Translations under genes and position numbers: made by a program | In this document: piece by piece, positions 1 to 64,000 of the stretch | Layout: every line of letters starts with the position of its first letter | Numbering within the stretch: position 1 is the first letter of the stretch | Source of the DNA: Membranipora membranacea | Lineage: Eukaryota; Bryozoa; Gymnolaemata; Cheilostomatida; Membraniporidae | Reading direction: 5' to 3' | DNA: 64,000 nucleotides | Assembly (NCBI GenBank): GCA_914767715.1 | Contig: OU612068.1 | Coordinates: forward strand, 16,368,001 to 16,432,000 | The notes under the pieces: model-generated | Seen by the model: the letters and a program-made list of their open reading frames with translations, nothing else | Told to the model about the DNA's origin: nothing | Databases searched by the model: none

Positions 1-3000
1 CATAACACAACATAACTTTCTAAACAATTACATGATATATGGTTTAACAACTGCAATTTGTTGTCGCTCTATATCTTAGTAACCTGTTGGTACATTTTCT
101 CACACAAAATTTGATCTTTACCAAAAAGGGAGTATCAACAGCAATAGATGTAAAACTTTCTTATTATGAACGAATTTCCACTCAGTATATGCTTACAGAT
201 CATTGTCGTCTTCCTTGCCTCACGAACTCCTGAGCAGAACTACATACTATCCATATCCATTTCATCTTCATCATCTCACAATAATCAAATCGTCCTTGAT
301 GCAATGTTCAATAATTTAAAAAATACAAGGTTACCTCCATTTTCATCATCTGTTTTTATACCATTATTTACTAAACTTACATGGTCCAGTTAGAAAAGTG
401 CACAGCTTACAGAATTACAAAATTGCAAACAGTGAGTTATGGACATACAAATTTGTATCAGGGAGTTGTATTCTCCATAAAGTTGACTCACTAGCTATGC
501 ACACAAATAACGTCAACAATGAAGACTTGTATGGTTTGTGTGCAGTCATTAGTTGGACTAAAACATTTGTAACTCAAGTTGAGAAAGGTCTCTAGCTGAA
601 ATTGACTTTTTCATTGACAGAAAACATAACTAGAGTGGAGTAATCCGGAATTTTTTTCAAGTTGTACTACAACTGATCGGAGCCATCACATAAGCATTGG
701 CAGTGTGGAGTATTGTACTACCCCTAATGTTGAATACACCTTCATATACATGATTGCAGTGGTTGAATTGCATGTAAGTAAACTAAAATGTCTTTTTATT
801 TTGCTTCAACTCAACTGCATGTTATGTTGTTGCCTGCTAGCAGTGCAGTGCATCATGTCATACATTTCCAGTGTTAACTATCTTTTTTAGATAGTTATTT
901 TCATTTTTACACACTATCATCACTGGTATTTGGTGTTGCTCACATGTGTATTTTGCTTAGAGAAGCAGACTACTAAGTAAACACTAAACATGCTATCATC
1001 ATCAGATGTACTAAATGCTGGACTTTTACTTTGTAATTGTTAGCAGCATTGATTGAACATGATGAAGGTTAGCACCTACCTTGTCACTGTGCTTTCAAAC
1101 ATGTGTACTTTGCCTCGATATAGTAACATACCACCAAAATAGGCTTGATACTGAACATGGTCCAAAAGAAGCCCACATGTCAAAACATTTGAATATGAAC
1201 ACATGACTAATAGTATGATCAAGGAGTAAAATGATAGGTACGCTACTATTACTTGCAAACCGTAATGCCTTCGCAGGCATGCTTCAATAGCCCACCCGTT
1301 ACACAGAAAGGATAGGCCTAATGTGTCTACATTGAAGAATGGCTCACCACCACATGACCCACGTAGAATGTATTTGTTTTATTTTGATTAGGGTTTGCCT
1401 GCACCAGCGGAATTGGGTTTTTATCCCTTCTATTGCATCAGGTTCAACTGCCTGTGCTTACTGTCTTACCTAGCGTTCGCCTGTGAGTATGGTCAGTGAA
1501 TGGATTGCAATCATGCACAGAATACTCATTGCTAACCCGTCAGAAAACAGCAGAAAATCCAAAATACTTTAGATAGATGTAAAAGAGAGCTATACTTAAC
1601 CGATGCCAAGGCCTACAGCAAGGGGGGTTTCGCTATGTATCTCAGGAATCAATGGGTTCATTCATACTCAGCCTTCCGCAGCGTAATATGCAAGGGCTTA
1701 TCAAGTACCATTAACTTGCTTACTGGTTCCATATAGCATGCATATATTATATAAATGGTATAGGCCTACTGATATTGGTGAAATGTACTTTACGACTCTC
1801 TGTTGACAACTCTCTGTTGACAACACCTGTTACCAACCGAAATTGCTGTATTTATATCATGAATGGCATGTGATGGTTACAATCTGAAAAATTCATCAGA
1901 GTGATGTTTCTGAAAAATAGACCTTTGACTGCAGCGTACCGAAATCGGTCTGCATGCTCATTTTTAGGGATTAAAATCACCTCCCACAACTTTGTGAAAA
2001 AGATGAAAGATGTGAAAGGATAGATTTTATATCGTTGATTCTTAGAAGTCTATTTTAATTTTAACCTCTTTTTGGTTAAATACTAGAGGCTATTCTTTCC
2101 TTCTCTACCAGGAGATTTGAAAATCAAGACTCCTCATTGACCTCTGAGAGATGAGATATGAAGGCATTTTCCTTCAAACTTCATACTCAAGTTCTAACAT
2201 GTGGTTTAAAATTGGTATCCTGTATTGATTTAGAGCTTATATAATGGATTTTAAAAACATGATGTTTGCGTGTGATGTCAGGCAGTGAAATGAGGTCTGT
2301 CTTACTGAAATTTGAGTTGCTTGTGACTGATGATTATCCCGTGATTAATGGCTACACATCTGCTTATTGGTATTTTTGTGTTCTAGTGCTAGTCATACCT
2401 TTGAGATAAACATGAGATAAGAGAGTGGAACTTCAAAAGTTATATCGATGGTTTTACTCCTTGCTTTTATGCTTCACTTTTAAATTGGGATTTAATCTAT
2501 TGTTGCAACTAGGGTATAAACAGATATTCTGAAGATGCAAACTCGAAATCGGTATTCCCATTACAAACCAGCTCAGCATAGGCCTAATTATATCATCAAT
2601 GCTGCAACATGTTAGTCAGTCAGGTTAGCATAATATTGTCAGCAAAACTGTCAATTCTCCTGAGGGGTACCTGTGTTCATTCATGAACTATTACTGTATA
2701 CTATACTGTAACCATTACACATATCGTTACAATGACATAAGACACCCAACACTACTGTTAAGAAGTCTGCTACCAAGAGTCTCCCAAATATCGCAATAAA
2801 GCCAACATGTAACTTACAGATGTGACTAAAATTGCGTCTGTATCGATGACTAACCCATCAGGTATTGTTATGCCTCACCCTTGTGTCGCTGGCCACAGAT
2901 GCAAGATCATGCGCTCTGCATATGACACAGCCTGGATTAATCGGTTGGTCTGCATCACATTTTCGTGTTGGTTGCTTTTCAATGCCATCTCCCGATACCT

Positions 3001-4002
3001 GGCCTTGATGCTGTATAACTCACCTTGATGATCGGTCTCTTACTTGCCATTGATGAGGTACATGCTGTAGAGATGTTTTTGTGACACTACCAAGCTGCCC
3101 TATTCCTAGTCATGGTGTTATCACAGTTGAGTAAAGCTTTAGGTCACTGTTTGTTTCATGAGTAACGTTCACTTCTCTGCCTCATGGTCACAGGTCTAGT
3201 TTGAGGTCGAGGTCATGATGGTTCTGTCTGGCTTTGTTTTCAAACGCCCCATTACTCTACAACTCTATATTCAGCTGGAACGGCATTCCAATGTTCCTTA
3301 TCCTTGGAACGTTTCATGACAATTTTCATAACCGGGATTTAAAAAAAAAAGACTGATCAGGAGCAATTCTCCTTTGTGTCAGGTTGCCATTTCAGTATTT
3401 CACCTGTATATTGCTGCTATTTCTTTGGTCAGCACCGACTTTATCATACTGCTGTATGAATTATGACTCAACTTTATATATAGCTGTATGAATACATTAC
3501 TTTCTAAACTCAAGCATCTGTCAGAAAAGGCCAGTATTATGGCCGCTAACCTGATGGCTTACTGACTGAAATTAGCTAATCATCAAAGGTGTTTTGTCCA
3601 CATACTCTTCATCTGAAGCACATCCAAATTTATTGATGTCATGCCATATCATTCATTTGACACCGCTCTCAATTTTAAAGAATAATGGCTGATTATTCAA
3701 CTGTAATCTTTGTTGCGGCCAGTGGCGAGTTTGCATAGCATTGCTACAAGCATAGGTTTTCAGACAAAGGCAAAATATCCGCATAGTCAAGGCATAAATT
3801 ACTTGTTCTCCAATCAACAAGATGCTCACTCAATATATTGCTGAGGGTAAATAGTTCACTCCGTGGAGATGTGATATTATAATATTTAGGACTGCGTAGA
3901 CTGTTTTCACATCATTGATTCCAGTTCTCGCATTCAACTCACACAGTGCATAGTTGTATTACGCTAATCGCTAAGCTTTCCTTCCTTGTCTTGTTGTTTC
4001 AG
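1..4002. other. Gene-poor upstream part of unit A
   Basis: No convincing coding exon was found here. Short open frames (60-75 codons) occur on both strands, but they lack codon constraint between units and have no splice partners in phase. A 42-nt stretch at 2820-2861, bounded by a good acceptor (AACTTACAG) and a GT donor, is open in the phase 1-1 class used by the confirmed exons, but it is too short to trust. A 14-bp direct duplication (ACTCTCTGTTGACA twice) lies near 1795-1825. The equivalent regions of the other units are the same kind of DNA and are not listed separately. Confidence 0.6.
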
Positions 4003-4203
4003 TAGTATGATTGAAGGAGATTGATTTGAATCAAGAGAGTATTGCGCACGATTATAAACATCGTACTATACCTGCTCCTGCAGCTCATGTATCAATCAGT
4101 GATTTAAGAATGGATGCTAGGAGATCATCAGCTAATGGGGACGGCAGCAGTAGAAATGACAGCTCAGGAAACAGCTCCTCAACTGATAACATATATGCTC
4201 AAG
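4003..4203 (+). CDS. Serine-rich upstream exon, unit A (partial gene)
   Basis: A candidate exon bounded by a very strong acceptor (long pyrimidine tract ending TTGTTTCAG) and a donor, CAAG|GTAAAT. All frames have a stop near the acceptor, so coding probably starts at the ATG at 4110, which has A at -3 and G at +4. From there 31 codons are open to the donor, encoding a polar Ser/Asn/Gly/Asp-rich segment, and the exon ends in phase 1. Phase 1 is compatible with exons 3, 4 and 5 of the downstream gene (7934, 8232, 8620) but not with its exon 2. It could therefore be the N-terminus of an isoform lacking the membrane segment, or it may end on a nearby exon: an acceptor at 5162-5163 would add 17 codons and a stop. 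Function unknown. Confidence 0.45.
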
Positions 4204-5545
4204 GTAAATACCTCTTTATGACATGTTGTAGAATAAATATACTATCTTTTTCCTTACAACGCACCCGGCCGGTAGTCGGTTTTTGGTTTGTATTCCGGAA
4301 ATTGTACTCAAATGATACAAAAATAACAGCATCACCTAGTTATTGATGGTAATACAAGCTGTTGTAGGCCCTTACTATGTGTATATGTACAGTGTAATGT
4401 TAAAAGTAGGCAATCTCGGAATAGCCTTTTGAATATTAATAATCATTATCCAAAAGTCCATAATTAGAATATAGTGCTAATTTGTATTTCTTCCGCATAT
4501 CAGAGTCTGCTGCCTTTTGTTTTAAACACTTCTTCTCGCTGCTGATGTTACATTAACACTACACTGAGCCCGATGGTGTATATGTATTTATACAAGCACT
4601 GATATATATTTTATGGATGATGGGTACATATCTGGCTCTGAGCAAGCATATGGCTACTCATGTTTGGTTGCTGGACCGCATTCCTCATCCTTGATTGGTC
4701 CACAAGTTTAGAATCTAGAATAGCTGACTCTTGTAAACTTTTGTCAAGCAGATTGCCTGAGTCATATCAATGACCACAAGTACTATTGTCAGAGACCCGC
4801 TTATAGGCGACAAGAAGGTCTACCACTAGGTAGACACACATTTCGATAATTGCTATGATATGAAATGGTGCCTTGGTACTTGGCTAGTCGTTACATCGAA
4901 CAACTGTTGCTGGTATAATGGGTTAAGTCTGGCAGTCTTTCTCTACCAGTAACTCGCAGTCGAAGTTCTATATGCAGAATAATATGGTAGACACTAATAA
5001 ACAGCGATCAATGTTGGAATTTGATCAAAATCTGTTGTCAATCATCGAGTAAGATGACTCATCATACAGTCGGTAGCTTAGCTATTATCTATTTAGTGCA
5101 TAGCAGTGGAAAGCTAACTGATATGCCACTGGTCACATGGTCCAGATTTTTTGCTGCCCTCAGACAAACAATGGCAGCAACGTTTTAGATATGACATGAA
5201 CAATGAGAAGATTTGAGCAAGGGGGGTTGGATGGGTTTATGTAACTATTTGACATGATCATGTTTCTGCGTTGTCATTCTAGCTGTGTAGGACATACCTT
5301 TGGCCTAACACCCACAGTTAATGTTTAAAAACTTGAAGATATATGCCTATTTGAAACCTTAATTCTGGAATAATTAATCTCCCTTTCTTCCACCTCCAAT
5401 CCCCATTCCCTACACGTTACTATAATCCGCTGGAAGATGCTCACACCGATATTCTTTGCGTCTAACAGTGAGTTGAAGTTGTGTAATGGCGCAACAGCGA
5501 CGATGCGTCATTGCTAAATTGTCAGCGAGTTAACAAAGCAGCACC
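4204..5545. other. Non-coding interval before the first-exon array, unit A
   Basis: No ORF with coding character. There is one strong acceptor-like site (TTTTTTGCTGCCCTCAG ending at 5163) followed by a short frame. There is also a perfect 7-bp hairpin, GTCTACC-ACTA-GGTAGAC, near 4819-4836. The rest is AT-rich spacer, very well conserved among all units, which by itself only reflects recent duplication. Confidence 0.5.
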
Positions 5546-5706
5546 ATGGATTATTCTCTTATTGTTGATTGTATTCTTGTGAATGCAGTTCTGTTCTGTA
5601 CACCTTTGGGTGGTGTCTTCTTGTGGACTACGTCCCTCTTTATCAAACCATTAGCTCTTCTTGTGATTGTCAATATGATGCTCTATCTCAGAGTTCTCAC
5701 CATTGT
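5546..5706 (+). CDS. Alternative first exon A1, hydrophobic N-terminus
   Basis: A 54-codon frame opens at an ATG in an excellent context (GCAGCACCATGG) with an in-frame TAA 15 nt upstream, so it is a true start rather than an internal exon. The peptide is strongly hydrophobic: one membrane segment around residues 10-33 and a second from about 35, with Lys34 between them and Arg49 late in the second. The frame would stop at 5708-5710, but the stop overlaps a consensus donor (ATTGT|GTAAGT), leaving 53 codons plus two nucleotides. That phase matches exon 2 at 7605, giving Val at the junction. Differences from A2 are five synonymous and one Met/Ile, indicating constraint on this frame. The splice is inferred. 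Confidence 0.6.
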
Positions 5707-6012
5707 GTAAGTATGACTGATATATTTGAATCGTCTACCCTTGTCTTATTTTGAGTACAATATATCATCTCTTTCAGAAAGGTGAGCACAGGTTTAGATA
5801 GTGTAGTCTTATTAAAGAAAAACTTCAGATGGTTTATCTAATGACTAGTTCTTTAAGAAACGTAAAGGCTTTGATTTGGTTTAATTTATTTTGCAACACA
5901 GAAAAAAACTCACCGATACTCTTTGCGCCAAACAATGAGTTTAAGTTGTGTAATGGCGCAACAACGACGAAGCTTGTTTGTTAAATTGTCAGCGAGTTAA
6001 CAAAGCAGCACC

Positions 6013-6173
6013 ATGGATTATTCTCTTATTGTTGATTGTATTCTTGTGAATGCAGTTCTGTTTTGCACACCTCTGGGTGGTGTCTTCTTGTGGACTACGT
6101 CCCTCTTTATCAAACCATTAGCTCTTCTTGTGATTGTGAATATCATGCTCTATCTCCGAGTTCTCACCATTGT
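6013..6173 (+). CDS. Alternative first exon A2
   Basis: The second copy of the hydrophobic first exon, 467 bp after A1, with the same Kozak ATG, upstream stop and GTAAGT donor. Against A1 it carries TTC/TTT, TGT/TGC, TTG/CTG, GTC/GTG and AGA/CGA changes, all synonymous, plus one Met-to-Ile change at residue 44. Its leader differs from A1: the right arm of an inverted repeat (TGCGTCATT in A1) has been replaced. It is followed by a long spacer that holds a separate exon-like open frame (6306-6450). Confidence 0.6.
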
Positions 6174-6305
6174 GTAAGTGTGACTGATATATTTGAATCG
6201 TCTACCCTTGTCTTATTTTGAGTACGATATATCATCTCTTGCTGTAAAGATATGCAGTTATTTTTGTTTTTTTTTAATTGTGTTTTTATTGTCACCCTCA
6301 ATAAG

Positions 6306-6450
6306 GATCTGATTGAAAATGTCGGTCAATATATTAACCACAAAAGGAAGCGTCTTTTTAGGCATCATCACTGAGATACCAGAAGTTAGACAAGAAGTTG
6401 TGGTGAGCACAGGTTTAGAAAGTGTAGTCTTATCAGAAAAAAACTTCTGA
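6306..6450 (+). other. Exon-like open frame in the long spacer of A2
   Basis: After an acceptor-like site (CCCTCAATAAG) a 43-codon frame begins with ATG at 6319 and runs to TGA at 6448-6450. An internal GTG|GTGAGC donor lies at 6402/6403. If the A2 first exon were spliced to 6306, unit A would read Val-Ile-stop, because the sequence is GATCTGATT. In C' the matching GATCAGATT keeps the frame open into the 43 codons. It may be an alternative second exon that is dead in A. Low confidence. Confidence 0.25.
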
Positions 6451-6773
6451 TGTTTTATTTATCTAACGACTAGTTCTTCCAGCAACACAAAGGCTTTGAC
6501 TTGTCTACCCTTGTCCTATTCTAGGTGCAGTCTTTTTCGTAAACTTATGTATATATGGTGAGCACAGGTTAAGAAAGTGTCCTCTTATTTAATAATTTAT
6601 CTAATGTCTAGTTCTTCAAGAAACGTTAAAGCTTTGATTTGAATTCATTTAGCTAGACAGACAAAAACTCACACCGATATTCTTTGCGTCTAACAGTGAG
6701 TTGAAGTTGTGTAATGGCGCAACAGCGACGGTGCGTCATTGCTAAATTGTCAGCGAGTTAACAAAGCAGCACC

Positions 6774-6934
6774 ATGGATTATTCTTTGATTGTTGATTCT
6801 ATTCTTGTGAATGCAGTTCTGTTCTGCACACCTCTGGGTGGTGTCTTCTTGTGGACTACGTCCCTCTTTATCAAACCATTAGCTCTTCTTGTGATTGTCA
6901 ACATGATGCTCTATCTCAGAGTTCTCACCATTGT
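6774..6934 (+). CDS. Alternative first exon A3
   Basis: The third first-exon copy, 761 bp after A2. Kozak ATG, in-frame upstream TAA and donor GTAAGT are all kept. Against A1 there are four synonymous changes (CTT/TTG, TGT/TGC, TTG/CTG, AAT/AAC) and one Cys9Ser. The leader contains the imperfect inverted repeat AATGGCGCA ... TGCGTCATT also present at A1, a candidate promoter-proximal element. Confidence 0.6.
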
Positions 6935-7240
6935 GTAAGTATGACTGATATATTTGATTCGTCTGCCCTTGTCTTATTTTGAGTACAATATATCATCTCT
7001 TTCAGCAAGGTGAGCACAGGTTTAGATAGTGTAGTCTTATTAAAGAAAAACTTCAGATGGTTTATCTAATGACTAGTTCTTTAAGAAAAGTAAAGGCTTT
7101 GATTTGGTTTAATTTATTTTGCAACACAGAAAAAAACTCACCGATACTCTTTGCGCCAAACAATGAGTTTAAGTTGTGTAATGGCGCAACAACGACAAAG
7201 CGTCATTGTTAAATTGTCAGCGAGTTAACAAAGCAGCACC

Positions 7241-8741
7241 ATGGATTGTTCTCTGATTGTTGATTCTATTCTTGTGAATGCAGTTCTGTTCTGTACACCT
7301 CTGGGTTATGACTTCTTATGGACTGCATCCTTCTTTATCAAACCATTAGCTCTTCTTGTGATTGTGAATATTATGCTCTATCTCAGAGTTCACACCATTG
7401 TGTAAGTGTGACAGATTTGTTAATTTTGTCTATTCTCAATCGATATAAATGGACAATTCATGTTACAAATATATATTCTGTGAAAGGGACTATCTGTGTA
7501 AGTAATTTAGGTGTGCTTATCCTGAGCTCTGAAGGCAATAATGCCGTCATCAGCGATCAATTCATGTTGTTCTTAGTTAGAGTTATTTGTGATTTCTGCT
7601 TTAGGACTCCGTTGATTGAGTTTATGACAGATGAAACCAGAATGATGAGACGCATAAATGCGCAGCAATCCTCACAACCTACACAAGAAATATTTAAAGA
7701 AAACCACGATAGGAAAATACACGTACGGTCATATGAGAAAGCTAAAGACATGACCAGCCTAATCAAACTGTTTAATGGTGAGTGCAGATAATATTACAGG
7801 CTGCTTGATTTAACCTTGGTTAAATTGGAGCGATCTTACATCCAACTCTTATGGCATAGAGCTTGTCTGCATGTTGTTGCACTAACTTTGACCATTCTTC
7901 CGGCTTTGATGAAATAAATACATTGTATTACAGAAAAATCTGAGACGCTGTTTCCACAACGGCATCAACGACATCAGAACAACCCTGCTAGAATGGTTGA
8001 ATATAATCGAACGGATGGCCAACATTATGTGGATGGTAAGTTTTGATCATTTCTTTACCAGTCATAAGTACACAAAGTACAAAAGTACACAGCAAAGCGA
8101 AGTCATGTCCTCTTGAATCAAGGGAACACAACCTAGAAACTGACCTAGAATTAACATAACACAGTGTGTTTGACTTTTCAGAATCTAGTAATTAGGTTGT
8201 GGCTTATTTTTAGCTATTGCTGTTCTCCCAGGATCTGATACATTCGCTGCTGGAGATCCGTTACTTGTGGTTCCACAGCAAAACCCTCCACATGAACATC
8301 GCAATGTCCATCATCAACAAGGTAATTATTTACCAACGCAACTCCCTGAAATTCAGAAAAGAATTACTGATGTAACTAGAACAAGTTATACTTTCAGATA
8401 TTAATTTATGTAGCGCTCAGCTAGAGAATTACCATTGTAAGTTGATAGGAAAGACTATATAATATACCAACATAACAAGTTGTATGTCTGCAGCCAACTA
8501 TATTGAAAAGCTTGGTCAAGATAGGCCACTTTCATCATGATGTTATCTCATATAATTTTGGAGTCTAGGATCTCGCTACTGGTGTGTTCTATTGATCATG
8601 TTGCATTTGACAATTATAGATAGCACTGAAGAAACCAGCTGGATCATTCCAAAGAGAGTGGAGAGGGTCAACGTGGTGGTTAACAGGATAGTTGAGCAGA
8701 GGGTTGTGGCCATCAGGACTTACCGCTCAACGCAGCTTTAA
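7241..8741 (+). CDS. Five-exon gene for a predicted two-TM small membrane protein, unit A
   Basis: Exons read by eye: 7241-7401, 7605-7777, 7934-8035, 8232-8321 and 8620-8741, with TAA at 8739-8741. All introns are GT-AG; the junction phases are 2, 1, 1, 1 and every junction keeps the frame open. Total 648 nt, 215 residues. Residues about 10-33 and 35-58 are hydrophobic (two likely membrane helices). Residues 60-175 are polar, with basic stretches in exon 2 and a His/Gln/Pro/Asn-rich exon 4. The C-terminal 40 residues (exon 5) begin acidic and become basic and valine-rich. The first exon (A4) is the most diverged of the four in this unit (Tyr3Cys, Gly23Tyr, Val24Asp, Leu51His among others). 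Exons A1-A3 end in the same phase and could replace it. AATAAA follows at 8792. I do not recognise the family. Splicing is predicted, not proven. Confidence 0.62.
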
Positions 8742-8791
8742 AAAACCATCAAAAAATTTAAAATCTGTATATACTACAAATGTACAGCGGT

Positions 8792-8797
8792 AATAAA
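8792..8797 (+). terminator. Poly(A) signal of the unit A gene
   Basis: AATAAA 51 nt after the stop codon of the five-exon gene; the same hexamer follows the B, C' and B' genes. A second AATAAA lies at 8973-8978 just after a hairpin. Confidence 0.55.
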
Positions 8798-8921
8798 TAT
8801 TTTTTTGTCGCAGACATATTGTACATATTCATCAAGGTTTCATTCTGTTTACATTTTATTTTTTTTTTGCATTGTGTCGTCTGTTAACCTGGCACTAGTT
8901 TATTCTTCTATACAGAAAAAC

Positions 8922-8978
8922 TTCTGCCACCACATTTGACATAACTGTTATTGTGGGGGCAGAATTTAAAACAATAAA
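8922..8978 (+). promoter_or_regulatory. 3' hairpin followed by a second poly(A) signal
   Basis: TTCTGCCACCAC (8922-8933) pairs with GTGGGGGCAGAA (8953-8964) at 11 of 12 positions, with a 19-nt loop, and AATAAA follows at 8973. The arms are unchanged in B (22405-22447), C' (42837-42879) and B' (56316-56358), while the loop differs between units (GTTATT in A and C', GCTACT in B and B'). Could be a 3' UTR element or merely a palindrome. Confidence 0.4.
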
Positions 8979-10404
8979 AAGTCATATAAGGATAACAAAC
9001 TCTGCATTGTGTTTACCTTTTGAACTGGACTGATATCGATACAGCTAATTTGAACTAAGGATGTCCATCAGATCAAGCAAATAAATAATCAATGCCAGTG
9101 GGATCAGTATCCCATATCGCAAACTTCAAGAATGATTCAATTTGCCTGCATTTGGAGATTTCAGCGGTCAGCAGCTCACCAGTAGATTGGGGATGCCTGG
9201 AATACAAGTAAATAAACTTGATCTGCCAAAGTCACTGGTGGGATGCTAAATGATGTTTTGCCTTTATTTTCGATCATGAATTAAGATTCATCGAATCCTA
9301 TTTTCACGTCAATCTCATAGTTCATGCTGGTATTCAAGTTGCTAGTAGGATAGTCAAACCAGAGTCGGGGCAGGGGTATCCTCCCTGGTTACGGTTGACA
9401 AGGGAAAATCTAGAGATGAGTGATCTGGAGTTGTGTTACCAATTTAAACAGTGACAGTGACTTCAACTGTGTTAGGTAAGAAATGTACTTGGATAGAAGT
9501 TGATTTATGTCTGAGTTTTTGAAATCATAAAGGCATTGGGTTTTGTCACTTTGAATTAGACTGAGGAAATATATGGAATACTATTGCTTTTTGAGATCGA
9601 GACTCAAGATAGTGCCAGTGTGCGAATGTCTTAGCTGCTCTGATAAAACACATAGAGATATTAATTGACAATTCTGAAGGGAAGCGGAGATATTATGTCA
9701 GGGTCTTAAATTGAAAGTTAGCGCTCACGTTTTTAAAACAGTGATAAATGTCTTTGGAATGTGCTTCTACAGAGATCATGTCCTCAGTTTTTCAAAAAAT
9801 ATGACAAAGGTAACACGCGCAGACCAAGGGTGAATTGACTGTACCATCTCTGCGCGGACTTGACTAAACAACTGCTCACCAACATCTTCACATAGTGATA
9901 GGTGGAAGAACAGTCCTGAAAAACCATCTGACATGATCTTTTTCAATTATATTCCATGATTATCATTATCATTATATCGATAGTATGTAGGTATTATTAT
10001 GATCTTTGTTGGTTTAGAACAGCCTTGGGGTGGAATGCCTTGTGAATTGGACTGTAAACATAATTTTTTTTTTATAAAAAGGAGGATTATGCTGCGCTTG
10101 TAATGGAATGGATAATCCGCTTCCACCCATTCCAGTGATGCATCAATTAATCATTCTCAGATAGTATTATTTGAATAGATCAAATGGTCCAATAATTTTA
10201 CGTTTTGGCAGAAATTCGAGAATGCTAGGAAAAACCTGGTTGTTAGATCTAATCAGTAGGGCTAGATGCGGTCTGGAGTTCTGCCCAGCTGAAGACAGGA
10301 AATTTAGATCAATACATTAAAATCTAAAAAAACCAAATTTAATGTCAGTGAACTTAAAGTCAAGTTATTTGACAAGAGAGAAGTTGCAGTTGAGAGTCAT
10401 AAGT
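8979..10404. other. 3' spacer of unit A
   Basis: No gene supported. A minus-strand frame of about 67 codons, open in B, C' and B', is broken here by a 1-nt insertion. Low-complexity T/A runs lie near 10060-10080, and a short inverted pair GGATTAT/ATAATCC flanks the segment after it. Confidence 0.5.
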
Positions 10405-11492
10405 CATAACACAACATAACTTTCTAAACAATTTCATGATATATGGTTTACCAACTGCAATTTGTTGTCGCTCTATATCTTAGTAACCTGTTGGTACATT
10501 TTCTCACACAAAATTTGATCTTTACCAAAAAGGGAGTATCAACAGCAATAGATGTAAAACTTTCTTATTATGAACGAATTTCCACTCAGTATATGCTTAC
10601 AGATCATAGTCGTCTTCCTTGCCTCAAGAACTCCTGAGCAGAACTACATACTATCCATATCCATTTCATCTTCATCATCTCACAATAATCAAATCGTCCT
10701 TGATGCAATGTTCAATAATTTAAAAAATACAAGGTTACCTCCATTTTCATCATCTGTTTTTATACCATTATTTACTTACATGGTCCAGTTAGAAAAGTGC
10801 ACAGCTTACAGAATTACAAAATTGCAAACAGTGAGTTATGGACATACAAATTTGTATCAGGGAGTTGTATTCTCCATAAAGTTGACTCACTAGCTATGCA
10901 CACAAATAACGTCAACAATGAAGACTTGTATGGTTTGTGTGCAGTCATTAGTTGGACTAAAACATTTGTAACTCAAGTTGAGAAAGGTCTCTAGCTGAAA
11001 TTGACTTTTTCATTGACAGAAAACATAACTAGAGTGGAGTAATCCGGAATTTTTTTCAAGTTGTACTACAACTGATCGGAGCCATCACATAAGCATTGGC
11101 AGTGTGGAGTATTGTACTACCCCTAATGTTGAATACACCTTCATATACATGATTGCAGTGGTTGAATTGCATGTAAGTAAACTAAAATGTCTTTTTATTT
11201 TCTTTTGCTTCAACTCAACTGCATGTTATGTTGTTGCCTGCTAGCAGTGCGTGATAAACTACCAGATGGTCTGGTATGTCACATAAACTGGGATCGCTGC
11301 CAGAAGATTGAATATCGATGGTGTGAGACCAGTAATTGCAACTTGTATAGATTTTAGCTTGCTTGATGGTTTTGAATGGTCATCTACTTCTTGTAATCTA
11401 GGCAACTATAATTTGCTAGCTCAAGGGTTTAATCTTGTAACCAGGAGATTATACTATAGAAATACTGAGTAGATATCTTTCCAACTCTAGCT

Positions 11493-11615
11493 ATTAATCC
11501 TTGCTTATATTGCCTGGTTTTATAAACTGGTTAGAGAACCTTGTTTATTAATCCTGGTTTATATTGCCTTGTTTCATAAACTGGTTAGAGAACCTTGTTT
11601 ATTAATCCTTGTTCC
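11493..11615. repeat. 54-bp tandem repeat, about 2.3 copies
   Basis: Two 54-bp units begin at 11493 and 11547 and a partial third at 11601. Each starts ATTAATCCT and ends in GAACCTTGTTT, with about four differences between the full units. The same array is at about 45404-45526 in B'. Confidence 0.8.
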
Positions 11616-11940
11616 TTGTTCCAATAATAAGTGAGTTTATTATTCAGTAATCCTTGTATCGTAGTGTAAGAGTGAGAAGCTAGAGAGTTCTACTTAATCA
11701 AGGCCCAGCATGCTCCTTATATACTGGGGGAACAATAGGAGCGCACACAATCTAATCAAATAAAAGATTAGCCAATAATAGCGGCTGTATCAGTCTTATA
11801 AAGCATGAGTGGAATTGGCCCAAAGTAATACTATGATTCACTTGAGTGCATCTATTTAAACAAAGGAGCTGGCCTTAATACAAAAGATAAACATTGAGTG
11901 CATAGCATATACTCATAGCGTTCTCATCATACTCCCTTCC
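11600..11940 (-). mobile_element. LTR-like sequence with polypurine tract, minus strand
   Basis: On the minus strand a purine tract GGAAGGGAG (11940-11932) is followed by TATGATGAGAACG, the usual look of a gypsy polypurine tract and 3' LTR start. Further on come a TATA box (TATATAAG, about 11723-11716) and AATAAA (11641-11636). The end of the LTR is not defined. It does not match the 289-bp leader at 14306-14594, so the two are not a pair of LTRs of one element. The same sequence is at about 45511-45851. Confidence 0.4.
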
Positions 11941-12700
11941 AGCATTGAAAAATAAAACAATGCGACCAAGAATGGGAAGCTTTGAGTGAGTATGTCCATA
12001 TGATTGTCTATAATCCTTGAGTTAATTTTTGGCTAGTATGTGTTGACAGGATATTTAATCCCGACACGCTCTTTGGTAAGAGTAGCCATCTTCTCGTGGT
12101 ATCTCGTGCATAGCTAGGTCAGTTTTACCTATATCGGATTCTCCTGTACTAAAGTTAGTTAAATCTTTTATTTCATGTAATATTGAACCTCAAAATTACA
12201 CGAAGGAACTAAAAAAGGCCTATTTTGAAGGCAAATGTGTACATAGAATGTGATATTCAATAACAAAAAATATATAATAAAATGTTCTTCTAGGCTATTT
12301 TGAAATATATGTGAGAATTCTAATGTGTTATTATGCTGGTGGTGTGAGATGACGAGATGATGGGTGGAGCACCTGAGGTGGTTTGTTCGATTATCTGGCA
12401 GATACGGCTCAACTGATTATATATATTTGTAAATATATATTTATATAATATATAAATTTTTTTTTTTTTTTTGGAATGACAGGGCTATATGAAAATATGA
12501 AAAGGCTGGCTTCGTGATTTTGACAATTGAATGCCCACGTGCTTAGCCCCTCGCCATTTTAGACTAGGACATAGGGGTACCCAACCTTTTTTTGGTGGGA
12601 ATAAAGCCCATAGCACCTGATGTCGTGGTCATATTTCGGCACATTTACATGCCGTATAATGAGTAGAATAGTTGAGTATTAAGAGAGTTTGATTGCGAAG
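11941..12700. other. Unassigned insertion DNA upstream of RPS15A
   Basis: No ORF supported. There is an AT-dinucleotide-rich patch with a long T run near 12420-12472. The integrase, RNase H and RT coding that a gypsy element would have between its 3' LTR and protease is absent. Confidence 0.5.
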
Positions 12701-12723
12701 CTGACGACTGTTGAGTTGCCAAG

Positions 12724-13116
12724 ATGGTGCGCATGAATGTACTCGCAGATGCTTTAAAATCTATCAACAATGCTGAGAAGAGAGGCAAGCGACAGGTTCT
12801 CCTGCGACCCTGCTCCAAGGTCATCGTCCGATTCCTGAAAGTGATGATGAAGCATGGTTATATTGGTGAATTCGAGATTGTTGACGATCACAGATCAGGA
12901 AAGATCGTAGTCAACCTTACTGGACGTCTCAACAAGTGTGGTGTTATCAGCCCCAGATATGATGTTGGTGTTACTGATATCGAGTCCTGGACCAACAGTC
13001 TGTTGCCATCACGTCAGTTTGGATTCATTGTGATGACTACCTCACAAGGTATTATGGATCATGAAGAGGCAAGAAGGAAACATCTTGGTGGAAAAATTCT
13101 TGGATTTTTCTTTTAA
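12724..13116 (+). CDS. RPS15A: 40S ribosomal protein S15a (uS8), intronless retrocopy, unit B
   Basis: A 130-residue intact ORF, the normal length for eukaryotic uS8. The start is [20 protein letters not shown], the middle keeps HGYIGEFE and [19 protein letters not shown], and it ends in the invariant KILGFFF. uS8 sits in the small-subunit body and contacts 18S rRNA. The coding region has no intron, and AATAAA (13129-13134) follows the stop. The sequence then switches within a few bases to gypsy pol DNA in the opposite orientation. This points to an mRNA-derived copy captured by a retroelement. The upstream context CCAAGATGG is a good start. The central [15 protein letters not shown] segment fits an invertebrate animal. 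Whether it is expressed is unknown. Confidence 0.92.
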
Positions 13117-13139
13117 CTGTAGTTAAAGAATAAAAGATC

Positions 13140-14021
13140 AAAACCTCCTGTACTAAAGACATCGGCATATTTGATTAACAACTGTAGTAGAGCTTGTCGT
13201 TGCTCCTCTGTTTTACAACTAGGGAGTGCCTGCTCATACATTGGTATCAAATGTTCGGGTACACCGGTTGTTTGGCTCTGTGGGGAGTTATTAACCTGTG
13301 TGATATCGACCCGTGTTTGTAGTGAGGACTGGTCGGCTAATAACTGATCTTCCTTGATAGATGCAAACGTGGCTATTGTAGTACCTGCTCGAATGGTTAC
13401 CGGATTTTCATGTGGGTTAATACACCGCATGACAATAAGCCGGTTCGAGTTAGAGGTTGATACAGTGCTGGCCACGCATATACCTACATCTTTGTCTTTA
13501 TAGTTCTCTACTAGGCCAATGCGTTCTGCTGTTTCACCAATTAGTCTCCCTGTGATTTGATACTCTGAATTTGCAGGTATCGTGGTGATGCGTGTGACTT
13601 GTATCTTAGTGCTAATCATACTTCCGTATTTATCCACACAGACTAAGTCCCGACCATCCATTCTCAGTACTCCTCGGTCTAGCAATAGATGACATTGGTG
13701 TTCCTCAAAGAAACCCATGCCCAAAATTCCATCCTCTGTAATATTAGCTACTCGGAAAGAGATTTCTGCTGGCATGCTTCTGACTCTACAATTTAAGGTG
13801 ATGGTGCCATATACTAATAGGCCACTCCCATCAGCCTGTGCAGCGGTGACCGGATCATGAAATAGCCGATCTTTTATTCGAGAAGGTAGTTGAGAATAGG
13901 ATGACCAGGATAACACGTTGTCGCTGGCGCCTGAATCCAGGAGAAATTTTGCTGATCGTCCCCCTTCAAGCTTGCCTGGTATATACAGACAGTTACCATG
14001 TGCCAAACTTCTGGTTTCCAT
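13140..14021 (-). pseudogene. Ty3/gypsy pol fragment, retropepsin domain, unit B
   Basis: A minus-strand frame of about 294 residues from the ATG at 14021. An aspartic protease active site LLDSGASDN lies at residues 27-35 and an ILGMGF motif at about 95-100. The linker ending KYADVFSTGGFDL normally leads into the reverse transcriptase. The homology stops exactly there and the last few codons before the stop are read from the antisense of the RPS15A 3' end. RT, RNase H and integrase are missing. The frame appears open further upstream, so the true N-terminus may be longer, but the leader is scrambled by a 151-bp duplication. Confidence 0.85.
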
Positions 14022-14315
14022 AACTTCTGGAATAATTTGTTGTCTAGGCTGTTTTCTGGTTCGGGTGTGGTTCAGTGTTGTGTGGTGTTGTGTGTGGTGT
14101 GTGGTGTGTGTGTGGTGTGGTGTGTGTGTGGTGTTGTGTGTTGTGTGGTTCAGAGTTGTATTGGTGTTTCCATAACTTCTGGAATAATTTGTTGTCTAGG
14201 CTGTTTTCTGGTTTGGGTGTGGTTCAGTGTTGTGTTGTGTGTGGTGTGTGGTGTGTGTGTGGTGTGTGGTGTGGTGTGTGTGTGGTGTTGTGTGTTGTGT
14301 GGTTCAGAGTTGTAT
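14014..14315. repeat. 151-bp duplication with GT/GTGTGG low-complexity core
   Basis: Two direct units start at 14014 and 14165, each GTTTCCATAACTTCTGG followed by a GT-rich tract and ending GTGGTTCAGAGTTGTATTG. Apparent ORFs across it (Cys/Val/Trp-rich) are low-complexity artefacts. The copy in B' is at 47925-48226. Confidence 0.85.
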
Positions 14316-14594
14316 TGAGTTCGAATTGAGAATAAGAACTGGCATAAAAGTGCTGTGCACGGGCTTTTATGCCCTTAATGATAACATATAAAAAACATAG
14401 AAGTTGGAGCGAATAGCCAATGGACATGGGCGTAAATCCGCATGACGCTGAAGTAACCCTCCACGTAATGAAAAGTGGGAGGGCCTTAAAGTATTGCTAC
14501 ACGACAAAAACAGTAACACATGTATTAATGGCTTGATGAAATCTATGATGCTTGTATAATAAAAGCGTGTTTAGGGAGGGAGGCGTTTATGACA
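14306..14594 (-). promoter_or_regulatory. 289-bp leader, LTR-like, upstream of the gypsy ORF
   Basis: Read on the minus strand it begins near TGTCATAAACG and contains a GC-flanked inverted pair (CCCTCCCAC / GTGGAGGG). It then has a TATA-like CATAAAAG followed by GCCCGTGCACAGCAC, and ends at CAATACAACTCT. The same 289 bp precedes a different ORF at 33989-34277. The TG start, TATA-like box and position upstream of a pol ORF suggest a 5' LTR or retroelement promoter; this is inference. Confidence 0.5.
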
Positions 14595-14632
14595 ATACCA
14601 CCAAAATAGGCTTGATACTGAACATAAGCAGA

Positions 14633-14677
14633 GTGCACGCAATGAACTCCCTGAAGAGGGAGTTCATTGGTGCACGC
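14633..14677. mobile_element. Hairpin micro-insertion with 8-bp flanking duplication
   Basis: GTGCACGC (14633-14640) and GTGCACGC (14670-14677) flank a 29-bp insert that forms a perfect inverted repeat: 13-bp arms CAATGAACTCCCT / AGGGAGTTCATTG around GAAG. Units A, C and D lack it. An 8-bp duplication is typical of hAT-family transposition. Confidence 0.7.
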
Positions 14678-17486
14678 TTCCGAGCTCAATGTATTGCTTA
14701 CAAGAAGGTATGGTCCAAAAGAAGCCCACATGTCAAAACATTTGAATATGAACACATGACTAATAGTATGATCAAGGAGTAAAATGATAGGTACGCTACT
14801 ATTACTTGCAAACCGTAATGCCTTCGCAGGCATGCTTCAATAGCCCACCTGTTACACAGAAAGGATAGGCCTACCGTGTCTTCATTGAAGAATGGCTCAC
14901 CACCACATGACACACGTAGAATGTATTTGTTTTATTTTGATTAGGGTTTGCCTGCACCAGTGGAATTGGGTTTTTATCCCTTCTATTGCATGAGGTTCAA
15001 CTGCCTGTGCTTACTGTCTTACCTAGCGTTCGCCTGTGAGTATGGTTAGTGGACGGATTGCAATCATGCACAGAATACTCATTGCTAACCCGTCAGAAAA
15101 CAGCAGAAAATCTGACACCAAAATACTTTAGATAGATGTATAAGAGAGCTATACTTAACCAATACCAAGGCCTACAGCAAGGGGGTTTCGCTATGTAGCT
15201 CAGGAATCAATGGGTTCATTCATACTCAGCCTTCTGCAGCGTAATATGCAAGGGCTTATCAAGTACCATTAACTTGCTTACTGGTTCCATATAGCATGCA
15301 TATATTATATAAGTGGTATAGGCCTACTGGTATTGGTGAAATGTACTTTACGACTCTCTGTTGACAACTCTCTGTTGACAACACCTGTTACCAACCGAAA
15401 TTGCTGTATTTGTATCATGAATGGCATGTGATGGTTACAATCTGAAAAATTCATCAGAGTGATGTTTCTGAAAAATAGACCTTTGACTGCAGCGTACCGA
15501 AATCGGTCTGCATGCTCATTTTTAGGGATTAAAATCACCTCCCACAACTTTGTGAAAAAGATGAAAGATGTGAAAGGGTAGATTTTATATCGTTGATTCT
15601 TAGAAGTCTATTTCAATTTTAACCTCTTTTTGGCTATTCTTTCCTTCTCTACCAGGAGATTTGAAAATCAAGACTCCTCATTGACCTCTGAGAGATTAGA
15701 TATGAAGGCATTTTCCTTCATCCTTCATACTCAAGTTCTAACATGTGGTTTAAAATTGGTACCCTGTATTGATTTAGAGCTTATATAATGGATTTTAAAA
15801 ACATCATGTTTGCGTGTGATGTCAGGCAGTGAAATGAGGTCTGTCTTACTGAAATTTGAGTTGCTTGTGACTGATGATTATCCCGTGATTAATGGCTACA
15901 CATCTGCTTATTGGTATTTTTGTGTTCTAGTGCTAGTCATACCTTTGAGATAAACATGAGATAAGAGAGTGGAACTTCAAAAGTTATATCGATGATTTTA
16001 CTCCTTGCTTTTATGCTTCACTTTTAAATTGGGATTTAACCTATTGTTGCAACTAGGGTATAAACAGATATTCTGAAGATGCAAACTCGAAATCGGTATT
16101 CACATTACAAACCAGCTCAGCATAGGCCTAATTATATCATCAATGCTGCAACATGTTAGTCAGTCAGGTTAGCATAATTTTGTCAGCAAAACTGTCAATT
16201 CTCCTGAGGGGGACCTGTGTTCATTCCTGAACTATTACCGTATACTATACTGTAACCATTACACATATCGTTACAATGACATAAGACACCCAACACTACT
16301 GTTAAGAAGTCTGCTACCAAGAGTCTCTCAAATATCGCAATAAAGCCAACATGTAACTTACAGATGTGACTAAAATTGCGTCTGTATCGATGACTAACCC
16401 ATCAGGTATTGTTATGCCTCACCCTTGTGTCGCTGGCCACAGATGCAAGATCATGCGCTCTGCATATGACACAGCCTGGATTAATCGGTTGGTCTGCATC
16501 ACATTTTTTGGTCTTGGTTGCTTTTCAATGCCATCTCCCGATACCTGGCCTTGATGCTGTATAACTCACCTTGATGATCGGTCTCTTACTTGCCAAGCTG
16601 CCCTATTCCTATTCATGGTGTTATCACAGTTGAGTAAAGCTTTAGGTCACTGTTTGTTTCATGAGTAACGTTCACTTCTCTGCCTCATGGTCACAGGTCT
16701 AGTTTGAGGTCGAGGTCATGATGGTTCTGTCTGGCTTTGTTTTCAAACGCCCCATTACTCTACAACTCTATATTCAGCTGGAACGGCATTCCAATGTTCC
16801 TTATCCTTGGAACGTTTCATGACAATTTTCATAACCGGGATTTAAAAAAAAAAGACTGATCAGGAGCAATTCTCCTTTGTGTCAGGTTGCCATTTCAGTA
16901 TTTCACCTGTATATTGCTGCTATTTCTTTGGTCAGCACCGACTTTATCATACTGCTGTATGAATTATGACTCAACTTACATTACTTTCTAAACTCAAGCA
17001 TCTGTCAGAAAAGGCCAGTATTATGGCCGCTAACCTGATGGCTTACTGACTGAAATTAGCTAATCATCAAAGGTGTTTTGTCCACATACTCTTCATCTGA
17101 AGCACATCCAAATTTATTGATGTCATGCCATATCATTCATTTGACACCGCTCTCAATTTTAAAGAATAATGGCTGATTATTCAACTGTAATCTTTGTTGC
17201 GGCCAGTGGCGAGTTTGCATAGCATTGCTACAAGCATAGGTTTTCAGACAAAGGCAAAATATCCGCATAGTCAAGGCACAAATTACTTGTTCTCCAATCA
17301 ACAAGATGCTCACTCAATATATTGCTGAGGGTAAATAGTTCACTCCGTGGAGATGTGATATTATAATATTTAGGACTGCGTAGACTGTTTTCACATCATT
17401 GATTCCAGTTCTCGCATTCAACTCACACAGTGCATAGTTGTATTACGCTAATCGCTAAGCTTTCCTTCCTTGTCTTGTTGTTTCAG

Positions 17487-17687
17487 TAGTATGATTGAAG
17501 GAGATTGATTTGAATCAAGAGAGTATTGCGCACGATTATAAACATCGTACTATACCTGCTCCTGCAGCTCATGTATCAATCAGTGATTTAAGAATGGATG
17601 CTAGGAGATCATCAGCTAATGGGGACGGCAGCAGTAGAAATGACAGCTCAGGAAACAGCTCCTCAACTGATAACATATATGCTCAAG
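17487..17687 (+). CDS. Serine-rich upstream exon, unit B
   Basis: Equivalent of 4003-4203. Acceptor TTGTTTCAG, ATG at 17594 with strong context, donor GTAAAT intact. The coding part from the ATG is the same as in A. Confidence 0.45.
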
Positions 17688-19029
17688 GTAAATACCTCTT
17701 TATGACATGTTGTAGAATAAATATACTATCTTTTTCCTTACAACGCACCCGGCCGGTAGTCGGTTTTTGGTTTGTATTCCGGAAATTGTACTCAAATGAT
17801 ACAAAAATAACAGCATCACCTAGTTATTGATGGTAATACAAGCTGTTGTAGGCCCTTACTATGTGTATATGTACAGTGTAATGTTAAAAGTAGGCAATCT
17901 CGGAATAGCCTTTTGAATATTAATAATCATTAACCAAAAGTCCATAATTAGAATATAGTGCTAATTTGTATTTCTTCCGCATATCAGAGTCTGCTGCCTT
18001 TTGTTTTAAACACTTCTTCTCGCTGCTGATGTTACATTAACACTACACTGAGCCCGATGGTGTATATGTATTTATACAAGCACTGATATATATTTTATGG
18101 ATGATGGGTACATATCTGGCTCTGAGCAAGCATATGGCTACTCATGTTTGGTTGCTGGACCGCATTCCTCATCCTTGATTGGTCCACAAGTTTAGAATCT
18201 AGAATAGCTGACTCTTGTAAACTTTTGTCAAGCAGATTGCCTGAGTCATATCAATGACCACAAGTACTATTGTCAGAGACCCGCTTATAGGCGACAAGAA
18301 GGTCTACCACTAGGTAGACACACATTTCGATAATTGCTATGATATGAAATGGTGCCTTGGTACTTGGCTAGTCGTTACATCGAACAACTGTTGCTGGTAT
18401 AATGGGTTAAGTCTGGCAGTCTTTCTCTACCAGTAACTCGCAGTCGAAGTTCTATATGCAGAATAATATGGTAGACACTAATAAACAGCGATCAATGTTG
18501 GAATTTGATCAAAATCTGTTGTCAATCATCGAGTAAGATGACTCATCATACAGTCGGTAGCTTAGCTATTATCTATTTAGTGCATAGCAGTGGAAAGCTA
18601 ACTGATATGCCACTGGTCACATGGTCCAGATTTTTTGCTGCCCTCAGACAAACAATGGCAGCAACGTTTTAGATATGACATGAACAATGAGAAGATTTGA
18701 GCAAGGGGGGTTGGATGGGTTTATGTAACTATTTGACATGATCATGTTTCTGCGTTGTCATTCTAGCTGTGTAGGACATACCTTTGGCCTAACACCCACA
18801 GTTAATGTTTAAAAACTTGAAGATATATGCCTATTTGAAACCTTAATTCTGGAATAATTAATCTCCCTTTCCTCCACCTCCAATCCCCATTCCCTACACG
18901 TTACTATAATCCGCTGGAAGATGCTCACACCGATATTCTTTGCGTCTAACAGTGAGTTGAAGTTGTGTAATGGCGCAACAGCGACGATGCGTCATTGCTA
19001 AATTGTCAGCGAGTTAACAAAGCAGCACC

Positions 19030-19190
19030 ATGGATTATTCTCTTATTGTTGATTGTATTCTTGTGAATGCAGTTCTGTTCTGTACACCTTTGGGTGGTGT
19101 CTTCTTGTGGACTACGTCCCTCTTTATCAAACCATTAGCTCTTCTTGTGATTGTCAATATGATGCTCTATCTCAGAGTTCTCACCATTGT
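19030..19190 (+). CDS. Alternative first exon B1
   Basis: Equivalent of A1: Kozak ATG, upstream stop, donor GTAAGT directly after 19190. It encodes the same peptide as A1. Confidence 0.58.
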
Positions 19191-19496
19191 GTAAGTATGA
19201 CTGATATATTTGAATCGTCTACCCTTGTCTTATTTTGAGTACAATATATCATCTCTTTCAGAAAGGTGAGCACAGGTTTAGATAGTGTAGTCTTATTAAA
19301 GAAAAACTTCAGATGGTTTATCTAATGACTAGTTCTTTAAGAAACGTAAAGGCTTTGATTTGGTTTAATTTATTTTGCAACACAGAAAAAAACTCACCGA
19401 TACTCTTTGCGCCAAACAATGAGTTTAAGTTGTGTAATGGCGCAACAACGACGAAGCTTGTTTGTTAAATTGTCAGCGAGTTAACAAAGCAGCACC

Positions 19497-19657
19497 ATGG
19501 ATTATTCTCTTATTGTTGATTGTATTCTTGTGAATGCAGTTCTGTTTTGCACACCTCTGGGTGGTGTCTTCTTGTGGACTACGTCCCTCTTTATCAAACC
19601 ATTAGCTCTTCTTGTGATTGTGAATATCATGCTCTATCTCCGAGTTCTCACCATTGT
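19497..19657 (+). CDS. Alternative first exon B2
   Basis: Equivalent of A2, 467 bp after B1, with the A2-specific synonymous set and Ile44. It is followed by the long spacer with the 43-codon frame (ATG at 19803); the GATCTG form there gives an early stop if spliced. Confidence 0.58.
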
Positions 19658-20257
19658 GTAAGTGTGACTGATATATTTGAATCGTCTACCCTTGTCTTAT
19701 TTTGAGTACGATATATCATCTCTTGCTGTAAAGATATGCAGTTATTTTTGTTTTTTTTTAATTGTGTTTTTATTGTCACCCTCAATAAGGATCTGATTGA
19801 AAATGTCGGTCAATATATTAACCACAAAAGGAAGCGTCTTTTTAGGCATCATCACTGAGATACCAGAAGTTAGACAAGAAGTTGTGGTGAGCACAGGTTT
19901 AGAAAGTGTAGTCTTATCAGAAAAAAACTTCTGATGTTTTATTTATCTAACGACTAGTTCTTCCGGCAACACAAAGGCTTTGACTTGTCTACCCTTGTCC
20001 TATTCTAGGTGCAGTCTTTTTCGTAAACTTATGTATATATGGTGAGCACAGGTTAAGAAAGTGTCCTCTTATTTAATAATTTATCTAATGTCTAGTTCTT
20101 CAAGAAACGTTAAAGCTTTGATTTGAATTCATTTAGCTAGACAGACAGAAACTCACACCGATATTCTTTGCGTCTAACAGTGAGTTGAAGTTGTGTAATG
20201 GCGCAACAGCGACGGTGCGTCATTGCTAAATTGTCAGCGAGTTAACAAAGCAGCACC

Positions 20258-20418
20258 ATGGATTATTCTTTGATTGTTGATTCTATTCTTGTGAATGCAG
20301 TTCTGTTCTGCACACCTCTGGGTGGTGTCTTCTTGTGGACTACGTCCCTCTTTATCAAACCATTAGCTCTTCTTGTGATTGTCAACATGATGCTCTATCT
20401 CAGAGTTCTCACCATTGT
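20258..20418 (+). CDS. Alternative first exon B3
   Basis: Equivalent of A3, 761 bp after B2, with Ser9 and the same donor and leader inverted repeat. Confidence 0.58.
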
Positions 20419-20724
20419 GTAAGTATGACTGATATATTTGATTCGTCTGCCCTTGTCTTATTTTGAGTACAATATATCATCTCTTTCAGCAAGGTGAGCA
20501 CAGGTTTAGATAGTGTAGTCTTATTAAAGAAAAACTTCAGATGGTTTATCTAATGACTAGTTCTTTAAGAAAAGTAAAGGCTTTGATTTGGTTTAATTTA
20601 TTTTGCAACACAGAAAAAAACTCACCGATACTCTTTGCGCCAAACAATGAGTTTAAGTTGTGTAATGGCGCAACAACGACAAAGCGTCATTGTTAAATTG
20701 TCAGCGAGTTAACAAAGCAGCACC

Positions 20725-22225
20725 ATGGATTGTTCTCTGATTGTTGATTCTATTCTTGTGAATGCAGTTCTGTTCTGTACACCTCTGGGTTATGACTTCT
20801 TATGGACTGCATCCTTCTTTATCAAACCATTAGCTCTTCTTGTGATTGTGAATATTATGCTCTATCTCAGAGTTCACACCATTGTGTAAGTGTGACAGAT
20901 TTGTTAATTTTGTCTATTCTCAATCGATATAAATGGACAATTCATGTTACAAATATATATTCTGTGAAAGGGACTATCTGTGTAAGTAATTTAGGTGTGC
21001 TTATCCTGAGCTCTGAAGGCAATAATGCCGTCATCAGCGATCAATTCATGTTGTTCTTAGTTAGAGTTATTTGTGATTTCTGCTTTAGGACTCCGTTGAT
21101 TGAGTTTATGACAGATGAAACCAGAATGATGAGACGCATAAATGCGCAGCAATCCTCACAACCTACACAAGAAATATTTAAAGAAAACCACGATAGGAAA
21201 ATACACGTACGGTCATATGAGAAAGCTAAAGACATGACCAGCCTAATCAAACTGTTTAATGGTGAGTGCAGATAATATTACAGGCTGCTTGATTTAACCT
21301 TGGTTAAATTGGAGCGATCTTACATCCAACTCTTATGGCATAGAGCTTGTCTGCATGTTGTTGCACTAACTTTGACCATTCTTCCGGCTTTGATGAAATA
21401 AATACATTGTATTACAGAAAAATCTGAGACGCTGTTTCCACAACGGCATCAACGACATCAGAACAACCCTGCTAGAATGGTTGAATATAATCGAACGGAT
21501 GGCCAACATTATGTGGATGGTAAGTTTTGATCATTTCTTTACCAGTCATAAGTACACAAAGTACAAAAGTACACAGCAAAGCGAAGTCATGTCCTCTTGA
21601 ATCAAGGGAACACAACCTAGAAACTGACCTAGAATTAACATAACACAGTGTGTTTGACTTTTCAGAATCTAGTAATTAGGTTGTGGCTTATTTTTAGCTA
21701 TTGCTGTTCTCCCAGGATCTGATACATTCGCTGCTGGAGATCCGTTACTTGTGGTTCCACAGCAAAACCCTCCACATGAACCACGCAATCTCCATCATCA
21801 ACAAGGTAATTATTTACCAACGCAACTCCCTGAAATTCAGAAAAGAATTACTGATGTAACTAGAACAAGTTATACTTTCAGATATTAGTTTATGTAGCGC
21901 TCAGCTAGAGAATTACCATTGTAAGTTGATAGGAAAGACTGTATAATATACCAACATAACAAGTTGTATGTCTGCAGCCAACTATATTGAAAAGCTTGGT
22001 CAAGATAGGCTACTTTCATCATGATGTTATCTCATATAATTTTGGAGTCTAGGATCTCGCTACTGGTGTGTTCTATTGATCATGTTGCATTTGACAATTA
22101 TAGATAGCACTGAAGAAACCAGCTGGATCATTCCAAAGAGAGTGGAGAGGGTCAACGTGGTGGTTAACAGGATAGTTGAGCAGAGGGTTGTGGCCATCAG
22201 GACTTACCGCTCAACGCAGCTTTAA
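20725..22225 (+). CDS. Five-exon membrane-protein gene, unit B
   Basis: Exons 20725-20885, 21089-21261, 21418-21519, 21716-21805 and 22104-22225, same phases as in A, TAA at 22223. It differs from A in exon 4, where His-Arg-Asn-Val becomes Pro-Arg-Asn-Leu. No splice site is damaged. Poly(A) hexamer and the 3' hairpin (22405-22447) follow. Confidence 0.62.
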
Positions 22226-25200
22226 AAAACCATCAAAAAATTTAAAATCTGTATATACTACAAATGTACAGCGGTAATAAATATTTTTTTGTCGCAGACA
22301 TATTGTACATATTCATCAAGGTTTCATTCTGTTTACACTTTTTTTTTTTTTGCATTGTGTCGTCTGTTAACCTGGCACTAGTTTATTCTTCTATACAGAA
22401 AAACTTCTGCCACCACATTTGACATAACTGCTACTGTGGGGGCAGAATTTAAAACAATAAAAAGTCATATAAGGATAACAAACTCTGCATTGTGTTTACC
22501 TTTTGAACTGGACTGATATCGATACAGCTAATTTGAACTAAGGATGTCCATCAGATCAAACAAATAAATAATCAATGCCAGTGGGATCAGTATCCCATAT
22601 CGCAAACTTCAAGAATGATTCAATTTGCCTGCATTTGGAGACTTCAGCGGTCAGCAGCTCACCAGTAGATTGGGGACGCCTGGAATACAAGTAAATAACT
22701 TGATCTGCCAAAGTCACTGGTGGGATGCTAAATGATGTTTTGCCTTTATTTTCGATCATCAAATCCTATTTTCACGTCAATCTTATCAAAATTTCGTAGT
22801 TCATGCTGGTATTCAAGTTGCTAGTAGGATAGTCGAACCAGAGTCGGGGCAGGGGTATCCTCCCTGGTTACGGCTGACAAGGGAAAATCTGGAGATGAGA
22901 GATCTGGAGTTGTGTTACCAATTTAAACAGTGACTTCAACTGTGTTAGGTAAGAAATGTACTTGGATAGAAGTTGATTTATGTCTGAGTTTTTGAAATCA
23001 TAAAGGCATTGGGTTTTGTCAGTTTGAATTAGACTGAGGAAGTATATGGAATACTATTGCTTTTTGAGATCGAGACTCAAGATAGTGCCAGTGTGCGAAT
23101 GTCTTAGCTGCTCTGATAAAACACATAGAGATATTAATTGACAATTCTGAAGGGAAGCGGAGATATTATGTCAGGGTCTTAAATTGAAAGTTAGCGCTCA
23201 CGTTTTTAAAACAGTGATAAATGTCTTTGGAATGTGCTTCTACAGAGATCATGTCCTCAGTTTTTCAAAAAATATGACAAAGGTAACACGCGCAGACCAA
23301 GGGTGAATTGACTGTACCATCTCTGCGCGGACTTGACTAAACAACTGCTCACCAACATCTTCACATAGTGATAGGTGGAAGAACAGTCTTGAAAAACCAT
23401 CTGACATGATCTTTTTCAATTATATTCCATGATTATCATTATCATTATATCGATAGTATGTAGGTATTATTATGATCTTTGTTGGTTTAGAACAGCCTTG
23501 GGGTGGAATGCCTTGTGAATTGGACTGTAAACATAATTTTTGTGAAAAAAAAGAGGATTATGCTGCGCTTGTAATGGAATGGATAATCCGCTTCCACCCA
23601 TTCCAGTGATGCATCAATTAATCATTCTCAGATCAGATAGTATTATTTGAATAGATCAAATGGTCCAATAATTTTACGTTTTGGCAGAAATTCGAGAATG
23701 CTAGGAAAAACCTGGTTGTTAGATCTAATCAGTAGGGCTAGATGCGGTCTGGAGTTCTGCCCAGCTGAAGACAGGAAATTTAGATCAATACATTAAAATC
23801 TAAAAAAACCAAATTTAATGTCAGTGAACTTAAAGTCAAGTTATTTGACAAGAGAGAAGTTGCAGTTGAGAGTCATAAGTCATAACACAACATAACTTTC
23901 TAAACAATTTCATGATATATGGTTTACCAACTGCAATTTGTTGTCGCTCTATATCTTAGTAACCTGTTGGTACATTTTCTCACACAAAATTTGATCTTTA
24001 CCAAAAAGGGAGTATCAACAGCAATAGATGTAAAACTTTCTTATTATGAACGAATTTCCACTCAGTATATGCTTACAGATCATAGTCGTCTTCCTTGCCT
24101 CAAGAACTCCTGAGCAGAACTACATACTATCCATATCCATTTCATCTTCATCATCTCACAATAATCAAATCGTCCTTGATGCAATGTTCAATAATTTAAA
24201 AAATACAAGGTTACCTCCATTTTCATCATCTGTTTTTATACCATTATTTACTTACATGGTCCAGTTAGAAAAGTGCACAGCTTACAGAATTACAAAATTG
24301 CAAACAGTGAGTTATGGACATACAAATTTGTATCAGGGAGTTGTATTCTCCATAAAGTTGACTCACTAGCTATGCACACAAATAACGTCAACAATGAAGA
24401 CTTGTATGGTTTGTGTGCAGTCATTAGTTGGACTAAAACATTTGTAACTCAAGTTGAGAAAGGTCTCTAGCTGAAATTGACTTTTTCATTGACAGAAAAC
24501 ATAACTAGAGTGGAGTAATCCGGAATTTTTTTCAAGTTGTACTACAACTGATCGGAGCCATCACATAAGCATTGGCAGTGTGGAGTATTGTACTACCCCT
24601 AATGTTGAATACACCTTCATATACATGATTGCAGTGGTTGAATTGCATGTAAGTAAACTAAAATGTCTTTTTATTTTGCTTCAACTCAACTGCATGTTAT
24701 GTTGTTGCCTGCTAGCAGTGCAGTGCATCATGTCATACATTTCCAGTGTTAACTATCTTTTTTAGATAGTTATTTTCATTTTTACACACTATCATCACTG
24801 GTATTTGGTATTGCTCACATGTGTATTTTGCTTAGAGAAGCAGACTACTAAGTAAACACTAAACATGCTATCATCATCAGATGTACTAAATGCTGGACTT
24901 TTACTTTGTAATTGTTAGCAGCATTGATTGAACATGATGAAGGTTAGCACCTACCTTGTCACTGTGCTTTCAAACATGTGTACTTTGCCTCGATATAGTA
25001 ACATACCACCAAAATAGGCTTGATACTGAACATAAGCAGAGTGCACGCTTCCGAGCTCAAGTCAATGTATTGCTAACAAGAAGGTATGGTCCAAAAGAAG
25101 CCCACATGTCAAAACATTTGAATATGAACACATAACTAATAGTATGATCAAGGAGTAAAATGATAGGTACGCTACTATTACTTGCAAACCGTAATGCCTT

Positions 25201-27898
25201 CGCAGGCATGCTTCAATAGCCCACCCGTTACACAGAAAGGATAGGTCTACTTGAAGAATGGCTCACCACCACATGACACACGTAGAATGTATTTGTTTTA
25301 TTTTGATTAGGGTTTGCCTGCACCAGCGGAATCGGGTTTTTATCCCTTCTATTGCATCAGGTTCAACTGCCTGTGCTTACTGTCTAACCTAGCGTTCGCC
25401 TGTGAGTATGGTCAGTGAACGATTGCAATCATGCACAGAATACTCATTGCTAACCCGTCAGAAAACAGCAGAAAATCTGACACCAAAATACTTTAGATAG
25501 ATGTATAGGAGAGCTATACTTAACCAATGCCAAGGCCTACAGCAAGGGGGGTTTCATTATGTAGCTCAGGAATCAATGGATTCATTCATACTCAGCCTTC
25601 TGCAGCGTAATATGCAAGGGCTTATCAAGTACCATCAACTTGCTTCACTGGTTCCATATAGCATGCATATATTATATAAATGGTATAGGCCTACTGGTAT
25701 TGGTGAAATGTACTTTACGACTCTCTGTTGACAACTCTCTGTCGACAACACCTGTTACCAACCGAATTTGCTGTATTTGTATCATGAATGGCATGTGATG
25801 GTTACAATCTGAAAAATTCATCAGAGTGATGTTTCTGAAAAATAGACCTTTGACTGCAACGTACCGAAATCGGTCTGCATGCTCATTTTTAGGGATTAAA
25901 ATCACCTCCCACAACTTTGTGAAAAAGATGAAAGATGTGAAAGGATAGATTTTATATCGTTGATTCTTAGAAGTCTATTTTTGGTTAAATACTAGAGGCT
26001 ATTCTTTCCTTCTCTACCAGGAGATTTGAAAATCAAGACTCCTCATTGACCTCTGAGAGATTAGATATGAAGGCATTTTCCTTCATCCTTCATACTCAAG
26101 TTCTAATATGTGGTTTAAATTGGTACCCTGTATTGATTTAGAGCTTATATAATGGATTTTAAAAACATCATGTTTGCGTGTGATGTCAGGCAGTGAAATG
26201 AGGTCTGTCTTACTGAAATTTGAGTTGCTTGTGACTGATGATTATCCCGTGATTAATGGCTACACATCTGCTTATTGGTATTTTTGTGTTCTAGTGCTAG
26301 TCATACCTTTGATATAACATGAGATAAGAGAGTGGAACTTCAGAAGTTATATCGATGATTTTACTCCTTGCTTTTATGCTTCACTTTTAAATTGGGATTT
26401 AATCTATTGTTGCAACTAGGGTATAAACAGATATTCTGAAGATGCAAACTCGAAAATCGGTATTCACATTACAAACCAGCTCAGCATAGGCCTAATTATA
26501 TCATCAATGCTGCAACATGTTAGTCAGTCAGGTTAGCATAATTTTGTCAGCAAAACTGTCAATTCTCCTGAGGGGTACCTGTGTTCATTCATGAACTATT
26601 ACTGTATACTATACTGTAACCATTACACATATCGTTACAATGACATAAGACACCCAACACTACTGTTAAGAAGTCTGCTACCAAGAGTCTCTCAAATATC
26701 GCAATAAAGCCAACATGTAACTTACAGATGTGACTAAAATTGCGTCTGTATCGATGACTAACCCGTCAGGTATTGTTATGCCTCACCCTTGTGTCGCTGG
26801 CCACAGATGCAAGATCATGCGCTCTGCACATGACACAGCCTGGATTAATCGGTTGGTCTGCATCACATTTTCGTGTTGGTTGCTTTTCAATGCCATCTCC
26901 CGATACCTGGCCTTGATGCTGTATAACTCACCTTGATGATCGGTCTCTTACTTGCCATTGATGAGGTACATGCTGTAGAGATGTTTTTGTGACACTACCA
27001 AGCTTCCCTATTCCTAGTCATGGTGTTATCACAGTTGAGTAAAGCTTTAGGTCACTGTTTGTTTCATGAGTAACGTTCACTTCTCTGCCTCATGGTCACA
27101 GGTCTAGTTTGAGGTCGAGGTCATGATGGTTCTGTCTGGCTTTGTTTTCAAACGCCCCATTACTCTACAACTCTATATTCAGCTGGAACGGCATTCCAAT
27201 GTTCCTTATCCTTGGAACGTTTCAGTCATTCATGACAATATTCATAACCGGGATTTAAAAAAAAAAGACTGATCAGGAGCAATTCTCCTTTGTGTCAGGT
27301 TGCCATTTCAGTATTTCACTTGTATATTGCTGCTATTTCTTTGGTCAGCACCGACTTTATCATACTGCTGTATGAATTATGACTCAACTTACATTACTTT
27401 CTAAACTCAAGCATCTGTCAGAAAAGGCCAGTATTATGGCTGCTAACCTGATGGCTTACTGACTGAAATTAGCTAATCATCAAAGGTGTTTTGTCCACAT
27501 ACCCTTCATCTGAAGCACATCCAAATTTATTGATGTCATGCCATATCATTCATTTGACACCGCTCTCAATTTTAAAGAATAATGGCTGATTATTCAACTG
27601 TAATCTTTGTTGCGGCCAGTGGCGAGTTTGCATAGCATTGCTACAAGCATAGGTTTTCAGACAAAGGCAAAATATCCGCATAGTCAAGGCATAAATTACT
27701 TGTTCTCCAATCAACAAGATGCTCACTCAATATATTGCTGAGGGTAAATAGTTCACTCCGTGGAGATGTGATATTATAATATTTAGGACTGCGTAGACTG
27801 TTTTCACATCATTGATTCCAGTTCTCGCATTCAACTCACACAGTGCATAGTTTATTACGCTAATCGCTAAGCTTTTCTTCCTTGTCCTGTTGTTTCAG

Positions 27899-28099
27899 TA
27901 GTATGATTGAAGGAGATTGATTTGAATCAAGAGAGTATTGCGCACGATTATAAACATCGTACTATACCTGCTACTGCAGCTCATGTATCAATCAGTGATT
28001 TAAGAATGGATGCTAGGAGATCATCAGCTAATGGGGACGGCAGCAGTAGAAATGACAGCTCAGGAAACAGCTCCTCAACTGATAACATATATGCTCAAG
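27899..28099 (+). CDS. Serine-rich upstream exon, unit C
   Basis: Equivalent of 4003-4203, ATG at 28006, donor GTAAAT intact. A Pro-to-Thr change lies upstream of the ATG, in what is probably 5' UTR. The downstream exons of this unit are gone, so the exon is orphaned. Confidence 0.4.
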
Positions 28100-29409
28100 G
28101 TAAATACCTCTTTATGACATGTTGTAGAATAAATATACTATCTTTTTCCTTACAACGCACCCGGCCGGTAGTCGGTTTTTGGTTTGTATTCCGGAAATTG
28201 TACTCAAATGATACAAAAATAACAGCATCACCTAGTTATTGATGGTAATACAAGCTGTTGTAGGCCCTTACTATGTGTATATGTACAGTGTAATGTTAAA
28301 AGTAGGCAATCTCGGAATAGCCTTTTGAATATTAATAATCATTAACCAAAAGTCCATAATTAGAATATAGTGCTAATTTGTATTTCTTCCGCATATCAGA
28401 GTCTGCTGCCTTTTGTTTTAAACACTTCTTCTCGCTGCTGATGTTACATTAACACTACACTGAGCCCGATGGTGTATATGTATTTATACAAGCACTGATA
28501 TATATTTTATGGATGATGGGTACATATCTGGCTCTGAGCAAGCATATGGCTACTCATGTTTGGTTGCTGGACCGCATTCCTCATCCTTGATTGGTCCACA
28601 AGTTTAGAATCTAGAATAGCTGACTCTTGTAAACTTTTGTCAAGCAGATTGCCTGAGTCATATCAATGACCACAAGTACTATTGTCAGAGACCCGCTTAT
28701 AGGCGACAAGAAGGTCTACCACTAGGTAGACACACATTTCGATAATTGCTATGATATGAAATGGTGCCTTGGTACTTGGCTAGTCGTTACATCGAACAAC
28801 TGTTGCTGGTATAATGGGTTAAGTCTGGCAGTCTTTCTCTACCAGTAACTCGCAGTCGAAGTTCTATATGCAGAATAATATGGTAGACACTAATAAACAG
28901 CGATCAATGTTGGAATTTGATCAAAATCTGTTGTCAATCATCGAGTAAGATGACTCATCATACAGTCGGTAGCTTAGCTATTATCTATTTAGTGCATAGC
29001 AGTGGAAAGCTAACTGATATGCCACTGGTCACATGGTCCAGATTTTTTGCTGCCCTCAGACAAACAATGGCAGCAACGTTTTAGATATGACATGAACAAT
29101 GAGAAGATTTGAGCAAGGGGGGTTGGATGGGTTTATGTAACTATTTGACATGATCATGTTTCTGCGTTGTCATTCTAGCTGTGTAGGACATACCTTTGGC
29201 CTAACACCCACAGTTAATGTTTAAAAACTTGAAGATATATGCCTATTTGAAACCTTAATTCTGGAATAATTAATCTCCCTTTCTTCCACCTCCAATCCCC
29301 ATTCCCTACACGTTACTATAATCCGCTGGAAGATGCTCACACCGATATTCTTTGCGTCTAACAGTGAGTTGAAGTTGTGTAATTGTCAGCGAGTTAACAA
29401 AGCAGCACC

Positions 29410-29570
29410 ATGGATTATTCTCTTATTGTTGATTGTATTCTTGTGAATGCAGTTCTGTTCTGTACACCTTTGGGTGGTGTCTTCTTGTGGACTACGTCCC
29501 TCTTTATCAAACCATTAGCTCTTCTTGTGATTGTCAATATGATGCTCTATCTCAGAGTTCTCACCATTGT
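29410..29570 (+). CDS. First exon C1, with deleted leader
   Basis: The coding part equals A1, but 32 bp of leader are missing between GTGTAAT and TGTCAGCG (at 29383/29384). This removes both arms of the inverted repeat. The downstream side is of the long-spacer (A2) type, so this copy is an A1/A2 recombinant that lost one repeat. Donor GTAAGT kept. Confidence 0.5.
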
Positions 29571-30165
29571 GTAAGTATTACTGATATATTTGAATCGTCT
29601 ACCCTTGTCTTATTTTGAGTACGATATATCATCTCTTGCTGTAAAGTTATGCAGTTATATTTTTTTTTTAATTGAGTTTTTATTGTCACCCTCAATAAGG
29701 ATCAGATTGAAAATGTCGGTCAATATATTAACCACAAAAGGAAGCGTCTTTTTAGGCATCATAACTGAGATCCAGAAGTTAGACAAGAAGTTGTGGTGAG
29801 CACAGGTTTAGAAAGTGTAGTCTTATCAGAAAAAACTTCTGATGTTTTATTTATCTAACGACTAGTTCTTCCAGCAACACAAAGGCTTTGACTTGTCTAC
29901 CCTTGTCCTATTCTAGGTGCAGTCTTTTTCGTAAACTTATGTATATATGGTGAGCACAGGTTAAGAAAGTGTCCTCTTATTTAATAATTTATCTAATGTC
30001 TAGATCTTCAAGAAACGTTAAAGCTTTGATTTGAATTTATTTAGCTAGACAGACAAAAACTCACACCGATATTCTTTGCGTCTAACAGTGAGTTGAAGTT
30101 GTGTAATGGCGCAACAGCGACGGTGCGTCATTGCTAAATTGTCAGCGAGTTAACAAAGCAGCACC

Positions 30166-30326
30166 ATGGATTATTCTCTTATTGTTGATTGTATTCTTGT
30201 GAATGCAGTTCTGTTCTGTACACCTTTGGGTGGTGTCTTCTTGTGGACTACGTCCCTCTTTATCAAACCATTTGCTCTTCTTGTGATTGTCAATATGATG
30301 CTCTATCTCAGAGTTCTCACCATTGT
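30166..30326 (+). CDS. First exon C2, orphaned
   Basis: 756 bp after C1. Kozak ATG and donor intact, Leu36Phe. The unit is cut 154 bp later by the R2-like segment, so no exon 2 is available in this unit. Confidence 0.5.
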
Positions 30327-30480
30327 GTAAGTATGACTGATATATTTGATTCGTCTACCCATGTCTTATTTTGAGTACAATATATTTATCATCTCTTTCA
30401 GCAAGGTGAGCACAGGTTTAGATAGTGTAGTCTTATTAAAGAAAAACTTCAGATGGTTTACTAATGACTAGTTCTTTAAG

Positions 30481-33400
30481 TTCTAGATACAACATACAGT
30501 GGTGCGCGTACCACTGCACAACACACAGGTCTTCAGCTAGAAACCATGAGTCAAACGCTGTTTCGAGGCCTTCTCTAGTACAACCTCCTCATGGCCGGCC
30601 CCAGCAGCATGAAGCCACCCCTGTGTGTTGCTGAGCATCTCAATCAATCTCATCGATCCCTCAGTGCATTTTGTCAGTTTCGGTGGTTTGACATAATTGG
30701 TGTGTTTACGCTGTTGCGCAACCAGGGAGGCTGCCAACTCTTCATTGTTTCAGTGCAACAATGTTCGCCCCATCACTCTCATGCTTATACTCTAAGCCAA
30801 ACCAGTGCAGGGAGGTTTGCTTTCCATCAACTCATCGGCGCAAAGTCGCTATCGTCAAGGCACCCGCCCCACGTGCCACTCGTTCGCTACTCAAATTCAC
30901 CACATTGAGCATAGTACAACTCATACACAAGTCAGAGAGATGACTTGTTTGCGCTACAGCCAGTGGGCTGACTGTGATTTCCTGTCTCGCTCTGCCTGCC
31001 TTTTATGCGAGGGCCAAGCTTTTAATCCTATGTTTGTAAAACCTTAGATCTAACTCAGACTCACTTTGATTTTCACTCTGCAGAGATTAAACTACTTTAA
31101 TTTGAGTATTAAAGGCATAATCTTGCTTAGCCTTCTACCCCAAGCAATTTGCTTATCATCACTTAATCCCCTCATTCTAATCCTTACAAGGATTATAACA
31201 AAAGGAATTAAATGCTGGCCAACTCCACAAAACAAAGTGAGTGTGTTAAACCCCAGCTTACAAGTAATAGGATTACTTAGCTTTTGTCTTCACACAGTGC
31301 TGTTGCCATATCCATGCAGATGCGCTTTCTGCCTCATGTACTATGCTTTTTGTGGCTTGTTTGAGTGCTCTTCCTGAAAGCCCAACTCTGGTCAGAAATT
31401 TGGTAGCTGATCTAGCCATGAATCCACGGCAACCAACTTCCACTGCGAATAATTCGCAATTCCAACCTTTGTCTTGGCATTGTGTGACCAGATCTTCGTA
31501 TCTTGTCAGTTTTCTCTCATGCGCATATGAGAGATTTTCTTCCCAAGGCACCGTCAATTCCATCAGTATTAGTGCTTTTTCTTTGTCAGACCAAACAATT
31601 AAGTCTGGTCTTTGGTTCGTGATCACAATATGCTGTGGCATGCTGAGCTGCTCTGTGAGGTCGCATCTCACCTGCCATTCTCCGCTGTTCATCAATCCCT
31701 TTTTGCGCAAAATCTTTTCACGCGCTTCACCACCAGCATTAGCATATTCACACTTCTCCGTGACATATTTACACAACACTTTCAGGACTTGATTATGCCT
31801 ATACGTGTATCTTCCCAGGCTCTGTTGGCAATTCGACAGTATATGTCGAAGTGTGCCCTTAGCCGAGCACTCGGCGCATTTCGAGTTCTCGGTCAAATTC
31901 CAGCGTTCCAGGTTTGCCGGGGTCGGTAGTTGATCATAAGCTGCACCAACCAGAAAGCTGATCCTTTGTGGCTCCATCGACCACAATTCTGTCCATTTGA
32001 GCTGACGCTGCTCAACAGACTCCCAACAAGTCCACCTGCCTTGTTGGGCTTGGCCTACAGCTTGTGTCTGGCGGCGCTCCTCTTCCATCTTGCGCACCTC
32101 ATCAACTACCATCTCCCGTCTAACCTTTGGGCTTTCCTTTGAGAACCACCGGTTTGCTTCCCAGCCGATGCCATGACGTGCAGTTGTCACAGCACCCACA
32201 ATCTCACTTATCTCCAGTCGAGATTTGGCATCTCTGACAGTCTCTGTGACAGACCATTTTTTACCAGTGTCAAGTGTTGGAGCACATTCCCTTATCACCT
32301 GGTCTGGTGACTCGTTCAACATCATATCCAGTCTCGCCTTTGATGTTTTGTACTCTTCCACAAGCGATTTCATAGGTAGTGAAAGAGTAAACGAACTGGC
32401 ATACAGTGCATTAGTGTTGAAGCTCCTTGGAACTCCAAGCCACTTACGCATGTGCTTGTTAATCATTTGCTCCATTCTCTCAACTGGTGTTAGCGGAATA
32501 TCATAAACTGTCAGAGGCCACAGAATTCGAGGCATGAGTGCAAAGTTGAGAATCCAGGCTTTGTATTTGCCAGACAGACCACATTTTTCAATCGCGTCCA
32601 GCCCTGTAATGAGTTGCTTTTTCACCTCGTTTCCGCGAAACCTGTCTGTGATCGGTAAACTATACCATCTTCCTAAGCTCTTCACAGGCTGCTCTGCAAG
32701 CGTGGGAACACGCTCTGTTCCTATGAAGTAGGTATTTGGTACAGGTTTGCCTTTACACAAAGACAGGGACCGGCTCTTGCTAGGTTTGAATCGCATCGCA
32801 CATCTCTCTATCAACTCATGCAGTTCTATAGCAAACGTATCTTCGGTGGTAGTTGGCTGAACTGGCTGAGGAGGAGTAGCGGCTGTGCGCTCAGACCTTC
32901 GTGTTACATTAGATGAGCTGTTACCTCTGTAGTGGGTGTTGTCGCTTTGGTGTCTAGCTCTGTTGTGGCTGATCGGCCTAGTGTTGGTGTAGGCTGGCCT
33001 TCTGTAGTTGTGGTGTCTGTTGTTGCACCGAGCAGTCGTTTCCTCAACATCTTCTCTCGGCTTCTTTGTTGTCTGGGTAGTAGTAGGTGGTGAAGGAAAC
33101 TTCCGCTTTGGGATGCGATATGTCTCGTCTGCAGGAGCTGTAGCTGTTAGTTTTGGCCGGGAAGTGTTCTCGGGGAAGGATCTCGGCATCTGCTGGGAGT
33201 CCAGTGTGTTTACTGCTTTTGGGAAGGACGGCCTGTCTATCCTGGCAGTTTGGCGTCTCTCCCCTTTGTGTTGTCTGTGTTGGTGACTGCTGAGTGTCTC
33301 ATGATTGTCTGTAAAGAATCCACAGAAACATGAATAGACTAGGTAATGATCCCAAATGTGGCGCCTCACACTCTCGACTGAGCGAGGTAGGGCGGCATCA

Positions 33401-33988
33401 CATATTGGACATTTGTGAGTGTTCCTAGCTATTTCAAAATTGTGATTGAACTCCAGCTGTGTATTTAGTTGAATGAAGGGGTGTCCTTTTACCGAACCAT
33501 CAGGGCCTATATTAATGGGCTTAGGCAGGTGAGGTTGATGTACAGACTGATTTGAGTTTGATAGGTTAGGTCTACCAATGTTCTCATTGCCGACAGGTGT
33601 GAGACTGCCTGTAGCTGTGGAATTCTCAGAGTTGGGTATCGGGTTGGTTTGTGTGAGAGCCGATATTGGTTTAGTTATGTTATCAACTAAATCGGTCTGA
33701 ACTATAACCTCGATATTTATTTGATCTGAATTCGGAGTGTTGTGGGCTACCGAGTTTTTGGTGAATAGAGGTGATGGACTCAGTGTCGACATTCCTGGTC
33801 TGGTTGGAGTAGACTGTTTAGCAGGGCGCCTTTTGAAACACTCTGGTAGTTCTGGTGTTGGTGGTAAAGGTCTTATTTCGTTCAGTGTGCGATTAGCTTC
33901 AAGTGCTAATATCAACTTGTGCTTTATTACTGTTTCTAGTTAATTCTGCGTAGCTAGCGCATAGGAATTAATAGTAGAGTAAAGTGTG
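30481..33988 (-). mobile_element. R2-like (restriction-like-endonuclease) retroelement segment
   Basis: About 3.5 kb unrelated to the tandem unit. The left edge abuts unit C at offset about 6600 and the right edge abuts the 289-bp leader of B type, so the whole junction replaces about 7 kb of tandem sequence rather than being a simple insertion. The minus-strand 3' region (31272 down to 30481) is non-coding and ends with a hairpin CAGTGGT-6 nt-ACCACTG (30497-30516), with no poly(A) tail or target duplication seen. Confidence 0.8.
31273..33915 (-). CDS. R2-like ORF with zinc fingers and endonuclease but no reverse transcriptase core
   Basis: An 880-codon open frame; the first codon is TTG, and the first ATG is residue 42 (33792). 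Residues 169-215 hold two N-terminal zinc-finger-like motifs (CPICD..H....H and CFCG..H..H). These are followed by a low-complexity Pro/Thr/Arg region to about 355. From residue 362 the frame resumes in the end of the RT domain (MRFKPSKSRSL, VKSLGRW) and continues through the thumb and linker. A CCHC knuckle follows (C680, C683, H691, C696), then a restriction-like endonuclease core (R769-P-D771, E786, then K802..Y806). The fingers and palm with the YxDD box are absent, although the frame is intact. A full R2-type protein makes the target nick and primes reverse transcription; this one could bind and cut DNA at most. It may be a non-autonomous deletion derivative. Confidence 0.83.
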   Translation of the reverse strand: MILALEANRTLNEIRPLPPTPELPECFKRRPAKQSTPTRPGMSTLSPSPLFTKNSVAHNTPNSDQINIEVIVQTDLVDNITKPISALTQTNPIPNSENSTATGSLTPVGNENIGRPNLSNSNQSVHQPHLPKPINIGPDGSVKGHPFIQLNTQLEFNHNFEIARNTHKCPICDAALPRSVESVRRHIWDHYLVYSCFCGFFTDNHETLSSHQHRQHKGERRQTARIDRPSFPKAVNTLDSQQMPRSFPENTSRPKLTATAPADETYRIPKRKFPSPPTTTQTTKKPREDVEETTARCNNRHHNYRRPAYTNTRPISHNRARHQSDNTHYRGNSSSNVTRRSERTAATPPQPVQPTTTEDTFAIELHELIERCAMRFKPSKSRSLSLCKGKPVPNTYFIGTERVPTLAEQPVKSLGRWYSLPITDRFRGNEVKKQLITGLDAIEKCGLSGKYKAWILNFALMPRILWPLTVYDIPLTPVERMEQMINKHMRKWLGVPRSFNTNALYASSFTLSLPMKSLVEEYKTSKARLDMMLNESPDQVIRECAPTLDTGKKWSVTETVRDAKSRLEISEIVGAVTTARHGIGWEANRWFSKESPKVRREMVVDEVRKMEEERRQTQAVGQAQQGRWTCWESVEQRQLKWTELWSMEPQRISFLVGAAYDQLPTPANLERWNLTENSKCAECSAKGTLRHILSNCQQSLGRYTYRHNQVLKVLCKYVTEKCEYANAGGEAREKILRKKGLMNSGEWQVRCDLTEQLSMPQHIVITNQRPDLIVWSDKEKALILMELTVPWEENLSYAHERKLTRYEDLVTQCQDKGWNCELFAVEVGCRGFMARSATKFLTRVGLSGRALKQATKSIVHEAESASAWIWQQHCVKTKAK

Positions 33989-34277
33989 AGAGTTGTATTG
34001 AGTTCGAATTGAGAATAAGAACTGGCATAAAAGTGCTGTGCACGGGCTTTTATGCCCTTAATGATAACATATAAAAAACATAGAAGTTGGAGCGAATAGC
34101 CAATGGACATGGGCGTAAATCCGCATGACGCTGAAGTAACCCTCCACGTAATGAAAAGTGGGAGGGCCTTAAAGTATTGCTACACGACAAAAACAGTAAC
34201 ACATGTATTAATGGCTTGATGAAATCTATGATGCTTGTATAATAAAAGCGTGTTTAGGGAGGGAGGCGTTTATGACA
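33989..34277 (-). promoter_or_regulatory. 289-bp leader, copy upstream of the R2-like ORF
   Basis: The same sequence as 14306-14594, from AGAGTTGTATTG to the junction with unit DNA at ATACCACC. Here on the minus strand it runs on through ACTCTCACACTTTACTC and an AATAAA into the R2-like frame, instead of into the gypsy frame. Confidence 0.5.
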
Positions 34278-34315
34278 ATACCACCAAAATAGGCTTGATA
34301 CTGAACATAAGCAGA

Positions 34316-34360
34316 GTGCACGCAATGAACTCCCTGAAGAGGGAGTTCATTGGTGCACGC
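34316..34360. mobile_element. Hairpin micro-insertion, unit C'
   Basis: GTGCACGC at 34316-34323 and 34353-34360 flanks the same perfect hairpin as 14633-14677, showing common descent of the C', B and B' front parts. Confidence 0.7.
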
Positions 34361-37169
34361 TTCCGAGCTCAATGTATTGCTTACAAGAAGGTATGGTCCA
34401 AAAGAAGCCCACATGTCAAAACATTTGAATATGAACACATGACTAATAGTATGATCAAGGAGTAAAATGATAGGTACGCTACTATTACTTGCAAACCGTA
34501 ATGCCTTCGCAGGCATGCTTCAATAGCCCACCTGTTACACAGAAAGGATAGGCCTACCGTGTCTTCATTGAAGAATGGCTCACCACCACATGACACACGT
34601 AGAATGTATTTGTTTTATTTTGATTAGGGTTTGCCTGCACCAGTGGAATTGGGTTTTTATCCCTTCTATTGCATGAGGTTCAACTGCCTGTGCTTACTGT
34701 CTTACCTAGCGTTCGCCTGTGAGTATGGTTAGTGGACGGATTGCAATCATGCACAGAATACTCATTGCTAACCCGTCAGAAAACAGCAGAAAATCTGACA
34801 CCAAAATACTTTAGATAGATGTATAAGAGAGCTATACTTAACCAATACCAAGGCCTACAGCAAGGGGGTTTCGCTATGTAGCTCAGGAATCAATGGGTTC
34901 ATTCATACTCAGCCTTCTGCAGCGTAATATGCAAGGGCTTATCAAGTACCATTAACTTGCTTACTGGTTCCATATAGCATGCATATATTATATAAGTGGT
35001 ATAGGCCTACTGGTATTGGTGAAATGTACTTTACGACTCTCTGTTGACAACTCTCTGTTGACAACACCTGTTACCAACCGAAATTGCTGTATTTGTATCA
35101 TGAATGGCATGTGATGGTTACAATCTGAAAAATTCATCAGAGTGATGTTTCTGAAAAATAGACCTTTGACTGCAGCGTACCGAAATCGGTCTGCATGCTC
35201 ATTTTTAGGGATTAAAATCACCTCCCACAACTTTGTGAAAAAGATGAAAGATGTGAAAGGATAGATTTTATATCGTTGATTCTTAGAAGTCTATTTCAAT
35301 TTTAACCTCTTTTTGGCTATTCTTTCCTTCTCTACCAGGAGATTTGAAAATCAAGACTCCTCATTGACCTCTGAGAGATTAGATATGAAGGCATTTTCCT
35401 TCATCCTTCATACTCAAGTTCTAACATGTGGTTTAAAATTGGTACCCTGTATTGATTTAGAGCTTATATAATGGATTTTAAAAACATCATGTTTGCGTGT
35501 GATGTCAGGCAGTGAAATGAGGTCTGTCTTACTGAAATTTGAGTTGCTTGTGACTGATGATTATCCCGTGATTAATGGCTACACATCTGCTTATTGGTAT
35601 TTTTGTGTTCTAGTGCTAGTCATACCTTTGAGATAAACATGAGATAAGAGAGTGGAACTTCAAAAGTTATATCGATGATTTTACTCCTTGCTTTTATGCT
35701 TCACTTTTAAATTGGGATTTAACCTATTGTTGCAACTAGGGTATAAACAGATATTCTGAAGATGCAAACTCGAAATCGGTATTCACATTACAAACCAGCT
35801 CAGCATAGGCCTAATTATATCATCAATGCTGCAACATGTTAGTCAGTCAGGTTAGCATAATTTTGTCAGCAAAACTGTCAATTCTCCTGAGGGGTACCTG
35901 TGTTCATTCCTGAACTATTACCGTATACTATACTGTAACCATTACACATATCGTTACAATGACATAAGACACCCAACACTACTGTTAAGAAGTCTGCTAC
36001 CAAGAGTCTCTCAAATATCGCAATAAAGCCAACATGTAACTTACAGATGTGACTAAAATTGCGTCTGTATCGATGACTAACCCATCAGGTATTGTTATGC
36101 CTCACCCTTGTGTCGCTGGCCACAGATGCAAGATCATGCGCTCTGCATATGACACAGCCTGGATTAATCGGTTGGTCTGCATCACATTTTTTGGTCTTGG
36201 TTGCTTTTCAATGCCATCTCCCGATACCTGGCCTTGATGCTGTATAACTCACCTTGATGATCGGTCTCTTACTTGCCAAGCTGCCCTATTCCTATTCATG
36301 GTGTTATCACAGTTGAGTAAAGCTTTAGGTCACTGTTTGTTTCATGAGTAACGTTCACTTCTCTGCCTCATGGTCACAGGTCTAGTTTGAGGTCGAGGTC
36401 ATGATGGTTCTGTCTGGCTTTGTTTTCAAACGCCCCATTACTCTACAACTCTATATTCAGCTGGAACGGCATTCCAATGTTCCTTATCCTTGGAACGTTT
36501 CATGACAATTTTCATAACCGGGATTTAAAAAAAAAAGACTGATCAGGAGCAATTCTCCTTTGTGTCAGGTTGCCATTTCAGTATTTCACCTGTATATTGC
36601 TGCTATTTCTTTGGTCAGCACCGACTTTATCATACTGCTGTATGAATTATGACTCAACTTACATTACTTTCTAAACTCAAGCATCTGTCAGAAAAGGCCA
36701 GTATTATGGCCGCTAACCTGATGGCTTACTGACTGAAATTAGCTAATCATCAAAGGTGTTTTGTCCACATACTCTTCATCTGAAGCACATCCAAATTTAT
36801 TGATGTCATGCCATATCATTCATTTGACACCGCTCTCAATTTTAAAGAATAATGGCTGATTATTCAACTGTAATCTTTGTTGCGGCCAGTGGCGAGTTTG
36901 CATAGCATTGCTACAAGCATAGGTTTTCAGACAAAGGCAAAATATCCGCATAGTCAAGGCATAAATTACTTGTTCTCCAATCAACAAGATGCTCACTCAA
37001 TATATTGCTGAGGGTAAATAGTTCACTCCGTGGAGATGTGATATTATAATATTTAGGACTGCGTAGACTGTTTTCACATCATTGATTCCAGTTCTCGCAT
37101 TCAACTCACACAGTGCATAGTTGTATTACGCTAATCGCTAAGCTTTCCTTCCTTGTCTTGTTGTTTCAG

Positions 37170-37359
37170 TAGTATGATTGAAGGAGATTGATTTGAATCA
37201 AGAGAGTATTGCAACATCGTGCTATACCTGCTCCTGCAGCTCATGTATCAATCAGTGATTTAAGAATGGATGCTAGGAGATCATCAGCTAATGGGGACGG
37301 CAGCAGTAGAAATGACAGCTCAGGAAACAGCTCCTCAACTGATAACATATATGCTCAAG
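37170..37359 (+). pseudogene. Serine-rich upstream exon, unit C', splice donor lost
   Basis: Equivalent of 4003-4203 with an 11-bp deletion (GCACGATTATA) before the ATG at 37266. The donor dinucleotide is changed: CAAGGTAAAT is CAAGGAAAAT here (37360-37361 GA). The coding part from the ATG is unchanged. The copy cannot splice normally at this site. Confidence 0.6.
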
Positions 37360-38701
37360 GAAAATACCTCTTTATGACATGTTGTAGAATAAATATACTA
37401 TCTTTTTCCTTACAACGCACCCGGCCGGTAGTCGGTTTTTGGTTTGTATTCCGGAAATTGTACTCAAATGATACAAAAATAACAGCATCACCTAGTTATT
37501 GATGGTAATACAAGCTGTTGTAGGCCCTTACTATGTGTATATGTACAGTGTAATGTTAAAAGTAGGCAATCTCGGAATAGCCTTTTGAATATTAATAATC
37601 ATTAACCAAAAGTCCATAATTAGAATATAGTGCTAATTTGTATTTCTTCCGCATATCAGAGTCTGCTGCCTTTTGTTTTAAACACTTCTTCTCGCTGCTG
37701 ATGTTACATTAACACTACACTGAGCCCGATGGTGTATATGTATTTATACAAGCACTGATATATATTTTATGGATGATGGGTACATATCTGGCTCTGAGCA
37801 AGCATATGGCTACTCATGTTTGGTTGCTGGACCGCATTCCTCATCCTTGATTGGTCCACAAGTTTAGAATCTAGAATAGCTGACTCTTGTAAACTTTTGT
37901 CAAGCAGATTGCCTGAGTCATATCAATGACCACAAGTACTATTGTCAGAGACCCGCTTATAGGCGACAAGAAGGTCTACCACTAGGTAGACACACATTTC
38001 GATAATTGCTATGATATGAAATGGTGCCTTGGTACTTGGCTAGTCGTTACATCGAACAACTGTTGCTGGTATAATGGGTTAAGTCTGGCAGTCTTTCTCT
38101 ACCAGTAACTCGCAGTCGAAGTTCTATATGCAGAATAATATGGTAGACACTAATAAACAGCGATCAATGTTGGAATTTGATCAAAATCTGTTGTCAATCA
38201 TCGAGTAAGATGACTCATCATACAGTCGGTAGCTTAGCTATTATCTATTTAGTGCATAGCAGTGGAAAGCTAACTGATATGCCACTGGTCACATGGTCCA
38301 GATTTTTTGCTGCCCTCAGACAAACAATGGCAGCAACGTTTTAGATATGACATGAACAATGAGAAGATTTGAGCAAGGGGGGTTGGATGGGTTTATGTAA
38401 CTATTTGACATGATCATGTTTCTGCGTTGTCATTCTAGCTGTGTAGGACATACCTTTGGCCTAACACCCACAGTTAATGTTTAAAAACTTGAAGATATAT
38501 GCCTATTTGAAACCTTAATTCTGGAATAATTAATCTCCCTTTCTTCCACCTCCAATCCCCATTCCCTACACGTTACTATAATCCGCTGGAAGATGCTCAC
38601 ACCGATATTCTTTGCGTCTAACAGTGAGTTGAAGTTGTGTAATGGCGCAACAGCGACGATGCGTCATTGCTAAATTGTCAGCGAGTTAACAAAGCAGCAC
38701 C

Positions 38702-38862
38702 ATGGATTATTCTCTTATTGTTGATTGTATTCTTGTGAATGCAGTTCTGTTCTGTACACCTTTGGGTGGTGTCTTCTTGTGGACTACGTCCCTCTTTATC
38801 AAACCATTAGCTCTTCTTGTGATTGTCAATATGATGCTCTATCTCAGAGTTCTCACCATTGT
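38702..38862 (+). CDS. Alternative first exon C'1
   Basis: Equivalent of A1, same peptide, short 467-bp spacer to the next copy. Confidence 0.57.
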
Positions 38863-39168
38863 GTAAGTATGACTGATATATTTGAATCGTCTACCCTTGT
38901 CTTATTTTGAGTACAATATATCATCTCTTTCAGAAAGGTGAGCACAGGTTTAGATAGTGTAGTCTTATTAAAGAAAAACTTCAGATGGTTTATCTAATGA
39001 CTAGTTCTTTAAGAAACGTAAAGGCTTTGATTTGGTTTAATTTATTTTGCAACACAGAAAAAAACTCACCGATACTCTTTGCGCCAAACAATGAGTTTAA
39101 GTTGTGTAATGGCGCAACAACGACGAAGCTTGTTTGTTAAATTGTCAGCGAGTTAACAAAGCAGCACC

Positions 39169-39329
39169 ATGGATTATTCTCTTATTGTTGATTGTATTCT
39201 TGTGAATGCAGTTCTGTTTTGCACACCTCTGGGTGGTGTCTTCTTGTGGACTACGTCCCTCTTTATCAAACCATTAGCTCTTCTTGTGATTGTGAATATC
39301 ATGCTCTATCTCCGAGTTCTCACCATTGT
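39169..39329 (+). CDS. Alternative first exon C'2
   Basis: Equivalent of A2 with Ile44 and its synonymous set; followed by the long spacer with the GATCTG form. Confidence 0.57.
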
Positions 39330-39929
39330 GTAAGTGTGACTGATATATTTGAATCGTCTACCCTTGTCTTATTTTGAGTACGATATATCATCTCTTGCTG
39401 TAAAGATATGCAGTTATTTTTGTTTTTTTTTAATTGTGTTTTTATTGTCACCCTCAATAAGGATCTGATTGAAAATGTCGGTCAATATATTAACCACAAA
39501 AGGAAGCGTCTTTTTAGGCATCATCACTGAGATACCAGAAGTTAGACAAGAAGTTGTGGTGAGCACAGGTTTAGAAAGTGTAGTCTTATCAGAAAAAAAC
39601 TTCTGATGTTTTATTTATCTAACGACTAGTTCTTCCGGCAACACAAAGGCTTTGACTTGTCTACCCTTGTCCTATTCTAGGTGCAGTCTTTTTCGTAAAC
39701 TTATGTATATATGGTGAGCACAGGTTAAGAAAGTGTCCTCTTATTTAATAATTTATCTAATGTCTAGTTCTTCAAGAAACGTTAAAGCTTTGATTTGAAT
39801 TCATTTAGCTAGACAGACAGAAACTCACACCAATATTCTTTGCGTCTAACAGTGAGTTGAAGTTGTGTAATGGCGCAACAGCGACGGTGCGTCATTGCTA
39901 AATTGTCAGCGAGTTAACAAAGCAGCACC

Positions 39930-40090
39930 ATGGATTATTCTCTTATTGTTGATTGTATTCTTGTGAATGCAGTTCTGTTCTGTACACCTTTGGGTGGTGT
40001 CTTCTTGTGGACTACGTCCCTCTTTATCAAACCATTAGCTCTTCTTGTGATTGTCAATATGATGCTCTATCTCCGAGTTCTCACCATTGT
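39930..40090 (+). CDS. Alternative first exon C'3 (extra copy)
   Basis: An additional copy not present in A, B or B'. It lies 761 bp after C'2 and 760 bp before C'4. Its body has A1-type codons with the A2-type CGA at Arg49, so it is a recombinant. Kozak ATG and donor intact. Confidence 0.57.
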
Positions 40091-40221
40091 GTAAGTATGA
40101 CTGATATATTTGATTCGTCTACCCTTGTCTTATTTTGAGTACGATATATCATCTCTTGCTGTAAAGATATGCAGTTATTTTTGTTTTTTTTAATTGTGTT
40201 TTTATTGTCACCCTCAATAAG

Positions 40222-40366
40222 GATCAGATTGAAAATGTCGGTCAATATATTAACCACAAAAGGAAGCGTCTTTTTAGGCATCATCACTGAGATACCAGAA
40301 GTTAGACAAGAAGTTGTGGTGAGCACAGGTTTAGAAAGTGTAGTCTTATCAGAAAAAAACTTCTGA
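40222..40366 (+). other. Exon-like frame after C'3, open version
   Basis: After the acceptor-like CCCTCAATAAG the sequence is GATCAGATT. Splicing from first exon C'3 (phase 2) gives Val-Ile-Arg-Leu-Lys and then the full 43 codons from the inner ATG to TGA at 40364-40366. In A2, B2 and C'2 the matching codon is TGA. A candidate alternative second exon that would yield a short two-TM peptide of about 100 residues. Confidence 0.3.
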
Positions 40367-40689
40367 TGTTTTATTTATCTAACGACTAGTTCTTCCAGCA
40401 ACACAAAGGCTTTGACTTGTCTACCCTTGTCCTATTCTAGGTGCAGTCTTTTTCGTAAACTTATGTATATATGGTGAGCACAGGTTAAGAAAGTGTCCTC
40501 TTATTTAATAATTTATCTAATGTCTAGTTCTTCAAGAAACGTTAAAGCTTTGATTTGAATTCATTTAGCTAGACAGACAAAAACTCACACCGATATTCTT
40601 TGCGTCTAACAGTGAGTTGAAGTTGTGTAATGGCGCAACAGCGACGGTGCGTCATTGCTAAATTGTCAGCGAGTTAACAAAGCAGCACC

Positions 40690-40850
40690 ATGGATTATTC
40701 TTTGATTGTTGATTCTATTCTTGTGAATGCAGTTCTGTTCTGCACACCTCTGGGTGGTGTCTTCTTGTGGACTACGTCCCTCTTTATCAAACCATTAGCT
40801 CTTCTTGTGATTGTCAACATGATGCTCTATCTCAGAGTTCTCACCATTGT
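40690..40850 (+). CDS. Alternative first exon C'4
   Basis: Equivalent of A3 (Ser9 and its synonymous set), 467 bp before the last first exon. Confidence 0.57.
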
Positions 40851-41156
40851 GTAAGTATGACTGATATATTTGATTCGTCTGCCCTTGTCTTATTTTGAGT
40901 ACAATATATCATCTCTTTCAGCAAGGTGAGCACAGGTTTAGATAGTGTAGTCTTATTAAAGAAAAACTTCAGATGGTTTATCTAATGACTAGTTCTTTAA
41001 GAAAAGTAAAGGCTTTGATTTGGTTTAATTTATTTTGCAACACAGAAAAAAACTCACCGATACTCTTTGCGCCAAACAATGAGTTTAAGTTGTGTAATGG
41101 CGCAACAACGACAAAGCGTCATTGTTAAATTGTCAGCGAGTTAACAAAGCAGCACC

Positions 41157-42657
41157 ATGGATTGTTCTCTGATTGTTGATTCTATTCTTGTGAATGCAGT
41201 TCTGTTCTGTACACCTCTGGGTTATGACTTCTTATGGACTGCATCCTTCTTTATCAAACCATTAGCTCTTCTTGTGATTGTGAATATTATGCTCTATCTC
41301 AGAGTTCACACCATTGTGTAAGTGTGACAGATTTGTTAATTTTGTCTATTCTCAATCGATATAAATGGACAATTCATGTTACAAATATATATTCTGTGAA
41401 AGGGACTATCTGTGTAAGTAATTTAGGTGTGCTTATCCTGAGCTCTGAAGGCAATAATGCCGTCATCAGCGATCAATTCATGTTGTTCTTAGTTAGAGTT
41501 ATTTGTGATTTCTGCTTTAGGACTCCGTTGATTGAGTTTATGACAGATGAAACCAGAATGATGAGACGCATAAATGCGCAGCAATCCTCACAACCTACAC
41601 AAGAAATATTTAAAGAAAACCACGATAGGAAAATACACGTACGGTCATATGAGAAAGCTAAAGACATGACCAGCCTAATCAAACTGTTTAATGGTGAGTG
41701 CAGATAATATTACAGGCTGCTTGATTTAACCTTGGTTAAATTGGAGCGATCTTACATCCAACTCTTATGGCATAGAGCTTGTCTGCATGTTGTTGCACTA
41801 ACTTTGACCATTCTTCCGGCTTTGATGAAATAAATACATTGTATTACAGAAAAATCTGAGACGCTGTTTCCACAACGGCATCAACGACATCAGAACAACC
41901 CTGCTAGAATGGTTGAATATAATCGAACGGATGGCCAACATTATGTGGATGGTAAGTTTTGATCATTTCTTTACCAGTCATAAGTACACAAAGTACAAAA
42001 GTACACAGCAAAGCGAAGTCATGTCCTCTTGAATCAAGGGAACACAACCTAGAAACTGACCTAGAATTAACATAACACAGTGTGTTTGACTTTTCAGAAT
42101 CTAGTAATTAGGTTGTGGCTTATTTTTAGCTATTGCTGTTCTCCCAGGATCTGATACATTTGCTGCTGGAGATCCGTTACTTGTGGTTCCACAGCAAAAC
42201 CCTCCACATGAACCACGCAATCTCCATCATCAACAAGGTAATTATTTACCAACGCAACTCCCTGAAATTCAGAAAAGAATTACTGATGTAACTAGAACAA
42301 GTTATACTTTCAGATATTAGTTTATGTAGCGCTCAGCTAGAGAATTACCATTGTAAGTTGATAGGAAAGACTGTATAATATACCAACATAACAAGTTGTA
42401 TGTCTGCAGCCAACTATATTGAAAAGCTTGGTCAAGATAGGCTACTTTCATCATGATGTTATCTCATATAATTTTGGAGTCTAGGATCTCGCTACTGGTG
42501 TGTTCTATTGATCATGTTGCATTTGACAATTATAGATAGCACTGAAGAAACCAGCTGGATCATTCCAAAGAGAGTGGAGAGGGTCAACGTGGTGGTTAAC
42601 AGGATAGTTGAGCAGAGGGTTGTGGCCATCAGGACTTACCGCTCAACGCAGCTTTAA
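41157..42657 (+). CDS. Five-exon membrane-protein gene, unit C'
   Basis: Exons 41157-41317, 41521-41693, 41850-41951, 42148-42237 and 42536-42657, TAA at 42655. Exon 4 has the Pro-Arg-Asn-Leu form of B plus a synonymous TTC-to-TTT change. All splice sites intact, although the upstream serine-rich exon of this unit is broken. Confidence 0.62.
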
Positions 42658-45600
42658 AAAACCATCAAAAAATTTAAAATCTGTATATACTACAAATGTA
42701 CAGCGGTAATAAATATTTTTTTGTCGCAGACATATTGTACATATTCATCAAGGTTTCATTCTGTTTACACTTTTTTTTTTTTTGCATTGTGTCGTCTGTT
42801 AACCTGGCACTAGTTTATTCTTCTATACAGAAAAACTTCTGCCACCACATTTGACATAACTGTTATTGTGGGGGCAGAATTTAAAACAATAAAAAGTCAT
42901 ATAAGGATAACAAACTCTGCATTGTGTTTACCTTTTGAACTGGACTGATATCGATACAGCTAATTTGAACTAAGGATGTCCATCAGATCAAACAAATAAA
43001 TAATCAATGCCAGTGGGATCAGTATCCCATATCGCAAACTTCAAGAATGATTCAATTTGCCTGCATTTGGAGACTTCAGCGGTCAGCAGCTCACCAGTAG
43101 ATTGGGGACGCCTGGAATACAAGTAAATAACTTGATCTGCCAAAGTCACTGGTGGGATGCTAAATGATGTTTTGCCTTTATTTTCGATCATCAAATCCTA
43201 TTTTCACGTCAATCTTATCAAAATTTCGTAGTTCATGCTGGTATTCAAGTTGCTAGTAGGATAGTCGAACCAGAGTCGGGGCAGGGGTATCCTCCCTGGT
43301 TACGGCTGACAAGGGAAAATCTGGAGATGAGAGATCTGGAGTTGTGTTACCAATTTAAACAGTGACAGTGACTTCAACTGTGTTAGGTAAGAAATGTACT
43401 TGGATAGAAGTTGATTTATGTCTGAGTTTTTGAAATCATAAAGGCATTGGGTTTTGTCAGTTTGAATTAGACTGAGGAAGTATATGGAATACTATTGCTT
43501 TTTGAGATCGAGACTCAAGATAGTGCCAGTGTGCGAATGTCTTAGCTGCTCTGATAAAACACATAGAGATATTAATTGACAATTCTGAAGGGAAGCGGAG
43601 ATATTATGTCAGGGTCTTAAATTGAAAGTTAGCGCTCACGTTTTTAAAACAGTGATAAATGTCTTTGGAATGTGCTTCTACAGAGATCATGTCCTCAGTT
43701 TTTCAAAAAATATGACAAAGGTAACACGCGCAGACCAAGGGTGAATTGACTGTACCATCTCTGCGCGGACTTGACTAAACAACTGCTCACCAACATCTTC
43801 ACATAGTGATAGGTGGAAGAACAGTCCTGAAAAACCATCTGACATGATCTTTTTCAATTATATTCCATGATTATCATTATCATTATATCGATAGTATGTA
43901 GGTATTATTATGATCTTTGTTGGTTTAGAACAGCCTTGGGGTGGAATGCCTTGTGAATTGGACTGTAAACATAATTTTTTTTTTATAAAAAGGAGGATTA
44001 TGCTGCGCTTGTAATGGAATGGATAATCCGCTTCCACCCATTCCAGTGATGCATCAATTAATCATTCTCAGATAGTATTATTTGAATAGATCAAATGGTC
44101 CAATAATTTTACGTTTTGGCAGAAATTCGAGAATGCTAGGAAAAACCTGGTTGTTAGATCTAATCAGTAGGGCTAGATGCGGTCTGGAGTTCTGCCCAGC
44201 TGAAGACAGGAAATTTAGATCAATACATTAAAATCTAAAAAAACCAAATTTAATGTCAGTGAACTTAAAGTCAAGTTATTTGACAAGAGAGAAGTTGCAG
44301 TTGAGAGTCATAAGTCATAACACAACATAACTTTCTAAACAATTTCATGATATATGGTTTACCAACTGCAATTTGTTGTCGCTCTATATCTTAGTAACCT
44401 GTTGGTACATTTTCTCACACAAAATTTGATCTTTACCAAAAAGGGAGTATCAACAGCAATAGATGTAAAACTTTCTTATTATGAACGAATTTCCACTCAG
44501 TATATGCTTACAGATCATAGTCGTCTTCCTTGCCTCAAGAACTCCTGAGCAGAACTACATACTATCCATATCCATTTCATCTTCATCATCTCACAATAAT
44601 CAAATCGTCCTTGATGCAATGTTCAATAATTTAAAAAATACAAGGTTACCTCCATTTTCATCATCTGTTTTTATACCATTATTTACTTACATGGTCCAGT
44701 TAGAAAAGTGCACAGCTTACAGAATTACAAAATTGCAAACAGTGAGTTATGGACATACAAATTTGTATCAGGGAGTTGTATTCTCCATAAAGTTGACTCA
44801 CTAGCTATGCACACAAATAACGTCAACAATGAAGACTTGTATGGTTTGTGTGCAGTCATTAGTTGGACTAAAACATTTGTAACTCAAGTTGAGAAAGGTC
44901 TCTAGCTGAAATTGACTTTTTCATTGACAGAAAACATAACTAGAGTGGAGTAATCCGGAATTTTTTTCAAGTTGTACTACAACTGATCGGAGCCATCACA
45001 TAAGCATTGGCAGTGTGGAGTATTGTACTACCCCTAATGTTGAATACACCTTCATATACATGATTGCAGTGGTTGAATTGCATGTAAGTAAACTAAAATG
45101 TCTTTTTATTTTCTTTTGCTTCAACTCAACTGCATGTTATGTTGTTGCCTGCTAGCAGTGCGTGATAAACTACCAGATGGTCTGGTATGTCACATAAACT
45201 GGGATCGCTGCCAGAAGATTGAATATCGATGGTGTGAGACCAGTAATTGCAACTTGTATAGATTTTAGCTTGCTTGATGGTTTTGAATGGTCATCTACTT
45301 CTTGTAATCTAGGCAACTATAATTTGCTAGCTCAAGGGTTTAATCTTGTAACCAGGAGATTATACTATAGAAATACTGAGTAGATATCTTTCCAACTCTA
45401 GCTATTAATCCTTGCTTATATTGCCTGGTTTTATAAACTGGTTAGAGAACCTTGTTTATTAATCCTGGTTTATATTGCCTTGTTTCATAAACTGGTTAGA
45501 GAACCTTGTTTATTAATCCTTGTTCCTTGTTCCAATAATAAGTGAGTTTATTATTCAGTAATCCTTGTATCGTAGTGTAAGAGTGAGAAGCTAGAGAGTT

Positions 45601-46634
45601 CTACTTAATCAAGGCCCAGCATGCTCCTTATATACTGGGGGAACAATAGGAGCGCACACAATCTAATCAAATAAAAGATTAGCCAATAATAGCGGCTGTA
45701 TCAGTCTTATAAAGCATGAGTGGAATTGGCCCAAAGTAATACTATGATTCACTTGAGTGCATCTATTTAAACAAAGGAGCTGGCCTTAATACAAAAGATA
45801 AACATTGAGTGCATAGCATATACTCATAGCGTTCTCATCATACTCCCTTCCAGCATTGAAAAATAAAACAATGCGACCAAGAATGGGAAGCTTTGAGTGA
45901 GTATGTCCATATGATTGTCTATAATCCTTGAGTTAATTTTTGGCTAGTATGTGTTGACAGGATATTTAATCCCGACACGCTCTTTGGTAAGAGTAGCCAT
46001 CTTCTCGTGGTATCTCGTGCATAGCTAGGTCAGTTTTACCTATATCGGATTCTCCTGTACTAAAGTTAGTTAAATCTTTTATTTCATGTAATATTGAACC
46101 TCAAAATTACACGAAGGAACTAAAAAAGGCCTATTTTGAAGGCAAATGTGTACATAGAATGTGATATTCAATAACAAAAAATATATAATAAAATGTTCTT
46201 CTAGGCTATTTTGAAATATATGTGAGAATTCTAATGTGTTATTATGCTGGTGGTGTGAGATGACGAGATGATGGGTGGAGCACCTGAGGTGGTTTGTTCG
46301 ATTATCTGGCAGATACGGCTCAACTGATTATATATATTTGTAAATATATATTTATATAATATATAAATTTTTTTTTTTTTTTTGGAATGACAGGGCTATA
46401 TGAAAATATGAAAAGGCTGGCTTCGTGATTTTGACAATTGAATGCCCACGTGCTTAGCCCCTCGCCATTTTAGACTAGGACATAGGGGTACCCAACCTTT
46501 TTTTGGTGGGAATAAAGCCCATAGCACCTGATGTCGTGGTCATATTTCGGCACATTTACATGCCGTATAATGAGTAGAATAGTTGAGTATTAAGAGAGTT
46601 TGATTGCGAAGCTGACGACTGTTGAGTTGCCAAG

Positions 46635-47027
46635 ATGGTGCGCATGAATGTACTCGCAGATGCTTTAAAATCTATCAACAATGCTGAGAAGAGAGGCAAG
46701 CGACAGGTTCTCCTGCGACCCTGCTCCAAGGTCATCGTCCGATTCCTGAAAGTGATGATGAAGCATGGTTATATTGGTGAATTCGAGATTGTTGACGATC
46801 ACAGATCAGGAAAGATCGTAGTCAACCTTACTGGACGTCTCAACAAGTGTGGTGTTATCAGCCCCAGATATGATGTTGGTGTTACTGATATCGAGTCCTG
46901 GACCAACAGTCTGTTGCCATCACGTCAGTTTGGATTCATTGTGATGACTACCTCACAAGGTATTATGGATCATGAAGAGGCAAGAAGGAAACATCTTGGT
47001 GGAAAAATTCTTGGATTTTTCTTTTAA
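46635..47027 (+). CDS. RPS15A: 40S ribosomal protein S15a (uS8), intronless retrocopy, unit B'
   Basis: A 130-residue protein identical to the copy at 12724-13116, with the same AATAAA (47040-47045) and the same tail-to-tail join to gypsy DNA. It arose by duplication of the unit after the retrocopy formed. Confidence 0.92.
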
Positions 47028-47050
47028 CTGTAGTTAAAGAATAAAAGATC

Positions 47051-47932
47051 AAAACCTCCTGTACTAAAGACATCGGCATATTTGATTAACAACTGTAGTA
47101 GAGCTTGTCGTTGCTCCTCTGTTTTACAACTAGGGAGTGCCTGCTCATACATTGGTATCAAATGTTCGGGTACACCGGTTGTTTGGCTCTGTGGGGAGTT
47201 ATTAACCTGTGTGATATCGACCCGTGTTTGTAGTGAGGACTGGTCGGCTAATAACTGATCTTCCTTGATAGATGCAAACGTGGCTATTGTAGTACCTGCT
47301 CGAATGGTTACCGGATTTTCATGTGGGTTAATACACCGCATGACAATAAGCCGGTTCGAGTTAGAGGTTGATACAGTGCTGGCCACGCATATACCTACAT
47401 CTTTGTCTTTATAGTTCTCTACTAGGCCAATGCGTTCTGCTGTTTCACCAATTAGTCTCCCTGTGATTTGATACTCTGAATTTGCAGGTATCGTGGTGAT
47501 GCGTGTGACTTGTATCTTAGTGCTAATCATACTTCCGTATTTATCCACACAGACTAAGTCCCGACCATCCATTCTCAGTACTCCTCGGTCTAGCAATAGA
47601 TGACATTGGTGTTCCTCAAAGAAACCCATGCCCAAAATTCCATCCTCTGTAATATTAGCTACTCGGAAAGAGATTTCTGCTGGCATGCTTCTGACTCTAC
47701 AATTTAAGGTGATGGTGCCATATACTAATAGGCCACTCCCATCAGCCTGTGCAGCGGTGACCGGATCATGAAATAGCCGATCTTTTATTCGAGAAGGTAG
47801 TTGAGAATAGGATGACCAGGATAACACGTTGTCGCTGGCGCCTGAATCCAGGAGAAATTTTGCTGATCGTCCCCCTTCAAGCTTGCCTGGTATATACAGA
47901 CAGTTACCATGTGCCAAACTTCTGGTTTCCAT
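47051..47932 (-). pseudogene. Ty3/gypsy pol fragment, retropepsin domain, unit B'
   Basis: The same truncated frame as at 13140-14021, ATG at 47932, active site LLDSGASDN, broken before the RT domain at the RPS15A junction. The protein is unchanged from the B copy. Confidence 0.85.
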
Positions 47933-48226
47933 AACTTCTGGAATAATTTGTTGTCTAGGCTGTTTTCTGGTTCGGGTGTGGTTCAGTGTTGTGTGGTGTT
48001 GTGTGTGGTGTGTGGTGTGTGTGTGGTGTGGTGTGTGTGTGGTGTTGTGTGTTGTGTGGTTCAGAGTTGTATTGGTGTTTCCATAACTTCTGGAATAATT
48101 TGTTGTCTAGGCTGTTTTCTGGTTTGGGTGTGGTTCAGTGTTGTGTTGTGTGTGGTGTGTGGTGTGTGTGTGGTGTGTGGTGTGGTGTGTGTGTGGTGTT
48201 GTGTGTTGTGTGGTTCAGAGTTGTAT
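47925..48226. repeat. 151-bp GT-rich duplication, unit B'
   Basis: Units start at 47925 and 48076; same structure as in B. Confidence 0.85.
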
Positions 48227-48505
48227 TGAGTTCGAATTGAGAATAAGAACTGGCATAAAAGTGCTGTGCACGGGCTTTTATGCCCTTAATGATAACATAT
48301 AAAAAACATAGAAGTTGGAGCGAATAGCCAATGGACATGGGCGTAAATCCGCATGACGCTGAAGTAACCCTCCACGTAATGAAAAGTGGGAGGGCCTTAA
48401 AGTATTGCTACACGACAAAAACAGTAACACATGTATTAATGGCTTGATGAAATCTATGATGCTTGTATAATAAAAGCGTGTTTAGGGAGGGAGGCGTTTA
48501 TGACA
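48217..48505 (-). promoter_or_regulatory. 289-bp leader, unit B'
   Basis: Third copy of the leader, upstream of the B' gypsy fragment on the minus strand. Confidence 0.5.
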
Positions 48506-48543
48506 ATACCACCAAAATAGGCTTGATACTGAACATAAGCAGA

Positions 48544-48588
48544 GTGCACGCAATGAACTCCCTGAAGAGGGAGTTCATTGGTGCACGC
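48544..48588. mobile_element. Hairpin micro-insertion, unit B'
   Basis: GTGCACGC at 48544-48551 and 48581-48588 around the same 13-bp-arm hairpin as in B and C'. Confidence 0.7.
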
Positions 48589-51397
48589 TTCCGAGCTCAA
48601 TGTATTGCTTACAAGAAGGTATGGTCCAAAAGAAGCCCACATGTCAAAACATTTGAATATGAACACATGACTAATAGTATGATCAAGGAGTAAAATGATA
48701 GGTACGCTACTATTACTTGCAAACCGTAATGCCTTCGCAGGCATGCTTCAATAGCCCACCTGTTACACAGAAAGGATAGGCCTACCGTGTCTTCATTGAA
48801 GAATGGCTCACCACCACATGACACACGTAGAATGTATTTGTTTTATTTTGATTAGGGTTTGCCTGCACCAGTGGAATTGGGTTTTTATCCCTTCTATTGC
48901 ATGAGGTTCAACTGCCTGTGCTTACTGTCTTACCTAGCGTTCGCCTGTGAGTATGGTTAGTGGACGGATTGCAATCATGCACAGAATACTCATTGCTAAC
49001 CCGTCAGAAAACAGCAGAAAATCTGACACCAAAATACTTTAGATAGATGTATAAGAGAGCTATACTTAACCAATACCAAGGCCTACAGCAAGGGGGTTTC
49101 GCTATGTAGCTCAGGAATCAATGGGTTCATTCATACTCAGCCTTCTGCAGCGTAATATGCAAGGGCTTATCAAGTACCATTAACTTGCTTACTGGTTCCA
49201 TATAGCATGCATATATTATATAAGTGGTATAGGCCTACTGGTATTGGTGAAATGTACTTTACGACTCTCTGTTGACAACTCTCTGTTGACAACACCTGTT
49301 ACCAACCGAAATTGCTGTATTTGTATCATGAATGGCATGTGATGGTTACAATCTGAAAAATTCATCAGAGTGATGTTTCTGAAAAATAGACCTTTGACTG
49401 CAGCGTACCGAAATCGGTCTGCATGCTCATTTTTAGGGATTAAAATCACCTCCCACAACTTTGTGAAAAAGATGAAAGATGTGAAAGGGTAGATTTTATA
49501 TCGTTGATTCTTAGAAGTCTATTTCAATTTTAACCTCTTTTTGGCTATTCTTTCCTTCTCTACCAGGAGATTTGAAAATCAAGACTCCTCATTGACCTCT
49601 GAGAGATTAGATATGAAGGCATTTTCCTTCATCCTTCATACTCAAGTTCTAACATGTGGTTTAAAATTGGTACCCTGTATTGATTTAGAGCTTATATAAT
49701 GGATTTTAAAAACATCATGTTTGCGTGTGATGTCAGGCAGTGAAATGAGGTCTGTCTTACTGAAATTTGAGTTGCTTGTGACTGATGATTATCCCGTGAT
49801 TAATGGCTACACATCTGCTTATTGGTATTTTTGTGTTCTAGTGCTAGTCATACCTTTGAGATAAACATGAGATAAGAGAGTGGAACTTCAAAAGTTATAT
49901 CGATGATTTTACTCCTTGCTTTTATGCTTCACTTTTAAATTGGGATTTAACCTATTGTTGCAACTAGGGTATAAACAGATATTCTGAAGATGCAAACTCG
50001 AAATCGGTATTCACATTACAAACCAGCTCAGCATAGGCCTAATTATATCATCAATGCTGCAACATGTTAGTCAGTCAGGTTAGCATAATTTTGTCAGCAA
50101 AACTGTCAATTCTCCTGAGGGGGACCTGTGTTCATTCCTGAACTATTACCGTATACTATACTGTAACCATTACACATATCGTTACAATGACATAAGACAC
50201 CCAACACTACTGTTAAGAAGTCTGCTACCAAGAGTCTCTCAAATATCGCAATAAAGCCAACATGTAACTTACAGATGTGACTAAAATTGCGTCTGTATCG
50301 ATGACTAACCCATCAGGTATTGTTATGCCTCACCCTTGTGTCGCTGGCCACAGATGCAAGATCATGCGCTCTGCATATGACACAGCCTGGATTAATCGGT
50401 TGGTCTGCATCACATTTTTTGGTCTTGGTTGCTTTTCAATGCCATCTCCCGATACCTGGCCTTGATGCTGTATAACTCACCTTGATGATCGGTCTCTTAC
50501 TTGCCAAGCTGCCCTATTCCTATTCATGGTGTTATCACAGTTGAGTAAAGCTTTAGGTCACTGTTTGTTTCATGAGTAACGTTCACTTCTCTGCCTCATG
50601 GTCACAGGTCTAGTTTGAGGTCGAGGTCATGATGGTTCTGTCTGGCTTTGTTTTCAAACGCCCCATTACTCTACAACTCTATATTCAGCTGGAACGGCAT
50701 TCCAATGTTCCTTATCCTTGGAACGTTTCATGACAATTTTCATAACCGGGATTTAAAAAAAAAAGACTGATCAGGAGCAATTCTCCTTTGTGTCAGGTTG
50801 CCATTTCAGTATTTCACCTGTATATTGCTGCTATTTCTTTGGTCAGCACCGACTTTATCATACTGCTGTATGAATTATGACTCAACTTACATTACTTTCT
50901 AAACTCAAGCATCTGTCAGAAAAGGCCAGTATTATGGCCGCTAACCTGATGGCTTACTGACTGAAATTAGCTAATCATCAAAGGTGTTTTGTCCACATAC
51001 TCTTCATCTGAAGCACATCCAAATTTATTGATGTCATGCCATATCATTCATTTGACACCGCTCTCAATTTTAAAGAATAATGGCTGATTATTCAACTGTA
51101 ATCTTTGTTGCGGCCAGTGGCGAGTTTGCATAGCATTGCTACAAGCATAGGTTTTCAGACAAAGGCAAAATATCCGCATAGTCAAGGCACAAATTACTTG
51201 TTCTCCAATCAACAAGATGCTCACTCAATATATTGCTGAGGGTAAATAGTTCACTCCGTGGAGATGTGATATTATAATATTTAGGACTGCGTAGACTGTT
51301 TTCACATCATTGATTCCAGTTCTCGCATTCAACTCACACAGTGCATAGTTGTATTACGCTAATCGCTAAGCTTTCCTTCCTTGTCTTGTTGTTTCAG

Positions 51398-51598
51398 TAG
51401 TATGATTGAAGGAGATTGATTTGAATCAAGAGAGTATTGCGCACGATTATAAACATCGTACTATACCTGCTCCTGCAGCTCATGTATCAATCAGTGATTT
51501 AAGAATGGATGCTAGGAGATCATCAGCTAATGGGGACGGCAGCAGTAGAAATGACAGCTCAGGAAACAGCTCCTCAACTGATAACATATATGCTCAAG
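51398..51598 (+). CDS. Serine-rich upstream exon, unit B'
   Basis: Equivalent of 4003-4203, ATG at 51505, donor GTAAAT intact, coding part unchanged. Confidence 0.45.
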
Positions 51599-52940
51599 GT
51601 AAATACCTCTTTATGACATGTTGTAGAATAAATATACTATCTTTTTCCTTACAACGCACCCGGCCGGTAGTTGGTTTTTGGTTTGTATTCCGGAAATTGT
51701 ACTCAAATGATACAAAAATAACAGCATCACCTAGTTATTGATGGTAATACAAGCTGTTGTAGGCCCTTACTATGTGTATATGTACAGTGTAATGTTAAAA
51801 GTAGGCAATCTCGGAATAGCCTTTTGAATATTAATAATCATTAACCAAAAGTCCATAATTAGAATATAGTGCTAATTTGTATTTCTTCCGCATATCAGAG
51901 TCTGCTGCCTTTTGTTTTAAACACTTCTTCTCGCTGCTGATGTTACATTAACACTACACTGAGCCCGATGGTGTATATGTATTTATACAAGCACTGATAT
52001 ATATTTTATGGATGATGGGTACATATCTGGCTCTGAGCAAGCATATGGCTACTCATGTTTGGTTGCTGGACCGCATTCCTCATCCTTGATTGGTCCACAA
52101 GTTTAGAATCTAGAATAGCTGACTCTTGTAAACTTTTGTCAAGCAGATTGCCTGAGTCATATCAATGACCACAAGTACTATTGTCAGAGACCCGCTTATA
52201 GGCGACAAGAAGGTCTACCACTAGGTAGACACACATTTCGATAATTGCTATGATATGAAATGGTGCCTTGGTACTTGGCTAGTCGTTACATCGAACAACT
52301 GTTGCTGGTATAATGGGTTAAGTCTGGCAGTCTTTCTCTACCAGTAACTCGCAGTCGAAGTTCTATATGCAGAATAATATGGTAGACACTAATAAACAGC
52401 GATCAATGTTGGAATTTGATCAAAATCTGTTGTCAATCATCGAGTAAGATGACTCATCATACAGTCGGTAGCTTAGCTATTATCTATTTAGTGCATAGCA
52501 GTGGAAAGCTAACTGATATGCCACTGGTCACATGGTCCAGATTTTTTGCTGCCCTCAGACAAACAATGGCAGCAACGTTTTAGATATGACATGAACAATG
52601 AGAAGATTTGAGCAAGGGGGGTTGGATGGGTTTATGTAACTATTTGACATGATCATGTTTCTGCGTTGTCATTCTAGCTGTGTAGGACATACCTTTGGCC
52701 TAACACCCACAGTTAATGTTTAAAAACTTGAAGATATATGCCTATTTGAAACCTTAATTCTGGAATAATTAATCTCCCTTTCCTCCACCTCCAATCCCCA
52801 TTCCCTACACGTTACTATAATCCGCTGGAAGATGCTCACACCGATATTCTTTGCGTCTAACAGTGAGTTGAAGTTGTGTAATGGCGCAACAGCGACGATG
52901 CGTCATTGCTAAATTGTCAGCGAGTTAACAAAGCAGCACC

Positions 52941-53101
52941 ATGGATTATTCTCTTATTGTTGATTGTATTCTTGTGAATGCAGTTCTGTTCTGTACACCT
53001 TTGGGTGGTGTCTTCTTGTGGACTACGTCCCTCTTTATCAAACCATTAGCTCTTCTTGTGATTGTCAATATGATGCTCTATCTCAGAGTTCTCACCATTG
53101 T
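52941..53101 (+). CDS. Alternative first exon B'1
   Basis: Equivalent of A1 and B1, same peptide and donor. Confidence 0.58.
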
Positions 53102-53407
53102 GTAAGTATGACTGATATATTTGAATCGTCTACCCTTGTCTTATTTTGAGTACAATATATCATCTCTTTCAGAAAGGTGAGCACAGGTTTAGATAGTGTA
53201 GTCTTATTAAAGAAAAACTTCAGATGGTTTATCTAATGACTAGTTCTTTAAGAAACGTAAAGGCTTTGATTTGGTTTAATTTATTTTGCAACACAGAAAA
53301 AAACTCACCGATACTCTTTGCGCCAAACAATGAGTTTAAGTTGTGTAATGGCGCAACAACGACGAAGCTTGTTTGTTAAATTGTCAGCGAGTTAACAAAG
53401 CAGCACC

Positions 53408-53568
53408 ATGGATTATTCTCTTATTGTTGATTGTATTCTTGTGAATGCAGTTCTGTTTTGCACACCTCTGGGTGGTGTCTTCTTGTGGACTACGTCCCTC
53501 TTTATCAAACCATTAGCTCTTCTTGTGATTGTGAATATCATGCTCTATCTCCGAGTTCTCACCATTGT
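53408..53568 (+). CDS. Alternative first exon B'2
   Basis: Equivalent of A2 and B2 (Ile44), followed by the long spacer with the GATCTG stop form. Confidence 0.58.
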
Positions 53569-54168
53569 GTAAGTGTGACTGATATATTTGAATCGTCTAC
53601 CCTTGTCTTATTTTGAGTACGATATATCATCTCTTGCTGTAAAGATATGCAGTTATTTTTGTTTTTTTTTAATTGTGTTTTTATTGTCACCCTCAATAAG
53701 GATCTGATTGAAAATGTCGGTCAATATATTAACCACAAAAGGAAGCGTCTTTTTAGGCATCATCACTGAGATACCAGAAGTTAGACAAGAAGTTGTGGTG
53801 AGCACAGGTTTAGAAAGTGTAGTCTTATCAGAAAAAAACTTCTGATGTTTTATTTATCTAACGACTAGTTCTTCCGGCAACACAAAGGCTTTGACTTGTC
53901 TACCCTTGTCCTATTCTAGGTGCAGTCTTTTTCGTAAACTTATGTATATATGGTGAGCACAGGTTAAGAAAGTGTCCTCTTATTTAATAATTTATCTAAT
54001 GTCTAGTTCTTCAAGAAACGTTAAAGCTTTGATTTGAATTCATTTAGCTAGACAGACAGAAACTCACACCGATATTCTTTGCGTCTAACAGTGAGTTGAA
54101 GTTGTGTAATGGCGCAACAGCGACGGTGCGTCATTGCTAAATTGTCAGCGAGTTAACAAAGCAGCACC

Positions 54169-54329
54169 ATGGATTATTCTTTGATTGTTGATTCTATTCT
54201 TGTGAATGCAGTTCTGTTCTGCACACCTCTGGGTGGTGTCTTCTTGTGGACTACGTCCCTCTTTATCAAACCATTAGCTCTTCTTGTGATTGTCAACATG
54301 ATGCTCTATCTCAGAGTTCTCACCATTGT
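54169..54329 (+). CDS. Alternative first exon B'3
   Basis: Equivalent of A3 and B3 (Ser9). Confidence 0.58.
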
Positions 54330-54635
54330 GTAAGTATGACTGATATATTTGATTCGTCTGCCCTTGTCTTATTTTGAGTACAATATATCATCTCTTTCAG
54401 CAAGGTGAGCACAGGTTTAGATAGTGTAGTCTTATTAAAGAAAAACTTCAGATGGTTTATCTAATGACTAGTTCTTTAAGAAAAGTAAAGGCTTTGATTT
54501 GGTTTAATTTATTTTGCAACACAGAAAAAAACTCACCGATACTCTTTGCGCCAAACAATGAGTTTAAGTTGTGTAATGGCGCAACAACGACAAAGCGTCA
54601 TTGTTAAATTGTCAGCGAGTTAACAAAGCAGCACC

Positions 54636-56136
54636 ATGGATTGTTCTCTGATTGTTGATTCTATTCTTGTGAATGCAGTTCTGTTCTGTACACCTCTGGG
54701 TTATGACTTCTTATGGACTGCATCCTTCTTTATCAAACCATTAGCTCTTCTTGTGATTGTGAATATTATGCTCTATCTCAGAGTTCACACCATTGTGTAA
54801 GTGTGACAGATTTGTTAATTTTGTCTATTCTCAATCGATATAAATGGACAATTCATGTTACAAATATATATTCTGTGAAAGGGACTATCTGTGTAAGTAA
54901 TTTAGGTGTGCTTATCCTGAGCTCTGAAGGCAATAATGCCGTCATCAGCGATCAATTCATGTTGTTCTTAGTTAGAGTTATTTGTGATTTCTGCTTTAGG
55001 ACTCCGTTGATTGAGTTTATGACAGATGAAACCAGAATGATGAGACGCATAAATGCGCAGCAATCCTCACAACCTACACAAGAAATATTTAAAGAAAACC
55101 ACGATAGGAAAATACACGTACGGTCATATGAGAAAGCTAAAGACATGACCAGCCTAATCAAACTGTTTAATGGTGAGTGCAGATAATATTACAGGCTGCT
55201 TGATTTAACCTTGGTTAAATTGGAGCGATCTTACATCCAACTCTTATGGCATAGAGCTTGTCTGCATGTTGTTGCACTAACTTTGACCATTCTTCCGGCT
55301 TTGATGAAATAAATACATTGTATTACAGAAAAATCTGAGACGCTGTTTCCACAACGGCATCAACGACATCAGAACAACCCTGCTAGAATGGTTGAATATA
55401 ATCGAACGGATGGCCAACATTATGTGGATGGTAAGTTTTGATCATTTCTTTACCAGTCATAAGTACACAAAGTACAAAAGTACACAGCAAAGCGAAGTCA
55501 TGTCCTCTTGAATCAAGGGAACACAACCTAGAAACTGACCTAGAATTAACATAACACAGTGTGTTTGACTTTTCAGAATCTAGTAATTAGGTTGTGGCTT
55601 ATTTTTAGCTATTGCTGTTCTCCCAGGATCTGATACATTCGCTGCTGGAGATCCGTTACTTGTGGTTCCACAGCAAAACCCTCCACATGAACCACGCAAT
55701 CTCCATCATCAACAAGGTAATTATTTACCAACGCAACTCCCTGAAATTCAGAAAAGAATTACTGATGTAACTAGAACAAGTTATACTTTCAGATATTAGT
55801 TTATGTAGCGCTCAGCTAGAGAATTACCATTGTAAGTTGATAGGAAAGACTGTATAATATACCAACATAACAAGTTGTATGTCTGCAGCCAACTATATTG
55901 AAAAGCTTGGTCAAGATAGGCTACTTTCATCATGATGTTATCTCATATAATTTTGGAGTCTAGGATCTCGCTACTGGTGTGTTCTATTGATCATGTTGCA
56001 TTTGACAATTATAGATAGCACTGAAGAAACCAGCTGGATCATTCCAAAGAGAGTGGAGAGGGTCAACGTGGTGGTTAACAGGATAGTTGAGCAGAGGGTT
56101 GTGGCCATCAGGACTTACCGCTCAACGCAGCTTTAA
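54636..56136 (+). CDS. Five-exon membrane-protein gene, unit B'
   Basis: Exons 54636-54796, 55000-55172, 55329-55430, 55627-55716 and 56015-56136, TAA at 56134. Encodes the same protein as the B gene. Hairpin and AATAAA follow (56316-56358 and beyond). Confidence 0.62.
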
Positions 56137-58162
56137 AAAACCATCAAAAAATTTAAAATCTGTATATACTACAAATGTACAGCGGTAATAAATATTTTTT
56201 TGTCGCAGACATATTGTACATATTCATCAAGGTTTCATTCTGTTTACACTTTTTTTTTTTTTGCATTGTGTCGTCTGTTAACCTGGCACTAGTTTATTCT
56301 TCTATACAGAAAAACTTCTGCCACCACATTTGACATAACTGCTACTGTGGGGGCAGAATTTAAAACAATAAAAAGTCATATAAGGATAACAAACTCTGCA
56401 TTGTGTTTACCTTTTGAACTGGACTGATATCGATACAGCTAATTTGAACTAAGGATGTCCATCAGATCAAACAAATAAATAATCAATGCCAGTGGGATCA
56501 GTATCCCATATCGCAAACTTCAAGAATGATTCAATTTGCCTGCATTTGGAGACTTCAGCGGTCAGCAGCTCACCAGTAGATTGGGGACGCCTGGAATACA
56601 AGTAAATAACTTGATCTGCCAAAGTCACTGGTGGGATGCTAAATGATGTTTTGCCTTTATTTTCGATCATCAAATCCTATTTTCACGTCAATCTTATCAA
56701 AATTTCGTAGTTCATGCTGGTATTCAAGTTGCTAGTAGGATAGTCGAACCAGAGTCGGGGCAGGGGTATCCTCCCTGGTTACGGCTGACAAGGGAAAATC
56801 TGGAGATGAGAGATCTGGAGTTGTGTTACCAATTTAAACAGTGACTTCAACTGTGTTAGGTAAGAAATGTACTTGGATAGAAGTTGATTTATGTCTGAGT
56901 TTTTGAAATCATAAAGGCATTGGGTTTTGTCAGTTTGAATTAGACTGAGGAAGTATATGGAATACTATTGCTTTTTGAGATCGAGACTCAAGATAGTGCC
57001 AGTGTGCGAATGTCTTAGCTGCTCTGATAAAACACATAGAGATATTAATTGACAATTCTGAAGGGAAGCGGAGATATTATGTCAGGGTCTTAAATTGAAA
57101 GTTAGCGCTCACTTTTTTAAAACAGTGATAAATGTCTTTGGAATGTGCTTCTACAGAGATCATGTCCTCAGTTTTTCAAAAAATATGTCAAAGGTAACAC
57201 GCGCAGACCAAGGGTGAATTGACTGTACCATCTCTGCGCGGACTTGACTAAACAACGGCTCACCAACATCTTCACATAGTGATAGGTGGAAGAACAGTCC
57301 TGAAAAACCATCTGACATGATCTTTTTCAATTATATTCAATGATTATCATTATCATTATATCGATAGTATGTAGGTATTATTATGATCTTTGTTGGTTTA
57401 GAACAGCCTTGGGGTGGAATGCCTTGTGAATTGGACTGTAAACATAATTTTTTTTAAAAAAAAAAGAGGATTATGCTGCGCTTGTAATGGAATGGATAAT
57501 CCGCTTCCACCCATTCCAGTGATGCATCAATTAATCATTCTCAGATAGTATTATTTGAATAGATCAAATGGTCCAATAATTTTACGTTTTGGCAGAAATT
57601 CGAGAATGCTAGGAAAAACCTGGTTGTTAGATCTAATCAGTAGGGCTAGATGCGGTCTGGAGTTCTGCCCAGCTGAAGACAGGAAATTTAGATCAATACA
57701 TTAAAATCTAAAAAAACCAAATTTAATGTCGGTGAACTTAAAAAGTCAAGTTATTTGACAAGAGAGAAGTTGCAGTTGAGAGTCATAAGTCATAACACAA
57801 CATAACTTTCTAAACAATTACATGATATATGGTTTACCAACTGCAATTTGTTGTCGCTCTATATCTTAGTAACCTGTTGGTACATTTTCTCACACAAAAT
57901 TTGATCTTTACCAAAAAGGGAGTATCAACAGCAATAGATGTAAAACTTTCTTATTATGAACGAATTTCCACTCAGTATATGCTTACAGATCATAGTCGTC
58001 TTCCTTGCCTCAAGAACTCCTGAGCAGAACTACATACTATCCATATCCATTTCATCTTCATCATCTCACAATAATCAAATCGTCCTTGATGCAATGTTCA
58101 ATAATTTAAAAAATACAAGGTTACCTCCATTTTCATCATCTATTTTTATACCATTATTTACA

Positions 58163-58497
58163 TCATACATGACAAGTAGGTAGACCCAGAAATGAGGAGG
58201 TCTCCGCGGACAAACTCCAAACCGGAATACCGCTCTGCGTCTCTTGAGCTTTCATATTATGAATTGCGTCATTTTACCTGGTTTTACATACCAGCAGTAA
58301 TGGTACTAAGTAATTACATAGGTATATGCACTGTTGAGGTAGGAAAACATGGTTTCCCTTGCAAAAAGAAGCTTTAAAAAATGTTCTGGGTAAAGGAAGC
58401 TGAAAAAAGGGAGGAAAAAGGGAGATGGGGAGGGGTGGAAAAAAGACCATAAAAACTGGGAGGCTCCCTACCAAAAAGGGAGACTTGTCAGGTATGA
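58163..58497. mobile_element. 335-bp MITE with 15-bp terminal inverted repeats
   Basis: Present only in unit D. The left end TCATACATGACAAGT and the inverted right end TCATACCTGACAAGT match at 14 of 15 positions. TTTACA at 58157-58162 and 58498-58503 flanks it as a 6-bp target duplication. There is no transposase ORF, and the interior has a purine-rich stretch (about 58380-58450). The superfamily is not assigned. Confidence 0.78.
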
Positions 58498-61400
58498 TTT
58501 ACATGGTCCAGTTAGAAAAGTGCACAGCTTACAGAATTACAACATTGCAAACAGTGAGTTATGGACATACAAATTTGTATCAGGGAGTTGTATTCTCCAT
58601 AAAGTTGACTCACTAGCTATGCACACAAATAACGTCAAGAATGAAGACTTGTATGGTTTGTGTGCAGTCATTAGTTGGACTAAAACATTTGTAACTCAAG
58701 TTGAGAAAGGTCTCTAGCTGAAATTGACTTTTTCATTGACAGAAAACATAACTAGAGTGGAGTAATCCGGAATTTTTTTCAAGTTGTACTACAACTGATC
58801 GGAGCCATCACATAAGCATTGGCAGTGTGGAGTATTGTACTACCCCTAATGTTGAATACACCTTCATATACATGATTGCAGTGGTTGAATTGCATGTAAG
58901 TAAACTAAAATGTCTTTTTATTTTGCTTCAACTCAACTGCATGTTATGTTGTTGCCTGCTAGCAGTGCAGTGCATCATGTCATACATTTCCAGTGTTAAC
59001 TATCTTTTTTAGATAGTTATTTTCATTTTTACCCACTATCATCACTGGTATTTGGTGTTGCTCACATGTGTATTTTGCTTAGAGAAGCAGACTACTAACT
59101 AAGTAAACACTAAACATGCTATCATCATCAGATGTACTAAATGCTGGATTTTTACTTTGTAATTGTTAGCAGCATTGATTGAACATGATGAAGGTTAGCA
59201 CCTACCTTGTCACTGTGCTTTCAAACATGTGTACTTTGCCTCGATATAGTAACATACCACCAAAATAGGCTTGATACTGAACATAAGCAGAGTGCACGCT
59301 TCCGAGCTCAATGTATTGCTAACAAGAAGGCATGGTCCAAAAGAAGCCCACATGTCAAAACATTTGAATATGAACACATGACTAATAGTATGATCAAGGA
59401 GTAAAATGATAGGTACGCTACTATTACTTGCAAACCGTAATGCCTTCGCAGGCATGCTTCAATAGCCCACAGAAAGGATAGGCCTACTGTGTCTACATTG
59501 AAGAATGGCTCACCACCACATGACACACGTAGAATGTATTTGTTTTATTTTGATTAGGGTTTTCCTGCACCAGCGGAATTGGGTTTTTATCCCTTCTATT
59601 GCATCAGGTTCAACTGCCTGTGCTTACTGTCTTACCTAGCGTTCGCCTGTGAGTATGGTCAGTGAACGGATTGCAATCATGCACAGAATACTCATTGCTA
59701 ACCCGTCAGAAAACAGCAGAAAATCTGACACCAAAATACTTTAGATAGGTGTATAAGAGAGCTATACTTAACCAATGACAAGGCCTACAGCAAGGGGGGT
59801 TTCGCTATGTAGCTCAGGAATCAATGGGTTCATTCATACTCAGCCTTCTGCAGCGTAATATGCAAGGGCTTATCAAGTACCATTAACTTGCTTACTGGTT
59901 CCATATAGCATGCATATATTATATAAATGGTATAGGCCTACTGGTATTGGTGAAATGTACTTTACGACTCTCTGTTGACAACTCTCTGTTGACAACACCT
60001 GTTACCAACCGAAATTGCTGTATTTGTATCATGAATGGCATGTGATGGTTACAATCTGAAAAATTCATCAGAGTGATGTTTCTGAAAAATAGACCTTTGA
60101 CTGCAGCGTACCGAAATCGGTCTGCATGCTCATTTTTAGGGATTAAAATCACCTCCCACAACTTTGTGAAAAAGATGAAAGATGTGAAAGGATAGATTTT
60201 ATATCGTTGATTCTTAGAAGTCTATTTTAATTTTAACCTCTTTTTGGTTAAATACTAGAGGCTATTCTTTCCTTCTCTACCAGGAGATTTGAAAATCAAG
60301 ACTCCTCATTGACCTCTGAGAGATTAGATATGAAGGCATTTTCCTTCATCCTTCATACTCAAGTTCTAACATGTGATTTAAAATTGGTACCCTGTATTGA
60401 TTTAGAGCTTATATAATGGATTTTAAAAACATCATGTTTGCGTGTGATGTCAGGCAGTGAAATGAGGTCTGTCTTACTGAAATTTGAGTTGCTTGTGACT
60501 GATGATTATCCCGTGATTAATGGCTACACATCTGCTTATTGGTATTTTTGTGTTCTAGTGCTAGTCATACCTTTGAGATAAACATGAGATAAGAGAGTGG
60601 AACTTCAAAAGTTATATCGATGATTTTACTCCTTGCTTTTATGCTTCACTTTTAAATTGGGATTTAATCTATTGTTGCAACTAGGGTATAAACAGATATT
60701 CTGAAGATGCAAACTCGAAATCTGTATTCACATTACAAACCAGCTCAGCATAGGCCTAATTATATCATCAATGCTGCAACATGTTAGTCAGTCAGGACTC
60801 AGGTTAGCATAATTTTGTCAGCAAAACTGTCAATTCTCCTGAGGGATACCTGTGTTCATTCCTGAACTATTACCGTATACTATACTGTAACCATTACACA
60901 TATCGTTACAATGACATAAGACACCCAACACTACTGTTAAGAAGTCTGCTACAAAGAGTCTCTCAAATATCGCAATAAAGCCAACATGTAACTTACAGAT
61001 GTGACTAAAATTGCGTCTGTATCGATGACTAACCCGTCAGGTATTGTTATGCCTCACCCTTGTGTCGCTGGCCACAGATGCAAGATCATGCGCTCTGCAC
61101 ATGACACAGCCTGGATTAATCGGTTGGTCTGCATCACATTTTCGTGTTGGTTGCTTTTCAATGCCATCTCCCGATACCTGGCCTTGATGCTGTATAACTC
61201 ACCTTGATGATCGGTCTCTTACTTGCCATTGATGAGGTACATGCTGTAGAGATGTTTTTGTGACACTACCAAGCTGCCCTATTCCTAGTCATGGTGTTAT
61301 CACAGTTGAGTAAAGCTTTAGGTCACTGTTTGTTTCATGAGTAACGTTCACTTCTCTGCCTCATGGTCGCAGGTCTAGTTTGAGGTCGAGGTCATGATGG

Positions 61401-62168
61401 TTCTGTCTGGCTTTGTTTTCAAACCCCATTACTCTACAACTCTATATTCAGCTGGAACGGCATTCCAATGTTTCTTATCCTTGGAACGTTTCAGTCATTC
61501 ATGACAATTTTCATAACCGGGATTTAAAAAAAAAAGACTGATCAGGAACAATTCTCCTTTGTGTCAGGTTGCCATTTCAGTATTTCACCTGTATATTGCT
61601 GCTATTTCTTTGGTCAGCACCGACTTTATCATACTGCTGTATGAATTATGACTCAACTTACATTACTTTCTAAACTCAAGCATCTGTCAGAAAAGGCCAG
61701 TATTATGGCCGCTAACCTGATGGCTTACTGACTGAAATTAGCTAATCATCAAAGGTGTTTTGTCCACATACTCTTCATCTGAAGCACATCCAAATTTATT
61801 GATGTCATGCCATATCATTCATTTGACACCGCTCTCAATTTTAAAGAATAATGGCTGATTATTCAACTGTAATCTTTGTTGCGGCCAGTGGCGAGTTTGC
61901 ATAGCATTGCTACAAGCATAGGTTTTCAGACAAAGGCAAAATATCCGCATAGTCAAGGCATAAATTACTTGTTCTCCAATCAACAAGATGCTCACTCAAT
62001 ATATTGCTGAGGGTAAATAGTTCACTCCGTGGAGATGTGACATTATAATATTTAGGACTGCGTAGACTGTTTTCACATCATTGATTCCAGTTCTCGCATT
62101 CAACTCACACAGTGCATAGTTGTATTACGCTAATCGCTAAGCTTTCCTTCCTTGTCTTGTTGTTTCAG

Positions 62169-62369
62169 TAGTATGATTGAAGGAGATTGATTTGAATCAA
62201 GAGAGTATTGCGCACGATTATAAACATCGTACTATACCTGCTCCTGCAGCTCATGTGTCAGTCAGTGATTTAAGAATGGATGCTAGGAGATCATCAGCTA
62301 ATGGGGACGGCAGCAGTAGAAATGACAGCTCAGGAAACAGCTCCTCAACTGATAACATATATGCTCAAG
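62169..62369 (+). CDS. Serine-rich upstream exon, unit D
   Basis: Equivalent of 4003-4203, ATG at 62276, donor intact. Ile-to-Val and a silent change lie before the ATG only. Confidence 0.45.
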
Positions 62370-63711
62370 GTAAATACCTCTTTATGACATGTTGTAGAAT
62401 AAATATACTATCTTTTTCCTTACAACGCACCCGGCCGGTAGTCGGTTTTTGGTTTGTATTCCGGAAATTGTACTCAAATGATACAAAAATAACAGCATCA
62501 CCTAGTTATTGATGGTAATACAAGCTGTTGTAGGCCCTTACTATGTGTATATGTACAGTGTAATGTTAAAAGTAGGCAATCTCGGAATAGCCTTTTGAAT
62601 ATTAATAATCATTAACCAAAAGTCCATAATTAGAATATAGTGCTAATTTGTATTTCTTCCGCATATCAGAGTCTGCTGCCTTTTGTTTTAAACACTTCTT
62701 CTCGCTGCTGATGTTACATTAACACTACACTGAGCCCGATGGTGTATATGTATTTATACAAGCACTGATATATATTTTATGGATGATGGGTACATATCTG
62801 GCTCTGAGCAAGCATATGGCTACTCATGTTTGGTTGCTGGACCGCATTCCTCATCCTTGATTGGTCCACAAGTTTAGAATCTAGAATAGCTGACTCTTGT
62901 AAACTTTTGTCAAGCAGATTGCCTGAGTCATATCAATGACCACAAGTACTATTGTCAGAGACCCGCTTATAGGCGACAAGAAGGTCTACCACTAGGTAGA
63001 CACACATTTCGATAATTGCTATGATATGAAATGGTGCCTTGGTACTTGGCTAGTCGTTACATCGAACAACTGTTGCTGGTATAATGGGTTAAGTCTGGCA
63101 GTCTTTCTCTACCAGTAACTCGCAGTCGAAGTTCTATATGCAGAATAATATGGTAGACACTAATAAACAGCGATCAATGTTGGAATTTGATCAAAATCTG
63201 TTGTCAATCATCGAGTAAGATGACTCATCATACAGTCGGTAGCTTAGCTATTATCTATTTAGTGCATAGCAGTGGAAAGCTAACTGATATGCCACTGGTC
63301 ACATGGTCCAGATTTTTTGCTGCCCTCAGACAAACAATGGCAGCAACGTTTTAGATATGACATGAACAATGAGAAGATTTGAGCAAGGGGGGTTGGATGG
63401 GTTTATGTAACTATTTGACATGATCATGTTTCTGCGTTGTCATTCTAGCTGTGTAGGACATACCTTTGGCCTAACACCCACAGTTAATGTTTAAAAACTT
63501 GAAGATATATGCCTATTTGAAACCTTAATTCTGGAATAATTAATCTCCCTTTCTTCCACCTCCAATCCCCATTCCCTACACGTTACTATAATCCGCTGGA
63601 AGATGCTCACACCGATATTCTTTGCGTCTAACAGTGAGTTGAAGTTGTGTAATGGCGCAACAGCGACGATGCGTCATTGCTAAATTGTCAGCGAGTTAAC
63701 AAAGCAGCACC

Positions 63712-63872
63712 ATGGATTATTCTCTTATTGTTGATTGTATTCTTGTGAATGCAGTTCTGTTCTGTACACCTTTGGGTGGTGTCTTCTTGTGGACTACGTC
63801 CCTCTTTATCAAACCATTAGCTCTTCTTGTGATTGTCAATATGATGCTCTATCTCAGAGTTCTCACCATTGT
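63712..63872 (+). CDS. Alternative first exon D1
   Basis: Equivalent of A1, with Kozak ATG and GTAAGT donor. Further first exons and the constant exons would lie beyond the window. Confidence 0.57.
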
Positions 63873-64000
63873 GTAAGTATGACTGATATATTTGAATCGT
63901 CTACCCTTGTCTTATTTTGAGTACAATATATCATCTCTTTCAGAAAGGTGAGCACAGGTTTAGATAGTGTAGTCTTATTAAAGAAAAACTTCAGATGGTT

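Follow-up and report, generated by a model that had tools for sequence, protein, structure and literature searches.

Why should a small gene be preceded by several copies of its own first exon, and why should the whole arrangement then be repeated along one contig? The question is raised by the 64,000-nucleotide stretch analysed here (the window, C4:16368001-16432000, part of a 339-Mb genome of 18 contigs), which holds 20 copies of a short first exon (E1) in six units, A-F, together with four complete downstream bodies (Table 1). Genome-wide there are 35 full-length E1 copies, all on the same strand of a single 35-Mb contig and arranged in eight tandem units (Z, A-F and G), seven of which are followed by a body whilst one, unit C, has none. 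The number of E1 copies per unit varies (2, 4, 5 or 6; 4-6 in complete units), and the blocks inside a unit are spaced by 467 nt or by 756-762 nt. In unit C the homology to unit A ends at 30480 and picks up at 33989, matching the region near 14306, with a retroelement reading frame in the gap. The layout of tandem first exons before one shared body is real: the arrangement proposed in a preliminary description, in which each unit has several first exons with their own ATG and a phase-2 GTAAGT donor ahead of a single body, was confirmed for 35 of 35 E1 copies and seven of seven bodies.

Table 1. Features of the first-exon array, by position in the window.
Feature	Position	Strand	Remarks
Shared 5' flank of E1	5442..5545	+	~104 nt; ~5442 is the whole-unit duplication junction
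E1 copy A1	5546..5706	+	161 nt, hydrophobic, donor GTAAGT
E1 copy A2	6013..6173	+	
E1 copy A3	6774..6934	+	
E1 copy A4	7241..7401	+	Proximal; most diverged of unit A
Exon 2 (unit A)	7605..7777	+	Sole body exon taking phase 2 in frame
Exon 3 (unit A)	7934..8035	+	
Exon 4 (unit A)	8214..8321	+	Start according to P0001; alternative acceptor gives start 8232
Exon 5 (unit A)	8620..8741	+	Contains stop; AATAAA at 8792
Unit B	19030..22225	+	E1 at 19030, 19497, 20258, 20725; body from 21089
Unit C	29410..30326	+	E1 at 29410, 30166; no body
Retroelement ORF	31273..33939	-	zf-RVT match below Pfam cut-off; occupies unit C body gap
Unit D	38702..42657	+	E1 at 38702, 39169, 39930, 40690, 41157; body from 41521
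Unit E	52941..56136	+	E1 at 52941, 53408, 54169, 54636; body from 55000
Unit F, first E1	63712..63872	+	Four further E1 and body beyond window end

The E1 copies are uniform in frame and donor. CACCATGG is found in all 20 window copies, each of which is open and ends in GT followed by GTAAGT, and across the genome all 35 share an open frame and a donor of the same phase. The GTAAGT itself is invariant in 35 of 35, whilst the next 24 positions vary among the 34 copies compared. This drop in identity past the donor may mark a duplication breakpoint rather than constraint, as the homology of the A4 intron to the sequences following A1-A3 is not significant (P = 0.27, 0.16 and 0.54). Because the donor contains a stop (GTG TAA GT), an unspliced E1 is also a complete 54-codon open-reading frame, and ATTAAA lies 104-108 nt past the exon end in 10 of the 20 window copies. 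Distal window copies are separated by 0-2 residues and are therefore little variable, whilst the proximal A4 is 85% identical to A1, with 8 of 54 residues different. One possible reading, which we hold to be rather unlikely, is that a single E1 per unit, or only the E1s of units Z and G, are transcribed and that the others are young duplication debris yet to decay; against this, donors and frames are intact in 35 of 35 copies and the exon columns vary less than their flanks. Variable columns number 22 of 161 in the exon and 32 of 139 in the flanks when the 14 distal sequences are compared (Fisher P = 0.049), which hints weakly that E1 is coding sequence.

Counts of silent and replacement changes in E1 depended on the copies included. 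In the window, A1-A3 gave a silent:replacement ratio of 7:3 (P = 0.0066) and the full set of six window E1 sequences gave 9:12 (P = 0.042), whilst changes private to A4 stood at 2:8 (P = 0.68). Once Z and G were included, bringing the set to 16 sequences, the test was not significant (12:23, P = 0.11), nor was it for the 14 distal sequences (9:13, P = 0.06) or for changes private to the two proximal sequences (3:10, P = 0.60). The signal of selection on E1 is thus weak at best with all copies counted, and we dropped selection as proof of a coding E1 as significance was lost once all 16 sequences were included; the lack of stops in E1 is likewise uninformative (P = 0.44). The body exons are not uniformly better conserved than the introns: comparing Z with A gives differences of 0-0.8% in exons 2, 4 and 5, 7.8% in exon 3 and 0.3-6.3% in the introns, and comparing A with G gives 3.7% in exon 4 and 0-1.0% in the introns.

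The body, which is intact in frames and splice-site dinucleotides in all seven genomic copies (including the four in the window), is very probably a transcribed gene. A search with the joined product matched one protein among 401 candidates, P0001, which has 161 aa and comes from a 922-nt JGI contig that probably derives from spliced RNA. P0001 tracks exons 2-5 in spliced form; with the 8214 acceptor for exon 4, its alignment to the spliced bodies is ungapped and covers 161 of 161 residues, with three differences to B, D and E and five to A. All three differing residues lie in exon 3 and equal those of unit Z there, whilst Z differs further. In the genome analysed here P0001 matches exon by exon only (30 matches, 27 candidates scored), so no retrocopy is seen there. 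The splicing of exons 2-5, of which the last three were previously described as staying open to one stop, is backed by P0001, except that the exon 4 acceptor, at 8214, lies 18 nt further upstream and adds six residues. A second protein, P0002 (113 aa, 1042-nt contig), is unspliced when read by eye, with intron 1 sequence ahead of exon 2 and intron 2 sequence behind it.

Whether E1 joins this body is a separate matter. In unit A the E1 frame runs on when joined in phase 2 to exon 2, whereas joining to exon 3, to exon 4 at either acceptor or to exon 5 meets a stop by the eighth codon past the junction codon, which bears out the earlier claim that only the exon at 7605 accepts the E1 phase. P0001 says nothing for E1, as its gene call begins at a Met inside exon 2 (7624); a longer call would be expected were E1 joined in frame, which counts mildly against the joining, and protein searches, including those with the joined product (401 candidates) and with E1 alone, found no E1-containing protein. 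The start of P0001 at that Met would suit E1 and body being separate genes, the body starting at a first exon of its own or at Met 7624 and each E1 being a 54-codon frame whose stop overlaps a donor-like site. Every unspliced E1 is indeed a complete short frame, half of the window copies carry the downstream ATTAAA, and E1-like and body-like relatives occur apart in the genome, which leaves room for separate origins. The minus strand of C7 carries four body-like pieces near 15.17 Mb, two of them longer stretches and two of them fragments; the matches begin only at the equivalent of window position 7681, inside exon 2. Both longer stretches are interrupted by in-frame stops or a frame shift, and the 30 kb searched there gave no E1-like match better than E = 9.9. 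An E1 relative at C4:26.3 Mb conversely retains 36-77 nt of the 5' flank at 72-92%, lacks the segment bearing the E1 start codon and has no body match nearby better than E = 8 in a 30-kb search or E = 1.6 (over 13 residues) in a 10-kb search. Separate genes nevertheless seem unlikely to us: GTAAGT is identical in 35 of 35 copies, exon 2 continues the E1 frame, and stand-alone E1 proteins were likewise not found in the protein searches, where the E1-alone query returned no candidate.

The joined product is likely a hydrophobic anchor followed by a hydrophilic tail. E1 is predicted to form two helices (3-18 and 20-53; mean pLDDT 77.5), whilst exons 2-5 encode about 168 residues with the 8214 acceptor, mostly hydrophilic, with no strongly hydrophobic 19-residue stretch (maximum 0.71) and a poor model (pLDDT 55.1). 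The joined protein matched no Pfam family above cut-off, the window gave no Rfam match at the gathering threshold, and the viral and prokaryote collections searched yielded no relative. The best reading is of a small membrane-protein gene with no known relatives outside the locus and its own genome.

The 5' flank records how the array grew. Each E1 is preceded by just a shared block of ~104 nt, a putative promoter, complete in all but C1, the one copy of 35 with a 32-nt deletion. Within it a 15-codon upstream frame (MAQQR..., 5486-5533), in frame with E1 and ending in TAA 15 nt ahead of the ATG, is kept before 34 of 35 copies; a MAQQR..VIA reading was also seen by eye ahead of a diverged E1 copy in L008. 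The region between Z and A equals the region downstream of G over 7.2 kb, ending 104 nt before the A1 ATG, past which point G continues into other sequence. Z and G have several kilobases of upstream sequence in common (pieces at 90-98%), which is absent from A-F, and B-F match A upstream of E1. The junction and the shared upstream sequence together indicate that duplication involved whole units and had its breakpoint inside the 5' flank, and that of the eight units Z and G alone retain the upstream region. Units A and B are near-identical over about 5 kb, non-coding sequence included, some E1 copies (D3, C1) combine features of other copies, and E1 numbers differ between units, which together point to unequal crossing-over and conversion. 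A+B matches D+E at 99.3% over 18.5 kb, as unmerged haplotypes in the assembly might be, but we regard such an artefact as highly improbable: units vary in E1 number and insertions, Z and A differ by 0-9.4% depending on the segment, all 35 copies share a strand of a single contig, with a clean junction where checked, and the E1 repeats inside a unit would persist regardless.

We tentatively favour, at somewhat short of an even chance, a history of internal block duplication followed by whole-unit amplification, in which several E1 copies serve as transcript starts and splice to one exon 2. The block duplicated in tandem would have comprised exon 1 together with the ~104 nt of flank just 5' of it and a portion of intron 1; whole units would then have been amplified, with a left breakpoint ~104 nt ahead of the E1 ATG, and the copies homogenised afterwards. 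Each block would most likely be a short promoter plus first exon, and transcripts begun at several E1 copies would yield a near-identical protein. In favour of this history are the intact frames and donors of all 35 E1 copies, the seven intact bodies, the spliced match of P0001, the invariant GTAAGT, the lower variability of exon columns than of flanks, the exon 2 acceptor that alone keeps the frame in unit A and the sequence shared around Z, A and G; against it are the failure to find an E1 protein, the start of P0001 in exon 2, the absence from A-F of the upstream region of Z and G, the non-significant replacement/silent test, the uneven conservation of the body exons relative to the introns and the separate occurrence of E1-like and body-like relatives. 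A variant that we consider a long shot is that the 35 E1 blocks are self-contained and feed the seven bodies jointly, the unit C first exons, 11.2 kb upstream of unit D exon 2, splicing into the unit D body, so that start sites rather than protein variety are amplified. Under the favoured history too, the array may multiply promoters rather than protein variety, and this, though putative, is the better part of the earlier interpretation. Should several E1 copies prove to be in use, the locus would offer a natural dosage series, with 4, 5 or 6 first exons per body and two without a body, and would allow one to ask whether copies of the proximal promoter and first exon raise the output of a single body.

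Among known systems the locus looks most like PEP1, the FLC orthologue of Arabis alpina (PMC3527215, PMC7927791), with more copies and nested. In the available excerpts of PMC3527215, PEP1 carries a tandem duplication that takes in exon 1 with portions of the promoter and of intron 1; transcripts from either first exon, with separate start sites (5' RACE), are spliced to a single exon 2, and in accession Paj both copies predict identical proteins. As far as those excerpts go, the likeness extends to the make-up of the duplicated block, a first exon with its proximal 5' flank and some of intron 1, and to the nearly identical proteins predicted from the distal copies, the proximal copy standing apart; unlike PEP1, which has two copies backed by 5' RACE, the array has 4-6 per complete unit, is nested and is known from DNA, and its joined protein, with no Pfam match above cut-off, is not a MADS-box protein. 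Copying a promoter and first exon is an alternative to copying a whole gene, of which PEP1 is a described two-copy case. The preliminary description had compared the locus with UGT1A and the clustered protocadherins, and whilst the layout supports that comparison, it overstates the variety, because the distal window copies are so alike; a PEP1-like partial duplication fits better. UGT1 and GCNT2 have tandem first exons, each with a distinct promoter, before common downstream exons, the UGT1 first exons encoding a signal peptide and a substrate-recognition domain, and in the alpha and gamma protocadherin clusters the variable exons give diverse cadherin-like surface proteins; in all these clusters the content of the first exons differs (PMC1885805, in the excerpts available). 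With these the array shares tandem first exons, many in number as in the protocadherins, each with a start codon and a one-phase donor (35 of 35), ahead of few constant exons that accept the phase in seven of eight units, the phase being taken from unit A. Unlike UGT1 as excerpted there, its first exons are closely similar 53-codon hydrophobic exons that do not carry different domains or specificities, and unlike the clustered protocadherins they encode no diverse cadherin-like surface proteins. A subject search on first-exon clusters, run by topic, found no report of this locus, which does not prove that there is none.

The spacers hold further elements. An exon-like open stretch at 4011-4205 (similar in units B-F) is followed by a donor-like GT and has seven genome matches, located after six of the seven bodies and after unit C; the copy between C and D has an 11-nt deletion and has lost the GT. 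Upstream of unit Z, at L001 ~265-789, lies an open stretch of 176 residues that includes a hydrophobic segment and PPxY-like motifs and has no Pfam match. Two unit spacers carry reading frames on the minus strand (13113-14195 and 47024-48106) with aspartyl-protease matches below the Pfam cut-off, probably a retroelement remnant. The same two spacers contain an intact intronless S15a (uS8) frame (12715-13116 and 46626-47027), probably a retrocopy, whose best solved matches, pointing to an animal as the source of the DNA, are S15a entries, presumably from animal ribosomes.
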